Source: Closterium sp. NIES-65 (taxonomy: Eukaryota; Streptophyta; Zygnematophyceae; Desmidiales; Closteriaceae). From it: 64,000 nucleotides of DNA. The position numbers and the translations under genes are program-made. Positions 1 through 64,000 of this stretch are shown piece after piece. Each line of letters opens with the position of its first letter. Positions within the stretch are counted from its first letter, which is position 1. The notes under the pieces are model-generated. The model did not search any database. It had not been told where the DNA came from and saw nothing but the letters and a program-made list of their open reading frames with translations. Where the stretch lies: assembly GCA_948144175.1 (NCBI GenBank), contig CANXME010002590.1, positions 744,001 through 808,000 of the forward strand, written 5' to 3'.

Positions 1-1674
1 TGCCTTACCCTCATGCACTGCCTTACCCTCATGCACTGCCTTACCCTCATGCACTGCCTTACCCTCATGCCCTGCCTTACCCTCATGCACTGCCTTGCCC
101 TCATGCACTGCCTTACCCTCATGCACTGCCTTACCCTCATGCACTGCCTTACCCTCATGCACTGCCTTGCCCTCATGCCCTGCCTTACCCTCATGCCCTG
201 CCTTACCCTCATGCACTGCCTTACCCTCATGCACTGCCTTGCCCTCATGCACTGCCTTACCCTCATGCACTGCCTTACCCTCATGCACTGCCTTACCCTC
301 ATGCACTGCCTTGCCCTCATGCACTGCCTTACCCTCATGCACTGCCTTACCCTCATGCACTGCCTTACCCTCATGCACTGCCTTGCCCTCATGCCCTGCC
401 TTACCCTCATGCCCTGCCTTACCCTCATGCACTGCCTTACCCTCATGCACTGCCTTGCCCTCATGCACTGCCTTACCCGCATGCACTGCCTTACCCTCAT
501 GCACTGCCTTACCCTCATGCACTGCCTTACCCTCATGCCCTGCTTTACCCTCATGCACTGCCTTGCCCTCATGCACTGCCTTACCCGCATGCACTGCCTT
601 ACCCTCATGCACTGCCTTGCCCTCATGCCCTGCCTTACCCTCATGCCCTGCCTTACCCTCATGCACTGCCCTACCCTCATGCACTGCCTTACCCTCATGC
701 CCTGCCTTACCCTCATGCACTGCCTTACCCTCATGCACTGCCTTACCCTCATGCACTGCCTTACCCTCATGCACTGCCTTACCCTCATGCCCTGCCTTAC
801 CTTCATGCACTGCCCTACCCTCATGCACTGCCTTACCCTCATGCACTGCCTTACCCTCATGCCCTGCCTTACCCTCATGCACTGCCTTACCCTCATGCAC
901 TGCCTTGCCCTCATGCCCTGCCTTACCCTCATGCCCTGCCTTACCCTCATGCACTGCCTTACCCGCATGCACTGCCTTACCCTCATGCACTGCCTTACCC
1001 TCATGCACTGCCTTACCCTCATGCACTGCCTTACCCTCATGCCCTGCCTTACCCTCATGCACTGCCTTGCCCTCATGCACTGCCTTACCCGCATGCACTG
1101 CCTTACCCTCATGCACTGCCTTGCCCTCATGCCCTGCCTTGCCCTCATGCCCTGCCTTACCCTCATGCACTGCCTTACCCTCATGCACTGCCCTACCCTC
1201 ATGCACTGCCTTACCCTCATGCACTGCCCTACCCTCATGCACTGCCTTACCCTCATGCCCTGCCTTACCCTCATGCCCTGCCTTACCCTCATGCACTGCC
1301 TTACCCTCATGCCCTGCCTTACCCTCATGCACTGCCCTACCCTCATGCACTGCCTTACCCTCATGCACTGCCTTACCCTCATGCACTGCCCTACCCTCAT
1401 GCACTGCCTTACCCTCATGCCCTGCCTTACCCTCATGCACTGCCTTGCCCTCATGCACTGCCTTACCCTCATGCCCTGCCTTACCCTCATGCACTGCCCT
1501 ACCCTCATGCACTGCCTTACCCTCATGCACTGCCTTGCCCTCATGCACTGCCTTACCCTCATGCACTGCCTTACCCTCATGCACTGCCTTACCCTCATGC
1601 CCTGCCTTACCCTCATGCCCTGCCTTGCCCTCATGCACTGCCTTACCCTCATGCACTGCCTTACCCTCATGCCT
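1..1674. repeat. 18-bp satellite array
   Basis: About 93 head-to-tail copies of an 18-bp unit (consensus TGCCTTACCCTCATGCAC) run from the window edge to about 1674, so the array continues to the left. Common variants are CAC/CCC, TTA/TTG and CTC/CGC, and some variant combinations recur together, which suggests block duplication. All three frames of the array are open because 18 is a multiple of three, so the long Leu/Cys/Met and Ala/Leu/Pro/Ser/Cys reading frames here are by-products and not genes. Confidence 0.97.
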
Positions 1675-1828
1675 TGTCGCATCACAGCATTCTCATATGC
1701 ACCTTGCACCTCACCTCACGGGTCTCCACCCTTCCTGTCCAACTTATCCTCCACCAATCACCCCAGGCAGACCCTTCCCCCACACCCTTCTCTCTTCCTC
1801 CCTTTCCCCTCCCATCCCTCAGTCCCCC

Positions 1829-2290
1829 GATCACACCACCGTTCCTTCACCACTGCCACCCATGCACCGCCCTCCTCCCCTGCCACCTTGCTCTCAACCA
1901 TTGACCCTATGCGCGCCCCCTTTCACCGTTTCCCCTCCCCTCCATCCCTCAGGCCACATTACAGTGTCTTCGTATCTTACCTCCACCTCCCGTGCACCGC
2001 TCTCCACTCCTCCCATCGTGCCCTTAATCATTCAAACCATGCGCGCCCCTCTTTCCCTCCCTACCCCCCCCCGCATCCCACAGCCCCCCATCACAGTGCC
2101 TTCATATCCGGCCTGCACTGCCACCCGTGCACCGCCCTACTCTCCTCCCAATATTCCGGCAACTATTCAACCCATGCACACCCCTACCTACCCTCCCTGC
2201 TTCCCATCCCACAGCCCCCCATCACAGTGCATTCATATCCGGCCTGCACTGCCACCCGTGCGCCGCCCTACTCTCCTCCGATCCCCCTCT
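1829..2290. repeat. Diverged minisatellite of about 130 bp
   Basis: Four imperfect units start near 1829, 1955, 2089 and 2220 (spacing 126-134 bp). Each has a CACAGTG..TTCATAT-like head followed by a TGCCACCCGTGCACCGCCC-like block. The last two units are the most alike. The stretch is C-rich and probably intronic, upstream of the WD40 gene exons. Confidence 0.75.
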
Positions 2291-2559
2291 CTGGCTCACA
2301 TCCCTCGGCAGCCCTAACTGCCACAGCAGCCATGCCACCGGGTGCCACAGCAGCAGCTGCAGCACCCACAGCAGCGGCAGTGGCGGCACGCGCAGCAGCA
2401 CAAGCAGCAGCAGGAGCAGCAGAAGCAGTGGTTCTGATGACTCGTTATATGGGAGGGGAGATGCTGTGGAGCAGGAGTGGCATGGCATGGATCCAACATT
2501 CCAGCCCATGGGCTCACGGACTCACCATCACAGATCCACCATGCCATACGCCTGTGGTG

Positions 2560-3840
2560 CTACTGCCATGCCATGGCATGGTGATCTCATTCTCTCCACC
2601 TCGTGGGACATGACCGTCAAGCTGTGGTCGTCAGCCATTCCATTTAGGTAAGCCAGACGATGATAGATCTGTCGTGAGTTGTCTCAAGGATGCCATGCCA
2701 TGCCGTGGCACAGGGATCTCATTTTTGAGTCGACTCAAAAATCGACTCATGCCGGGGCACGTTGATCTCATTCTATTCTATCCACCTCCTGGGATATGAC
2801 CGTCAAGCTGTGGTCGTCAGCCATCCCACACAGGTGAGCCACATGGATCGTGTTGCACCATTCACCTTGTGGCATACGCCAATGACGATGCCATGCCATG
2901 AGTCCATGACATGCCATGACATGGCAATCTCATTCTTTCCACCTCCTGGGATATGACCGTCAAGCTCTGGTCATTTACCTACCAACCCACACAGGTAAGC
3001 TGGATCGGCCTAGAAATTTTCCCTTTCATGGGAATCCTCATGCCTTGCACCTTATGAATGTATGCTAGCAGTGCCCCTCAACCTACTTCACCTTCCCTCC
3101 CCACCCACCCCTTCCTCTCTTCCCATGCCTGTTACACTCTGCTAGGACCGTGGGGCTCTGCATGAGTACCTGCTGTGCCGCTATCCCCCTCATCACTACA
3201 ATGTCCCTCCTGTGCATTCCTTGAATTTTGAGTCGACTCAGAAGTCACCTTGCTAGGACCGTGGGGCTCTGCAAGAGTACCTGCTGTGCCGCTATCCCCC
3301 TCATCACTACAATGTCTTTTCACACTCCTGATGACTTTTGAGTCGACTCAAAAGTTACCTGCTGTGCCCCTATCCCCCTGATCACTGCAATGTCTTATCA
3401 CACTCCTGTGCATTCCTTGATCCCCATTCCCACTCACCACCACCCTGCGAAGCAGGCCGCTACTCACCCTCCAATCATTCGACGACACGTGTCACGATGT
3501 GCGCTGGTGCCCCTCAAGCCTCTCACTTTTCGCCCTCTCTGTTGGCTCCGGGAGGATTCAGCTGTGGGACCTGGCCCGTAGCACCCGCTGTCCAGTCGCT
3601 ACAGTGTCTTCCACTGTAAATTCTACAGTAAATACAGTGAATTCGACATTTGGTGGGTCAGGTCCAGCGGCAATGACGACTGAGGCGTCGTGTTATGACA
3701 CTGAAAAGGGTAGCGATTATGAGAAAGAGAAGCACTTATCAGAAGATGGCAGTGTATTTATTAGGCTACGATGGACATGCGATGGTAAGGGGATAGTTGC
3801 AGGAGACACCCTTGGTCGTGTGTTCATTATTGATGCTTGA
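2560..3840 (+). CDS. WD40 protein resembling dynein intermediate chain, 3' exons
   Basis: Spliced gene, plus strand, with a 5' limit that cannot be fixed. Two beta-propeller blades can be read: GDLILSTSWDMTVKLWS (2580-2647, then a GTAAGC donor) with a second intact copy at 2933-2994, and a terminal exon around 3490-3840 with VRWCPSSLSLFALSVG, GRIQLWDL, and lastly LRWTCDGKGIVAGDTLGRV before a TGA at 3838. This order (SxDxTVKLW, then VxWSPxxPxLFAxxxGxGxxxLW, then LRWxxxGxxIAVGDxxGxV) is that of the C-terminal propeller of dynein intermediate chains, which bind cargo and dynein heavy chain in cytoplasmic, axonemal or intraflagellar-transport dynein. Which class this is cannot be told. Exon fragments are duplicated inside its introns (2760-2833, 3146-3410), with palindromes at the junctions. 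An unrelated WD40 protein remains possible. Confidence 0.6.
2580..2996 (+). repeat. Three tandem copies of a WD40 exon end with donor site
   Basis: Copy 1 (2580-2647), copy 2 (2760-2833) and copy 3 (2933-2994) each encode the LILSTSWDMTVKLW blade end and each finish at an AG|GT(A/G)AG donor. Copies 1 and 3 are open. Copy 2 carries a 5-bp TCTAT duplication that shifts frame. A further partial copy of the segment upstream of the exon lies at about 2695-2722, next to the palindrome. Confidence 0.85.
2722..2741. other. Palindrome, copy 1
   Basis: Perfect 20-nt palindrome with GAGTCGACTC at its centre and five T/A on each side, followed by an extra half site TCGACTC. It separates two related segments that each read ATGCCG.GGCAC..GATCTCATT (2702-2722 and 2750-2772), which are partial copies of the WD40 exon. 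Confidence 0.9.
3226..3243. other. Palindrome, copy 2
   Basis: TTTTGAGTCGACTCAGAA, one mismatch from perfect symmetry. It lies exactly between the first and second copies of the 111-bp duplicated exon-like segment. Confidence 0.88.
3334..3355. other. Palindrome, copy 3
   Basis: Perfect 22-nt palindrome: the 18-nt core TTTTGAGTCGACTCAAAA with AC and GT added outside. It lies between the second and third copies of the duplicated segment. Confidence 0.9.
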
Positions 3841-4498
3841 AGGTGACTTGAATTAGGAATATGTCATGATATACGGTACCGACGAGGACCTATCCAAATG
3901 GACTGGGGAGGACCAGAGGGGAACCTAACCTCCAAAAGATGCAGGGATTATCTCAAAAACCGTTTCTTGACGGATGCAGCTGTGATTGGAATGTCTCTGG
4001 CTGAAGCTGTGCAGGGGCCATGGGCAAGCGCAGGGGCTATGGGCAAGTGCAGGGGCCAGGGAGAGGGTAGAGTAAGAGAGGAACTCGGTCACAGGGACAG
4101 CAGAGCTTCAGCAGGGTTGTTTCATCAACTTCAGGAGCAAACGGTATCCACGTGCCATCTTGCAACCCAGTAGTTACCACAGCATGTTACTCAGCTGGCT
4201 TTAAAGGATTGCAGAGTTGCTGTCTCCCAGAAAGGTGCCTTTTTGAGAGCTGTTAACTGAAATTCTATATTAGCCGATAGTAGCATTCAAATAGCATTCA
4301 CAATGCATCATCCACGTAGATTGCACACACGAATTAACACGCAGCCCACCGAAACAAACAAGCACGAGAAACAGAGCGGCAAAGCAAGCAAACACGCAAG
4401 CAACCACAGCCAGGTACTGCCTGCCCCGCGAAACCCACCATTGCTCAACACCAAATCATGCCAAAGAGCATCAAAGTACCGCTATAACGCTATAGCTC
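3841..4498. other. Gene-poor stretch between convergent genes
   Basis: The 3' flank of the WD40 gene followed by the 3' flank of the small minus-strand secreted-protein gene. I see no supported coding region, RNA gene or repeat here. Confidence 0.5.
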
Positions 4499-4864
4499 TT
4501 ATTTCTTCTTCTCAAAGAATCCGCCGCCAGCCTTCCTGCTCTCCGCCGGCTTGGCGGGTGTCTGCTCCTGCGGCTTCTGGTTGGGGTCGAATCCCGCCCG
4601 CGGACGCGTTTTGGGCTCAGCCGCTGCAGAAGCGGCTTTGAGCGCCTCGGGCGCGTCCTCTCCGAAGCGCTTCTTGATGACGTTTGCGTTTGATTTTGAC
4701 AAGTTGTCCGGGTCGGCCATGCTTTTCGCCGGCGAATTCTTGCCGTCCGATGACTGAGAGTCGCTCTTGAGACGGTCGTACTTGGGCTGCGCTGCCGCAG
4801 TGTCAAGGAGGCTCAGACACGCGAGGAGAAGCGCGAGCACGAAAAGAGAGCGGATGGCACCCAT
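4499..4864 (-). CDS. Small secreted protein, unknown function
   Basis: Intronless 121-residue ORF. Residues 1-25 form a clear signal peptide: a short basic start, a hydrophobic core (SLFVLALLLACLSLL) and an AAA-Q cleavage region. The mature part is hydrophilic, rich in Lys, Ala, Pro and Ser, with KSNANVIKKRFGEDAPEAL as its only ordered-looking stretch and a lysine tail (FFEKKK). I recognise no family. The start is chosen because it places the signal peptide at the N terminus. Codon use is GC-rich like the larger secreted-protein gene at 20545-21879, which also has a signal peptide and Lys/Ala/Pro-rich chain. It lies tail-to-tail with the WD40 gene. It could be a cell-wall or extracellular matrix component, but that is only inference. 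Confidence 0.65.
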   Translation of the reverse strand: MGAIRSLFVLALLLACLSLLDTAAAQPKYDRLKSDSQSSDGKNSPAKSMADPDNLSKSNANVIKKRFGEDAPEALKAASAAAEPKTRPRAGFDPNQKPQEQTPAKPAESRKAGGGFFEKKK

Positions 4865-5638
4865 CGTTGAGATGGACGGCGGATGTTTTTTTACTCGAAA
4901 AAGGGCGAGGAAAGTGAGTACTTTTCCACGGGCAATGGATGCAGATTAGACAGTGAGGAAGATCGGAATTGCATGTGAGATGAGCAACACTCGCCGTCGA
5001 CTTATACTTCTTTTGTGCTGCACTTTCAGCCTGCGTAGGCACTAGAAATCCTTGTGCTGCTGCTGAAAACTCTGCGTGGAGGCCGCCGTGAGTCGCGGGG
5101 GAGTTGGAAAGTTGGAGCGGTGGTGTGGTTGGTTCCAAGTTCACCCCTAGAGTTGGCGAGGCGACTTCGCGAGGTGGATTTGCACAATGTAACGAACAGC
5201 TGCGAGGTGACGAAAAACCTTTATGGCGCATGACACAGCCTTGATGCGAAGGTGGCTCACGTGACCAGCTTGATGTTTCCTTCGTAAACTCGCTGGACGC
5301 AATTATGTACAATCATTTCGCCCCTCAATTCCCCCCGCACTCAACGGGGAGAAATTGGTGCATTTTTTCCTGTGTGCCTACGGAACCAGGCTTCAAAACT
5401 TGGACTCGTTAGAGAGGGTTCGTTTTAGTCCATTCTATATTTCTGCATTCTCTACTCAGAAATAGCCGAGTGCATACACAACTAGGTTACAACTACTAAC
5501 GAGAGATTCGCCCTTGAAGCGTCATGCCTTTCCCTGGCCTGGGTCTGGGGAAGTTCGCCCGGGCAGCGACGAAACCTCGCACCGCACCCACTCGCACCTA
5601 CTCAAAAGCGTCGCCACCCCGAGCGAGAGTGGTGAGAG
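4865..5638. other. Intergenic region upstream of the small secreted-protein gene
   Basis: Presumed promoter side of the gene ending at 4864. A TATA-like GTATAAG lies on the minus strand near 5003-5012, about 140 bp upstream of the start codon, but this is weak. No gene or repeat is supported in the rest. Confidence 0.35.
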
Positions 5639-6046
5639 TTTTGCTCAATCCCGCGGAATCACGGTTTGTTTTATTATTGCCATGTGGCATGCTTTCGATC
5701 GCGTGAACCACGACCTGTTTTTTGTTATCACAAACCTCAAGAGAAAACTAGTTAAGCTATGTACTGCGCTGCCCGCGGGCAAAAATAAAACCCATTTGGG
5801 CCTGGCATGCTTTAGGGGGGCATCAACCCTAAACACCTTGCCTCTAGGTGTTTAGGGTTGATGCATCTCTAACGCATGCCTTACGTGTAGGGGTTTTATT
5901 TTTTTCCCGCGGGCAGCGCAGTACAGAACTTAACTAAATCTCTCTTGAACTTTGCGATAACAATAAAACAGATCGCGGCTCACGCGAACATAGGCTCGCC
6001 ACGTGGCAAAAAAAAATAAATCGCGCTTTCGCAGAATCGAGCAAAA
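5639..6046. mobile_element. Foldback MITE, about 408 bp
   Basis: Two arms of about 190 bp are inverted copies of each other. The outer ends are TTTTGCTCAATC.. and ..GATCGAGCAAAA-like, the middle parts share GTACTGCGCTGCCCGCGGG, and the centre is a perfect 17-bp stem (5821-5837 against 5847-5863) with a 9-nt loop. The stem contains CCCTAAAC/GTTTAGGG, resembling the plant telomere repeat. There is no coding capacity. Length, symmetry and lack of ORFs fit a non-autonomous foldback DNA transposon. No target-site duplication could be fixed. Confidence 0.75.
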
Positions 6047-6595
6047 TTCTTGAGAGTGGTTGGCAGGAAGCAAACACGGCCCCTACAGGCCTTTCAATCG
6101 GTCGCAGAATGTTGTCCTGGCGATGTCGTGGGAAGTCAGACAGTCGCACTAGCTGCCTGGTAACGTCCGCGACATACACCTGATACTCGTTAGAGCCCCT
6201 CCCGGTTGCCTTGTGAACTGGGTCTGTAAGCTAAACCTGCATTTCGCGGGGCATTCGTGAATTTCGTCAGGCGTCCAGCGTGCTTCAAAACTGCACATGA
6301 TAACCACCCAGTTTGTCTGTGTCGCAACAGTAAGGGGTTGCAGCACTTGTCCCCGTTGTGTGTTTAGGGTTACTAAACGAACGCTACAGTACCGAAACAA
6401 GCATGCACAACAATTGTTTTTCGTAGTACAAAACAGTCAAAACACAAACACCTTCCAATCAACATCCTCCACCTGGCCCATCATCTCCATTCAACACACA
6501 AAACGAAACACGCACAAATGGGCACAAGGAGTGAACACTTGGGCTCTCAGCAAAATGCCTTCGACACCTTGCGAAGTCTGCTCCACCCCCCCCCC
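6047..6595. other. No recognisable feature
   Basis: A/C-rich spacer between the MITE and the transposase relic. GTTTAGGGTTAC near 6361-6372 again resembles a telomere-like motif. No gene is supported. Confidence 0.4.
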
Positions 6596-7834
6596 TCACA
6601 GACGCATCCACTCAGCCGCGTCCACATACCCGTCCATCACGGCGCCCACACCGGCGTCAAACAACTCCTGACGGCGAGACGGACGGGTCATCCAGCCGGG
6701 CAGCACACGGCCGCGCGGACGAGGCGTCTCGGGCGTGGGAGTTGCGCCCGGGGAGGGTACGGGCTGAGGCGCCACGTTGAGGTTGAATGACGGGCTCGCC
6801 CGCTCCATCCGCGCGATTACGATGGGGTTGCGGATATCGAACAGATGGCACAGATCGCGCGGCGTGATGCGGGTGGCCCGTGCATATCCGATGAGCATCT
6901 CGCATGCCGCCTGTGCAGTGCGCCGCGCTTCGCGGCACACTGGGTCGGCGTCGTCGTAGACGGCTTGCATGGTCGTCGACGCGTGCCAGAGCTCCACCTC
7001 TAGGCCCGCCTCCGGCTCAGTCGCGGGCTGTCCCGCAGCGCCCTCAGCGCACGTTGGCTCGTCGTCGTCGATGGCGACGTACTCTGCGGCCGTCATCGCC
7101 GCATTCCCGAGGGCGAGCCCGCTAATAAGCGTCCCGACATCGTCGATGTCGTCGTCGAGCCCGATGTCGGGGTAGACGGCGGGGGAGGGCTCATCGTCGT
7201 GTACCTGCGTCAGCTCCAGGGACCACGAGAGCGGCAGACACCCCGTGCGCCACCAGCACCTTTGAATGGTGCGCGCGCCGACCGAGGTCCACGCGTCCGA
7301 CAGCCACGCGAGGACATCGCGCAAGTTCGGGCGGAAACGCGCGACGGCGGAAGTCGCGCCGTCGCCGTTCCACAAAGCCGAGAAGGCCGGCAGCCAATGC
7401 TGTTAGTAGCGGGCCTTTACGGTGGCTATGATGCCTTGATCGAGCGGCTGTGTGAATGCGGTGGTATTTGGCGGCAGGAAGACGAGCCGCACGTTGCTCA
7501 TGCAGGTCGTCACGACATGGTCGCGGATGGTCTGCAGCGTCAGAGGCACGCCAGCGGGCCCTGCGTTTGCGATCCACCGCGCCATGGCCTGCTCCAGCTC
7601 AGACCCTGCGCCACCTCGACGGCGCACTTGGTTGTCGCCGGTTGCCGTGACAGCCCATCGCTCGGCGAGCTTCAATATGCGGTCGACAGTGGAGCGATCC
7701 GGGCGCAATCCGTACTGCGTGTAGCACCACCTCGCCAGGTCAACATGACGCAGGCGGGGGTTGTCGACGTGGTGCGCGCAAATAGCGCGCTTGATATGGA
7801 GCGGGAGCTGCTCCCGTCAATTAAAGCGGGGCAT
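6596..7834 (-). pseudogene. Tigger/pogo-family transposase relic (CENP-B-like)
   Basis: One minus-strand frame with two in-frame stops: TGA at 7817-7819 five codons after an ATG at 7834, and TAA at 7403-7405. From the N terminus: a helix-turn-helix stretch (PRLRHVDLARWCYTQYGLRP), a Tc5/CENP-B second helix region (ELEQAMARWIANAG), then directly the end of a DDE_1 domain (NVRLVFLPPNTTAFTQPLDQG) and the family's C-terminal block with TIQRCWWRTGCLP. The region that should hold the first two catalytic aspartates is missing between the HTH and LPPNTT. Tigger transposases cut and paste DNA in the nucleus; this copy cannot. The last 150 codons (to 6596) are an acidic then proline-rich tail without recognisable domain. 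Confidence 0.75.
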
Positions 7835-7859
7835 TGTGAGCGGCTGGGGTGTGAGAGAA

Positions 7860-8819
7860 TGCTGACCTTGTGAATTAGTTGATCGATTTTTATCGTCATA
7901 GGTCGGGCGTGCTGGGCAAAGCTGTGGCCTGTTCTTTGTTGCATGTCACATTTTTGTGGTTGGTGTTCGTTCCATGCACATGGCTTGCATTTTTTATCGT
8001 GTGGTTTGGTAACCACACCCTCGAATGTCTGACGTGGGGTGGGCGAAGCACGCCTGGCTGGTAATGCGCTTGTACCTTGCAAGTCCCGAATTACACGTGG
8101 CAGCTTGTATCTGACCAAATGCCTGTTACACGCACGATGATCCTTGCTTAGGTGGCGGCCTAGATGGGAGAATGCGTTCACGAAACCATAGTCGTTTCGT
8201 CCAGTCATTTCGCCTCTCCGACTCCTGGCCTAGAAACAAGGCAACAGTGGGTCGGCATGGCTTGTTCGGGACTGCACGTGCATTGATGGCCGAGTCGCGT
8301 GTACTGTTGCCAGCCACCCATGTGCTTGTACTGTGGGAGCAGAAAGCAGGGGTTTCCAGCTCGGGGGCAGCGTTTCCATCCGGTGCATGGCAATTTCGCG
8401 TGCACTGGTCGGGCATCATGTGTACAACGATGCCACGAACATCGTTTGAAAAATTCGTCAACCCCAGCTCTCGCGATGCAACTTGGTTTCCCGCGCCAAC
8501 CAACCTTCCTAAGTTTGAAACATCTGAACCTCGAGTTCAATCGCGACTTCCACCCACCAGTACTGCGATTAGTACAACGGAGATATTTTTTCACTACAAT
8601 TCCGATTACTACCACCGCTATTATTAGTAGCACACGGCCCCGATTCTGGCCAGATGGACGCTCAATCTGACGGGCCGCATCGCGCGGAGAGGCAGAATCT
8701 GCTGCCGCGACGGGCGGACGAGAAGCTTGACGCGAGGCAGAAAGGCATGACGCGGCGGGGGATGATCGCCGCCGTTTCGTACATGATCTGCGCAGGTAGT
8801 TAGGGTTACGCTGCTGGTC
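7860..8819. other. No recognisable feature
   Basis: Moderately GC-rich unique sequence beyond the N terminus of the transposase relic. Several overlapping frames are open on both strands but none shows a domain, a signal peptide or a biased composition that would support a gene. Confidence 0.4.
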
Positions 8820-8992
8820 ATTCGGCGAATTCGAGTAATTTGGATTGTTTCAGTAATTCAGATAAATCGGGTACTTCGGATAATTTGAATAATTCTGATA
8901 GTTATGGTGTTTTTTTGTGATCCGAGTAATTCAGATAATTCGAGTAATTTGGATAATTCGGGCTGTTTTGGATAATTCGGGGTAAGTCAACA
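8820..8992. repeat. Degenerate AT-rich short tandem repeat
   Basis: Repeated GATAATTCGAGTAATTTG-like words of about 9-18 bp, strongly diverged, forming an AT-rich island in GC-rich surroundings. Confidence 0.6.
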
Positions 8993-9181
8993 CTAGGTTA
9001 GAAATCATGTCCAGCGATCCGTGTGTGACTGTCACGACAAAGGTGACTGCGTATCACACCCCTTTCCCCTTCCCCTTCCTCCTTTCTCCTTTGTCTATGC
9101 GCTCAGTTCATCCCCTCCCTACAGTCACACCCCTTATGTTCAATATCCTGCTCTTTCCGCCATCAATTGCTGAGCGGATCT

Positions 9182-9460
9182 TTGTCTACCATACTCACTG
9201 TGTCTACCATACTCACTGTGTCTACCATACTCACTGTGTCTACCATACTCACTGTGTCTACCATACTCACTGTGTCTGCCATACTCACTGTGTCTGCCAT
9301 ACTCACTGTGTCTACCATACTCACTGTGTCTACCATACTCACTGTGTCTACCATACTCACTGTGTCTACCATACTCACTGTGTCTACCATACTCACCGTG
9401 TCTACCATTCTCACTGTGTCTACCATGCTCACTGTCTACCATACTCACTGTGGCTACCAT
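9182..9460. repeat. 18-bp minisatellite flanked by its duplicated border
   Basis: About 16 copies of TACCATACTCACTGTGTC. The flanks 9055-9160 and 9467-9570 are diverged copies of each other (both read CTCCTTT..CTATG.GCTCA.., then ACAGTCACAC..TTATGTTCAA), so the array lies inside or between copies of a duplicated segment. Confidence 0.85.
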
Positions 9461-9599
9461 ACTCCTTTCCATTATCTCCGTTCTCCTTTGCCTATGTGCT
9501 CATCTCGTTCCCTCCTTACAGTCACACTCGTTATGTTCAACAAGGCCGCCCTTTCCTCCTTCAACTTCCCTTGCGCCAACGTCATCACTCTGCTTCAGG

Positions 9600-9677
9600 T
9601 GACGTCATCACCCTTGTCACATGGCGTCACCTCTCTCTCCTCTATGTGACGTCATCACCACCCTCCAGGTGACGTCA
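9600..9677. promoter_or_regulatory. Three TGACGTCA palindromes
   Basis: Perfect TGACGTCA octamers at 9600-9607, 9647-9654 and 9670-9677, each followed by TCAC, plus a related ACGTCATCAC near 9579. TGACGTCA is the palindromic binding core of bZIP factors of the TGA/CREB type. They lie about 1.9 kb upstream of the first visible transporter exon. Because they belong to a locally repeated sequence, a regulatory role is only a possibility. Confidence 0.35.
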
Positions 9678-9699
9678 TCACTCGCTCAAGGTATCCCCC

Positions 9700-9848
9700 G
9701 TCCTCTTCCTCTCCCCTCGCTTTAGCCAATCATGGGCAGACGGGTGAGTGAAGCTTTTCAGTCGACTCAAAAGTTACTCAAGCTACCCCCCCTCCTCGTC
9801 CTCCGCCCTCTCTGTAGCACATCATAGGCAGACGGTTGAATGAAGCTC
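9700..9848. repeat. Tandem duplication split by the palindrome
   Basis: A segment of about 70 bp (left copy about 9689-9758, right copy about 9779-9848; CAAG.TA.CCCCC..CCTC....GGCAGACGG.TGA.TGAAGCT) is present twice, with CAGTCGACTCAAAAGTTACT between the copies. Confidence 0.8.
9755..9772. other. Palindrome, copy 4
   Basis: TTTTCAGTCGACTCAAAA, one mismatch from symmetry, placed exactly between two copies of a duplicated segment of about 70 bp. Confidence 0.85.
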
Positions 9849-9895
9849 TGTGAATCCCTTTCTTAGCAGCACCCCAACTCCTTCCACTCACCATT

Positions 9896-11256
9896 TTTCC
9901 TCCCTCCCTCCCTCCCCTCCCTCCCTCCCTCCCTACCATTTTTCCTCCCTCCCTCCCTCCCTCCCTCCCTCCCTCCCTTCCTCCCTCCCTTCCTCCCTCC
10001 CTCCCTCCCTCCCTCCCTCCCTCCCTCCCTCCCTCCCTCCCTCCCTCCCTCCCTCCCTCCCTCCCTCCCTCCCTCCATTCCTCCCTCCCTCCCTTCCTCC
10101 CTCCCTCCCTCCCTTCCTCCCTCCCTCCCTCCCTTCCTCCCTCCCTCCCTCCCTCCCTTCCTTCCTCCCTCCCTCCCTTCCTCCCTCCCTCCCTCCCTCC
10201 CTCCCTCCCTCCCTCCCTCCCTCCCTCCCTCCCTCCCTCCCTCCCTCCCTCCCTTCCTCCCTCCCTTCCTCCCTCCCTCCCTCCCTCCCTCCCTCCCTCC
10301 CTCCCTCCCTCCCTCCCTCCCTCCCTCCCTCCCTCCCTCCCTCCCTCCCTCCCTCCCTCCCTCCATTCCTCCCTCCCTCCCTTCCTCCCTCCCTCCCTCC
10401 CTTCCTCCCTCCCTCCCTCCCTTCCTCCCTCCCTCCCTCCCTCCCTTCCTTCCTCCCTCCCTCCCTTCCTCCCTCCTCCTCCCTCCCTCCCTCCCTCCCT
10501 CCCTCCCTCCCTCCCTCCCTCCCTCCCTCCCTCCCTCCCTCCCTCCCTCCCTCCCTCCCTCCTCCCTCCCTCCCTCCTCGCTACCTCCCTCCCTCCCTTC
10601 CTCCCTCCTCCCTCCCTCCCTCCTCCCTTCCTCCCTCCCTCCCTCCTTCCTCCCTCCCTCCCTCCCTCCCTCCCTCCCTCCCTCCCTCCCTCCCTCCCTC
10701 CCTCCCTCCCTCCCTCCCTCCCTCCCTTCCTCCCTCCCTTCCTCCCTCCCTCCCTCCCTCCCTCCCTCCCTCCCTCCCTCCCTCCCTCCCTCCCTCCCTC
10801 CCTCCCTCCCTCCCTCCCTCCCTCCCTCCCTCCCTCCATTCCTCCCTCCCTCCCTTCCTCCCTCCCTCCCTCCCTTCCTCCCTCCCTCCCTCCCTTCCTC
10901 CCTCCCTCCCTCCCTCCCTTCCTTCCTCCCTTCCTCCCTCCCTCCCTCCCTCCCTCCCTCCCTCCCTCCCTCCCTCCCTCCCTCCCTCCCTCCCTCCCTC
11001 CCTCCCTCCCTCCCTCCCTCCATTCCTCCCTCCCTCCCTTCCTCCCTCCCTCCCTCCCTTCCTCCCTCCCTCCCTCCCTTCCTCCCTCCCTCCCTCCCTC
11101 CCTTCCTTCCTCCCTTCCTCCCTCCCTCCCTCCCTCCCTCCCTCCCTCCCTCCCTCCCTCCCTCCCTCCCTCCCTCCCTCCCTCCCTCCCTCCCTCCCTC
11201 CCTCCCTCCCTCCCTTCCTCCCTTCCTCCCTCCCTTCCTCCCTTCCTCCCTCTGCC
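9896..11256. repeat. (CCCT)n array, 1.36 kb
   Basis: Almost pure CCCT/CCTC tetranucleotide repeat with sparse CCTT and CATT variants. The variant block with CCATTCC followed by three spaced CTTCC words recurs near 10077, 10365, 10837 and 11021, so the array has been expanded in large blocks. The long Pro-Ser-Leu frames on + and Gly-Arg-Glu frames on - are by-products. Confidence 0.95.
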
Positions 11257-11267
11257 CCCCTCCCTAT

Positions 11268-11570
11268 CCCCGCAGATGCTGCCCCTACGGCCCTGGCAGG
11301 GCCGCCCTGCTAGCCCTTCTCCGTCTGGTAGACGCCTTCACAGTCGCAGGAAGCTAAAGGCAGTATCAGTGCCTCACCACTCATGCCCCTCACCATAATC
11401 CTCCCTCCCCTCTAACCCCCCTCAGATGCTGTCCCCTACAGCCCTGTTAGACGCTCTTGCATTTCCCCACCTCATTCCGACGTGCATCCTTCTCCCCCCC
11501 TCGCCCCTTCTCCCCCCCTCGCCCCTTCTCCCCCCCCCCACCCCCCCACCCCTCCAGATGCTCTCCTCTA
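11268..11570 (+). repeat. Partial copies of the first visible transporter exon
   Basis: CAGATGCTG.CCCCTAC.GCCCTG.. occurs at about 11272 and 11422 before the intact exon at 11558. Each copy has its own CAG acceptor and encodes MLSPTALL-like residues; the copies then diverge. Confidence 0.75.
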
Positions 11571-14500
11571 CGGCCCTGTTAGCCGTTCTCCGCCTGGCAG
11601 ACGTTCTCACCTTTGCGGATGGCTCTGCTGCTGACGTGGCTCTGGGCAGAGGCAGCAGCAGCATAGGCAGCAGCAGCGGTAGCAGCCTAGGGAGCAGCAA
11701 GGGAGGAGCAGCGGTGGGGCTGGGCAGGGTGGTGGCGGGCCTGTTTGCTCCCAGCTACTCTGTCTCTGTCGCCCCTGCTGGTGCTGTTGGTGGTGGGGGA
11801 AAATTGGGGAAGGGAGGGAAGGGTGGGAGGAGCAGGGGCGGGCGCAGTGGGTTTGTGCCGCTGCATACTCTTGCCAGGGTGCTGCCGCTGTCGCTCTCAT
11901 ATCTCCTCTACATGGTACGTACGTCCCTGGGGGTTCGGCAGGGCAGGGTGGTGGCAGGCTTGTTTGCTCCCATCTACTCTCTCTCTGTCACTCCTGCTGC
12001 TGCTGGTGCTGAGCTGATGGTAGGAAGGGAAGGAAGGGTGGGAGGAGCAGGGGCGGGCGCAGTGCGTTTGTCTGTGCCTCTGCACACTCTCTCTAGAGTT
12101 TTGCCTCTGTCACTCTCCCATCTCCTCTACGTGGTACGGATGTCCCTTGGGGTTGGGGTTGCCCTTTCTTGCTCTCATATCTCCTCTATCCCTTCCCTAC
12201 CTGGTTTTGAGTCGACTCAAAAGCTGTCTGGTAGTTATCTCCTCCACCACATGGTACGAATGTCCCGAGGGAGTTGGCATGCGATGAAGTGCCACTGTGG
12301 GCAAAGAGGGAAAAGGGCGGGCGCACGCAGTGGGTTCGCGTCTTGGCATAGTCTTGCCGACCAGAGTGCTTCATGAGAAAGGATGTGTGGGGCTACCTGC
12401 TCCACGCATGAGCCTCAGCTTCTTGCCAGAGTGCTTCTTGCCAGAGTGCTTCTTGCCAGAGTGCTTCTTGCCAGAGTGCTTCTTCTCTCCCTCCCCTGCC
12501 TCCTGTGCGTACCTGCTTCAATGCATGATGCACTGTATGCTGCATGCTGCAGTACCCACACCACACACACCATGACCCCCTTGGCTCTGCTGTGTGCTTG
12601 TTGGTCTCTACTGGTGCGTGCGTGAGTGAACGTGCCCTTGTTTACGGCTCTCAGGTGCACCACAGTCTTCTTCACTTCCCTCTCCCTGTGCGCCTGTTCA
12701 TGCCTGTTCATGCCTGTTCATGCCTGTTCATGTGTGTGTCTGTCCGCAGGTGGTGGGCATGGCGAGCATAAGGGGAGAGAACGTGCCCATGTACACGGCC
12801 CTGCGCCGCACCACAGTCACCTTTAATTCACCCTTGCGTATGTCTCTGTGTTTCCTTTCCTCCCAATCCCGTTCCTCAGGTGGTGGGTATGGCGAGCATA
12901 AGGGGAGTGAACGTGCCCATGTACACGGCTCTCAGGCGCACCACGGTGGCCTTCACCCTTCTGGCCGAGCGACTGCTGTCAAGCAAGCGACACTCCTCAT
13001 ACACGCTCATCAGGTGAGCTTGAGTTGAGGGCTGCACGTTAGTCTTGCAATGGTGCTTCTGTGCTTGTGTGCCTGCACTTGTGTACGTAGAAATCATATT
13101 TCTATCCGCTCTCCATCTATCCGCTCTCCATCCATCCGTCTCCCTTCTCTGCAGTTCAGTGTGGCAGTCATAGTCACAGGAGCACTGCTGGCAGCACTAA
13201 GGGACTTGTCTCGTTCGCACTCATGCTTGTGTAATTGCTTCCCTCCCTCTCCTCCCTTCTCTTCAGTTCAGTGTGGCAGTCATACTCTCAGGAGCACTGC
13301 TGGCAGCACTAAGGGACTTGTCTCGTTCGCACTCATGCTTGTGTAATTGCTTCCCTCCCTCTCCTCCCTTCTCTTCAGTTCAGTGTGGCAGTCATAGTCA
13401 CAGGAGCACTGCTGGCAGCACTAAGGGACTTGTCTCGTTCGCACTCATGCTTGTGTAATTGCTTCCCTCCCTCTCCTCCCTTCTCTTCAGTTCAGTGTGG
13501 CAGTCATACTCTCAGGAGCACTGCTGGCAGCACTAAGGGACTTGTCTCGTTCGCACTCATGCTTGTGTAATTGCTTCCCTCCCTCTCCTCCCTTCTCTTC
13601 AGTTCAGTGTGGCAGTCATACTCTCAGGAGCACTGCTGGCAGCACTAAGGGACTTGTCTCGTTCGCACTCATGCTTGTGTAATTGCTTCCCTCCCTCTCC
13701 TCCCTTCTCTTCAGTTCAGTGTGGCAGTCATAGTCACAGGAGCACTGCTGGCAGCACTAAGGGACTTGTCTCGTTCGCACTCATGCTTGTGTAATTGCTT
13801 CCCTCCCTCTCCTCCCTTCTCTTCAGTTCAGTGTGGCAGTCATACTCTCAGGAGCACTGCTGGCAGCACTAAGGGACTTGTCTCGTTCGCACTCATGCTT
13901 GTGTAATTGCTTCCCTCCCTCTCCTCCCTTCTCTTCAGTTCAGTGTGGCAGTCATAGTCACAGGAGCACTGCTGGCAGCACAAAGGGACTTGTCTCGTTC
14001 GCACTCATGCTTGTGTAATTGCTTCCCTCCCTCTCCTCCCTTCTCTTCAGTTCAGTGTGGCAGTCATACTCTCAGGAGCACTGCTGGCAGCACTAAGGGA
14101 CTTGTCTCGTTCGCACTCATGCTTGTGTAATTGCTTCCCTCCCTCTCCTCCCTTCTCTTCAGTTCAGTGTGGCAGTCATACTCTCAGGAGCACTGCTGGC
14201 AGCACTAAGGGACTTGTCTCGTTCGCACTCATGCTTGTGTAATTGCTTCCCTCCCTCTCCTCCCTTCTCTTCAGTTCAGTGTGGCAGTCATACTCTCAGG
14301 AGCACTGCTGGCAGCACTAAGGGACTTGTCTCGTTCGCACTCATGCTTGTGTAATTGCTTCCCTCCCTCTCCTCCCTTCTCTTCAGTTCAGTGTGGCAGT
14401 CATACTCTCAGGAGCACTGCTGGCAGCACTAAGGGACTTGTCTCGTTCGCACTCATGCTTGTGTAATTGCTTCCCTCCCTCTCCTCCCTTCTCTGCAGTT

Positions 14501-17500
14501 CAGTGTGGCAGTCATAGTCACAGGAGCACTGCTCGCAGCACTAAGGGACTTCTCATTTGAAGCATATGGCTACTCACTCGTCTTCCTATCCAACATCACC
14601 ACCGCACTCTACCTCGCCTTTATTGCAAGACTCGGCAAGGCTACCGGCCTCAACAGCTTCGGCCTCATGTGGTGTAATGGTGAGCCTTCATTGCACGTGC
14701 CCTTGACCTCTACTTATGTGCCCTGTGCCCGATGCCCTGTGTGCCCCATGCCCTGTGTGCCCCATGCCCTGTGTGCCCCATGCCCTGTGTGCCCCATGCC
14801 CTGTGTGCCCCATGCCCTGTGTGCCCCATGCCCTGTGTGCCCCATGCCCTGTGCCCCATGCCCTGTGCCCCATGCCCTGTGTGCCCCATGCCCTGTGTGC
14901 CCCATGCCCTGTGTGCCCCATGCCCTGTGCCCCATGCCCTGTGTGCCCCATGCCCTGTGTGCCCCATGCCCTGTGTGCCCCATGCCCTGTGCCCCATGCC
15001 CTGTGTGCCCCATGCCCTGTGTGCCCCATGCCCTGTGTGCCCCATGCCCTGTGCCCCATGCCCTGTGTGCCCCATGCCCTGTGTGCCCCATGCCCTGTGC
15101 CCCATGCCCTGTGCCCCATGCCCTGTGTGCCCCATGCCCTGTGTGCCCCATGCCCTGTGCCCCATGCCCTGTGTGCCCCATGCCCTGTGCCCCATGCCCT
15201 GTGTGCCCCATGCCCTGTGCCCCATGCCCTGTGTGCCCCATGCCCTGTGTGCCCCATGCCCTGTGTGCCCCATGCCCTGTGTGCCCCATGCCCTGTGTGC
15301 CCCATGCCCTGTGTGCCCCATGCCCTGTGTGCCCCATGCCCTGTGTGCCCCATGCCCTGTGTGCCCATGCCCTGTGTGCGCTATGGGCTGTGGCCCATGC
15401 CCTGTGTGCCCCATGCCCTGTGTGCCCCATGCCCTGTGTGCCCCATGCCCTGTGTGCCCCATGCCCTGTGTGCCCCATGCCCTGTGTGCCCCATGCCCTG
15501 TGTGCCCCATGCCCTGTGTGCCCCATGCCCTGTGTGCCCCATGCCCTGTGTGCCCCATGCCCTGTGCCCCATGCCCTGTGTGCCCCATGCCCTGTGTGCC
15601 CCATGCCCTGTGTGCCCCATGCCCTGTGTGCCCCATGCCCTGTGTGCCCCATGCCCTGTGTGCCCCATGCCCTGTGTGCCCCATGCCCTGTGCCCCATGC
15701 CCTGTGTGCCCCATGCCCTGTGTGCCCCATGCCCTGTGCCCCATGCCCTGTGCCCCATGCCCTGTGTGCCCCATGCCCTGTGTGCCCCATGCCCTGTGCC
15801 CCATGCCCTGTGTGCCCCATGCCCTGTGTGCCCCATGCCCTGTGCCCCATGCCCTGTGTGCCCCATGCCCTGTGTGCCCCATGCCCTGTGTGCCCCATGC
15901 CCTGTGTGCCCCATGCCCTGTGTGCCCCATGCCCTGTGTGCCCCATGCCCTGTGTGCCCCATGCCCTGTGTGCCCCATGCCCTGTGTGCCCCATGCCCTG
16001 TGTGCCCCATGCCCTGTGTGCCCCATGCCCTGTGTGCCCCATGCCCTGTGTGCCCCATGCCCTGTGTGCCCCATGCCCTGTGTGCCCCATGCCCTGTGTG
16101 CCCCATGCCCTGTGTGCCCCATGCCCTGTGTGCCCCATGCCCTGTGTGCCCCATGCCCTGTGTGCCCCATGCCCCTTGCTCTGTACCCTGTGCCCTGTGC
16201 CCCGTTCCCCGTTCCCTGTGCCCTGCGCCCTGTGCCCTGTACCCTGTACCCTGTGCCCTGTACCCTGTGCCCCGTGCCCTGTGCCCTGTGCCCCGTTCCC
16301 CGTTCCCTGTGCCCTGCGCCCTGTGCCCTGTACCCTGTACCCTGTGCCCTGTGCCCTGTGCCCCGTGCCCTGTGCCCTGTGCCCTGTGCCCTGTGCCCTG
16401 TGCCCTGTGCCCTGTGCCCATCCCAACCCTTTCCTCTCCCATCACTTGAGGCCACCCCTTTCCTCTCCCATTCCTCTCTCTCATCCCTCTCTCTCATCCC
16501 TCTCTCTCATTCCTCTCTCTCATCCCTCTCTCTCATCCCTCTCTCTCATCTCACTCTCCCATCCCTCTCTCTAATCCCTCTCTGTCATCCCTCTCTCCCA
16601 TCCCTCTCTCCCATCCCTCTCTCCCATCCCTCTCTCCCCTCTCTCCCTTTTCAACGCGTCTCAAAAGTCCGAAAGTCCACCTCACTGCCATCTCCTCTCT
16701 CTCATTCCCCCATGCCATCTCCTCTCCCTCATTCCCCCATGCCATCTCCTCTCACGCATTCCTCTATCCCATCTCCAGGCGTCATCTGCATCCCCGCCCT
16801 CCTCCTCTGGACATTCCTCTCGGGGGAGATTCAACGGGCGCTCGACTTTCCAGCGCTGCTGCAACCCGATTTCCTGGTGCGTTGGAGAAGACTGGATGGG
16901 CTGTGTGTGTGCTGCTACATCCCCCTTCTCCTCCTCTGAACTGGACATTCCTCACGGGGGAGATTCAACGGGCTCTCGATTTCCCAGCACTCCTGCAACC
17001 CAATTTTCTGGTGGGTTGGTGGTGGCTGGTGCTTGTGCGCGGGTGAGACCATGGGGGAACGGAGAAAGGGCTGTGTGTGTGCGTCTGCATCCCCGCCCTC
17101 CTCCTCTGGACATTCCTCTCGGGGGAGATTCAACTGGTGCTCGAGTTTCCAGCACTCCTGCAGCCCAAATTCCTGGTGGGTTGGTGGTGTTGGTGCTTGG
17201 TGCGCGTGTGAGTCCGTGGGAGAAAGGGGAATGGGCTGTGTGTGAGCGTCTGCATCCCCGTGCTACTTCTCTGGACGTTTTTTTTCATGGGAAATCCAAT
17301 GGATCTTAAGTTCCCAGCACTGCTGCAACCCAATTTCCTCAATCTGCTCCCGTGTGTTTGTGTGTCCGTTACACTTCGATCGGCCTGGATGTTGCATGTG
17401 ACACGGGGTGATTGCCACGCTACCGTTGACACTCAAGTGGCGAGCGCTCGAGCTGTGGCAAGGCAACTCGTCGTGTTCATGAGTTGCCGCGGCTTGAGCG

Positions 17501-19868
17501 TTCGTCGCTTGAGTGTCAACGGTAGCGCGGAAGTTAACCCGTGTCACATGCAACATTCAGGTTGACCAAGAGCAACGGACACACATACACACACACGAGG
17601 TCGGACCAAGGGGAGGGGGAGAGAGACATTACAGCAACTTGCTATGCCGCCATGCTTAGTCCATGCTCTCTTGCCAGTCAGCAAGTTGAGTCAGTGCAAG
17701 GTCCCTTTTTCACCATGCATGCTGTGCTACGTCATGCTATTCATGCCACGCGATGGCATTCTGTGCCATGCCATGTAATTCTGTGCCATGCCATGTAATT
17801 CTGTGCCATGTCATAAAATTCTGTGCCATGCCATGTAATTCTGTGCCATGCCATGTAATTCTGTGCCATGCCATGCAATTCTGTGCCATGCCATTTCATT
17901 TCATGCCACGCTTCTGTTCCATTCAATCAACCGACCGACCGACCGACCGAACGACCGACCAACCAACCGACTGACCGACCAACCGGCCGACCACCCAACC
18001 AACCAACCAACCAACCAAACGTACCAAGGTCTCCCCCCACCCCCCCTCTTCTACTCCCGCCCTCCAGGTGGTGCTGTCGATGTCATGCCTCATGCCCTTC
18101 GCATTAAACCACACCGTCGTTTCTGCAGCAGCTTGTGATACAGACCGTATCAGGCAGTGCTGGCAATGTCATGCCTCATGTCATTCCTCCCCCTCTTCCA
18201 AGATATCATGCGTCATGCCCTTCGCACTGAACCACACCGTCGTTTCTGCAGCAGCTTGTGATACAGACCGATTGCATGTGCTCCCCCCCAACCCCCTCCA
18301 CTTACTCATCAGGCAGTGCTGGCGATGTCATGCCTCACCTCATGCCCTCTGCCCTTTCTCAATGGCTCGCTACTCATCTGACCTATTTTTGTGCAATCTA
18401 TGTCATCTCTCCCGCTCGTATCTTCACTCATAGCGGAAGAGCTGCAACTCTGAAGATTGGAAAACGCTTAAAGCAACAGCAACGCTTATTTTTGTGCAAT
18501 TTATGCCATCTCTCCCGCCATCAGCCTGTGCTGTCCATGTCATGCCTCATGGCCTTTGCTCTCAACTACACCATTCTCCTCAACACCTCATCTGCTCCAA
18601 CCAACCAGTTCAATCTCTCCCAATCTCCCCTTCCCACCCACCAGGCTGTGCTGTCCATGTCATGCCTCATGGCCTTTGCTCTCAACTACACCATCTTCCT
18701 CAACACCTCATCTGCTCCAACCAACCAGTTCAATCTCTCCCAATCTCCCCTTCCCACCCACCAGGCTGTGCTGTCCATGTCATGCCTCATGGCCTTTGCT
18801 CTCAACTACACCATCTTCCTCAACACCTCATCTGCTCCAACCAACCAGTTCAATCTCTCCCAATCTCCCCTTCCCACCCACCAGGCTGTGCTGTCCATGT
18901 CATGCCTCATGGCCTTTGCTCTCAACTACACCATCTTCCTCAACACCTCTCTTAACTCTGCCCTCACCCAAACCATGTGTGGCAACATCAAGGTGTGTGG
19001 CAACATCAAGGTGTGTGTGTGGCAACATCAAGGTGTGTGTGTGGCAACATCCGGGTGTGTGGTAACATCAAGGTGCGTGGCAACATCAATCAAGGTGTGT
19101 GGTAACATTAACGTATGGTGGCAACATCAAGGCGTGGTGGTGTGGTAACATCGAGGTGCAGTGGTAACATGGAGGCGTGGTGGTTACATCGATTCGTGGT
19201 GGTAACATCGAGGTGTGGTGGTATCAAGGTGTGTGGCAACATCAAGGTGTGTGTGTGTAAGGTAACATCAAGGTGTGTGTGTGTAAGGTAACATCAAGGT
19301 GTGTGTGTGTGTATAAGGTGACTTCACACTCAGCATTCAGGTGTGCACACCCACCCAGCCACCATATTCCTCAACACCACTCTCAACTCGCTCTCCACTC
19401 TGCGCCTACTATTCTCATTTCGTAGACTAATCTCATTCCTAAACTAATCCAGAATCCACATCCCTCTCCTGGCTGGTATCTGCAGGATTTAGGAACGGTT
19501 GGAATCGGTTGGGCACTTTTTGGAGGCTTGCCTTTTGACCTGGTAAGAGTGGCAAGAGTGGGGTAGGGAAGGGTGTGAGGGGAAGGATTTTTTTTCCCTC
19601 TCTAAAGGGGGGGATTTTGGCAGCTGGGGGATAAGATTAAATTATGGTGGTGGGAGGGTTTTTATACCGTAACAGGGGTTTTAGGATCTGCTATTTGGGT
19701 ACATGTTGCTGTCATGTTTCTGTTCTCACATGTTTCTGTCAAAGAGTGGCAAGAGTTATTTTTTTCCATTGTTGATTTTTTTTTTTTCTGCAGGGCAATA
19801 TAATTGGGCAAGCTATGGGGTTTCTGGGTTCGGGTCTATATGCTTATTGCAAGATTAAAGGTATCTAG
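11558..19868 (+). CDS. Nucleotide-sugar transporter (UDP-GlcNAc transporter-like)
   Basis: Spliced gene for a multi-pass Golgi/ER nucleotide-sugar/UMP antiporter of the plant UGNT1/SLC35D-like type. Phase-compatible exons with GT-AG borders: 11558-11914, 12880-13013, 14504-14679, 16779-16876, 18885-18992, 19486-19542 and 19794-19868 (TAG). They encode in order [51 protein letters not shown] with [48 protein letters not shown] with [33 protein letters not shown] and [20 protein letters not shown]. These are hallmark blocks of the family. The total visible is 334 codons. The first exon(s), with the first membrane helix, were not found upstream of 11558, where ATG directly follows an acceptor. 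The first visible exon also holds a Ser/Gly-rich insert unusual for the family. The exon at 14504 uses the second of two AGs (GCAGTTCAG|T), which alone keeps phase. Nearly every intron is filled by tandem repeats and exon copies. Confidence 0.85.
11938..12262 (+). repeat. In-frame duplications of an exon end
   Basis: The 3' half of exon 11558-11914 (Gly-rich stretch, [19 protein letters not shown], then a GTACG donor) is repeated with a donor at 12134 and, more degraded, with a third donor at 12254. The donor spacings are 219 and 120 bp, both multiples of three, and the frame stays open through all of them. Use of either downstream donor would lengthen the protein by 73 or 113 residues without a frameshift. 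Confidence 0.75.
12205..12222. other. Palindrome, copy 5
   Basis: Perfect TTTTGAGTCGACTCAAAA between two partial copies of the transporter exon end (CTCATATCTCCTCT.. to its left, GTTATCTCCTCCACCACATG to its right). Confidence 0.9.
12419..12486. repeat. 15-bp tandem repeat
   Basis: Four copies of TTGCCAGAGTGCTTC preceded by a degenerate one at 12354-12373, inside a transporter intron. The unit derives from the CTTGCCAGGGTGCTGC stretch of the preceding exon. Confidence 0.85.
12626..12837 (+). repeat. Partial copies of the VVGMASIRG exon
   Basis: Copy at 12750-12837 keeps a CAG acceptor, [20 protein letters not shown] and a strong GTATGT donor but is 88 nt long, so including it would shift frame. 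A fragment at 12626-12672 reads [16 protein letters not shown]. The intact exon is 12880-13013, 130 bp further on. A 10-bp TGCCTGTTCA repeat (12692-12731) lies between the copies. Confidence 0.8.
13155..14503 (+). repeat. 112-bp intron-exon boundary array, 12 copies plus intact exon
   Basis: Units start at 13155 and recur every 112 bp without indel up to 14499, where the intact exon begins. Each unit holds a polypyrimidine tract, an AG acceptor, the first 48 nt of the exon ([13 protein letters not shown]) and 59 nt of intron. Two versions, with ATAGTCACAG or ATACTCTCAG inside the exon part, follow the order A B A B B A B A B B B B A. The first and last copies have CTCTGCAG at the acceptor and the internal ones CTCTTCAG. 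Only the last copy continues into the full exon. Confidence 0.95.
14730..16172. repeat. 14/16-bp minisatellite in a transporter intron
   Basis: About 95 copies of GTGTGCCCCATGCCCT mixed with a 14-bp form that lacks GT. The order of long and short units shows repeated blocks. It lies directly after the donor of exon 14504-14679. The long frames on both strands (Cys-Pro-His-Ala-Leu and Gly-His-Arg-Ala-Trp types) are by-products. Confidence 0.95.
16173..16430. repeat. TGTGCCC/TGTACCC short repeat
   Basis: Continuation of the preceding array with 6-7-bp units (CCCTGTG, CCCTGTA, CCCCGTT). A block near 16187-16260 is duplicated near 16273-16350. Confidence 0.85.
16435..16778. repeat. CT-rich intron end with 10-12-bp repeats
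   Basis: CATCCCTCTCT and CATTCCCCCATGCCATCTCCTCTC type repeats make a long pyrimidine tract that ends at the CAG acceptor of exon 16779-16876. CTTTTCAACGCGTCTCAAAAG at about 16647-16667 is a degenerate relative of the palindrome. Confidence 0.7.
16912..17336 (+). repeat. Three trailing copies of the [12 protein letters not shown] exon
   Basis: After the intact exon at 16779-16876, exon-like copies with GGACATTC-type centres follow at 16945, 17110 and 17275 (spacing 134, 165 and 165 bp from the first), each encoding variants of [21 protein letters not shown]. Copies two and three keep a GTGGGT donor, but their acceptor sides are damaged. The fourth is the most diverged. Here the copies trail the intact exon, whereas at 13155 and 18525 they precede it. 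Confidence 0.85.
17351..17602. mobile_element. Inverted-repeat element (MITE-like), about 250 bp
   Basis: The two ends are inverted copies of each other: TGTGTGTCCGTT.. outside, then CCTG(G/A)ATGTTGCATGTGACAC and CGCTACCGTTGACACTCAAG inside. The arms are about 110 bp with a short unpaired centre around GTTGCC. There are no ORFs of note. It lies in the transporter intron after the exon copies. Confidence 0.7.
17755..17900. repeat. 20-bp minisatellite
   Basis: Seven copies of CATGTAATTCTGTGCCATGC in an intron of the transporter gene. Confidence 0.9.
17926..18022. repeat. ACCG/ACCA tetranucleotide repeat
   Basis: (ACCG)n passing into (AACC)n, directly before a CT-rich tract and a CAG acceptor. 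Confidence 0.85.
18068..18345 (+). repeat. Diverged copies of the [12 protein letters not shown] exon
   Basis: At least four fragments (from 18068, 18155, 18206 and 18312) resemble the exon later found intact at 18885. The first reads [17 protein letters not shown] after a CAG acceptor. They contain TTTCTGCAGCAGCTTGTGAT in place of the exon's second half. Confidence 0.75.
18525..18884 (+). repeat. 120-bp intron-exon boundary array, in frame
   Basis: Three copies precede the intact exon at 18885-18992 with an exact 120-bp period (AGs before 18525, 18645, 18765, 18885). Each holds the acceptor and the first 65 nt of the exon ([20 protein letters not shown]) followed by about 55 nt of intron-like sequence, which is also open ([18 protein letters not shown]). 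Since 120 is a multiple of three and there is no stop, any of the four acceptors gives an in-frame exon. Confidence 0.92.
18979..19325 (+). repeat. Minisatellite grown from a splice donor
   Basis: The exon end GGCAACATCAAG and its donor GTGTGTG are repeated about 16 times in 16-24-bp units. They become more diverged downstream (GGTAACATCGAGGCGTGGTG) and then regular again near 19253-19320 (TAACATCAAGGTGTGTGTGTG). Confidence 0.9.
19340..19410 (+). repeat. Fragment of the [12 protein letters not shown] exon
   Basis: CACCATATTCCTCAACACCACTCTCAACTCGC matches the [11 protein letters not shown] part of exon 18885-18992 and stands alone, without splice sites. Confidence 0.6.
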
Positions 19869-20544
19869 AAGCCTAGTTATGTCTAGTGCTGTGTTGTGAC
19901 CATATAAATGTCACACATACTAATCGAAAACCATTAACATAATTCTGCAAACTTATCTATAGAAAGCATCTCTTTTGTGCAAGATGGAAGGCCATCTGGC
20001 TACGGTTATCTTGAAGAGGGGTGCTGCTAAATCATGTACCGGTAAGGTTAGTGCCGTGCCATGCCATCATGTGCCATGCCATCATGTGCCATGATCCGCA
20101 ATTTGGGACTAAAATGAACTGTAAATTGATTTCTTAGAGCAGAGAACATTTGCATTGACAAGATTCACCATTGCACTAGCAGCCCACCACATGCAATCAG
20201 CATCAAAACTTGAAAGGAATTGAAACTGGAAGGAAAAAAAAAAAAACACACACTGGAAGGAAATTAAACTGAGATGCAAAAGCAGAGCAGAATCCTTGCT
20301 CATCTTGCCCCTTCTATGCCCCACCTCCCTCACAGAACAGCACAAACACATGCACACAGACACACACACGGCATCACCGCCACAAGCACGCCACATCACA
20401 AGCAGCAGGTCTTCTAGAAACAACCCCCCCCCTCTCCCCATGCATTAGAGGGTCATTCGGCCGCCATTCGCCGCTTCTGCCGAGCCCTGCCGCCCTGCCA
20501 CCCTCCTCTGCTCCTCCATTGCACGTCTTCTGGTTGGTCTCCAA
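19869..20544. other. 3' flanks of two convergent genes
   Basis: The 3' untranslated side of the transporter gene followed by that of the minus-strand secreted-protein gene. Contains a short CATCATGTGCCATGC repeat near 20056-20093 and an A-rich tract at 20233-20248. No gene is supported. Confidence 0.5.
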
Positions 20545-21879
20545 TCAAATGCCGGGCGCAGCACTGCTCGCAGCACTGGCAGGGGTGGCAGTGGGGGGCT
20601 TGGGGGCTGCGGTGGCAGCGGTGGGCTTGGGGGCTGCGTCCGAGGTGGCCTTTGCCCCCGGCGCCTGCTCCTTCGGGACGGCCGCCGTGCCAACAGTGGG
20701 AGCGACGGGCGTCTTGGCGGCTGCGCCCGAGTTGACCTTACCTCCCGCCTGCTTCTTCGGAACCCCCGACGCGCCAGCAGCAGGAGAAACGGGCGTCTTG
20801 GGGGCTGCCGCACCCGAGTTGCGCTTACCAGCAGCGGGCGCCTTGGGAGCTGCGCCTGAGTTGCGCTTTCCAGCTCCCGCCGGCCCAGTTTTCCTTCCCC
20901 CGCGGTGGCGGTGGCGGCGGTGCTTCTTCTTGCCCTTCTTGGGCGGGACTCCCATCATGGACCCGACCGAGTTGCGCACCTTCCTCCCCGCCTGCCCGAG
21001 AGCGTTTTTCACGGCGCCGCTGGCGTCATCCGACAACTGCTTCAGGTCCGCCGCTGCGTTCCCCATCGTGAGAAGCATCCGCGAGTCCTCCGAGTCAACG
21101 GAGTCAACGGAGGCAAAGTCAACGGAGTCAATCAAGGCCGCATCGCTGTCGGCCGCCTCGAGGAGTGCGCGTGGCTCGCTTGCAGCAGCGGGGGCCTTGG
21201 GGGCTGCTCCCGAGGTGTCCTTTGCTCCCGCCTCCTGCTTCGGGACGGCTGCCGCGCCAGCAGCGGGAGCCGCGGACGGCTTGGATGCTGCGTCCGGGTT
21301 GCTTCCCGCCTGCTTCTTCGGAACCCCCTTCGCGCCAGCAGCAGGAGCGGCGGGCGTCTTGGGGGCTGCCGCGCCCGATTTGCGCTTACCGGCAGCGGAT
21401 ACCTTGGGAGCTGCGCCCGAGTTGCGCTTACCAGCTCCCGCCGTCCCAGTTTTCTTTCCCCCGCGGTGGCGGTGGCGGCGGTGCTTCTTCTTGCCCTTCT
21501 TGGGCGCGACCCCCATCATGGACCCGACCGAGTTGCGCACGTTCCTCCCTGCCTGCCCAATGGCTTTCTTCACCGTGCCGCTCGCGACGTCCGACGTCTG
21601 CTTCAAGTCCGCCGCTACGTCGCCCATCGCGAGAAGCACCCGCGGGTCCTCCGACTCCTCGAAGTCAACGGAGTCAATCGAGTCAACGGACTCCGTGACG
21701 GATTCGAGTGAGGCATCGCTGTCAGCCACGAGGAGCGCGCGCGGGTCGTATGCTTGCTCGAGTGCGGGCTCGCTCGCGTCTAAGTAACCATCCGGAGGGA
21801 GCGCCGCGAAAACCGCGAGGAGGTTCAGAGAAGCCACGAGGACAAGGGTGAGCAGAAAACGAGGGCGAGGCGTACCCAT
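20545..21879 (-). CDS. Secreted basic two-module protein, unknown function
   Basis: Intronless 444-residue ORF. Residues 1-27 are a signal peptide (RFLLTLVLVASLNLLAVFAAL). The mature chain is two copies of a module of about 190 residues, starting at PRALL 46-50 and PRALL 236-240. Each module has an acidic Ser/Asp segment (DSVDSEDSR), a short amphipathic segment ending AGRKVRNSVGSMMGV, a strongly basic block KKGKKKHRRHRHRGG (127-141 and 314-328) and an Ala/Pro/Lys/Ser-rich tail with KRNSGAAPK repeats. The tail composition resembles hydroxyproline-rich or arabinogalactan-type wall proteins; the His/Arg/Lys block would bind polyanions such as acidic polysaccharide or silica. No known family is recognised. 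The modules are duplicated at DNA level as well, consistent with the local duplication habit of this region. Confidence 0.75.
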   Translation of the reverse strand: MGTPRPRFLLTLVLVASLNLLAVFAALPPDGYLDASEPALEQAYDPRALLVADSDASLESVTESVDSIDSVDFEESEDPRVLLAMGDVAADLKQTSDVASGTVKKAIGQAGRNVRNSVGSMMGVAPKKGKKKHRRHRHRGGKKTGTAGAGKRNSGAAPKVSAAGKRKSGAAAPKTPAAPAAGAKGVPKKQAGSNPDAASKPSAAPAAGAAAVPKQEAGAKDTSGAAPKAPAAASEPRALLEAADSDAALIDSVDFASVDSVDSEDSRMLLTMGNAAADLKQLSDDASGAVKNALGQAGRKVRNSVGSMMGVPPKKGKKKHRRHRHRGGRKTGPAGAGKRNSGAAPKAPAAGKRNSGAAAPKTPVSPAAGASGVPKKQAGGKVNSGAAAKTPVAPTVGTAAVPKEQAPGAKATSDAAPKPTAATAAPKPPTATPASAASSAAPGI

Positions 21880-22539
21880 GATGTTGGCTGTTGCTATCAG
21901 TGTAGCTGAGGAAGAAGCTCTGTGGAAGGTTGTACTGAATTAGATTTACTGCTAGAAGTAGTACTCATGTGAATGAGTTGTTTCCAACTCACTCCGCGTT
22001 AAATATGCCAACCATGTTTGCCGATTGCAGACTTCGCTGTAATGTTGCGGCTCGACATCAGATGAGGCGATCCCACCCCATGATGCTTCTCGTAGCGCCT
22101 AAGTCGTTTTCTGGGCCTCATAGCGTTGGATGCGGCGGGGATCACTCGGGAACTTGGGCCACCCAAGTTTATGCTCTGCTCACAGTAATGGCAGTTCGTA
22201 ATTATGAAACATGAGAACCTGCGGGTTGTGGGAGTGAGATCGAAGAAAATGGTACGAGCGTTTTTTAACGGTCAGGAGTGGTAGAGAGGTGGTTCACTCC
22301 ATCATCACTTTTCAGGAGTTGCCCGAAATTTGCGGCCGAGCAATAATTGCGCACCTAGTATTCTCACGCACCGCACATTTCGATACGCGTCTGCAAAAAA
22401 TGCGCAATTAATTTGTATCGATTTCAAGATATGTAAGTATATACAATCAGATACCTTCTCGAAATCTATTCATGTCATATGTGTGCACGAAATGACACAT
22501 TTACATGAGGTACACAAGTTTATTAACAGAAAATATTCC
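21880..22539. other. Intergenic spacer up to element A
   Basis: Upstream (promoter) side of the secreted-protein gene and unique AT-richer DNA. No supported gene, repeat or clear promoter motif. Confidence 0.4.
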
Positions 22540-22953
22540 TGATCTAACCAAGGATCCAGTGGATAGGATAGAATCTGTTAAGTCTGAGAGGAGACAATGA
22601 AGTCTCTGTAGTGACCTTGTTGAATAATAATTGAAGAACAAGATGATTGAAAGATAAGAGTACAAGAGATTAAGTAGAAATCTAGCTAGCCATGTACTCT
22701 GAGGGGTACATTCCCTTATTAACTGTATAGCTACAGTAACCGTGACTATTGCTATCCTCAACAGTTACCATGTTGCAGTGGATAAACTGTCGCACGGTTA
22801 CTGGATTATCAAGGGTCACGACCGTTGACTTCCTCAGACGGTTGACCTTCAGGTGACCCTCAACATTCCACATGCTCTATATGAGCTATTGCGGTACTGG
22901 TACAGTGGAACAGCTTCGGGAATGCTTTATATAACATTTCGGTTATTCCAACA
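22540..22953 (-). repeat. 3' LTR of element A
   Basis: 414 bp, TG..CA ends (TGATCTAACC.. and ..TTATTCCAACA on the plus strand). The adjacent CTCCCCTTC is the polypurine tract (GAAGGGGAG) read on the minus strand. Confidence 0.85.
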
Positions 22954-22965
22954 CTCCCCTTCATT

Positions 22966-25900
22966 CCTGAAGGTGGGCCGCGTGGGATTTCTTGGTGATC
23001 CCGCAGAGGTCGGCGTAGCGTTGGTACTGCTGACGTGGCAGCTTCTTCGTCAAGAAATCAGCTGCCATGTCACCGGTCGGGCAGTACGTCAGCTTGACTT
23101 TCCCCTTGTCGATTTCATCCTACACGAAGAAGTAGCGAAGGGCGATGTGCTTGGTGCGATTGACGAAGCCGGGCTTGTTCGCGATCTTTATCGCGCTCTG
23201 ATTGTCACAGAGTAACGTGAAGTGCCCGTTCATCGTCACTTTCGACTCTTGCAAGAGCTCCACCAGGTACAGTCCTTCGCGAACAGCTGCGCTAGCTGCG
23301 ATGAATTCTGCTTCTGCTGACGAGAGAGCGATAAGTTCCTGCTTTTGAGAGTTCCAGGAGATGAGTCCAGCAGGTTGGAGTTGAAAAATGAATCCTGTGC
23401 GGGAGCGTCTGTTGTCAACATCTCCAGCGTGGTCGGCATCTACGTAGCCATGGAGCTGTAGAGTAGCGGCGAGGTTAGCTTCGTAGGTGAGACCGACGTC
23501 GGGAGTGGAGATGAAGTACTGTAGTGCTCGGCGTAGATCCAGTAGATTCTCCCTTCAGGTCGCTTCAGGTACTGTGCGAGCTGGCTTGCGACGTAGGAGA
23601 GATCGGGCCGGCACGTGACGGCGGCGAACAGTAGACATCCCAGCTGCTGCTGATAGAGACGATGGTTGTCGGGAGAGAGTGGTATGGTGTCTGGCTCGTG
23701 GTTAGGAGGAGGAGTGCGATAGGGGGTAGTGAGGTTGATTGGTGCGATGGAGAAGCGCTTCGCGAGTGTTTCGGCGTACTTGGCGGCGGAGAGGTGAATG
23801 GAGGAGGCGGACTGAGTCACATTGAGGCCGAGAAACTGGGTGACATTGTGATTGATTGTCACTTCCAGTTTCTCTTTGATGTCGGCCTCAAACTGGTCCA
23901 GCAGCTCCGTGTCGTCGCCGGTGTAGAGGAGGTCGTCGACGTAGGCAACGAGGAGTATGAATTTCCCGCGCGATTATCGCCTGTACATTCCGAGGTCGTG
24001 CGGCAGCTGAGTGAAGCCGAGCTCAAGGAGGACGGAATGGAGGTACTGCTGCCAAAGACGAGGCGTCTGCTTGATTCCGTAGAGGGATTTTTAGAGGAGG
24101 CACACGGCGCCATCATTTTCTTCGAATGCGTGCGGCTGCTCGACGAAAATGATGGCATCGACGGGAGCGTAGAGGAAGGCGCTGCCGGCGTCGATTTGCC
24201 GGAGCGGTCGCTATTTGACGGCGGCGATGCAGATGAGAATGCGTACCGAGGTGTGGCGGCCGACTGGAGCGTAGGTGAGACTGAAATCCACCAGGTGTGT
24301 TTGCTCAAATCCCCGCACCACCCAACGCGCCTTGTACTTGTCGACCGAGCCATCTGCGAGAGTTTTGATATGAAAAACCCATTTGCCGCTGAGATTTTTT
24401 CTCCCCTTTGCCGATGACCGAGGGACTAACTTCCAGGTGCCACGATTCTTCAGTGATGCGATTTCGGCGGCCATGGCTGCTTTCCATTTTACACTGTCGG
24501 GGCCAGATAGGGCTTGGCGGACGGTGGTTGGTTCCTTGGGCGAAGTGTAGCGAACAGCGACGGCGAGGCCTAGAACGCGGAGACCGGTTTCGTCAGTCTT
24601 TTCGTAGTGAAGTCGGTCATAGTCGTGAAAGCTGGTAACTTCGACCACGTCGTCATCGCTGTTGTTGCCGAGGCGGAGGGTATCCTGCGACATGTTGAGT
24701 TATGGTAACTCGGCATCAGGTGATCGGCGCGCCTCACTGTTGTAGTCATGAGCCGCGCGAGTTGTATCGTTAGGATCGGGTTGGTGTAGAGGTACGAATA
24801 TCGGAGTTTCGAATTGGCTTGTGAGAGGGATGCTTGGAGCGGAGTCCATTGGGGTGACATCAAGTACGTCTGCATCCTCGGCCAGGTCAGCTTCGTCGTG
24901 TGACGTGGCAAAGCTGCGGTGGCCCTCGAAGAGCCTCTCGGGAAGTTTGTCGGCTTCCTGGTGCTCCTTAAAAAGGGGCAGAGTCAGCTTCTCGTAGAAG
25001 ATGCAGTCACGTGATTTCGTCACCTCGTGTGTCGCGTAGTCCAGCACGATCCACGCCTTGAATTCCTTCTCGATTCCGAGGTGGAGGCCCCATCGTGCCC
25101 GGTCAGCAAATTTTTCGGTTCTTGCAGTGTGGGGTATGTACTGTACCATGCAGCCAAATACCCAAAGCAGGCGTGTATCTGCTTTTCTGCCCATCCATGC
25201 CCGGTAGGGGGAGTTGTTGTTTTCGAGGCTTCGCGAGGACAGCAAGTTGTGCAGCCGAACAGCGTGATTCATCGCAAATGGCCAATATTTTGTTGGGATG
25301 GCCGACTGATTCATCAGGGCCCTCATCCGCGTGGCGAGGCTTCTGTTTGTCCGTTCTGCTACTCCTTGCTGTTGGTGAGCGTAGGGCAGGGACACCAGGT
25401 GCTCAATCCCCTTCTGCTTGAGGAGGTCCTTGAACTCGTCTGAGAAGAACTCTAGGGCTCCGTCCGTCTGCCAGGTTTTGAGTTTGAGACCGGACTGTCG
25501 CTCAGCCCGCTTGATCCACGCAATGAAGCACTCGAAGGCAAGAGACCTGCTGTCGGTGTTGACGGCCCAGACGTAGCGAGTAGATGCGTCGATGAAGGTA
25601 AGTGTGTACTGCTCCCCGTCGAGCCCCTCCTGGCTGAGCACCATAAAGTCGCTGTAAACCTTGTCCAGCGGCTTGTAGCGTTCATACCCTGGGGACAAGT
25701 CAGGGAACGGCTGGTGATTGAGCGATGCGGTTGGGCAGACGATGCATGGCGGGTTAGGTGAGTCCGCGATGAGGGAACTGTTTTGAGGAAGGAGGAGCGC
25801 GTCCTTGTCGAAGGCTCCGGCCTTGAGCGAGTTTTTGAGCGTGGCGTGGGAGGGATGGCCGAGCCGTTGGTGCCATGTTTCTGGGTCCGCACGATAACCG

Positions 25901-26274
25901 ACTGTCCTTTGATAATATTTTTGTCGCGTTGCTTCGTCGTTTGCCTCCCCTTCATGTCCTCCGTCGGTGGCGGAGTCGGTGTCGGCGGCTAGTGCGTGAA
26001 TTGCTTTTCGCTCCAGAAGCACGCAGGGAATACCGATGATGTCGTCGGTGTCGCCAGCTTCGACTTGGTCTCCGGTAACGAGCAGGCATTGGTTGGGCCA
26101 TTCCCGAATTGGGAGTCCCTTCACGGGGATTTTGAGGTAACTGTATTCAGTGCCGAGGACCTCAATTTCTTGTGGTCCTTGTACTGGCGGCTCCGGCTCC
26201 TCGGTAGGTTTGGGTAACTCTGTTGGTTCTCCCATAAATTCGTAAGCTTCTTCTTCTTCTGACTCTTTTGCCAT
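22966..26274 (-). pseudogene. Element A pol: integrase, RT, RNase H
   Basis: The integrase part is a clean 524-codon frame (24700-26274): HHCC zinc site H135, H140, C177, C180, then the DDE triad D209 (YSDFMV), D271 (WQTDGALEF) and E307 (AERTNR). The next frame (24211-24693) opens reverse transcriptase (WKAAMAAEIASLKNRGTW, KARWVVRGFEQ). A TAG follows at 24211-24213, then AYVVDD-region motifs with a readable YVDD near 23940, further stops and shifts, and RNase H (LIALSSAEAEF, TKHIALRYFF) down to about 22985. Copia pol makes and inserts the cDNA in VLP and nucleus; this copy is dead because of the stops and the missing protease. Confidence 0.85.
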
Positions 26275-26280
26275 GTGCTC

Positions 26281-29200
26281 TTCGAAACCTGGCTAGATGA
26301 CCTACACCTCTTCCTACAGCTCACTGCCAAGGAGGACATCTCACTGTACGATCACGCCCTAGGCCATGCTCCTGCTCCTGCTGCTACTGCTGACAGCATT
26401 GCCCGCTCACAGTGGCAGACTCGTGACGCCCACGCTCGCTTCGCTATTCGCAACTCCCTGCCGATAGATGAGCGCGAGCACTTTGGGCAGCACAAGACTG
26501 CACAGGCACTGTACACTGCTGTCGTTGCCCGCTACTCCTCACCGGCCTCTGCTGCACTAGGCCGTCTCTCTCTTCCCTACCTGTTCCCCGACTTAGCCTC
26601 TTTCCACACAGTCGCTGACCTCATTACGCACCTCCGCACTAGTGAGGCTCGCTTCCGCGCCGCCATGCCTGATGAGTTCCTTGCCAAGAACCCACCCCCA
26701 CTCTGGCTCACTCTCTACCACCTAGTCACCCGCCTCCCTGACACTCTGCGCTCAGTCAGGGACCACTTCCTAGCTCGCTGCCCCACTGAGCTCACCATTG
26801 CCCTCCTCGAGAAGGAACTCCTTGCAGTTGAGGCTAGCATAGTCGCTGTAGGTGCCTCTCGTGGCGACCCCCGTATCCCGTTCTTTGAGGGGTGTTCTCC
26901 TTCCCCCCTTCTTCCCTCTGTCGCCTCTGCTGCTGCTGTCGACCTCCTTGGTGTTGAGAAGGTCGGGACTGCGTCTGCTTCGAGCGGGCGCCGCAGCGGC
27001 AAGGGCAAAGGGGGCAAGGGCAGTGGCGGTGACAGCGGGGGAGGCGGTGGTGGGGGCGGTGGCGGCGGTGGGGGTGGTGGCGCGACTGGAGGGGCTAGTG
27101 GCAGCGGTGGGGGTGGTGGCGGCAACGGCGGGGGAGGTGGCAGGGGCGGAGGCGGTGGTGGGGGTGGCGGTGGACGCGGCGGCAGCAGGTGTTGGGGTGG
27201 TCGAGGAGGTGGCGGCGGTGGTGGTGGTCGTGGAGGCGCTGGCGGTGGCCAGAGCCAGCAGCACACTCCGTCGCCCTAGGAGGTCCGTGAGTGGTACTCT
27301 CATCACAGGGGGGGGGGGGGGGGGGGTGGCTTTAGCTGCACGTACGTCATTCGCACTGGTGACCGCACTGGTCAGCCGTGTTGGGGACCGCACGCCACAC
27401 AGCGCTGCTTTGCTCGTCTCAACGACGCTTGGCGTGTTCAGTTCCCTCAGGCCACAGAGCTGCCCCGCTGGGTTGATCTCCTGAAGAAGGGGATTGATAT
27501 CTATGCTCTAGACTTTGATGCTATTCTCACTGCTATGTATGTGATGTCTACTAGTGGAGAGGGTGCTGAGTACCTGTGTGTGCCGCCCGACCCGGGCATT
27601 AGGACTAGTGCGTCTGCCGCTCCAGGTACTCGCGTGTCTGCTACCCCAGGTGCTGGTGAGGCAGCTGCTCTAGGTGCTTGTGCGTCTGCCCCCCCTGGTA
27701 CTGAGTCAACGGCAGCACTGCACACCTTCACACTGGACTCAGGTGCTTCTTGCTGCTTTTTTCGTGACCGCACTGCCCTTGAGCCGCTTGCTCGGCCAGT
27801 TGCTGTCTCCCTCGCTGACCCCTCTGGGGGTCCGGTCATTGCGACCTCCTCCACTGTCCTTCCCTGTCCTGCGGTCCCGTCGGGCACACTGTCAGGTCTC
27901 CACCTCCCCTCGTTCTCAACAAACTTGGTGGCAGGTAGTGCACTCCAGGAAGGGGGTGTTCACCAGTTCACCCCTGCCTACGAGCGCGTGACACACTGCA
28001 CGTGTGCTCGTACGGGCCGCCACTTGGCTACCTTCACTCGGCAGCCGGGATCGGACCTGTACACACTGACCACTGAGTCCCCTCAGGTCGCTGCGTCTGC
28101 GTCTGCGTCCGCGTCAGGTCAGCTGTCTGCCCCCTGCTCGTGTCGCTCTCTGGCGCACGAGACTGTCCTCTGGCACCACCGACTTGGCCACCCGTCTGTG
28201 GAGCGCCTTCGTGCCATGCACTCCCGGTACCTTGTCTCTGGTCTTCCCAGAGTCCTCCCTCCCCTCCCACCCTCGCCTGCTCCTCCCTGTCTTCCCTGCG
28301 TCGAGGGGCGGCAGCCCGCCGATCCTCACTCCTCCTCGTTTCCCCCGACGACTGCTCCTTTGCAGACGCTCCACATGGACGTGTGGGGCCCAGCCCGCGT
28401 CCGTGGTCAGGGTCAGGAGAGGTACTTCCTGATAGTTGTTGACGACTACTCGCGCTACACCACGGTCTTCCCCTTGCGCACCAAGGGTGAGGTCTCTGAT
28501 GTCTTGATCCCTTGGATCCGCAGAGCCCGTCTCCAGCTCAGCGAGCGTTTCCACTCGGACTTTCCTATCCTGCGCTTGCACTCTGACAGAGGTGGTGAGT
28601 TCTCCTCCGACCTCTTGGCAGCCTACTGTGCTGAGCACGGCATTGACCAGTCGTTCACACTTCCGGCCTCACCACAGCAGAATGGGGTTGCGGAGCGCCG
28701 CATTGGCTTGGTCATGGAGGTCGCCCGTACCTCCTTGATCCATGCGGCTGCCCCCCACTTTCTGTGGCCGTTTGCGGTCCGGTACGGTGCGCATCAGCTC
28801 AACCTCTGGCCCCGTGTCTCCTTGCCGGAGACCTTGCCCACACTGCTGTGGACGGGGGAGGTTGGCGATGCTTCGCGTTTCCGGGTCTGGGGATCTCGAG
28901 CTTTTGTCCGCGATACGTCTGCGGACAGGCTCTCCTCCCGTGCTGTTCCCTGCGTCTTCCTCGGCTTTGTCCCGGACGCGCCTGGTTGGCAGTTTTACCA
29001 CGCCACCTCACGCCGAGTCTTGCCCTCTCAGGTTGTCACTTTTGACGAGTCCGTCCCCTACTACCGCCTCTTCCCCTACCGCACTGCCCCACTCCCCCCC
29101 CCGCCTCTCTTCCTCGCGCCAGGTGCTGCTGTCATAGACCCACTCCCCCCTCAGGGTGCCGCTCCCTCAGGTTCGTCTCAGGTAGACCCACTTGAGCCTG

Positions 29201-32118
29201 TTGAGGTAGCTGTCGACTCTCGTCCCGCTGCGGGTGCGGAGCCTGGGGGTGCTGAGCCTGGGAGTACTGAGCTTGGGGGTGCTGAGCCGCAGAGTCCGGA
29301 GTCTGGGGGTTCTGAGTCTGGAGGTCCTGAGCCTGAGGGTCCTACACCTGGCAGAGCCCTCTCCTCGGAGCAGCTGCGTGATTGGTACTTCCAGTACTGC
29401 AGCCTCAGGAGAGGTACCTCTGGAGCCAGGCGTACTATTTAGACAGGTGCTAGTGCCGGGAGCTCCCCTCCCGTGAGTGGATCCGTGAGTGGTACGAGCG
29501 GCGCTGCACTCTTCGGAGTGGCGCGCATGGTGTTTGCGGACCCCGCTGCTGCTGGTGGTGCTACTGGTGCTGGAGACTCTACTGGTTCTGCTCGTGCTGC
29601 GGCCCCTGAGGTTGGAGCTGTTTCTGGTGCTGCGGACCCGGGCGTTGGAGCTACGGCTGGTGCTGCAGACCCGGGCGCTGGTGCTGCTGCTGGTGCTGAG
29701 GACCCGGGCGTTGGAGCTGCTGCTGGTACTGAGGACCCGGGCGTTGGAGCTGCTGCTGGTGCTGAGGACCCTGGAGCTGGTGCTGCTGCTGGTGATGTGG
29801 AGTCGGGCGTTGGAGCTGCTGCTGGTGCGGAGGACCCTGGCGCTGGTGTCTCTGCTGGTTCTGGAGTCGCTGCACGGCAGCGGCCGTACTTCGTTCCGCT
29901 CCTTCAGCAGGTTCTTGGTCTCCCGCCTTCTCTCGGTCCTCCTCCTCCCTTAGAGTGTCCACAGCCTGTCCAGTCACGGTTACAGTTACAGCCCGCCTCC
30001 CCACTGCCTGCTCCTTCTCCCTACAGTGGTCCTAGTGGAGGTCTTGCTGAGCGTCGTGAGCCTGCGTCTCGCCCTGCGTCACCTGTCCGTACTGCGCGCA
30101 CTAGTGGTTGCGGTTTGCGTCAGCGTCCTCCTCCTGTCCCTGGCACGCACCGGATGTCTCTGCGTCCGTCCACTGCTCCTCTGCGTGCCCCGTTGCCTTC
30201 TCCTCCTGAGTCCTCTCTTCCTGCTCTTCCCGACCCGGAGTCGGACTCTCTTTGGGCTACCAGTCCTACTGTCACGCGTCTCCTTGCTACTGTCGTCACT
30301 GACCCTTCTTTTGAGTCCACTGCTGCGTCTGCCCCAGTTGCTGAGCTCGTCGACTTTGCTGCTCGCTGTCGTCTAGACTATGCTGCTAGTCTTGTCGCTG
30401 AGTCAGAGTCTGTCTGTCCTCCGTCCGTCGAGGGTGAGTGTGCCCTTGGCACGGACGTCCTTGAGGACAGGCAGGAGGAGTTCCAGTGCTTGGCCGCTGC
30501 TTCACCTCATCTCGTGTCCGTACTGCTTACCCCTGAGGAAGACCCGGATGCACTTGACATCCCGTCTCCGCGCTCTTACGCGGAGGCGATAGAGGGTCCC
30601 TACTCTTCTCAGTGGCAGGCAGCTATGGATGCAGAGATGGCTTCCTGGAAGTCCACAGGCACCTACGTTGATGCTGTCCCCCCTCCTAAGGCGAACATCG
30701 TCAGCGGCATGTGGATTTTCAAGGTGAAGCGGCCGCCTGGTTCTCCGCCTGTCTTCAAGGCGCGTTACGTGGCTCGTGGTTTCAGTCAGCGGCAGGGAGT
30801 TGACTACTTTCAGACCTTCTCTCCCACCCCGAAGATGACCACTCTTCGGGTGCTGCTGCACATAGCTGCTCACCGTGACTACGAGCTACACTCTCTTGAC
30901 TTCAGCACTGCTTTCTTGCAGGGCAGCCTGCACGAGGAGATCTGGCTGCGTCGCCCACCTGGTTTCACTGGGTCTTTTCCTCCTGGCACCCAGTGGAGTC
31001 TCCGGCGGCTAGTCTACGGTCTCCGCCAGGCACCGCGTGAGTGGCACGACACACTGAGGACTACGCTTACGGCTCTTGGGTTTGCTCCCTCTACTGCCAA
31101 CCCGTCGCTGTTTCTACGCACCGACACTTCTCTGCCGCCGTTCTACATCCTCGTGTACGTTGACGACTTGGTCTTTGCCACAGCTGACACTGCTGGACTC
31201 GCCTACGTGAAGTCCGAGCTGCAGAAGAGACACACGTGCACAGACCTGGGTGAACTGCGCAGCTACCTTGGCTTGCAGATCACCCGGGACAGAGCACGCC
31301 GCACCATCACCCTGACTCAGTCACACATGGTGCAGCAGGTCCTTCAGCGCTTCGGCTTCACGTACTCCTCGCCTCAGGCCACTCCTCTGCCTACTCGCCA
31401 CTCGCTCTCAGCTCTGCCTTCGGATGAGTCCGTAGAGTCGAGTGGCCCGTACCCAGAGCTTGTTGGCTGCCTCATGTACCTGATGACCTGCACACGACCT
31501 GACCTTGCATACCCTCTTAGCATTCTCGCACGCTATGTTGCTCCTGGGAGACACCGACCAGAGCACATGGCTGCAGCGAAGAGGGTGTTGCGCTACTTGT
31601 GGAGTACGTCGGGCATGGGGCTAGTGCTTGGAGGGCAGAGTCCAGTGGTCCTCATTGGTCACGTAGACGCTTCTTGGGCTGACGATCAGGCTACGCAGCG
31701 GTCGTCACAGGGTTACACCTTCAGCCTTGGTTCCGGCTCTGTTTCGTGGCAGTCTACTCGCTCGTCTTCTGTTCTCAGCTCCAGTTGTGAGGCTGAGATC
31801 TACGCAGGGGCCATGGCTGCTCAGGAGCTTCGCTGGCTCACCTACCTGCTGACCGACCTTGGGGAGCCGCCTCGTTCTCCTCTAGTGCTGTACGTAGACA
31901 ACAAGGCCATGCTGGCCTTGTGTCGAGAGCAGAGACTGGAGCACAGAACAAAGCACATTGCTCTCCGCTACTTCCTTGCTCGTGAGCTACAGCAGCGTGG
32001 TCAGTTGCGGCTTGCGTACGTGGCCTCTGAGGCCAACACTGCTGATGTCTTCACCAAGGCACTTGCGCCTTGTGATCATCAGCGCTTCTGCACCCAGCTG
32101 GGTCTTGTACCTGTCTTG
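26281..32118 (+). mobile_element. Element B: 5'-truncated Copia, plus strand
   Basis: Internal region of a Copia element very similar to element E (which is inverted at 59121-53049) but lacking LTR, leader and the first 18 gag codons on the left, and ending in RNase H (GLVPVL) on the right without a 3' LTR. The left junction with element A has a few unexplained bases (26275-26280). The right junction with element C shares CTTG(G) between both partners. It shows many substitutions from element E, so it is a separate copy and not an assembly duplicate. Confidence 0.85.
26281..32118 (+). pseudogene. Element B gag-pol
   Basis: One frame from gag to RNase H with two stops, TAG at 27277-27279 and TAG at 29440-29442. 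In order: gag (WLDDLHLFLQLTAKEDISLYDH), a Gly-rich tract (27020-27250), TAG, poly-G run, an extended zinc motif (SCTYVIRTGDRTGQPC..H....C), protease (LDSGASCCFF, about 27736), pre-integrase zinc site (HHRLGHPS), integrase with MDVWGP, HSDRGGEF and AERRIG, a GAEPGG-type spacer (29234-29340 and on), RT with LVYVDDLVFA (about 31150), and RNase H (SSSCEAEIYAGA, TKHIALRYFLAREL). The family makes virus-like particles in the cytoplasm and inserts cDNA in the nucleus. Confidence 0.85.
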
Positions 32119-32409
32119 GTAAAGATATCAGCAGTGTTGGCCCCAGAGGCCACGTAAGCAAGGCGCAGCTGACCACGCTGCTACAGCTCACGAGCAAGGA
32201 AGTAGCGAAGAGCAATGTGCTTCGTTCTGTGCTCTAGTTTGTGCTCCCGACACAAGGCCAGCGTGGCCTTATTGTCTACGTACAGAACTGGAGGAGAACG
32301 AGGCGACTCTCCTAGGTCAGTCAGCAGGTAGGTGAGCCAGCGTAGCTCCTGTGCAGCCATGGCCCCCGCGTAGATCTCAGCCTCACAGCTGGAGTTGAGA
32401 ATAGAAGAC
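32115..32409 (-). pseudogene. Element C RNase H end fragment
   Basis: Minus-strand fragment encoding SSCEAEIYAGAMAAQELRW, YVDNKATLALCRE, TKHIALRYFLAREL and ANTADIFT. Since element B's own RNase H lies just left in the opposite orientation, the two form an inverted repeat of about 290 bp (31790-32080 against 32119-32409) with a very short spacer. Confidence 0.85.
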
Positions 32410-32540
32410 TGTCAGAACATTATAGCTTATGCTTTTGTGTAGGCTGTAGTGGGGTAGCCCATATGGGGTACAACCCAATTAGGGTTAGTACTTGTACCCA
32501 ACTGTTTCATAGTTCATTCATTCTTGTTCACATTTTCTCA
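32410..32540 (+). repeat. 5' LTR of element D
   Basis: 131 bp, TGTCAGAAC..TTTTCTCA, unusually short for Copia. Followed by a tRNA-Met-type primer binding site TGGTATCGAGC. Confidence 0.92.
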
Positions 32541-33602
32541 TGGTATCGAGCAGGTTCCCCCGTAGGTACTGTGCCTAGGGCCCACCACATCGACCTTTTT
32601 TTTTCTTTTCCTACCCGAAGCGCGCTCCGCCCGAGTCGCACTTCGGGCTCTCACCTCGTCGAGCCGCCCTAGCGGCCCCTTTCCCCTCGCGGCCCCGCCG
32701 CCCTACCTCGCGGCCCCGTAGCCCTACCTCGCGGCCCCGCCGCCCTACCTCGCGGCCCTGCCGCCCTACCTCGCGGCCCCGCCGCCCTACCTCTCGGCCC
32801 CGCCGCCCTACCTTGCGGCCCCGTCGCCCTACCTCGCGGTCCGCCGCCCTGCTCAGCGGCCTCGCCGCCCTTCTGAAGCGGCCCCGCCGCCCCACTCCTG
32901 CGGACCCGCCGCCCTACTCTTGCGGCCCCGCCGCCCTACTCCTGCGGCCCCGCCGCCCTACTCCTGTAGCCCCGCCGCCCTACTCCTACGGCCCCGCCGC
33001 CCTACTCCTGCGGCCCCGCCGCCCTACTCCTGCGGACCCGCCGCCCTACTTTTACGGCCCCGCCGCCCTACTCCTGCGGCCCCGCCACCCTACTCAGCGG
33101 CTCCGCCGCCCTACTCCTGCGGCCCCGCAGCCCTACTCCTGCGGCCCCGCCGCCCTACTCCTGCGGCCCCGCCGCCCTCCTCCTACGGCCCCGCCGCCCT
33201 ACTCCTGCGGCCTCGCCGCCCTACTCAGCGGCCCCGCCACCTTTCACCAGCGGCCCTACCGCCCTACACTGCCCGCGCCGCCCGAGCTGCCAGAACAGCC
33301 CGAGCCGCCCGAGCCGCCCGAGACACCCGAGCCGCCCGAGTCGCCCGAGCCGCCCGAGCCGCCTGAGCCACTCGAGCCGCCCAAGCCGTCCGAGCCGCCC
33401 GAGCCGCCCGAGCCGCCCGAGCCGCCTGATCAGCCGAGTCGCCGGTTCCGCGGAGCCGCAGTCGCTACTGAGCCGTCCGAGCAGCCGTGTTGCCGTGTTA
33501 CTGCACTACTCAGCTGCCCGACTTGCCCTGTCTGGTGAGACCAGTGCTTCTGTCACTGCACTGCCCTTGTCCTACAGTTGGTCTCGCTAGTCTACTGCTG
33601 TC
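32541..33602 (+). repeat. Leader of element D with GC-rich minisatellites
   Basis: About 1 kb between PBS and gag. 32680-33260 is a 21-23-bp repeat (GCGGCCCCGCCGCCCTACTCCT and variants), then 33285-33430 a GAGCCGCCCGA repeat. The plus-strand frame is open but purely repetitive, and I do not count it as coding. Confidence 0.85.
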
Positions 33603-34865
33603 ATGGCTTCCCCTAGTGTTCTCGCTTTTGACGCTGAGGGTCGAGCCATTGACTTTGAGGTTTGGGTAGATGACCTGCAGCTCTTCTTACAGTGCGATAG
33701 GGCAGACGGTCTCTCCCTCTTTGACCTCACCTCTGGCGCCTCTCCTGCCCCTGCTGCTGATGCTGACCCCACTGTTCGCTCCCAGTGGGCCACGCGCGAT
33801 GCTGCTGCACGTCTTGCTATGCGTCGCTACCTGCCTACCTCTGAGCGCGCGCACTTTAGTCAGTACAAGAGTGCTCACACCTTATACGACGCTGTAGTTG
33901 CGCGCTACTCTTCCCCTGCCACTGCTGCACTGAGCCGCCTCATGCTACCGTACCTATTTCCTGACCTTGCTGCCTTTCCCACAGTCGGTGACCTCGTTAC
34001 ACACCTCCGCACTAGTGACACTCGCTACCGCGCCGCACTTCCTGCTGAGTTCTGCGCCAAGAATCCCCCCCCCATGTACATCACTCTCTATTATATAGTC
34101 ACTCGCCTCCCTGACTCCCTTCGCGTAGTCAGGGACCACTTCCTCTCAGTCTGTCCCACCACTCTCACTGTTGACCTCCTAGAGAAGGCCCTCCTAGCAG
34201 CGGAGAAGAGCATAGTCGCTGTAGGAGCCTCTCGTGGTGACCCTCGCACCCCCATCTTTGAGGGGTGTTCCCCTTCCCCCCTGTTGCCCTCTGTCGCCTC
34301 TGCTGCTGCGGCCGACCTCGTTGGTCTTGAGTCGGTCGGTGCGGCGTCTGCCCCTAGCGGGAGACGCCGCTCTGGCAAGGGCAAGGGGGGCAAGGGCGCG
34401 GGTGGGGCTAGCGGGGGTGGTGGAGGTGGCGGTGGGGGCGGCGGGGGGAGTGGCGGTGGCGGTGGGAGTGGTGGCGGGGATGGAGGTGGCGGTGGCAACG
34501 GCGGAGGCGGAGGCGGCGGTGGCGGTAGCGGTGGGAGCGGAGGCGGTGGTGGCGGCGGAGGTGGAGGCGGCGGTGGTGGAGGAGGTGGAGCTGGTCGGGG
34601 TGGTACTTCTCAGCGGAGCGGCTCCGGGAGTGGTCAGCGCCAGCAGCAGCAGCAGCGTTCTCGGGACATCCCCCCTCCTCAGCAGCTCCGTGAGTGGTAC
34701 ACGCAGCGTCAGCGTGGTGGGGGTTTTGGCCCGTGCAACTATATCCTCCGCTCCGGCGACCGCGCGGGTGAGCAGTGTGGGGATGCTCACCCCACCCAGC
34801 GCTGCTTTGGCCGCCTGACGGACGCTTGGCGTCAGCAGTTCTCGGAGGCTAGTGAGATCCCCCGC
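33603..34865 (+). CDS. Element D gag
   Basis: 421 codons from ATG at 33603 to TGA at 34866-34868. The N-terminal UBN2-like gag helix region begins at FDAEGRAIDFEVWVDDLQLFL and continues to about residue 240. A glycine-rich tract of about 90 residues follows, then an atypical zinc motif C-x13-C-x3-H-x4-C (PCNYILRSGDRAGEQCGDAHPTQRC). The gag protein forms the particle and binds element RNA. Element C has TGG where this copy has TGA, so the stop is probably a point mutation that cuts gag from pol in this copy. Confidence 0.85.
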
Positions 34866-34868
34866 TGA

Positions 34869-37610
34869 GGAGAGCTGTCTAGGGCAGGCGTAGCTATCTT
34901 TGTTCTTGACTTTGATGCTATCCTTGCTGCCATGTATGCTGTGACTATTAGTGATGAGGGTGTCTGTTACCGGTGTTTCCCGCCCGACCCGGGCATTGGT
35001 ACTGCTGCTCTAGGTACAGGTGAGGCTGCTGCTATAGGTGCCAGTGCGACCGCACCCTCAGGTGCTGGTGAGTCTGCGCTCTCAGGTACCACGTCGGCTT
35101 CGGCCTCCCTCACCTTCACACTTGACTCAGGGGCTTCTCGCTCCTTCTTTCGAGACCGCACCACACTCACGCCGCTTGGTCGGCCAGTTGCAGTCTCCCT
35201 GGCAAACCCCTCTGGGGGTCCTGTCCTCTCTCACTTCTCCACTGTCCTCCCGTGTCCGGCTGCCCCCTCTGGCACCTTGTCTGGTCTTTACCTCCCCTCG
35301 TTCTCTACAAACTTGGTGAGTGGTGCTGACCTGCAGGATACAGGGGTTCACCAGTTCACTCCTGCGAGTCAGCGGGTGACCCACTGCACGGACGCTCGGA
35401 CAGGCCGACACCTGGCCACGTTTACACATCGGCCGGGGTCGAGCCTGTACACACTGACCACTAAGTCTCCTCCAGTCACTGCGTCTGGTCAGGTAGCTGC
35501 GTCGGGTCAGGTGTTTGCTGCAGCGTCCAGGTCTGGTCCTGAGTCTGCCCCCTGCTCGTGTCGCCTCCTGTCTCACGAGACTCTCCTCTGGCACCACCGT
35601 CTTGGTCACCCCTACCTGCCTCGTCTCCGAGGCATGGCTTCCCGTGTCCTTGTCTCTGGTCTTCCCCGGTCCCTCCCTCCCCTTCCTCCGGGGCCTGGTC
35701 CTTCCTGTGTCCCCTGTGTCGAGGGGCGGCTCCGAGCTGCCCCTCACCCCTCTCAGTTTCCCCCGACAAAGGCCCCGCTGCAGACGCTTCACATGGACGT
35801 GTGTGGCCCGGCCCGCGTCCGTGGACAGGGTCACGAGCGCTACTTCCTGCTGGTGGTTGACGACTACTCGCGTTACACCACAGTCTTCCCCTTGCGCAGC
35901 AAGGGTGATGTCGCTGAGGTGTTGATCGACTGGATCCGCGCAGCTCATCTCCAGCTCAGGAGGAGCTTCGGCTCGGACTTTCCTGTTCTGCGTCTGCACT
36001 CTGACCGAGGCGGAGAGTTCTCCTCTGGCCTTCTGCGAGCCTACTGTCGTGCGCGAGGCATCCGCCAGACCTTTACGCTTCCGGACTCTCCACAACAAAA
36101 TGGGATTGCTGAGCGCCGCATTGGCATGGTCATGGACGTCGCTCGTACCTCCATGATGCATGCGGCTGCCCCCCATTTCCTGTGGCCGTTTGCGGTTCGG
36201 TACGCGGCGCATCAGATCAACCTTCACCCCAGGGTCTCCAGACCGGAGACCTCCCCAGCCTTGCTGTGGACGGGGAAGGTCGGCGATGCGTCTGCGTTCC
36301 GTGTCTGGGGATCTCGGGCGTTTGTCCGCGACTTGTTTGCGGACAAGCTGTCCCCTCGTGCTGCTCCCTGTGTCTTCCTTGGCTTCCCCCCTGACGCCTC
36401 TCGGTGGCAGTTCTACCACCCCACCTCTTGTCGTGTTCTGTCCTCCCAGGACGTCACGTTCGACGAGTCAGTACCCTACTACCGCCTCTTCCCCTACCGC
36501 ACTCCTTCCCTCCCCCCGCCACCGCACTTCCTTGTGCCAGGTCCCCCCCCGGTAGACCCCCTCCCCCCTCAGGGTCCTGCCCCTTCAGGTGTGTCCCAGG
36601 TAGATGCAGTTGAGCCGGTCGAGGTTGCTGGTGACTCTGGTACTGCTGCGGGTGCTGAGCCTGGGTGTGCTGACTCTGGGGGTGCTGCGCGCGTGGGTGC
36701 TGAGCCTGGGGGTGCTGCGTCTGGGGATGCTGCGACTGGGGATGCTGAGCCTGGGGGTGCCGAGCTTGGGGGTGCCGAGCCTGGGGGTGCTATGTCTTGG
36801 GGTGCTGAGCCTGGGGGTGCTACGACTGGGGGTGCTGAGCCTGGGGATCCTTCGCCTGGGGGTGCTGCGTTTGGAGCTGCTGAGCCTGAGGGTGCTGAGT
36901 CTGGAGCTACTGAGCCTGGGGGTGCGGAGCCCGCGGCCGCTGGACCTGCTCGGGTGGCGTCTGGCGGTGCTGGGCCTGCTGGTTCTCCGGGTGCTTCTTC
37001 TCGGCGGGAGCCACTCTCTCCACAGGAGTTGCGTGAGTGGTTTGCCCGGCGCTGGAGGCGTACTACTGGAGCTGGTGCTTCTTCGGCTGCTGAGGGTGCT
37101 GGTGCCCCCGGTCTCGGAGGTGCTAGTCATGCGAGTGCTACTGGAGTCGGAGCTGCTGAGGGTGTTGGCGCTGAGGCTACTGCTGTCAGTCCTGGCGGCG
37201 GTCCTGCTGCGGGTGCTACTGGTGCTGCTGGAGGTACTGGAGCTGGAGGTGCTGTTGACGCTGGTGCTGCCGCTGGGGGTACTGGTGCTGTCCCTGCTGT
37301 GTCTGGAGTCGCCGCGCGGCCTCGGCCGTACTTTGTTCCGCTCCTTCAGCAAGTTCTTGGTCTTCCTCCTCCCTTAGAGTGTCCACCGCCTATCCAGTCG
37401 CAGTCGCAGTTACCACCGGTCTCCCCACTGCCTTCTCCTTCTCCGTACACTGGTCCTACTGGAGGTCTTGCTGAGCGTCGTGAGCCTGCGTCTCGTCCTG
37501 CGTCGCCTGTTCGTGCTGCTCGCTCTAGTGGTCGTAGTTCGCGTCAGCAACCTCCTCCTGTCCCTGGCACGCACCGGATGTCTCTGCGTCCGTCCACTGC
37601 TCCTCTGCGT
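34869..37610 (+). pseudogene. Element D pol, first half (protease, integrase)
   Basis: Same frame as gag. Protease LDSGASRSFF (about 35124), pre-integrase zinc site WHHRLGHPYLP with CVPC, integrase DDE with MDVCGP, HSDRGGEF and IAERRIG, then a spacer built of GAEPGGA-type repeats (36640-36940) and proline-rich sequence to the codon CGT at 37608-37610, where element F begins. The frame resumes at 45338 after the TSD. Confidence 0.88.
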
Positions 37611-37753
37611 TGTCGCACACTTCCGGTCTTCCTTTTGCGCTCAGACTCTGCCACCCAGTTTCCTGGACTTATTAACCTTCCGATCTTGTCACCCCCTTTT
37701 GCTGGTCCTTCTTCCTCCGTCTGTAGGTGATAAGTGCTTCTGAGCCCGTCCCA
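37611..37753 (-). repeat. Extra copy of element F 3' terminus outside the LTR
   Basis: Nearly identical to 38311-38453, which holds the last codons of pol and the 3' untranslated end. It lies beyond the 3' LTR and abuts the TSD. Its outer end TGTCGCAC matches the element terminus, since the LTR also begins TGTCGCA on the minus strand. Confidence 0.85.
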
Positions 37754-37754
37754 A

Positions 37755-38308
37755 CTGCAACAAGAAGGGGCTCGGAATTACTCTTCAAGCCACAATCTCT
37801 TCTCTCAGTGTCTAGCTTAACCGCTCGTTGCTTGGCTTCTCAATCGCAGATCTAGTCGTAATGCAGTGAGAATCCTTCTTTCACTAGCAAGCATACAGAC
37901 TTTCCCACGAGTTCAAGAAGACAAGCAAGAGTGGCAGCTCAGGCTCCCTACCTAGGCTTATCACTTCCCTTCCTGTGGGGTCCCTTCTCCTCCTGGGTTG
38001 CTACCCCTGCTCAGCATCGAGATCTACTCCGTAGCGCGCGAACCTCTTCCACCCTTGGACATTTCTCGTGACCCCTCCCCCGAGTCGCTCCAGTCAGCCT
38101 TGGCCCATTCTTGCGTCACTTGGGCGTTGGGTTACTCACCCTCGACCCTCGCGCCTGTTTACTGTATATATTCCTCCTTTCTACAGTACACCCCTAATTA
38201 TTCCATTTGTCACCCTTATGTATTTCCTTTCCATACACTGGTCTTGTCTTACCTTTAGAGCTGTCCCATGAATCCTTTGATGCGTGTTTCATCAGGATTC
38301 ATGCGACA
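37755..38308 (-). repeat. 3' LTR of element F
   Basis: About 554 bp, matching 44784-45333 from AAGAAGGGGCTC to CATGCGACA. It is separated from the 3' end of the body by two bases (GC). Confidence 0.88.
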
Positions 38309-38371
38309 GCTGTCGCACACTTCCGGTCTTCCTTTCGCGCTCGGACTCTGCCACCCAGTTTCCTGGACTTA

Positions 38372-41203
38372 TTAACCTTCCGATCTTGTCACCCCCTTTT
38401 GCTGGTCCTTCTTCCTCCGTCTGTAGGTGATAAGTGCTTCTGAGCCCGTCCCATGCCCCCTCTTGGCCGCTCCTGCGTCCTCGCTTGCCGGCCGAGAAGC
38501 CACGGCTTTAGCCACATTGGTGATGTGGTCTTTCACACACCTTCCCTGCCGATTCTGTAGCACCAATACCCCGGAGTCTCTCTTCTCCAGAATCCTCCAC
38601 CGCTCCTTGCTCAGCCCACATTCCAAGGCATCCCTCCTCTGTTCACGGACATAGACCTCGTCTTCCACTTGCACTTCCTTCAGCCTGCCAGGTTGCTGGT
38701 CCTTCCCTTGTTTCCGCTGACTATACCGTCGGGCATCTCTGAGCTGAGCTACCTCCAGGTTCTCTAGGGCAGCTGGCATCACCGTTCGGAGATACTTCGC
38801 TCTAGCTACCGCCACGGCTGCCCACTTCGTCGGGTCTTCGTCATGCACCACCTCCGTCAGAATCTTAGGAGCATCCACGGGTAGGATTGGCTCCTTCCCA
38901 AACAGCAACTGATAGGGTGAGTAGTGCTTCAAAGCCTGTTGCTTGGTGAAGCGATACCCTGCCGCTATCCATGGTAGCTGCATGTCCCAGTCCCTCCGGT
39001 CCTCCTCCTCACAGTATTTGCGCAACCCTCTCTTCAATGTTTGCACCATTCTCTCTGTCAGCCCATCCGCCTGCGGGTTGTACCTGGACGTTCTCCGGTG
39101 AGTGATGCCCAGCTCTCTGAGTTGCCTGTCGAACTCCCCAGCAAACTCGCTGCCTTGGTCAGTGAGAACCTCTTCACATGCCCCGAATCTACACAGCACT
39201 TGCTGCACAAAAGCCTCAGCTACTCCTGCTGCAGTTTTCCGAGACAGAGGGGCCACCTCGATCCATTTGCTGGTGTGCTCGATCATCACCAGAATGTATT
39301 GCTTCCCCCTTCGTGATAGCGGCAGCTCGCCTGCTATGTCTAGGGACCAGCGGTACCCTATGTTTCCGATGGGCAGCGACTTTAGTTCTGCCTTGCTTTT
39401 TTCCATGGTAGCTTTCTTTCTGCTGCAGGGCTCGCACGAGGCTAATTCCTGCCGTACCTGAGCCCTCATTCCCATCCACCAGTACATAGTCTGGAGCAGT
39501 TGTGCTGTCCTTTCCCCTGCAAAGTGTCCCAGTTTCCTGTGCAATTTCAGGATTAGCTCCCTCCTTTCTTCTGGTCGGGGCACTATCCGCCACCCGTCTT
39601 CCGTAACCAACTGCAATTGCTCATCTTGCCAGCGGTAGTGCACTCCCCGTGCCCTGACTCTTGCAGGTACCTCCTCCCCTTCGGGTCCCTCTCCTTTCAC
39701 CCAGGCCAGCACCTCCTGATCTTCCCATATCTCCCTACTGCCTTTCTCTCCTGGTGACTGTCTCTTCCATCCTTCCTTCTCCGCTGCCACTGCAGAATAT
39801 ACCAATCCGGCTTCCGGCGTCACCCTTCCTTCCTCTTGCCGTGCTGGTCCTTGACGTGATAGCCCATCCACGTGTTGTAGTGTCTTCCCCGGTCGATGTC
39901 TCACCTCGAAATCGAACTCTTGGAGGCGCATGGCCCATCTGGCGTTCCTTCCTTTCAGCGTCTGGTTTGTCATTAACCAGAGCAGCGGTTGATGGTCAGT
40001 GATCAAGGTGAACTTACGTCCTTGTAAGTACGGTCTGAACAATTCCACAGCCCATACCGCTGCCAGCCCCTCACCCTCGTAAGAGCTGTAATTGCTCTCT
40101 GCGGGGCTGCAGGATCGGCTGGCATATGCCACCACTCTCTCCACTCCCTCCTCTGTTTGGCAGAGCACTGCCCCCAACCCTCCACTGCTCCAATCTGTGT
40201 ATAGCAGGAAGGGCTCATCTGGCTTGGGTAGTTTCAGCACCGGCGCCGTCTTGACCGCCTCCTTCAGCACTTTCCATGCCTCCTCCTGCTCTCTCTTCCA
40301 CTCCCAGGGCACGTCTTCCCTCAACAGCCAGTTCAAGGGTTTGGCAGTCTTGAAGAAGTTCGGGACAAACTTCCGATAATAGTTCAGGAACCCCAACTGC
40401 GCCCTCAAGGTGCTTCGATCATTTGGGGCTTGGAGCCGGTCTACAACCTCCACTTTAGCCTGCTGCACCGTCATCCCTCCCTCCCCCACCTGAAATCCGA
40501 GGTAAGATACTGTCTTCACACCGAACGTGCACTTATCTGGGTGACAAGTCAGCCCCGCTGCTTCTATTGCTGCCAACGTCTGCTGCACGTCCTTGACGTG
40601 CCGCTCACCATCCGGACTGAATATAATCACGTCGTCGATGTAGCATAAAGCACACGGTATCGTCTGCAGCACCTGATCCATGACCCTCTGGAATTTTGCT
40701 GAGGCATTCTTCAGTCCGAATGGCATATAGTTCCATTCGTATAGCCTGTCAGGGCCGTGGAAGGCTGTCTTGTGCTTATCTGCCTCTTTGATGGGGATCT
40801 GATTAAATCCCTGTCTAAGGTCTAGAGTCGAGTAGACTCTACCTTTAGACAGGTCATCAAAGATTTCCTCCACCATGGGCATAGGATACCGGTCTGCCTT
40901 GGTGATCCTATTCAGCCCTCGGTAATCCCCGCACATGCGGCGTGCCAACATGACTCCTGTCACGTCCTTCCTCGCAGCTACCACCGTGGCTGCTGCGTAC
41001 TCCGAGCTGGATTCTCTGATTAGTCCGGCCTCAAGCAATTCCTTGCATTTAGCCTCCGCCACGTCCCGATCTCCTGGATTCATCCTCCGCCTTCTCTGGA
41101 ACACTGGTTCTTCTGTCTGCAGCTCTATCTCCATCGTCGCAGTCTTACACTTGCCCAGTTCCTTGAGTGAGTGAGCGAAGGCCCCCTTAGCCTTTGTCAG
41201 CAC
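38372..41203 (-). CDS. Element F RT-RNase H-integrase
   Basis: 943 codons in the same frame as the upstream gag-methyltransferase frame, entered only through a TAA at 41213-41215 (three codons of sequence lie between; the first residue counted here is a GTG, so an independent start is unlikely). RT residues about 30-280 with LDLRQGFNQIPI, MPFGLKNASAKFQ and active site YIDD (188-191). RNase H D337, E376, D403. Integrase zinc site H555, H560, C590, C593; catalytic D622, D682, E717 (35 spacing). The C-terminal GPY-like segment has no chromodomain. It copies genomic RNA into cDNA and inserts it. All catalytic residues are present. Confidence 0.93.
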   Translation of the reverse strand: MLTKAKGAFAHSLKELGKCKTATMEIELQTEEPVFQRRRRMNPGDRDVAEAKCKELLEAGLIRESSSEYAAATVVAARKDVTGVMLARRMCGDYRGLNRITKADRYPMPMVEEIFDDLSKGRVYSTLDLRQGFNQIPIKEADKHKTAFHGPDRLYEWNYMPFGLKNASAKFQRVMDQVLQTIPCALCYIDDVIIFSPDGERHVKDVQQTLAAIEAAGLTCHPDKCTFGVKTVSYLGFQVGEGGMTVQQAKVEVVDRLQAPNDRSTLRAQLGFLNYYRKFVPNFFKTAKPLNWLLREDVPWEWKREQEEAWKVLKEAVKTAPVLKLPKPDEPFLLYTDWSSGGLGAVLCQTEEGVERVVAYASRSCSPAESNYSSYEGEGLAAVWAVELFRPYLQGRKFTLITDHQPLLWLMTNQTLKGRNARWAMRLQEFDFEVRHRPGKTLQHVDGLSRQGPARQEEGRVTPEAGLVYSAVAAEKEGWKRQSPGEKGSREIWEDQEVLAWVKGEGPEGEEVPARVRARGVHYRWQDEQLQLVTEDGWRIVPRPEERRELILKLHRKLGHFAGERTAQLLQTMYWWMGMRAQVRQELASCEPCSRKKATMEKSKAELKSLPIGNIGYRWSLDIAGELPLSRRGKQYILVMIEHTSKWIEVAPLSRKTAAGVAEAFVQQVLCRFGACEEVLTDQGSEFAGEFDRQLRELGITHRRTSRYNPQADGLTERMVQTLKRGLRKYCEEEDRRDWDMQLPWIAAGYRFTKQQALKHYSPYQLLFGKEPILPVDAPKILTEVVHDEDPTKWAAVAVARAKYLRTVMPAALENLEVAQLRDARRYSQRKQGKDQQPGRLKEVQVEDEVYVREQRRDALECGLSKERWRILEKRDSGVLVLQNRQGRCVKDHITNVAKAVASRPASEDAGAAKRGHGTGSEALITYRRRKKDQQKGVTRSEG

Positions 41204-41212
41204 CTCTTTCAG

Positions 41213-44200
41213 TTACTCCTTTTGGTCAGCGTCCAGTCCTTCCCCCATCACCCATTCTCGTTGTGAATTTTCTCCCTCTTCTCTTTCTTCTTCTGTAGCT
41301 GCCTCTTCTTTGCCCCCCTCTTCCATGGTGGCTCTGGCCATCAGGATCATTCCCCGGCTGTTAAACTGCCTCTCCTGCCGTTCACCTTCTGCCGTCTGCT
41401 CTGCCACCATCTGTCTCCACCTTTCGGCCTCTTCTACTGCTCTGTCCGGCTCGGTGTCCAGCATCTCCATATGGTCTCTCCATCGTCCTAACATCAGCAG
41501 CTGCAGCCTCATACTCTCATGCCTTTTCTCCGCTCGGTATAGCAGCCAGGCCAACGCGTGCTGATCTATGGCTCCTCCTAAGGCTCTCCGGCAGGCCTCC
41601 TCTGATACTCCTTCTGCCGCTGTCGCATTCCGTAGGTACCCCATGGCCCTTTCCCGCTCCACTGCCAGTGGTTCACCCCATTCTCCTGTCGCCAGCGTCT
41701 GGACCATCCCTGGGCCAGGCTGCTCTCCTTGCATTCTGAATGCATAGCTGCCCGGTGTCGCCACCAACGTCGGCCAGGCTTGCCGGGGTGCCCCCACTTG
41801 GTTGCACGGGTAATGAGCCCTCATGTCTGGAACTGTGACTGGCGCCACTCTCCTCCCCGGCTCTAGGATGTCTTGGACTAGCAGCGGCAAGGGTCGTTTC
41901 ATCCGGCCCAACTGATCCCTTAACACTGGCTCGGGGACCATATTCTGCCAATACCGCCTCACCCGATGAGCCCTGGCGCCCATTTGCGCTGCATCCCATG
42001 CTATCCCATGGCCTAACTCCTTAGTCACCGCTCGATGAGCCTCCCTCACCATTGTTCTTTCATCATCTGCTACGTCCAGGTTCTCAACCACGTATGCGTA
42101 CGGTCCCTGCCGGCGCTTGATCAATTTCATGATCCGTATCAGCTCATGAAAGAGCGCACTCCTTGGGTCCTCCGCTCCTCTTCCCCTCCCCGCTCGGGAT
42201 AGCCCTTGGCACTCCCAGCCTGCTATCAGCAGGTCTACTTGCCCCCAGCTCTCCACCACCTCTCTAGTCACTGCTGTTACGTCATTAAGCTCCTCTGCTT
42301 CTCGTTCTGCTTGCTCCACCACCTCCAAAGGTAACTTATCAGGGAACCGCTCGTGCAGGAGCCTGGCATGGTGGAACGCCATCCTGCGCACCTCTGGGTC
42401 CTTCTCTACGTACATCCAGCGGCCCACTGGCAGCCCCAGCCTTACGCACGCGGCCAGCCTCGGCCCGATGCCCCCGAATAGCTCCAATAGGCGTAGAGGC
42501 CGATTGAAGGTCTCAAAGTCATACGTGGGCTCCATTAATCCCCTTGCTTCCCTGGCCACCTCCACTCTATCTCCGGCTGCCTCTTCTATTCTACGCCGCT
42601 CTCCCATCCTTTCCATGAAGACTCCGACATCTTCAAACCAATTTTCTGGCACCCGCTGGTGTGACGGCTCTCGGTACACCACTCGTCCCCTCAGGAACCG
42701 TGCAGGCAGCACGGCCGTCGTATCTGCCCTCTGAGAAGCTTCGGGGTCCCAGTACCAGGGCTGGTACGTCACTCTCTCCGCCCACGTATCCACCACGGCT
42801 CCCACCTTATACAGTAACTCCATCCCCAACAGGAGATCGTAGTCTTCAGAGTCAGAGACGAGGCAGTGCACTCTGATTCGTGTTTCCTCCGCCGTCCCCG
42901 GAGATAACACCACTTCCTGCGGGCGTAGCGTCTTCGGGAGCCACTTCCCTTCTCCCCCTTCTGCCGTCTGAATGCGTGTTCCTTCCGTGGTCACGTTCTC
43001 TGGGCGGTGCAGTCCCAGCCGCTCAGCCAAGCGTCTCCCCACCAAGACTTGTGAGGCTCCCGTGTCTATAATGGTGGTGCCTAGGTACTTTCCTTCCACC
43101 GCCACTGCTCCTTCTTCTGCTTCCACCACGCATGGGCGGGAGGCCATCCTCTCGTGTGGATGCCGCAGTGGTCCTGGCCCGCCTCTGGCTCTCCTCACTG
43201 CTTGTTCTGCAGCCTCCACCGACTGCTCTCGCCTCTGTTCTGATTCCAGCCTGGGTCCTCTCCTGCTCTGCCCGACCGTGCGGCGCCCGTCCGCCCCTCC
43301 ACTCCGCAGCCCCATGTCCTCCCAGCCCCTGTTGCCCTCCGATGCCATGAAGAAAGGCTCGGGGCCCTCCTCCTCTGAATCAGATGGTGGCTTGGCCATG
43401 TGTGTCGGCAGATCCTCCTCTTCTTCCACCGCCTCTTCTTCCGCCTTGAGCTTCCTTAACTCCTCCTCCAGTGCCTCGATCCGGCTCTTCCTTCCTCCTC
43501 GCGTCCGCTGCTCCCTCTGCTTAGTGTAACAGTTGTCTGCCACATGTCCCTTGCGCCGGCAGTAGGTGCATGTCTGCAACTTGGGGCAGTCACGTTTGAA
43601 GTGACCCGGTTCCCTGCACTTCAAGCACACCGGCTCCTCTCCCGCAAGCGGCGGCGTCGCACTCCTTCCCCTTCTGGGCTTGTTAGTCTTCTCCGAATTC
43701 CTTGCCTGCTCCTCCGCATCTGGCTCGCTGTCCGCCAGCAGCACGCCACCCCACGCCACGCCTCTCCTGTCTCGGTCCCTTGTGGGCCTCTCAGCCCTTC
43801 TCCCCATATCATACAGGCTCAGTGACTGCTCGTGACGCCACGCGATCTCATACGCCTGCCTTAGCGTTGCATTAGGCCCCAGATCGTAGGTGCGGTCTCT
43901 CACCATCCTCGCTAGCTCTCCAGACAACCCATCCAGAAATTTCGCGACGATGATCCGTGGCTCGCTGCAGCCTATATCCTCCGCTAACTGATCCACCCTC
44001 CGATAATACGCCAGCAACGACTCCTTGGAGGCTCGTCGCACTTGCTCGAACTCCCTCATCCTCGCAGGAGTCTGCGTCGGGAAGTGGGTCTGCAGCTCCT
44101 CCAAGAATCGCTCCGTCGGATCACGCAGCCTCAAAACCCGCCCTTCTTCGTTGCGGCACAACCTCCCGCTCTTATCCCGCTCCTCCTCTTGCAACAGGAG

Positions 44201-44767
44201 ATCCTTGACCTCGAGGAAAAACGCTTCCGCCTCGAATGCGAGCATGTTTCCGAGCGAGCGGAAGAAGTGCCTCAGATCCAGGCCGTCCATCTCCCAGCAG
44301 TACTTCTCGCTCCGTACATGCATCGCGTAGGTCTTGAAGCGTGGACCCGCCTCTTGGTCCCCAGTAAACCGACTCGGCACCTCCACCTTCGGGAGACTCG
44401 TGTACCGATATCGATTGCCTTCTTCCCTGAGCGACCTCCGCTCTGTTCCGCCAGCAGTTATCCTTCCCGCCCCTGCCAATTCTCGAAACTCCCGGGATCC
44501 CGGCCGCGGCGATACCGATCTGTTCTCCGATCGCCTTTCTGCCCTCATGGCGAAGCCTTCAGACACACAAGTTCTCTCTCGGCGCTCCGCGGAATCTTCC
44601 CGAGGCTCCTTCTCGTGGCGATCCTCGCTCAGCCCTTCCCGACTGGCCTCCGGCTCCTTCTCATCCATATCCTTCCCCGCACCGGCTGAAGGCTGACTGC
44701 CTTCCGCAACCGACGGGACTTCTCCTTCAGGCAGCTTGGTGCCGCTGCGCAGCGACATCCCTGACAT
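41213..44767 (-). CDS. Element F gag-protease-C5 DNA methyltransferase polyprotein
   Basis: 1184 codons from ATG 44767, only 17 bp inside the 5' LTR, to TAA. Gag about 120-330; two CCHC knuckles 381-394 and 400-413; aspartic protease D568-T-G-A-S; then residues about 756-1090 a C5 cytosine methyltransferase: motif I LLELFGGIGPRLA (761-773), acidic motif II VEKD (787-790), motif III NDVT (828-831), motif IV GWECQGLS with catalytic Cys853, motif VI ENL (895-897), motif VIII ARAHRVRRYW (931-940), target-recognition-like region, and motif X around LGGAIDQHALAWLL (1063-1076). Order I-X is canonical, not rearranged as in plant DRM. Motif VIII and the LFHELIRIMK region recall DNMT3. The usual Pro before the catalytic Cys is Glu852. 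It would methylate cytosine, possibly the element's own cDNA. C-terminal acidic tail. Confidence 0.92.
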   Translation of the reverse strand: MSGMSLRSGTKLPEGEVPSVAEGSQPSAGAGKDMDEKEPEASREGLSEDRHEKEPREDSAERRERTCVSEGFAMRAERRSENRSVSPRPGSREFRELAGAGRITAGGTERRSLREEGNRYRYTSLPKVEVPSRFTGDQEAGPRFKTYAMHVRSEKYCWEMDGLDLRHFFRSLGNMLAFEAEAFFLEVKDLLLQEEERDKSGRLCRNEEGRVLRLRDPTERFLEELQTHFPTQTPARMREFEQVRRASKESLLAYYRRVDQLAEDIGCSEPRIIVAKFLDGLSGELARMVRDRTYDLGPNATLRQAYEIAWRHEQSLSLYDMGRRAERPTRDRDRRGVAWGGVLLADSEPDAEEQARNSEKTNKPRRGRSATPPLAGEEPVCLKCREPGHFKRDCPKLQTCTYCRRKGHVADNCYTKQREQRTRGGRKSRIEALEEELRKLKAEEEAVEEEEDLPTHMAKPPSDSEEEGPEPFFMASEGNRGWEDMGLRSGGADGRRTVGQSRRGPRLESEQRREQSVEAAEQAVRRARGGPGPLRHPHERMASRPCVVEAEEGAVAVEGKYLGTTIIDTGASQVLVGRRLAERLGLHRPENVTTEGTRIQTAEGGEGKWLPKTLRPQEVVLSPGTAEETRIRVHCLVSDSEDYDLLLGMELLYKVGAVVDTWAERVTYQPWYWDPEASQRADTTAVLPARFLRGRVVYREPSHQRVPENWFEDVGVFMERMGERRRIEEAAGDRVEVAREARGLMEPTYDFETFNRPLRLLELFGGIGPRLAACVRLGLPVGRWMYVEKDPEVRRMAFHHARLLHERFPDKLPLEVVEQAEREAEELNDVTAVTREVVESWGQVDLLIAGWECQGLSRAGRGRGAEDPRSALFHELIRIMKLIKRRQGPYAYVVENLDVADDERTMVREAHRAVTKELGHGIAWDAAQMGARAHRVRRYWQNMVPEPVLRDQLGRMKRPLPLLVQDILEPGRRVAPVTVPDMRAHYPCNQVGAPRQAWPTLVATPGSYAFRMQGEQPGPGMVQTLATGEWGEPLAVERERAMGYLRNATAAEGVSEEACRRALGGAIDQHALAWLLYRAEKRHESMRLQLLMLGRWRDHMEMLDTEPDRAVEEAERWRQMVAEQTAEGERQERQFNSRGMILMARATMEEGGKEEAATEEEREEGENSQREWVMGEGLDADQKE

Positions 44768-44783
44768 CGCTCAGACTCTTGCT

Positions 44784-45333
44784 TGTAAGAAGGGGCTCAT
44801 AGTTACTCTTCAAGCCACAATCTCTTCTCTCAGCGTCTAGCTTAACCGCTCGTTGCTTGGCTTCTCAATCGCAGATCTAGTCGTAAAGCAGTGAGAATCC
44901 TTCATTCACTAGCAAGCATACAGACTTTCCCACGAGTTCAAGAAGACAAGCAAGAGTGGCAGCTCAGGTTCCCTACCTAGGCTTATCACTCCCCTTCCTG
45001 TGGGGTCCCTTCTCTTCCTGGGTTGCTACCCCTGCTCAGCATCAAGATCTACTCCCTAGCGCGCGAACCTCTTCCACCCTTGGACATTTCTCGTGACCCC
45101 TCCCCCGGGTCGCTCCAGTCAGCCTTGGCCCATTCTTGCGTCACTTGGGCGTTTGGTTACTCACCCTCGACCCTCGCGCCTCTTTACTGTCTATATTCCT
45201 CCCTTCTACAGTACACCCCTAATTATTCCATTTGTCACCCTTATGTATTTCCTTTCCATACACTGGTCTTGTCTTACCTTTAGAGCTGTCCCATGAATCC
45301 TTTGATGCGTGTTTCATCAGGATTCATGCGACA
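44784..45333 (-). repeat. 5' LTR of element F
   Basis: 550 bp, TGTAAGAAG..GCGACA on the plus strand. The 16 bases between it and the gag ATG (AGCAAGAGTCTGAGCG on the minus strand) should hold the primer binding site, but no tRNA match is obvious to me. Confidence 0.88.
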
Positions 45334-45337
45334 GCGT

Positions 45338-47290
45338 GCCCCTTTGCCCTCTCCTCCTGAGTCCTCTCTTCCTGTCCTTGCCGACCCTGAGTCGGACTCT
45401 CTTCGTGCTGCCAGTCCTTCTGTCACGCGTCTCCTTGCTACTGTCCTCACTGACCCCTCCTTCGAGTCCACTGCTGCGTCTGCTCTTGTTGCTGAGCTCG
45501 TCGACTTTGCTGCTCGCTGTCCTCTAGACTACGCTGCTAGTCTTGTTGCTGAGTCTGCGTCTGTCTGTCCTCCGTCCGTCGGGGGTGAGTGTGCTCTTGG
45601 CACGGACGTCCTTGAGGACAAGCAGGAGGAGTTCCAGTGTCTGGCTGCTGCTTCACCTCATCTCGCGTCCGTACTGCTAACCCCTGAGGGAGACCCGGAT
45701 GCACTAGACATCCCGACTCCGCGCTCTTACGCGGAGGCCGTAGAGGGTCCCTACTCCTCTCAGTGGCAGGCAGCTATGGATGCAGAGATGGCTTTCTGGA
45801 AGTCCACACGCACCTACGTTGACGCGGTTCCCCCTCCTAGGGCGAACATCGTCAGTGGCATGTGGATCTTCAGGGTGAAGCGGCCGCCGGGCTCTCCACC
45901 TGTCTTCAAGGCGCGGTACGTGGCTCGTGGCTTCAGTCACCGGCAGGGAGTTGACTACTTTCAGACCTTCTCTCTCACCCCGAAGATGACCACTCTTCGG
46001 GTGCTGCTACACGTAGCCGCTCAGCGTGACTACGAGCTTCACTCCCTTGACTTCAGCACTGCTTTCCTGCAGGGTAGCCTGCACGAGGAGATCTGGTTGC
46101 GCCGTCCCCCTGGCTTCACTGGGACTTTCCCTCCTGGCACCCAGTGGATCCTCCGACGGCCAGTCTACGGTCTCCGCCAGGCTCCGCGCGAGTGGCACGA
46201 CACACTGAGGACTACACTTGCGGCTCTTGGTTTTGCTCCCTCTACTGCTGACCCGTCGCTGTTTCTACGCACCGACACCTCTCTGCCGCCGTTCTACATC
46301 CTCGTGTACGTCGACGACTTGGTCTTCGCCACAGCTGACACTGCTGGACTCGCCCACGTGAAGTCCGAGTTGCAGAAGAGACACACGTGCACAGACCTGG
46401 GTGAACTGCGCAGCTACCTTGGCTTGCAGATCACCCGAGACAGAGCACGCCGCACCATTACCCTGACTCAGTCACACATGGTGCAGCAGGTCCTTCAGCG
46501 CTTCGGCTTCACGTACTCCTTGCCTCAGGCCACTCCTCTGTCTACTCGCCACTCGCTCTCAGCTCTGCCTTCGGATGAGTCCGTAGAGTCGAGAGGCCCG
46601 TACCCAGAGCTTGTTGGCGCCCTCATGTACCTGATGACCTGCACACGACCTGACCTTGCATACCCTCTTAGCATTCTTGCACGCTATGTTGCTCCTGGGA
46701 GACACCGACCAGAGCACATGGCTGCAGCGAAGAGGGTGTTGCGCTACTTGTGCAGTACGTCGGGCATGGGGCTAGTGCTTGGAGGGCGGAGTCCAGTGGT
46801 CCTCACTGGGCACGCAGACGCTTCTTGGGCAGACGACCAGGCTACGCAGCGGTCGTCACAGGGTTACACCTTCAGCCTTGGTTCCGGCTCTGTTTCGTGG
46901 CGGGCTACTCGCTCGTCTTCTGTTCTCGACTCCTGTTGTGAGGCTGAGATCTACGCCGGGGCCATGGCTGCACAGGAGCTTCGCTGGCTTACCTACCTGC
47001 TGACTGACCTCGGAGAGCCGCCTCGTTCTCCTCCGGTGCTGTACGTAGACAACAAGGCCATGCTAGCCTTATGTCGGAAGCAGCGCCTGGAGCACACAAC
47101 GAAGCACATTGCTCTCCGCTACTTTCTTGCTCGTGAGTTGCAGCAGCGTGGTCAGTTGCGACTTGCGTACGTGGCCTCTGAGGCCAACACTGCTGATGTT
47201 TTCACCAAGGCACTTGCGCCTTGTGATCATCAGCGCTTTTGTACTCAGCTTGGTCTTGTGCCTGTCTTGCCTCACTTGCTCACCTCTTGA
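45338..47290 (+). pseudogene. Element D pol, second half (RT, RNase H)
   Basis: Continues the frame broken at 37610. RT with WQAAMDAEMAFWKSTRTY, KARYVARGFSHRQGVDY, LVYVDDLVFA and LGLQITRDRARR; RNase H with HADASWADDQATQRSSQGY, SCCEAEIYAG, YVDNKAMLAL and TKHIALRYFL; stop TGA after PHLLTS. No stop or frameshift inside. Non-functional only because element F and the TGA at 34866 separate it from its gag. Confidence 0.9.
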
Positions 47291-47500
47291 CCTTGCTTGT
47301 ATTGTTACATATATATACACCTGCTCTTGCTTGTCTAGCTTTCTATATATATGTACTCATGCATGTGAACTGGCCTTGTGGCCTTGAACTTGTGCTCGGA
47401 ATGTGTGGTGACTTTGTGATCCACCTTGAGCTTGCTTTGCTTTGCTTTGCTTGACTGGTCTTGTGACCGCTTGTTCTCCCCCACTTTGCCTGTGGGGGTG
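47291..47500 (+). other. 3' untranslated region of element D
   Basis: T-rich stretch with ATATATATA and TTTGC repeats, ending in the purine tract next to the 3' LTR. The same stretch occurs inverted in element E (52839-53048). Confidence 0.75.
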
Positions 47501-47631
47501 TGTCAGAACATTATAGCTTATGCTTTTGTGTAGGCTGCAGAGGGGTAGCCCATATGGGGTACAACCCAATTAGGGTTAGTACTTGTACCCAACTGTTTCA
47601 TAGTTCATTCATTCTCGTTCAAATTTTCTCA
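47501..47631 (+). repeat. 3' LTR of element D
   Basis: 131 bp, matching 32410-32540 with four substitutions; followed by the TSD AAGAC. Confidence 0.92.
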
Positions 47632-47636
47632 AAGAC

Positions 47637-50600
47637 GAGCGGGTAGACCGCCACGAAACAGAGCCGGAGCCAAGGCTGAAGGTGTAACTCTGTGACGACC
47701 GCTGCAGAGCCTGGTCGTTAGCCCAAGAAGCGACAGCGTGACCCGTGAGGACCACTCGACGTCGCCCTCCAAGCACTAGCCCCATGCCCGACTTACTGCA
47801 CAAGTAGCGCAACACCCTCTTCGCTGCAGCCATGTGTTCTGGTCGGTGTCTGCCAGGAGCAACATAGCGTGCCAAGATGCTAAGAGGGTACGCAAGGTCA
47901 GGTCGTGTGCAGGTCATCAGGTACATGAGGCAGCCAACAAGCTCTGGGTACGGGCCACTCGGCTCTACGGACTCATCCGAAGGCAGAGCTGAGAGCGAGT
48001 GGCGAGTAGACAGAGGAGTGGCCTGAGGCGAGGAGTACGTGAAGTCGAAGCGCTGAAAGACCTGCTGCACCATGTGTGACTAAGTCAGGGTAATGGTGCG
48101 CTGTGCTCTATCCCGTGTGATCTGCAAGCCAAGGTAGCTGCGCAGTTCACCCAGGTCTGTGCACGTATGTCTCTTCTGCAGCTCGGACTTCACGTGGGCG
48201 AGTCCAGCAGTGTCAGCTGTGGCAAAGACCAAGTCGTCGACGTACACGAGGATGTAGAACGGCGGCAAAGAGGTGTCGGTGCGCAGAAACAGCGACGGGT
48301 CGGCAGTATAAGGAGCAAACCCAAGAGCCGCAAGTGTAGTCCTCAGTGTGTCGGGCCACTCACGGGGCGCGTGGCGGAGACCGTAGACTGGCCGCCGGAG
48401 GCTCCACTGGGTACCAAGAGGAAACGACCCAGTGAAGCCAGGTGGGCGGCGCAGCCAGATCTCCTCGTGCAGGCTGCCCTGCAGGAAAGCTGTGCTGAAG
48501 TCAAGAGAGTGAACCTCGTAGTCGCGCTGAGTGGCTATGTGCAGTAGCACCTGAAGACTGGTCATCTTTGGGGTGGGAGAGAAGGTCTGAAAGTAGTCAA
48601 CTCCCTGCCGCTGACTGAAGCCTCGAGCCACGTAACGCGCCTTGAAGACAGGCAGAGAACCCGGCGACCGCTTCACCCTGAAAATCCACATGCCACTGAC
48701 GATGTTCGCCCCTGGTGGGGGAACCTCGTCGATGTAGGTGCGTGTGGACTTCCAGGAAGCCATCTCTGCATCCATGGCTGACTGCCACTGAGAGGAGTAG
48801 GGACCCTTGATCGCCTCATCGTACGATCGACGAGTCGGGATGTCTGGTGCATCCGGGTCTCCCTCAGGGGCAATCAGCGTGGATACGAGATGAGGCAAAG
48901 CAGCAGCAAAACACTGGAACCCCTCCTGCCTGTCCTCAAGGACGTCTGTGCTAAGAGCACACTCACCCCCGATGGACGGAGGACAGACAGACTCAGACTC
49001 TGCAAAAAGACTGGCAGCGTAGTCTAGACGACAGCGAGCCGCGAAGTTGACAAGCTCAGCAACTAGGGCAGACGCAGCAGTGGACTCAAAGGAAGGGTCA
49101 GTGAGAACAGTGGCCAGGAGATGCGTGACAGTAGGACTGGCAGCACGAAGAGAGTCAGACTGCGGGTCAGCAAGAAGAGGAAGAGAGGACTCTTGAGGAG
49201 ACGGCAACGGGACACGCAGAGGAGCAGTGGAAGGACGCAGTGCCATCTGGTGTGTGCCTCGGACCGCAGAAGGACGTGGACGCGAAGCACGACCACTAGT
49301 GCGAGCAGCACGAACAGGCTCACGACGCTCAGCAAGACCTCTAGTAGGACTAGTGTAGGGAGAAGGAGCAGGTAGGGGGTAGGCGGGCTGTCACTGTGAC
49401 TGCGACTGGACAGGCTGCGGACACTCTAAGGGAGGAGCAGGACCAGTAGAGGGCGGGCAACCAAGAACCTGCTCAAGGAGCCGAACGAAGTACGGCCTCG
49501 GCCGCGCAGCGCCGCCAGAACCAGCAGGGACAGCACCAGTACCCCCAGCGGCAGCACCAGCGCCAGCAGCACCTCAAGCTCCAACAGCTCCACCTCCAGC
49601 ACCCACATGTGCACCAGCGCCAGCAGAAACACCAGCGCCAACACCCCAAGCGGCTCCAACTCCAGCAGCTCTAGTAGCACCCCCAGTCCCAGCAGCTCCA
49701 GTACCGCCAATACGAGCACCTCCGGGACCAGCAGCAACAGTAGTACCTCCAGCTCCAGCAGCACGGCTCCAGCGCCGGGCAAACCACTCGCGCAACTCCT
49801 GGGGAGAGAGTGGCTCCCGCCTCGACGAAGCACCGCCGGCGGCCACACGAGCAGACCTAGCTCCCCCAGGCTCCGCACCCCCAGGCTCCGCACCCCTAGG
49901 CTCAACACCTCCAGACTCAGCACCCCCAGGCTCAGCAACCCCAGACTCAGCACCCCCAGGCTCAGCACCCCCAGACTCAGCACCCCCAGGCTCAGCACCT
50001 CTAACATCACCAGAGTCAACAGCTACCTCGACAGACTCGACTGGGTCTACCTGGGACACACCTGACCAGGACCCTGAGGGGGGAGGGGGTCTACCGGGGG
50101 AGGACCTAGCGCAAGGAAGAGCGGGGGCGGGGGAAGGGGCGTAGTGCGGTAGGGGAAGAGACGGTAGGAAGGTACCGACTCGTCAAAGGTGACGTCCTGG
50201 GAGGACAGAACACGGCGCGAGGTGGGGTGGTAAAACTGCCACCCAGGCGTGTCAGGGGGGGAGCCAAGGAAGACGCAGGGAACAGCACGGGGGGACAGCT
50301 TGTCCGCAGACAAGTCGCGGACAAACGCCCGAGATCCCCAGACCCGGAACGCAGACGCATCGCCAACCTTCCCCGTCCACCGCAAGGTGGGGGAGGTCTC
50401 TGGCAAGGAGACCCGGGGCTGAAGGTTGAGCTGATGCGCGGCGTACTGAATCGCAAATGGCCACAGGAAATGGGGGCAGCCGCATGCATCATGGACGTAC
50501 GAGCGACGTCCATGACCATGCCAATGCGGCACTCAGCAATCCCATTTTGCTGTGGAGAGGCCGGAAGCGTGAAGGTCTGGCGGATGTCCTGTGCACGACA

Positions 50601-52706
50601 GAAGGCTCCCAGACCGGCAGAGGAAAACTCCCCGCCTCTGTCAGAGTGCAGACACAGAACAGAAAAGTCCGAGCCGAAACTCTCTCTGAGTTGGAGACGA
50701 GCTGCGCGGATCCAGTCGATCAACACCTCAGTGACGTCACCCTTGCTGCGCAAGGGGAAGACTGTGGTGTAACGCGAGTAGTCGTCAACCACCAAGAGGA
50801 AGTAACGCTCGGGCCCCACACGTCCATGTGGAGAGTCTGCAGCGTAGCCTCCGTCACAGGAAACTCGAAGGAGTGAGGGGCGGCGCGCTGTCGCCCCTCG
50901 ACGCAGGGGACGCAGGTAGGGCCAGGCCCCGGAGGTAGGGGAAGAAGAGACCGGGGGAGACCAGAGACAAGGACACGGGAGGCCATGCCTCGGAGACAAG
51001 GCAGGGAGGGGTGACCAAGGCGGTGGCGCCAAAGGAGAGTCTGGTGGGACAGGAGACGACACGAGCAGGGAGCAGACACAGGACCAGACCTGGATGCTGC
51101 AGCAAACACCTGACTCGACGCAGTTACCTGGCTAGACTCAGCAGTCGGAGGAGACTCAGTAGTAAGGGTGTACAGGCTCGACCCTAACCGACGGGTGAAC
51201 GTGGCCAAGTGTCGGCCTGTCCGAGCACACGTGCATTGGGTCACCCGCTGACTCGTAGGAGTGAACTGGTCAACCCTCCTATCCTGTAGGTCGGCTCCAC
51301 TCACCAAGTTCGTAGAGAACGAGGGGAGGTAGAGACCTGACAGGGTTCCATAGGGGGTTGTCGAGCACGGTAAGACAGTGGAGAAGCTAGCAAGGACAAG
51401 ACCCCCAGAGGGGTCCGCCAGAGAGACTGCAACCGGCCGACTAAGCGGCGTAAGCGTGGTGCGGTCTCAAAAGAAGGAGCGGGACGCACCCGAGTCAAGG
51501 GTGAAGGTGTGCAAGGCCTGAGCCGACATAGTACCTGAGAGAGCAGACTCACCAGGACCTGGGGCAGCAGACGCACTGTCACCTGGGGCACCAGACGCAC
51601 TAGCACCTAGAGCAGCAGCCTCACCTGAACCTACAGCCGTAGCCTCAATGCCAGGGTGAGGCGGTACACACAGGTTACAATCACCCTCAACACTAGTAGT
51701 CACAGCATACATGGCAGCAAGGATAGCATCATAGTCAAGATCAAACATGGCAACCCCCGCCCTAGACAGATCTCCCCAGCGAGGGATCTCTGACGCCTCA
51801 GGGAACTGGTGACGCCACGCGTCCGTCAGGCGGCCGAAGCAGCGCTGGGTAGAGTGCGGGCCCCCGCACTGCTCACTAGCGCGGTCACCGGTACGGAGGA
51901 CGTAAGTGCAGGGACAAGTACCCCAACCGCGCTGACGCGCAGCGTACCACTCACGAAGCTGCTGAGGGGACAGGGTCTCACGACCGCGCTGCTGCTGCTG
52001 GCGCGGACCACCACCAGACCCACTCCTCTGCGCCGAGTCGCGACCCGCTCCACCGTTGCCGCCGCCTCCGCCACCTCCGCCTCCTCCGCCACCTCCGCCG
52101 CCTCTGCTCCCTCCGCCACCACCGCCGCCTCCTCCGCCTCCACTGCTGCCACCGCCGCCACCACCCCCGCCACCACTCCCACCACCACCCCCACTCCCTC
52201 CACTGCCTCCACCACCACCTCCACCGCCCCCGCTAGCCCCTTCAGTGCCCTTGCCCCCCTTGCCCTTGCCGCTGCGGCGTCTTCCGCTAGGGGCAGACGC
52301 AGCGCCGACCCCGTGGAAACCAGCGAGGTAGGCAGCAGCAGCAGAAGCAACAGAGGGCAAGAGGGGGGAGGGGGAACACCCCTCAAAGACGGGGGTCGAG
52401 GGTCACCACGAGAGGCTCCTACAGCTACTATGCTCTTCTCTGCTGCTAGGAGGCGCTCCTCGAGGAGGTCAACGGTGAGTGTGGTCGGGAAAACTGAGAG
52501 GAAGTGGTCCCTGCCTAAGCGAAGAGGGTCAGGAAGGCGGGTGACTATGTAGTAGAGGGTGATGTACATGGGGGGGGGGGGGGGTCTTAGTGCAGAACTC
52601 AGCAGGAAGCGCAGCGCGGTAGCGAGTGTTACTAGTGTGGAGGTGCGTAATGAGGTCAGCGACTGTGAGAAAGGCAGCAAGGTCAAGGAAGAGGTACGGT
52701 AGCTTG
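47637..52706 (-). pseudogene. Element C gag to RNase H, decayed
   Basis: Minus strand. Gag middle (about 52690-51870) with a long Gly tract (52056-52331), zinc motif near 51840-51910, protease LDSGASRSFF near 51467-51500, pre-integrase near 51000, integrase with HSDRGGEF and IAECRIG (50530-50680), GAEPGGAESGG spacer (49860-50040), RT with LVYVDDLVFA near 48235-48250, and RNase H to 47637. The domains fall into different frames (for example at 51301-51606, 50047-51062, 48080-49246), so several indels and stops have accumulated. It is closest to element D in gag. Confidence 0.85.
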
Positions 52707-52838
52707 TGTTGAAATGAACGAACAGGAATGTTTGAACTAACAGTGAAATCAGTACAAGTACCTAACCCTAGAATTGTGTACCCCCTATAGGCTAACCCAC
52801 TGTAGCCTAAACAAGCACAACATATATAATGTTTGACA
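52707..52838 (-). repeat. 3' LTR of element E
   Basis: TGTTGAAATG..GTTTGACA on the plus strand, 132 bp. The purine tract (GTGGGGG on the minus strand) lies immediately to the right. Confidence 0.9.
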
Positions 52839-53048
52839 CACCCCCATAGGCGAAGTGGGGGAGAACTAGGGGTCATAAGAACAGTCAAGTAAAGCAAAGC
52901 AAAGCAAGCTCAGGGTGGATCACAAAGTCACCACACATTCCGAGCACAAGTTCAAGGCCAGAAGGCCAGTTCACATGCAGGAGTACATATATATATAAGG
53001 CTAGACAAGCAAGAGCAGGTATATATATATGTAACAGTACAAGCAAGG

Positions 53049-56000
53049 TCAAGAGGTGAGCAAGTGAGGCAAGACAGGTACAAGACCCAGCTGGGTGCAG
53101 AAGCGCTGATGATCACAAGGCGCAAGTGCCTTGGTGAAGACATCAGCAGTGTTGGCCTCAGAGGCCACGTACGCAAGCCGCAACTGACCACGCTGCTGTA
53201 GCTCACGAGCAAGGAAGTAGCGGAGAGCAATGTGCTTTGTTCTGTGCTCCAGGCGCTGCTCTCGACACAAGGCCAGCATGGCCTTGTTGTCTACGTACAG
53301 GACTGGAGGAGAACGAGGCGGCTCTCCAAGGTCAGTCAGCAGGTAGGTGAGCCAGCGAAGCTCCTGAGCAGCCATGGCCCCTGCGTAGATCTCAGCCTCA
53401 CAATTGGAGCCGAGAACAGAAGACGAGCGAGTAGCCCGCCACGAAACAGAGCCGGAACTAAGGCTGAAGGTGTAACCCTGTGACGACCGTTGCGTAGCCT
53501 GGTCGTCACCCCAAGAAGCGTCTGCGTGACCAGTGAGGACCACTGGACTCCGCCCTCCAAGCACTAGCCCCATGCCCGACGTACTGCACAAGTAGCGCAA
53601 CACCCTCTTCGCTGCAGCCATGTGCTCTGGTCGGTGTCTCCCAGGAGCAACATAGCGTGCGAGAATGCTAAGAGGGTATGCAAGGTCAGGTCGTGTGCAG
53701 GTCATCAGGTACATGAGGCAGCCAACAAGCTCTGCAAATGGGCCACTCGACTCTACGGACTCATCCGAAGGCAGAGCTGAGAGCGAGTGGCGAGTAGGCA
53801 GAGGAGTGGCCTGAGGCGAGGAGTACGTGAAGCCGAAGCGCTGAAGGACCTGCTGCACCATGTGTGACTGAGTCAGGGTGATGGTGCGGCGTGCTCTGTC
53901 CCGGGTGATCTGCAAGCCAAGGTAGCTGCGCAGTTCACCCAGGTCTGTGCACGTGTGTCTCTTTTGGAGCTCGGACTTCACGTAGGCGAGTCCAGCAGCG
54001 CAGCTGTGGCAAAGACCAAGTCGTCGACGTACACGAGGATGTAGAACGGCGGCAGAGAGGTGTCGGTGCGTAGAAACGGCGACGGGTCGGCAGTAGAGGG
54101 AGCAAACCGAAGAGCCGCAAGCGTAGTCCTCAGTGTGTCGTGCCACTCACGCGGTGCCTGGCGGAGACTGTAGACTGGCCGCCGGAGGCTCCACTGGGTG
54201 CCAGGAGGAAAAGTCCCAGTGAAGCCAAGTGGGCGGCGCAGCCAGATCTCCTCGTGCAGGCTGCCCTGCAGGAAGGCAGTGCTGAAGTCAAGAGAGTGTA
54301 GCTCCTAGTCACGGTGAGCAACTATGTGCAGCAGAACCCGAAGAGTGGTCATCTTCGGGGTGGGAGAGAAGGTCTGAAAGTAGTCAACTCCCTGCCGCTG
54401 ACTGAAGCCACAAGCCACGTAACGCGCCTTGAAGACAGGCGGAGAACCCGGCGGCCGCTTCACCCTGAAAATCCACATGCCACTGACGATGTTCGCCTTA
54501 GGAGGGGGGACAGGGTCAACGTAGGTGCCTGTGGACTTCCAGGAAGCCATCTCTGCATCCATAGCTGCCTGCCACTGAGAAGAGTAGGGACCCTTTATCG
54601 CCTCCGTGTAAGAGCGCGGAGTCGGGATGTGAAGTGCATCCGGGTCTCCCTCAGGGGTAAGCAGTACGGACACGAGATGAGGTGAAGCAGCGGCCAAGCA
54701 CTGGAACTCCTCCTGCCTGTCCTCAAGGACGTCCGTGCCAAGGGAACACTCACCCCCGACGGACGGAGGACAGACAGACTCAGACTCAGCGACAAGACTA
54801 GCAGCGTAGTCTAGACGACAGCGAGCAGCAAAGTGGACGAGCTCAACAACTAGGGCAGACGCAACAGTGGACTCAATAGAAGGGTCAGTGACGACAGTAG
54901 CAAGGAGACGCGTGACAGTAGGACTGGCAGCACGAAGAGAGTCCTACTCTGGGTCGGGAAGAGCAGGAAGAGAGGACTCAGGAGGAGAAGGCAAAGGGGC
55001 ACGTAGAGGAGCAGTGGACGGACGCAGAGACATCCGGTGCGTGCCAGGGACACGAGGAGGACGCTGACGCGAACCGCAACCACTAGTGCGAGCAGTACGA
55101 ACAGGCGACGCAGGGCGAGACGCAGGCTCACGACGCTCAGCAAGACCTCCAGTAGGACCAGTGTAGGGAGAAGGAGCAGGCAGTGGGGAGGCGGGCTGTA
55201 ACTGTAACCGTGACTGGACAAGCTGTGGACACTCTAAGGGACGAGGAGGACCGAGAGAAGGCGGGAGACCAAGAACCTGCTGAAGGAGCGGAACGAAGTA
55301 CGGCCGCTGCTGTGCAGCGACTCCAGAACCAGCAGAGACACCAGCGCCAGGGTCCTCCGCACCAGCAGCAGCTCCAACGCCCGACTCCACAGCACCAGCA
55401 GCAGCACCAGCTCCAGGGTCCTCAGCACCAGCAGCAGCTCCAACGCCCGGGTCCTCAGTACCGGCAGCAGCTCCAACGCACGGGTCCTCAGCACCAGCAG
55501 CAGCACCAGCGCCCGGGTCTGCAGCACCAGCCGTAGCTCCAACGCCCGGGTCCGCAGCACCAAAAACAGCTCCAAACTTTAGGGCCGCAGCACCAGCAGA
55601 ACCGGTAGAGTCTCCAGCACCAGTAGCACCACAAGCAGCAGCGGGGTCCGCGACACCAAGCGCGCCACTCCGAAGAGTGCAGCACCGCTCGTACCACTCA
55701 CGGATCCGCTCACGGGAGGGGAGCTCCCGGCTAGGAGGAGAAGCACTAGCACCAGTCCCAGTAGTATGCCTGGCTCCAGAGGTACCTCTTCTAAGGCTGC
55801 AATACTGGAAGTACCACTCACGCAGCAGCTCCGAGGAGAGGGCTCCGCCAGGTGTAGGACCCTCAGGCTCAGGACCTCCAGACTCAGAACCCCCAGACTC
55901 AGTACTCCCAGGCTCAGCACCCCCAGGCTCAGTACTCCCAGGCTCAGCACCCCAAGGCTCCGCACCCCAAGGCTCAGCACCCCCAGGCTCCGCACCCCCA

Positions 56001-58071
56001 GGCTCCGCACCCCCATGCTCCGCACCCTAAGGCTCCGCACCCCCAGGCTCCGCACCCCCAGTCTCCGCACCCCCAGGCTCCGCACCCCCAGGCTCAGCAC
56101 CCCCAGGCTCCGCACCCACAGCAGGACGAGAGTCGACAGCTACCTCAACAGGCTCAACCGGGTCTACCTAAGACACACCTGACGGAGCGGCACCCTGAGG
56201 GGGGAGGGGGTCTACGAGAGCAGCACCTGGCGCGAGGAAGAGAGGCGGGGGGGGGGAGCGGGGCAGTGCGGTAGGGGAAGAGGCGGTAGTAAAGGACGGA
56301 CTCATCAAAAGTGACAACCTGAGAGGGCAAGACTCGACGCGAGGTGGCGTGGTAAAACTGCCAACCAGGCGCGTCCGGGACAAAGCCGAGGAAGACGCAG
56401 GGAACAGCACGGGAGGAGAGCTTGTCCGCAGACGTATCGCGGACAAAAGCTCGAGATCCCCAGACCCGGAAACGCGACGCATCGCCAACCTCCCCCGTCC
56501 ACAGCAGTGTGGGCGAGGTCTCCGGCAAGGAGACACGGGGCCAGAGGTTGAGCTGATGCGCAGCGTACCGGACCGCAAACGGCCACAGAAAGTGGGGGGC
56601 AGCCGCATGGATCAAGGAGGTACGGGCGACCTCCATGACCAGGCCAATGCGGCGCTCTGCAATCCCATTCTGCTGTGGAGAGGCCGGAAGCGTGAACGAC
56701 TGCTCTATGCCGTGCTCAGCACAGTAGGCTGCCAAGAGGTCGGAGGAGAACTCACCACCTCTGTCAGAGTGCAAGCGCAGGACAGGAAAGTTCGAGTGGA
56801 AACGCTCGCTGAGCTGGAGACGGGCTTTGCGGATCCAAGGCATCAAGATATCAGGGACCTCACTCTTGGTGCGCAAGGGGAAGACCGTGGTGTAGCGCGA
56901 GTAGTCGTCAACAACCATCAAGAAGTACCTCTCCTGACCCTAACCACGGACGCGGCTGGGCCCCACACGTCCATGTGGAGCGTCTGCAAGGGAGCAGTCG
57001 TCGGGGGAAACGAGGAGGAGTGAGGAGCGGCGCGCTGCCGCCCCTCGACGCAGGGAAGACAGGGAGGAGCAGGCGAGGGTGGGAGGGGAGGGAGGACTCT
57101 GGGAAGACCGGAGACAAGGTACCGGGAGTGCATGGCACGAAGGCGCTGCACAGACGGGTGGCCAAGTCGGTGGTGCCAGAGGACAGTCTCGTGCGCCAGA
57201 GAGCGACACGAGCAGGGGGCAGACAGCTGACCAGACGCGGACGCAGACACAGATGCAGCGACCTGAGGGGACTCAGTGGTCAGTGTGTACAGGTCCGACC
57301 CCGGCTGCCGAGTGAAGGTAGCCAAGTGGCGGCCTGTACGAGCACACGTGCAGTGTGTCACGCGCTCGTAGGCAGGGGTGAACTGGTGAACACCCCCGTC
57401 CTGGAGTGCACTACCTGCCACCAAGTTTGTAGAGAACGAGGGGAGGTGGAGACCTGACAGTGTGCCCGACGGGACCGCAAGACAGGGAAGGACAGTGGAG
57501 GAGGTCGCAATGACCGGACCCCCAGAGGGGTCAGCAAGGGAGACAGCAACTGGCCGAGCAAGCGGCTCAAGGGCAGTGCGGTCACGAAAGAAGCAGCGAG
57601 AAGCACCTGAGTCTAGTGTGAAGGTGTGCAGTGCTGCCGTTGACTCAGTACCAGGGGGGGCAGACGCACAAGCACCTAGAGCAGCTGCCTCACCAGCACC
57701 TGGGGTAGCAGACACGCGAGTACCTGGAGCGGCAGACGCACTAGTCCTAATGCCCGGGTCGGGCGGCACACACAGGTACTCAGCACCCTCTCCACTAGTA
57801 GACATCACATACATAGCAGTGAGAATAGCATCAAAGTCTAGAGCATAGATATCAATCCCCTTCTTCAGGAGATCAACCCAGCGGGGCAGCTCAGTGGCCT
57901 GAGGGAACTGAACACGCCAAGCGTCGTTAAGACGAGCGAAGCAGCGCTGTGTGGCGTGCGGTCCCCCACACGGCTGACCAGTGCGGTCACCAGTGCGAAT
58001 GACGTACGTGCAGCTAAAGCCACCCCCCCCCCCCCCCCCCCCCCGTGCTGAGAGTACCACTCACGGACCTC
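53049..58071 (-). pseudogene. Element E pol
   Basis: Minus strand. Protease-preintegrase frame 56918-58071 (LDSGASRCFF, HHRLGHPSVQ), then a 1-bp loss near 56930 and a CAG-to-TAG change shift into the integrase frame 56154-56921 (HSDRGGEF, IAERRIG). A long GAEPGGA spacer follows (55860-56115). A TCG-to-TAG change lies near 54950. RT is in 54305-54697 and onward, a small deletion near 54000 destroys the LVYVDD region, and RNase H (53049-53990) is open to PHLLTS. Not functional. Confidence 0.85.
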
Positions 58072-59121
58072 CTAGGGCGACGGAGTGTGCTGCTGGCCCT
58101 GGCCACCGCCAGCGCCTCCACGACCACCACCGCCGCCGCCACCTCCTCGACCACCCCAACCCCTGCCGCCGCCGCGTCCACCGCCACCCCCACCACCGCC
58201 TCCGCCCCTGCCACCTCCCCCGCCGCTGCCGCCACCACCCCCACCGCTGCCACTAGCCCCTCCAGTCGCGCCACCACCCCCACCGCCGCCACCGCCCCCA
58301 CCACCGCCTCCCCCGCTGTCACCGCCACTGCCCTTGCCCCCTTTGCCCTTGCCGCTGCGGCGCCCGCTCGAAGCAGACGCAGTCCCGACCTTCTCAACAC
58401 CAAGGAGGTCGACAGCAGCAGCAGAGGCGACAGAGGGAAGAAGGGGGGAAGGAGAACACCCCTCAAAGAACGGGATACGGGGGTCGCCACGAGAGGCACC
58501 TACAGCGACTATGCTAGCCTCAACTGCAAGGAGTTCCTTCTCGAGGAGGGCAATGGTGAGCTCAGTGGGGCAGCGAGCTAGGAAGTGGTCCCTGACTGAG
58601 CGCAGAGTGTCAGGGAGGCGGGTGACTAGGTGGTAGAGAGTGAGCCAGAGTGGGGGTGGGTTCTTGGCAAGGAACTCATCAGGCATGGCGGCGCGGAAGC
58701 GAGCCTCACTAGTGCGGAGGTGCGTAATGAGGTCAGCGACTGTGTCGAAAGAGGCTAAGTCGGGGAACAGGTAGGGAAGAGAGAGACGGCCTAGTGCGGC
58801 AGAGGGCGGTGAGGAGTAGCGGGCAACGACAGCAGTGTACAGTGCCTGTGCAGTCTTGTGCTGCCCAAAGTGCTCGCGCTCATCTATCGGCAGGGAGTTG
58901 CGAATAGCGAAGCGAGCGTGGGCGTCACGAGTCTGCCACTGTGAGCGGGCAGTGCTGTCAGCAGTAGCAGCGGGAGCAGGAGCATGGCCTAGGGCGTGAT
59001 CGTACAGTGAGATGTCCTCCTTGGCAGTGAGCTGTAGGAAGAGGTGTAGGTCATCTAGCCAGGTTTCGAACTTCACTGGGCGGCCCTCAGCATCGAAAGC
59101 CAGCACAGGAGGGCTAGCCAT
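58072..59121 (-). CDS. Element E gag, ending at a TAG shared with element B
   Basis: 349 codons from ATG at 59121 (MASPPVLAFDAEGRPVKFE) through the gag helices and a Gly/Arg-rich tract to TAG at 58072-58074. After the TAG the frame stays open through a C/G homopolymer (58023-58044) into the zinc motif and protease. Element B has the same TAG at the same codon, while elements C and D have a Gln codon there. Either the copies descend from one stop-bearing parent or the stop is read through. Confidence 0.82.
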   Translation of the reverse strand: MASPPVLAFDAEGRPVKFETWLDDLHLFLQLTAKEDISLYDHALGHAPAPAATADSTARSQWQTRDAHARFAIRNSLPIDEREHFGQHKTAQALYTAVVARYSSPPSAALGRLSLPYLFPDLASFDTVADLITHLRTSEARFRAAMPDEFLAKNPPPLWLTLYHLVTRLPDTLRSVRDHFLARCPTELTIALLEKELLAVEASIVAVGASRGDPRIPFFEGCSPSPLLPSVASAAAVDLLGVEKVGTASASSGRRSGKGKGGKGSGGDSGGGGGGGGGGGGGGGATGGASGSGGGGGGSGGGGGRGGGGGGGGGGRGGGRGWGGRGGGGGGGGRGGAGGGQGQQHTPSP

Positions 59122-59867
59122 AGCAGTAGTAGGAGTAATAGCAGTAGGGGCACCCCAAAAACAGTAGGCAGTGCGACTCAGGTAGGGCGGCTCGGTCCAG
59201 TACGGGCGGCGCAGCTCGGTTCAGGTAGGGCGGCGCGGCTCGGGAAGGGCGGCGCGGCTAGGTTCGGGCGGCGCGGCTCGGTTTGGGCTGGGCGGCTCGG
59301 TTCGGGCGGCTCGGTTCGGGCGGCTCGGTTCGGGCGGCTCGGTTCGGGCGGGGTGGCTCGGTTCGGGCTGCTCGGGTCGGGCGGCTCGTTCTGGGGGGGC
59401 CGTTCGGGGCCTCTAGGGGCGAGCACGGGGCCGTAAGGGGCCGCTAAGGGCGAGCGCGGGGCCGTTCGGGGCCTCTAAGGGCGAGCGCGGGGCCGTAAGG
59501 GGCCGCTAAGGGCGAGCGCGGGGCCGTTCGGGGCCTCTAGGGGCCAGCGCGGGGCCGTAAGGGGCCGCTAAGGGCGAGCGCGGGGCCGACGGGGGCCTCT
59601 AGGGAGGTGAGCGCAGGGCCGACGGGGCTGTTAGGGGCGATCGCGGGGCCGACAGGGTCGCTAAGGGGCGAGCGCGGGGTCGTAAGGGGCGAGCGCGTGG
59701 GCCGACGGGGCCTTAAGGGGCGGCGCGCGAGTCGCTAAGGGGCGGGTCGCGGGGCCTTAGGGGGCCGTGAAAAACGAGGCGCCCTAGGGCGCAGTTAGGT
59801 AGGTAGGTAGGTAGGTAGTGGTGGGCCCTAAAAAAAACGGTCCTAGCGAAGGACCTGCTCTAAACCA
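59122..59867 (-). repeat. Leader of element E with GC-rich minisatellites
   Basis: Repeats of a GGTTCGGGCGGCTC type (59215-59395) and of a GGGGCCGTAAGGGGCCGCTAAGGGCGAGCGC type (59400-59720). No credible coding. Confidence 0.85.
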
Positions 59868-59999
59868 TGTTGAAATGAACGAACAGGAATGGTTGAACTA
59901 ACAGTGAAATCAGTACAAGTACCTAACCCTAGAATTGTGCACCCCCTATAGGCTAACCCACTGTAGCCTAAACAAGCACAACATACATAATGTTTGACA
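59868..59999 (-). repeat. 5' LTR of element E
   Basis: 132 bp, followed on the right by the TSD GCATG and the gag of element C. Confidence 0.9.
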
Positions 60000-60004
60000 G
60001 CATG

Positions 60005-60342
60005 AGGTGGCTCAGTGCAGCAGTGGTAGGGGAAGAGTAGCGTGCAACTACAGCGTCGTACAAGGTCTGAGCACTCTTGTACTGGCTAAAGTGTGCACGC
60101 TCAGTAGTCGGTAAGTGGCGACGCATAGCAAGACGGGCAGCAGCATCGCGTGTCGCCCACTGTGAGCGAACAGTGCTGTCAGCAGTAGCAGGCGGGGCAA
60201 GGGAGGCACCAGAGGTGAGGTCGAACAGAGAGAGGCCGTCTGCCCTATCACACTGGAGGAAAAGCTGGAGGTCATCGATCCAGACCTCAAAGTCAACAGC
60301 ACGACCCTTAGTGTCAAAGGTTAGAACACTGGGGGTAGCCAT
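60005..60342 (-). pseudogene. Element C gag start
   Basis: ATG at 60342; MATPSVLTFDTKGRAVDFE to YSSPTTAALSHLM, where element E cuts in. The homologous codons continue at 52701 to the left of element E. Confidence 0.85.
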
Positions 60343-61305
60343 GACTGCAGAGGTCTAGCAAAGGGTGAGCTCACCAGTACGGGTAAGGAGGGCCGCGGCG
60401 CGCCGGTAGGACTGGTAGCAGCTCGACGGCAGGGCGGCTCGGCGGCTCAGCTGCTGGGCTGCTGGGCGGCTCGGCTGTCGGGCGTCTCGGCGGCTGGGCG
60501 GCTCGGCGGTCAGCTGCTTGGCGGCTCGGCGGCTCGGCTGCTCGGCGGCTCGGCGGCTCGGCTGCTGGGCGGCTCGGCTGTCGGGCGGCTCGGCGGCAGG
60601 GCGGCTCGGCGGCTCGGCTGCTGGCCGGCTCAACTGCTGGGTTGCTCGGTAGGGGCAGCTTGGGGCCGTTAGGGGCGGCGATGGGGCTGTTTAGGGACGG
60701 CGACAGGGTCGTGTAGGGGCGGCCACGGGGCCGCTTAGGGTCGGCGACGGGGTCGCTTAGGTGCAGCGACGGGGCCGCTTAGGGTGAGAGGCGGCAACGG
60801 GGCCAGCAAGGGCGGCGACGGGGCCGCTGGGTGCGGCGACGGGGCCGCGTATGGGCAGCGACGGGGCCGCGTAGGGTGAGGGGCGACGACGGGGCCGCTA
60901 GGGGCGGCGACGGGGCCGCGTAGGGGTGGCGACGGGGCCGCTTAGGGTGAGAGGCGGCGACGGGGTCAGCAGGGGCGGCGACGGGGCCGCGGAGGGGCGG
61001 CGACGAGGCCGCGGAGGGGCGGCGACGGGGCCGCTAGGGGCGGCGACGGGGCCGCGTAGGGTGAGAGGCGGCGACGGGGCCGCTAGGGGTGGCGATCGGG
61101 CCGCTAAGGGCGGCGACGGGGCCGCTTAGGGGCGGTAACGGGGCTGCGTGAGGGGCGACGACGAGGCCGCTAGGGGCCACTAGGGGCCTGGAAATGGCGG
61201 CAAAAAACGCGCCTTGGGTAGGAGCGATTGGCGCTCCGGTCAGAAGGGAAGTTTTCAGTGATGGGCCCAAGGTAGCGTTCCCACTAGGGAACCTGCTCTA
61301 TACCA
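60343..61305 (-). repeat. Leader of element C with GC-rich minisatellites and PBS
   Basis: CGGCTCGGCGGCTGG-type repeats (60410-60650) and GGGGCGGCGACGGGGCCGC-type repeats (60700-61180). The PBS (TGGTATAGAGCAGG on the minus strand) is at about 61292-61305. Confidence 0.85.
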
Positions 61306-61431
61306 TGTGAAGAATGAGGAATGAATGAACTAGCACAAAGTTGGGTACAAGTAGGAAACCCTAGGAAACTGTACCCCATAGTGTTTACCCCACTATAGCC
61401 TACACAAGCTATATAATATGAGTTTGACACA
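61306..61431 (-). repeat. 5' LTR of element C
   Basis: 126 bp, TGTGAAGAATG..GTTTGACACA on the plus strand. No partner 3' LTR is left in the window. Confidence 0.85.
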
Positions 61432-62332
61432 GGTCGATTTCCTTCTGCTCCGAAAGAAGTTTGGCGCACAGAGCTGACTCTGATATGGTTGCTCAGGCGC
61501 GAAGGAGTGACTGGCATTGTCGCCAGTCGGGGCCGAGGCCAGAGATGACCATCGAGATGAACATGTCGTCGGGGACAGTCCCAACGCATTTCTTGCCTTG
61601 GTCACGCAGATTGCGGCACCGGTTGACATACGGTCCCGCTTTCTCCCCTTGCTTCATTTTAACTGAAGTCAGTTGGCTGAGTAGACGGCTCATCGTAACT
61701 GGATCTGTTGCCATGTATGTGTTGCGCAAGTGTTCCCAGGAGGCTTGCGCGGGAGCCCACTCCGTCTTATAAGGGCGAATGCCGAGCTGCTCTTTAGGTG
61801 AGAGATTGCGAAGGAGAGCGGTGTATGCGAGGAGGGATTCGTGGTAGTATTGATGCTTCTCCCGGATGGTACCTTCCGAAGGAAAAGGTAGGCTTTCGTC
61901 GTAGTACATCCAGATTTGAGCGGTTGTCGCAAGAAGCTCGAATTCGAAACTCCACGTGTGGAAATCCTTTCCGTCGAAAGGAGTTGAGGTCTTCAATTTT
62001 GAAGTCAGTACAAATTTGGTTTGCATTGAAGCAATGTCTGACTGTGAGCGCTGTGGGTTATCTTGTGCAGGAGCTGACCCTTAACGATTGTCAAAGGTGA
62101 AGGATCTCTCGGAGTTGACGCGGCGGTCTTCTCCAGGGAGAGGAAGTCCAGCAACGCCACGTGCATAGCTTGAGCCGTCAACGCTCATTGCTTGATGGCT
62201 CTCAAGGGCGTTGATGCGTGCGACTAGTTCCTCAACGACAGCGGCGCTGACGGAGGTCACCGCTGATGGCGCGTTAGTCGTTGCTGGTGGTGGGCCCGGT
62301 GAGTCTGCAGTAGCTTTTCCTTCACGAGCCAT
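61432..62332 (-). pseudogene. Element A gag
   Basis: One frame from ATG at 62332 with two stops (TAA 62081-62083, TGA 61493-61495). It encodes a short coiled N terminus (VEELVARINALESHQ), then the Copia gag core LKTSTPFDGKDFHTWSFEFELLA and MSRLLSQLTSVKMKQGE, ending KLLSEQKEID at the junction with element C. The zinc knuckle is lost. Confidence 0.85.
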
Positions 62333-62424
62333 AGTATTGCAGACTTTGAGGTGTGATGAATAACTTTATAAAGGGATTGTTATGAGAAGAACGAGGACTT
62401 GACGGATCGTATAATCCACTCTAG

Positions 62425-62438
62425 CTCTCATACCATGC
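62425..62438 (-). other. Primer binding site of element A
   Basis: GGTATGAGAGCTAG on the minus strand three bases from the 5' LTR end, resembling the tRNA-Met 3' end complement TGGTATCAGAGC used by plant Copia elements. Confidence 0.65.
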
Positions 62439-62778
62439 TGATATAACCAAGGATCCAGTGGATAGGATAGAATCTGTTAAGTCTGAGAGGAGACAATGAA
62501 GTCTCCGTAGTGACCTTGTTGAATAATAATTGAAACAAGATGATTGAAAGATAAGAGTACAAGAGATTAAGTAGAAATCTAGCTAGCCATGTACTCTGAG
62601 GGGTACATTCCCTTGTTAACTGTATAGCTACAGTAACCGTGACTATTGCTATCCTCGACAGTTACCATGTTGCAGTGGATAAATGTCGCGCGGTTACTGG
62701 ATTGTCAAGGGTCACGACCGTTGACTTCCTCAGACGGTTGACCTTCGGGTGACCCTCGACATTCCGCATGCTCTATAT
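62439..62778 (-). repeat. 5' LTR of element A, truncated
   Basis: Matches the first 340 bp of 22540-22953, stopping at CATGCTCTATAT where element G begins. The remaining U3 part should lie beyond the window. Confidence 0.85.
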
Positions 62779-63293
62779 TGTTGGAAATAAGAAGTCGCTA
62801 GAGCGCAGCGGAAGCTCTATGAATTAACGACGTCCCTACGGCGGGGCTATTGGTCACTCAGAGGTAGCTCTCCTGGCTTGCAACGTGGTGCCAAAGCAGC
62901 GGCCGAGGGTAGGCCGGACACAAGCTTGAGAATTGTGTAATGATAGCATGGCAGTACATTGAGTTATATAGGAAACATAGCAGGGAGGCAGTTACCAAGG
63001 CGCAACTGTATTACAGTTGCGCTGTAACGTTTCAGTTGCCCAGTTACTGGCGAGACCTTTCAGCTTCGGCAAGGGCGCGGTATTCTGCCGCGCCTCCAGG
63101 GTGGTTTCGCGTACTGTAGACGCTGCCTCTTGCTCAATTCGACCCTTCGGCTGCCACGCGGGTCGCAACCACTGTACGCGGTTGCGCCCCTGCAGTTCGA
63201 TACTTGAGTCAACACCCCCGATATTGAGGGCTTCGCTTCTGCACTTCGAACAGTGCACTGCAAGATAAATAACACACAAATATATTTCCAACA
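62779..63293 (-). repeat. LTR of element G (left)
   Basis: 515 bp with TGTTGG..CCAACA ends. Contains a perfect hairpin GCGCAACTGTATTACAGTTG(CGC) at about 63000-63022. Confidence 0.75.
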
Positions 63294-63582
63294 CTCCCCT
63301 CCACTGTTAGAAGTGTAGAATCCAAGAGAGATGAATTTCTCCATGTTGAAATTCTGAAGTCCTCGTCAGGGACTTCACCGGTACGCCTTGAAATGCGTCT
63401 TGCCAAGTCGTCCAAAATTATGCGACGGCGCTTTGAAGATTTCCTCCACGAAATTCTCCGTGGGTAGTGGCACGTTCTGACCTGCTCCAGGAGATGCTCC
63501 TGGTGATGATAAAGGTGGTGAGCCAAACTGAATGAAGCTGCTCCCACAGGTCCAAGTGTTTGAACGCTTGCTCGTGATACCA

Positions 63583-64000
63583 TGTTGGGCTGAGAAGGCC
63601 CTTAAGGATCTTTGCAGAGGATAACTCTGGGTAGGAAACTTGTAATAGCGGAAGCGTTTAATGAAACTTGTGAACCGACCTTGCACTAGTGTGTGAGAGC
63701 AAAGTAGATTAAATTAAACAAGCAAATACAAGGTTTTATATAAGGGTACAGGGAATACGAATAGATAGATAACTGTATTGCTGTTGCGATTCGATACAGT
63801 GCGACTCGGGCAACTGTTCTGTAACGAGTCAGTTGTGTGTCCTTAACTGTCGCGCTGTAATTGTCGAGTCAAAGGTCGCTGACCTTTGACTTTCTCGTAA
63901 CCTCCAGGCAGTTACCCTAACCTCCGAGGTTTAACACATGTGCTTTGATTCGGGCTGCTTCGCTAGTGTCTTGGGTTTTGACACGACAGAAGCGCACTAA
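63583..64000 (-). repeat. Start of the right LTR of element G
   Basis: Begins TGTTGGGCTGAGAAGG after the PBS and continues beyond the window. It shares only patches (AGCGGAAGC, AACTGTATT) with the left LTR. Confidence 0.6.

Follow-up and report, generated by a model that had tools for sequence, protein, structure and literature searches.

A Ty3/Gypsy retrotransposon family with a DNMT3-like methyltransferase domain and split terminal repeats in a Closterium-like alga

Retrotransposons that carry DNA methyltransferases (DNMTs) were described in 2018 by de Mendoza et al. (PMC5890265), whose account of these elements leaves their role open. The closest published relative of the element reported here is KnitGypsy-Dnmt3 of Klebsormidium nitens, depicted there (Fig. 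4 legend) as an unpermuted Dnmt3-type enzyme in a Gypsy Pol frame with DIRS-like repeats; like the present element, it is described as intronless and under purifying selection. It produced no methylation in yeast, a result that its authors call inconclusive (PMC5890265). In Symbiodinium, the same paper reports cytosine methyltransferases borne by SymbioLINE-Dnmt and by SymbioDIRS-Dnmt3, of which the latter has split repeats and methylates CG in yeast. Split direct repeats are also a feature of PAT, Ngaro and VIPER elements, and both DIRS and PAT encode a methyltransferase domain (PMC4157794).

A methyltransferase within a Ty3/Gypsy-type polyprotein

The window, a stretch of 64,000 nucleotides, contains an element in which protease (PR), reverse transcriptase (RT), RNase H (RH) and integrase (IN) domains follow the Ty3/Gypsy order, with a methyltransferase (MT) domain inserted between PR and RT (Table 1). 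A cytosine-5 methyltransferase at this position of a retrotransposon had been proposed in an earlier sequence-only reading, and the open reading frames and Pfam domains bear this out. The protease and two CCHC knuckles that it listed are likewise present, the second knuckle being visible in the ORF1 translation downstream of the first; its gag assignment stands by position and knuckles, as the Pfam scan of ORF1 returned no match to a gag domain. RT, RNase H and integrase do follow the MT, but in the next ORF, past an in-frame stop, which also qualifies the description of this copy as nearly intact; the frame runs further in relatives from this genome, reaching 2159 aa within the near family. 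When ORF1 and ORF2 were scanned against Pfam, an rve integrase matched and no phage-integrase (tyrosine recombinase) domain did.

Table 1. Features of the element copy in the window
Feature	Positions	Strand	Remarks
Whole element, 7723 bp	37611..45333	minus (sense)	ends TGTC..GACA
Target-site duplication GCGT, left copy	37607..37610		equals empty site in related copia element
Target-site duplication GCGT, right copy	45334..45337		
Repeat A1, 5' end; part of U3, R and U5	44787..45333	minus	
Putative self-primer, sense ACTCTTGCTTGT	44946..44957	minus	
Putative primer-binding site, sense ACAAGCAAGAGT	44775..44786	minus	complement of self-primer
ORF1, gag - protease - methyltransferase, 1184 aa	41213..44767	minus	
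CCHC zinc knuckle, residues 380-396	43580..43630	minus	Pfam PF00098
Aspartic protease (gag-asp), residues 557-652	42812..43099	minus	Pfam PF13975
DNMT3-like C5-methyltransferase (MT) domain, residues about 750-1075	41543..42520	minus	PF00145, PDB sequences, structure model, fold comparison
Codon of predicted catalytic Cys853 within GWECQ	42209..42211	minus	
In-frame stop between ORF1 and ORF2	41213..41215	minus	window copy
ORF2, RT - RNase H - H2C2 - DDE integrase (rve), 943 aa	38372..41203	minus	Pfam
Polypurine tract AAGAGGGGG	38456..38464	minus	directly ahead of B1
Repeat B1	38311..38453	minus	
Palindromic junction GACA-GC-TGTC	38305..38314		end of B1, GC, start of A2
Repeat A2	37762..38308	minus	
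8-nt filler at A2/B2 joint	37754..37761	minus	
Repeat B2, 3' end	37611..37753	minus	

The element lies inside a copia element, and an uninterrupted copia relative at 48080-49390 (minus strand) represents the empty site, supporting the target-site duplication (TSD) claimed by the sequence-only reading. Its claim of two LTRs did not survive: an ordinary LTR pair is ruled out because the A and B repeats are split, with A1 only at the 5' end and B1-GC-A2-B2 at the 3' end, the arrangement of split direct repeats that characterizes DIRS, PAT and Ngaro elements. A1 and A2 are 97.1% identical over 549 nt (the alignment takes in two further bases), and B1 and B2 are 98.6% identical.

The DNA_methylase profile suggested as a check on the domain gave a significant match to ORF1 (PF00145, 35.4 bits against a cut-off of 22, E 1.1e-8). 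An AlphaFold2 model of the domain (mean pLDDT 89.2, pTM 0.87) aligned along its whole length with DNMT3A/3B, and DNMT3 was the closest match both among PDB sequences and by fold. DNMT3A also ranked first (E 7e-23) among the methyltransferase matches of a profile search whose Ty3, integrase and PHD matches do not concern the MT, as the profile includes whole polyproteins. As modeled, the domain is a complete, unpermuted C5-methyltransferase fold nearest DNMT3. A DRM-type permutation was excluded by the canonical motif order and collinear fold, and a bacterial or viral origin was rejected, the best sequence and fold matches being DNMT3 instead. The 15 loci returned by a viral_contigs scan were 31-46% identical along short segments, and the sole match in NCBIfam, to dcm, fell below threshold. 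Compared with DNMT3A/DNMT3B, its best match across the catalytic domain in sequence and fold, the element's MT has Glu-Cys for Pro-Cys, forms part of a polyprotein, and is accompanied by no match to a PWWP or ADD domain in the Pfam scan of the element ORFs.

Motif IV and conservation of the methyltransferase

The motifs had been described as complete-looking, and for domain length and canonical order this holds; motif IV, however, reads GWECQ, with Glu replacing the Pro of the usual Pro-Cys. In an MT alignment of 151 rows, the Cys is kept in every row and the Glu-Asn of motif VI in 150, whereas the residue preceding the Cys is Glu in 89, Ser in 8 and Ala in 3. The MT tree (whose root, set by two long outgroup rows with support of 73, is weak) shows no fewer than 13 changes of that residue, and the Cys itself is never lost. 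A Haematococcus row with an apparent PR-MT layout (P0021) was near-identical to P0099 and was taken as a gene-model artefact.

Median dN/dS was 0.089 for MT (11 pairs) and 0.096 for RT (12 pairs), the pairs amounting to about three independent contrasts; in very close pairs (dS under 0.05) the MT value was higher, 0.22-0.62, from few changes. MT and RT distances were correlated across 108 sequences (r 0.74, with 0 of 999 permutations as high). Of 13,869 first-look RT candidates, 100 were scored. MT was found upstream of RT in all 25 closest RT copies and in all 10 more distant ones sampled, and no sister copy lacking the segment, the counterevidence named by the sequence-only reading, occurred among these 35. 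Over a hundred MT places, a lower bound, were scored in the host genome.

These data bear on three alternative accounts of the domain. That it was picked up once by chance and is now decaying as a passenger is very improbable: the window copy does have a stop after the MT, and stops fall within the MT match at 17 of 116 places in one set and 3 of 8 in another, but the low MT dN/dS and the copy survey contradict this account. Glu for Pro in motif IV could impair catalysis, and the MT may be dead or altered, with a DNMT3L-like role in the polyprotein that is structural and DNA-binding. Although the many Glu rows and the inactivity of KnitGypsy-Dnmt3 in yeast (PMC5890265) favor such a role, we consider it unlikely given the invariant Cys, the nearly invariant motif VI, the repeated exchange of the neighboring residue without loss of the Cys, and a median dN/dS resembling that of RT. 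Slightly less probable again is that the MT acts in trans, with host chromatin or invading DNA viruses as its target instead of element DNA. An antiviral function of such domains has been proposed (PMC6338049), and the Symbiodinium methylome has been argued to be possibly altered by retrotransposon methyltransferases; however, the MT lies beside RT and IN in the polyprotein in both layouts and is co-inherited with RT, both of which point to a role in the element cycle, and K. nitens is reported to have a plant-like methylome (PMC5890265). In the joint explanation that we favor, the MT would be a cytosine methyltransferase related to DNMT3 that selection maintains as a functional component of the element.

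Split repeats, primer pairing and a candidate integration cycle

Repeat ends were surveyed in 24 MT-bearing copies (the window copy, L009-L028 and L044-L046); L009-L028 were picked where the Pfam match is free of stops, and mostly have long frames. Fourteen copies showed the split-repeat form with a 4-bp TSD, three an A-coding-B form with a TSD (L009, L011, L026) and two the latter form without a matching TSD (L020, L028). Five were assigned to neither (L014, L015, L025, L044, L045); in L014 the junction is present and no TSD-flanked 3' end was found. A 4-bp TSD thus accompanies 17 of the 19 assigned copies, which fits the short TSDs of Ty3/Gypsy DDE integrases; ends were set at TGTC/GACA no more than 22 nt from the repeat border, so that the terminal letters are partly a matter of choice. 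L021 and L023 have the same flank and TSD, and the two may represent a single insertion.

The junction GACAGCTGTC was exact in 13 of the 14 split-repeat copies, while the A2/B2 joint varied by copy from -4 to +8 nt (+27 in L022, which has an altered B1), as expected if the junction is templated and the joint is made by end joining. In 12 of the 13 split-repeat copies compared, a GGGGGC purine tract coincides with the B1 start or is no more than about 15 nt away from it, the exception being L022. The site just past A1 complements a site inside A1 over 12-13 nt in 11 of 13 split-repeat copies, or in 12 when L017, whose A repeat overruns the border, is counted by a 13-nt pair at its inner border. 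A second scan found a complementary pair in 9 of 13 loci, including L009, L011, L014 and L020 (outside the first set; A border known or homologous) and also L028, and none across 63 kb of interior coding sequence. The full primer complement was not found in L018 (8 nt in the first scan, none in the second) or, in the second scan, in L026, L044 and L046. The paired sequences change between families yet remain complementary. This 12-14 nt complement at or near the A end may reflect self-priming of the Tf1 type, in which the primer-binding site pairs with the transcript 5' end.

Taken together, the repeat ends suggest insertion from a circle. As one joint model, which we regard as probable, this would be an abundant Ty3/Gypsy family with a gag-PR-MT-RT-RNase H-IN polyprotein, a selected DNMT3-related MT, and a self-primed, circle-opening cycle. 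The transcript would begin in A, and its first ~12 nt would fold back on the primer-binding site just past A to serve, as in Tf1, as the primer of reverse transcription; together with the purine tract ahead of B, this would yield ordinary LTRs of the form B-GC-A. Joining of the linear DNA would give a 2-LTR circle, in which the DDE integrase would pass over the LTR ends and cut the palindrome GACA^GC^TGTC within one LTR, leaving recessed CA-3' ends and 2-nt 5' overhangs. Insertion of the opened circle with a 4-bp duplication would produce A1-coding-B1-A2-B2, whereas the short A-coding-B copies would come from a 1-LTR circle or from cutting within each of the two LTRs.

The split repeats might instead arise by DIRS-like bridging of cDNA ends on a B1-A2 template rather than through a standard 2-LTR circle, as PAT elements have the identical A1-coding-B1-A2-B2 layout and Ngaro and VIPER have split repeats too (PMC4157794). 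We think this improbable, though by no means negligible, because the purine tract at B and the self-complementary primer site at the A end correspond to ordinary U3/U5 borders, the A2/B2 joints are variable, and a DDE integrase is accompanied by 4-bp TSDs, also in three A-coding-B copies.

In the circle-opening model, the MT would enter the particle with RT and IN and would most likely act on double-stranded or circular cDNA, methylating it by the time of integration; marking of the element's own cDNA is plausible on this analysis. C/T differences between paired repeats fall at 27 of 694 CpG sites versus 45 of 4541 other C sites (p 1.6e-7). Inserted copies therefore look CpG-methylated, a signature that may stem from host methylation.

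Relation to known systems

Dam-like enzymes in DIRS/PAT, Dnmt3 in SymbioDIRS and Dnmt3 in Gypsy elements with a DDE integrase could be read jointly. Tentatively, split-repeat retroelements may have acquired methyltransferases in apparently independent events, whichever enzyme integrates them; their split repeats imply a probable circular cDNA stage, and the methyltransferase would mark the circle, protect it or govern how it opens. Ngaro and VIPER, with split repeats and no methyltransferase (PMC4157794), speak against this possibility. In the green-algal Gypsy clade, moreover, the enzyme is largely Glu-Cys, with a chemistry that may depart from that of classical DNMTs.

The DDE integrase and 4-bp TSDs distinguish the present element from DIRS/PAT and Ngaro/VIPER, which carry a tyrosine recombinase instead of an integrase (PMC4157794), and from the Symbiodinium elements, which use tyrosine recombinase or LINE machinery without a DDE integrase and are regarded by their authors as independent captures (PMC5890265). 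If the cycle is as proposed, DDE integration by opening of a 2-LTR circle at an internal palindrome would explain a DIRS-like appearance combined with a retroviral-type integrase. Tf1 has ordinary LTRs at both ends and, to our knowledge, no methyltransferase; the element here differs from Tf1 and Tj1 in having an MT and split repeats. Both have a primer-binding site that complements the 5' region of their own transcript, as the putative site of the present element would, and the components described for Tj1 are LTRs, Gag, PR, RT and IN (PMC4600332). The proposed integrase cut at the palindrome has a precedent in prototype foamy virus integrase, which cleaves the palindromic junction of 2-LTR circles with 2-nt 5' overhangs (PMC1180852), although that palindrome is formed where the two LTRs meet and the one here would lie inside the LTR.

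The host genome offers a large, still conserved family for testing the role of a retrotransposon DNMT, and the Pro/Glu/Ser/Ala exchange beside an invariant Cys represents a natural comparative experiment on C5-methyltransferase chemistry. By its combination of Dnmt3 in Gypsy Pol with DIRS-like repeats, the element matches the published description of KnitGypsy-Dnmt3 (PMC5890265); it differs in its Closterium-like host and in the abundance of its MT places. The present account adds the TSDs, the GC palindrome, the putative self-priming and the short forms, which go unmentioned for KnitGypsy-Dnmt3 in the abstract and sections 6, 9, 10 and 11 of PMC5890265. Overall, such an enzyme is already known from the retrotransposon of one related alga, and it is the ends and the altered active site that make this family a worthwhile subject for tests.

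Conservation of the methyltransferase in the genome

The sequence-only reading had proposed a retrotransposon with its own cytosine-5 DNA methyltransferase (MT), and the window element was confirmed as a real MT-carrying Ty3/Gypsy element, of a kind already published (PMC5890265). Methylase-encoding Ty3/Gypsy and DIRS elements of green algae have been mentioned before (PMC6338049); by that mention, their wider distribution is in itself not new. No description of Closterium elements was found in titles and abstracts of the openly licensed literature. What is new is less the MT as such than the ends, the putative self-primer, the Glu-Cys site and the green-algal clade with its two layouts.

By protein search, the closest named proteins among the matches listed were from Closterium NIES-54 (82%, entire MT region) and NIES-68 (73%), which makes a Closterium-like zygnematophyte the probable host. 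The 874-Mb genome was searched with the PF00145 profile (at least 123 scored places, 901 candidates) and with the window MT (at least 116, 1415 candidates); by manual count, 17 of the 116 places of the latter search held a stop within the match. Most of the 25 stops so counted were TAG (20, with 4 TGA and 1 TAA); a C-to-T change at CAG, which is a CHG context for methylation, may be the cause. When the RT list was matched by eye to the MT lists, an MT place lay directly upstream of RT in all 25 RT copies with at least 83% identity. Ten RT copies of 68-70% identity, sampled from 75 further rows of the RT search and missing from the MT lists, all had PR-MT with GWECQ (motif IV) upstream. Sister copies lacking the MT, named by the sequence-only reading as counter-evidence, were sought, and none was found among these 25 closest copies and 10 others.

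Twenty loci (L009-L028), most of them with long frames, were picked from PF00145 places whose Pfam match is free of stops; together with the window copy, the MT was free of stops in 21/21 and GWECQ was present in 21/21. Among the eight top Pfam matches (L001-L008), three had stops in aligned MT stretches and all retained GWECQ. At dS 0.05-1, median dN/dS was 0.089 for MT (11 pairs), 0.096 for RT (12), 0.069 for gag (10) and 0.053 for IN (12), the pairs amounting to about three independent contrasts. In closer pairs (dS >0 and <0.05), MT values were 0.22-0.62, on few changes.

C/T differences between paired repeats of 13 copies, assumed identical at insertion, occurred at 27/694 CpG sites and 45/4541 other C sites (odds ratio 4.0, p 1.6e-7; sites within one copy are not independent). 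This bias fits CpG methylation of inserted copies, whichever enzyme made it. Observed/expected CpG in the window element was 0.70, like that of its surroundings (0.64 and 0.75).

Active site and layouts of related proteins

Three protein searches, each scoring about 8000 candidates and one contributing the best 120 of 164 matches, yielded at least 161 proteins including the window's own. Ten that were short, long or without MT were excluded from the active-site alignment, leaving 149 proteins of at least 250 aa and, as outgroups, P0160 and P0161. Across these 151 rows, the catalytic Cys was invariant and motif VI Glu-Asn was present in 150, while the residue preceding the Cys was Glu in 89, Pro in 51 (two being the outgroups), Ser in 8 and Ala in 3. 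This composition, and the 13 or more substitutions that the tree requires at this position, indicate that the change is old and recurrent and did not arise by decay of the window copy.

Two layouts were found. PR-MT-RT-RH-IN was complete in a Closterium protein (P0004), with its PR-MT part in P0156 (Mesostigma by source name). For RT-RH-MT-IN, the named hosts among the matches listed were Haematococcus lacustris and Scenedesmus sp. PABB004, the remainder being mostly metagenome contigs. Two proteins of the MT family (P0091, P0146) are labelled as coming from Minisyncoccia and Obscuribacterales MAGs; they may belong to contigs of algal origin that were assigned to bacterial genomes in binning. 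In a FastTree tree of the 151 rows, the RT-RH-MT-IN layout formed one clade (support 100) except for P0021, set aside as a probable gene-model artefact. MT and RT distances were correlated over 108 sequences (r 0.74, 0/999 permutations), the charophyte type being represented by 11 sequences, nine from the window's genome; inside the chlorophyte type alone, r was 0.73. This agreement implies that the MT travelled together with RT.

In the RT-RH-MT-IN layout, counted as the 127 proteins with MT after RH or before IN, 112 had a PHD finger past the integrase; some of the others are fragments. Chlorophyte-type relatives with this finger include P0015, P0017, P0061, P0099 and P0112. It occupies the place of the chromodomain of chromoviruses, which follows their integrase, and DNMT3 too uses a PHD-like domain (ADD).

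Surroundings in the window

The element is nested in a copia element, and further repeats lie around it. Copy number differs among the three 15-bp tandem repeats. Overlapping long open frames on both strands lie atop the 18-, 4- and 16-bp repeats (TRF scores >2000), and a Pfam scan of four of these frames gave zero matches.

Features of the window around the methyltransferase element
Feature	Positions	Strand	Remark
Ty3/Gypsy element	37611-45333	-	gag-PR-MT-RT-RNase H-IN
Interrupted copia element	34932-37730 and 45293-47290	+	integrase part split from RT part
Further copia copy	27535-32157	+	
Further copia copy	24700-26274	-	
Further copia copy	48080-49390	-	
15-bp tandem repeat	36646-36931		inside copia frame, between integrase and RT
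15-bp tandem repeat	49859-49999		apparently in copia copy
15-bp tandem repeat	55859-56121		apparently in copia copy
18-bp tandem repeat	1-1672		open frames on both strands
4-bp tandem repeat	9899-11265		open frames on both strands
16-bp tandem repeat	14724-16174		open frames on both strands

Element ends and a proposed integration route

Ends were inspected in 24 copies (window, L009-L028, L044-L046), of which L021 and L023, with flank and target-site duplication (TSD) in common, may be a single insertion seen twice. In the sense direction, the layout was A1 - coding - B1 - GC - A2 - B2. This split-repeat form was present in 14/24 copies, every one with a 4-bp TSD; an A-coding-B form was seen with a TSD in three and without in two. 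TSD ends were placed at TGTC and GACA, allowing up to 22 nt of distance from a repeat border; these letters stand at or near the raw borders. Five copies were given no end class, among them L014, where A1, A2 and the junction were present and a search for a TSD-flanked 3' end found none, and L025 (contig C382), a head-to-tail array of two units at 7088-bp spacing. Another array of the MT element (contig C995, 458383-475246) has three units at a constant 7064 bp; both may derive from multi-unit circles or unequal crossing-over.

The B1/A2 junction GACAGCTGTC was exact in 13 of the 14 split-repeat copies, with one change in L016. The A2/B2 joint varied among copies: in the window copy it holds a filler of 8 nt, whereas L017 had about 270 nt of additional leader. 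A purine tract stood at the start of B1 in 12/13 copies. Directly past A1, a site was complementary over 12-13 nt to one inside A1 in 11/13 split-repeat copies, against a mean of 6-7 nt in shuffled controls; L018 had 8 nt. L017 read 6 nt at the repeat border because its A repeat extends past that border, and a 13-nt pair at its inner border brings the count to 12/13 from both scans combined. The second scan covered 13 loci for pairs of at least 12 nt, 60-260 nt apart, and found them in nine (window, L009, L011, L012, L014, L017, L020, L024, L028), with starts 105-173 nt apart, and none in L018, L026, L044 or L046. No such pair occurred in 63 kb of coding interior.

The purine tract and the putative primer site appear to lie where U3 and U5 of an ordinary LTR, here B-GC-A, have their borders. 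If a circle with two such LTRs were opened at GACA^GC^TGTC within one of them, exactly the observed repeat order would result, and substrates of one unit would give the short A-coding-B form. Titles and abstracts of the openly licensed literature yielded no such 2-LTR-circle route for a split-repeat Gypsy element. Foamy-virus integrase is described as cutting likewise at a palindromic 2-LTR junction (PMC1180852), the same kind of cut at a palindrome as is proposed here.
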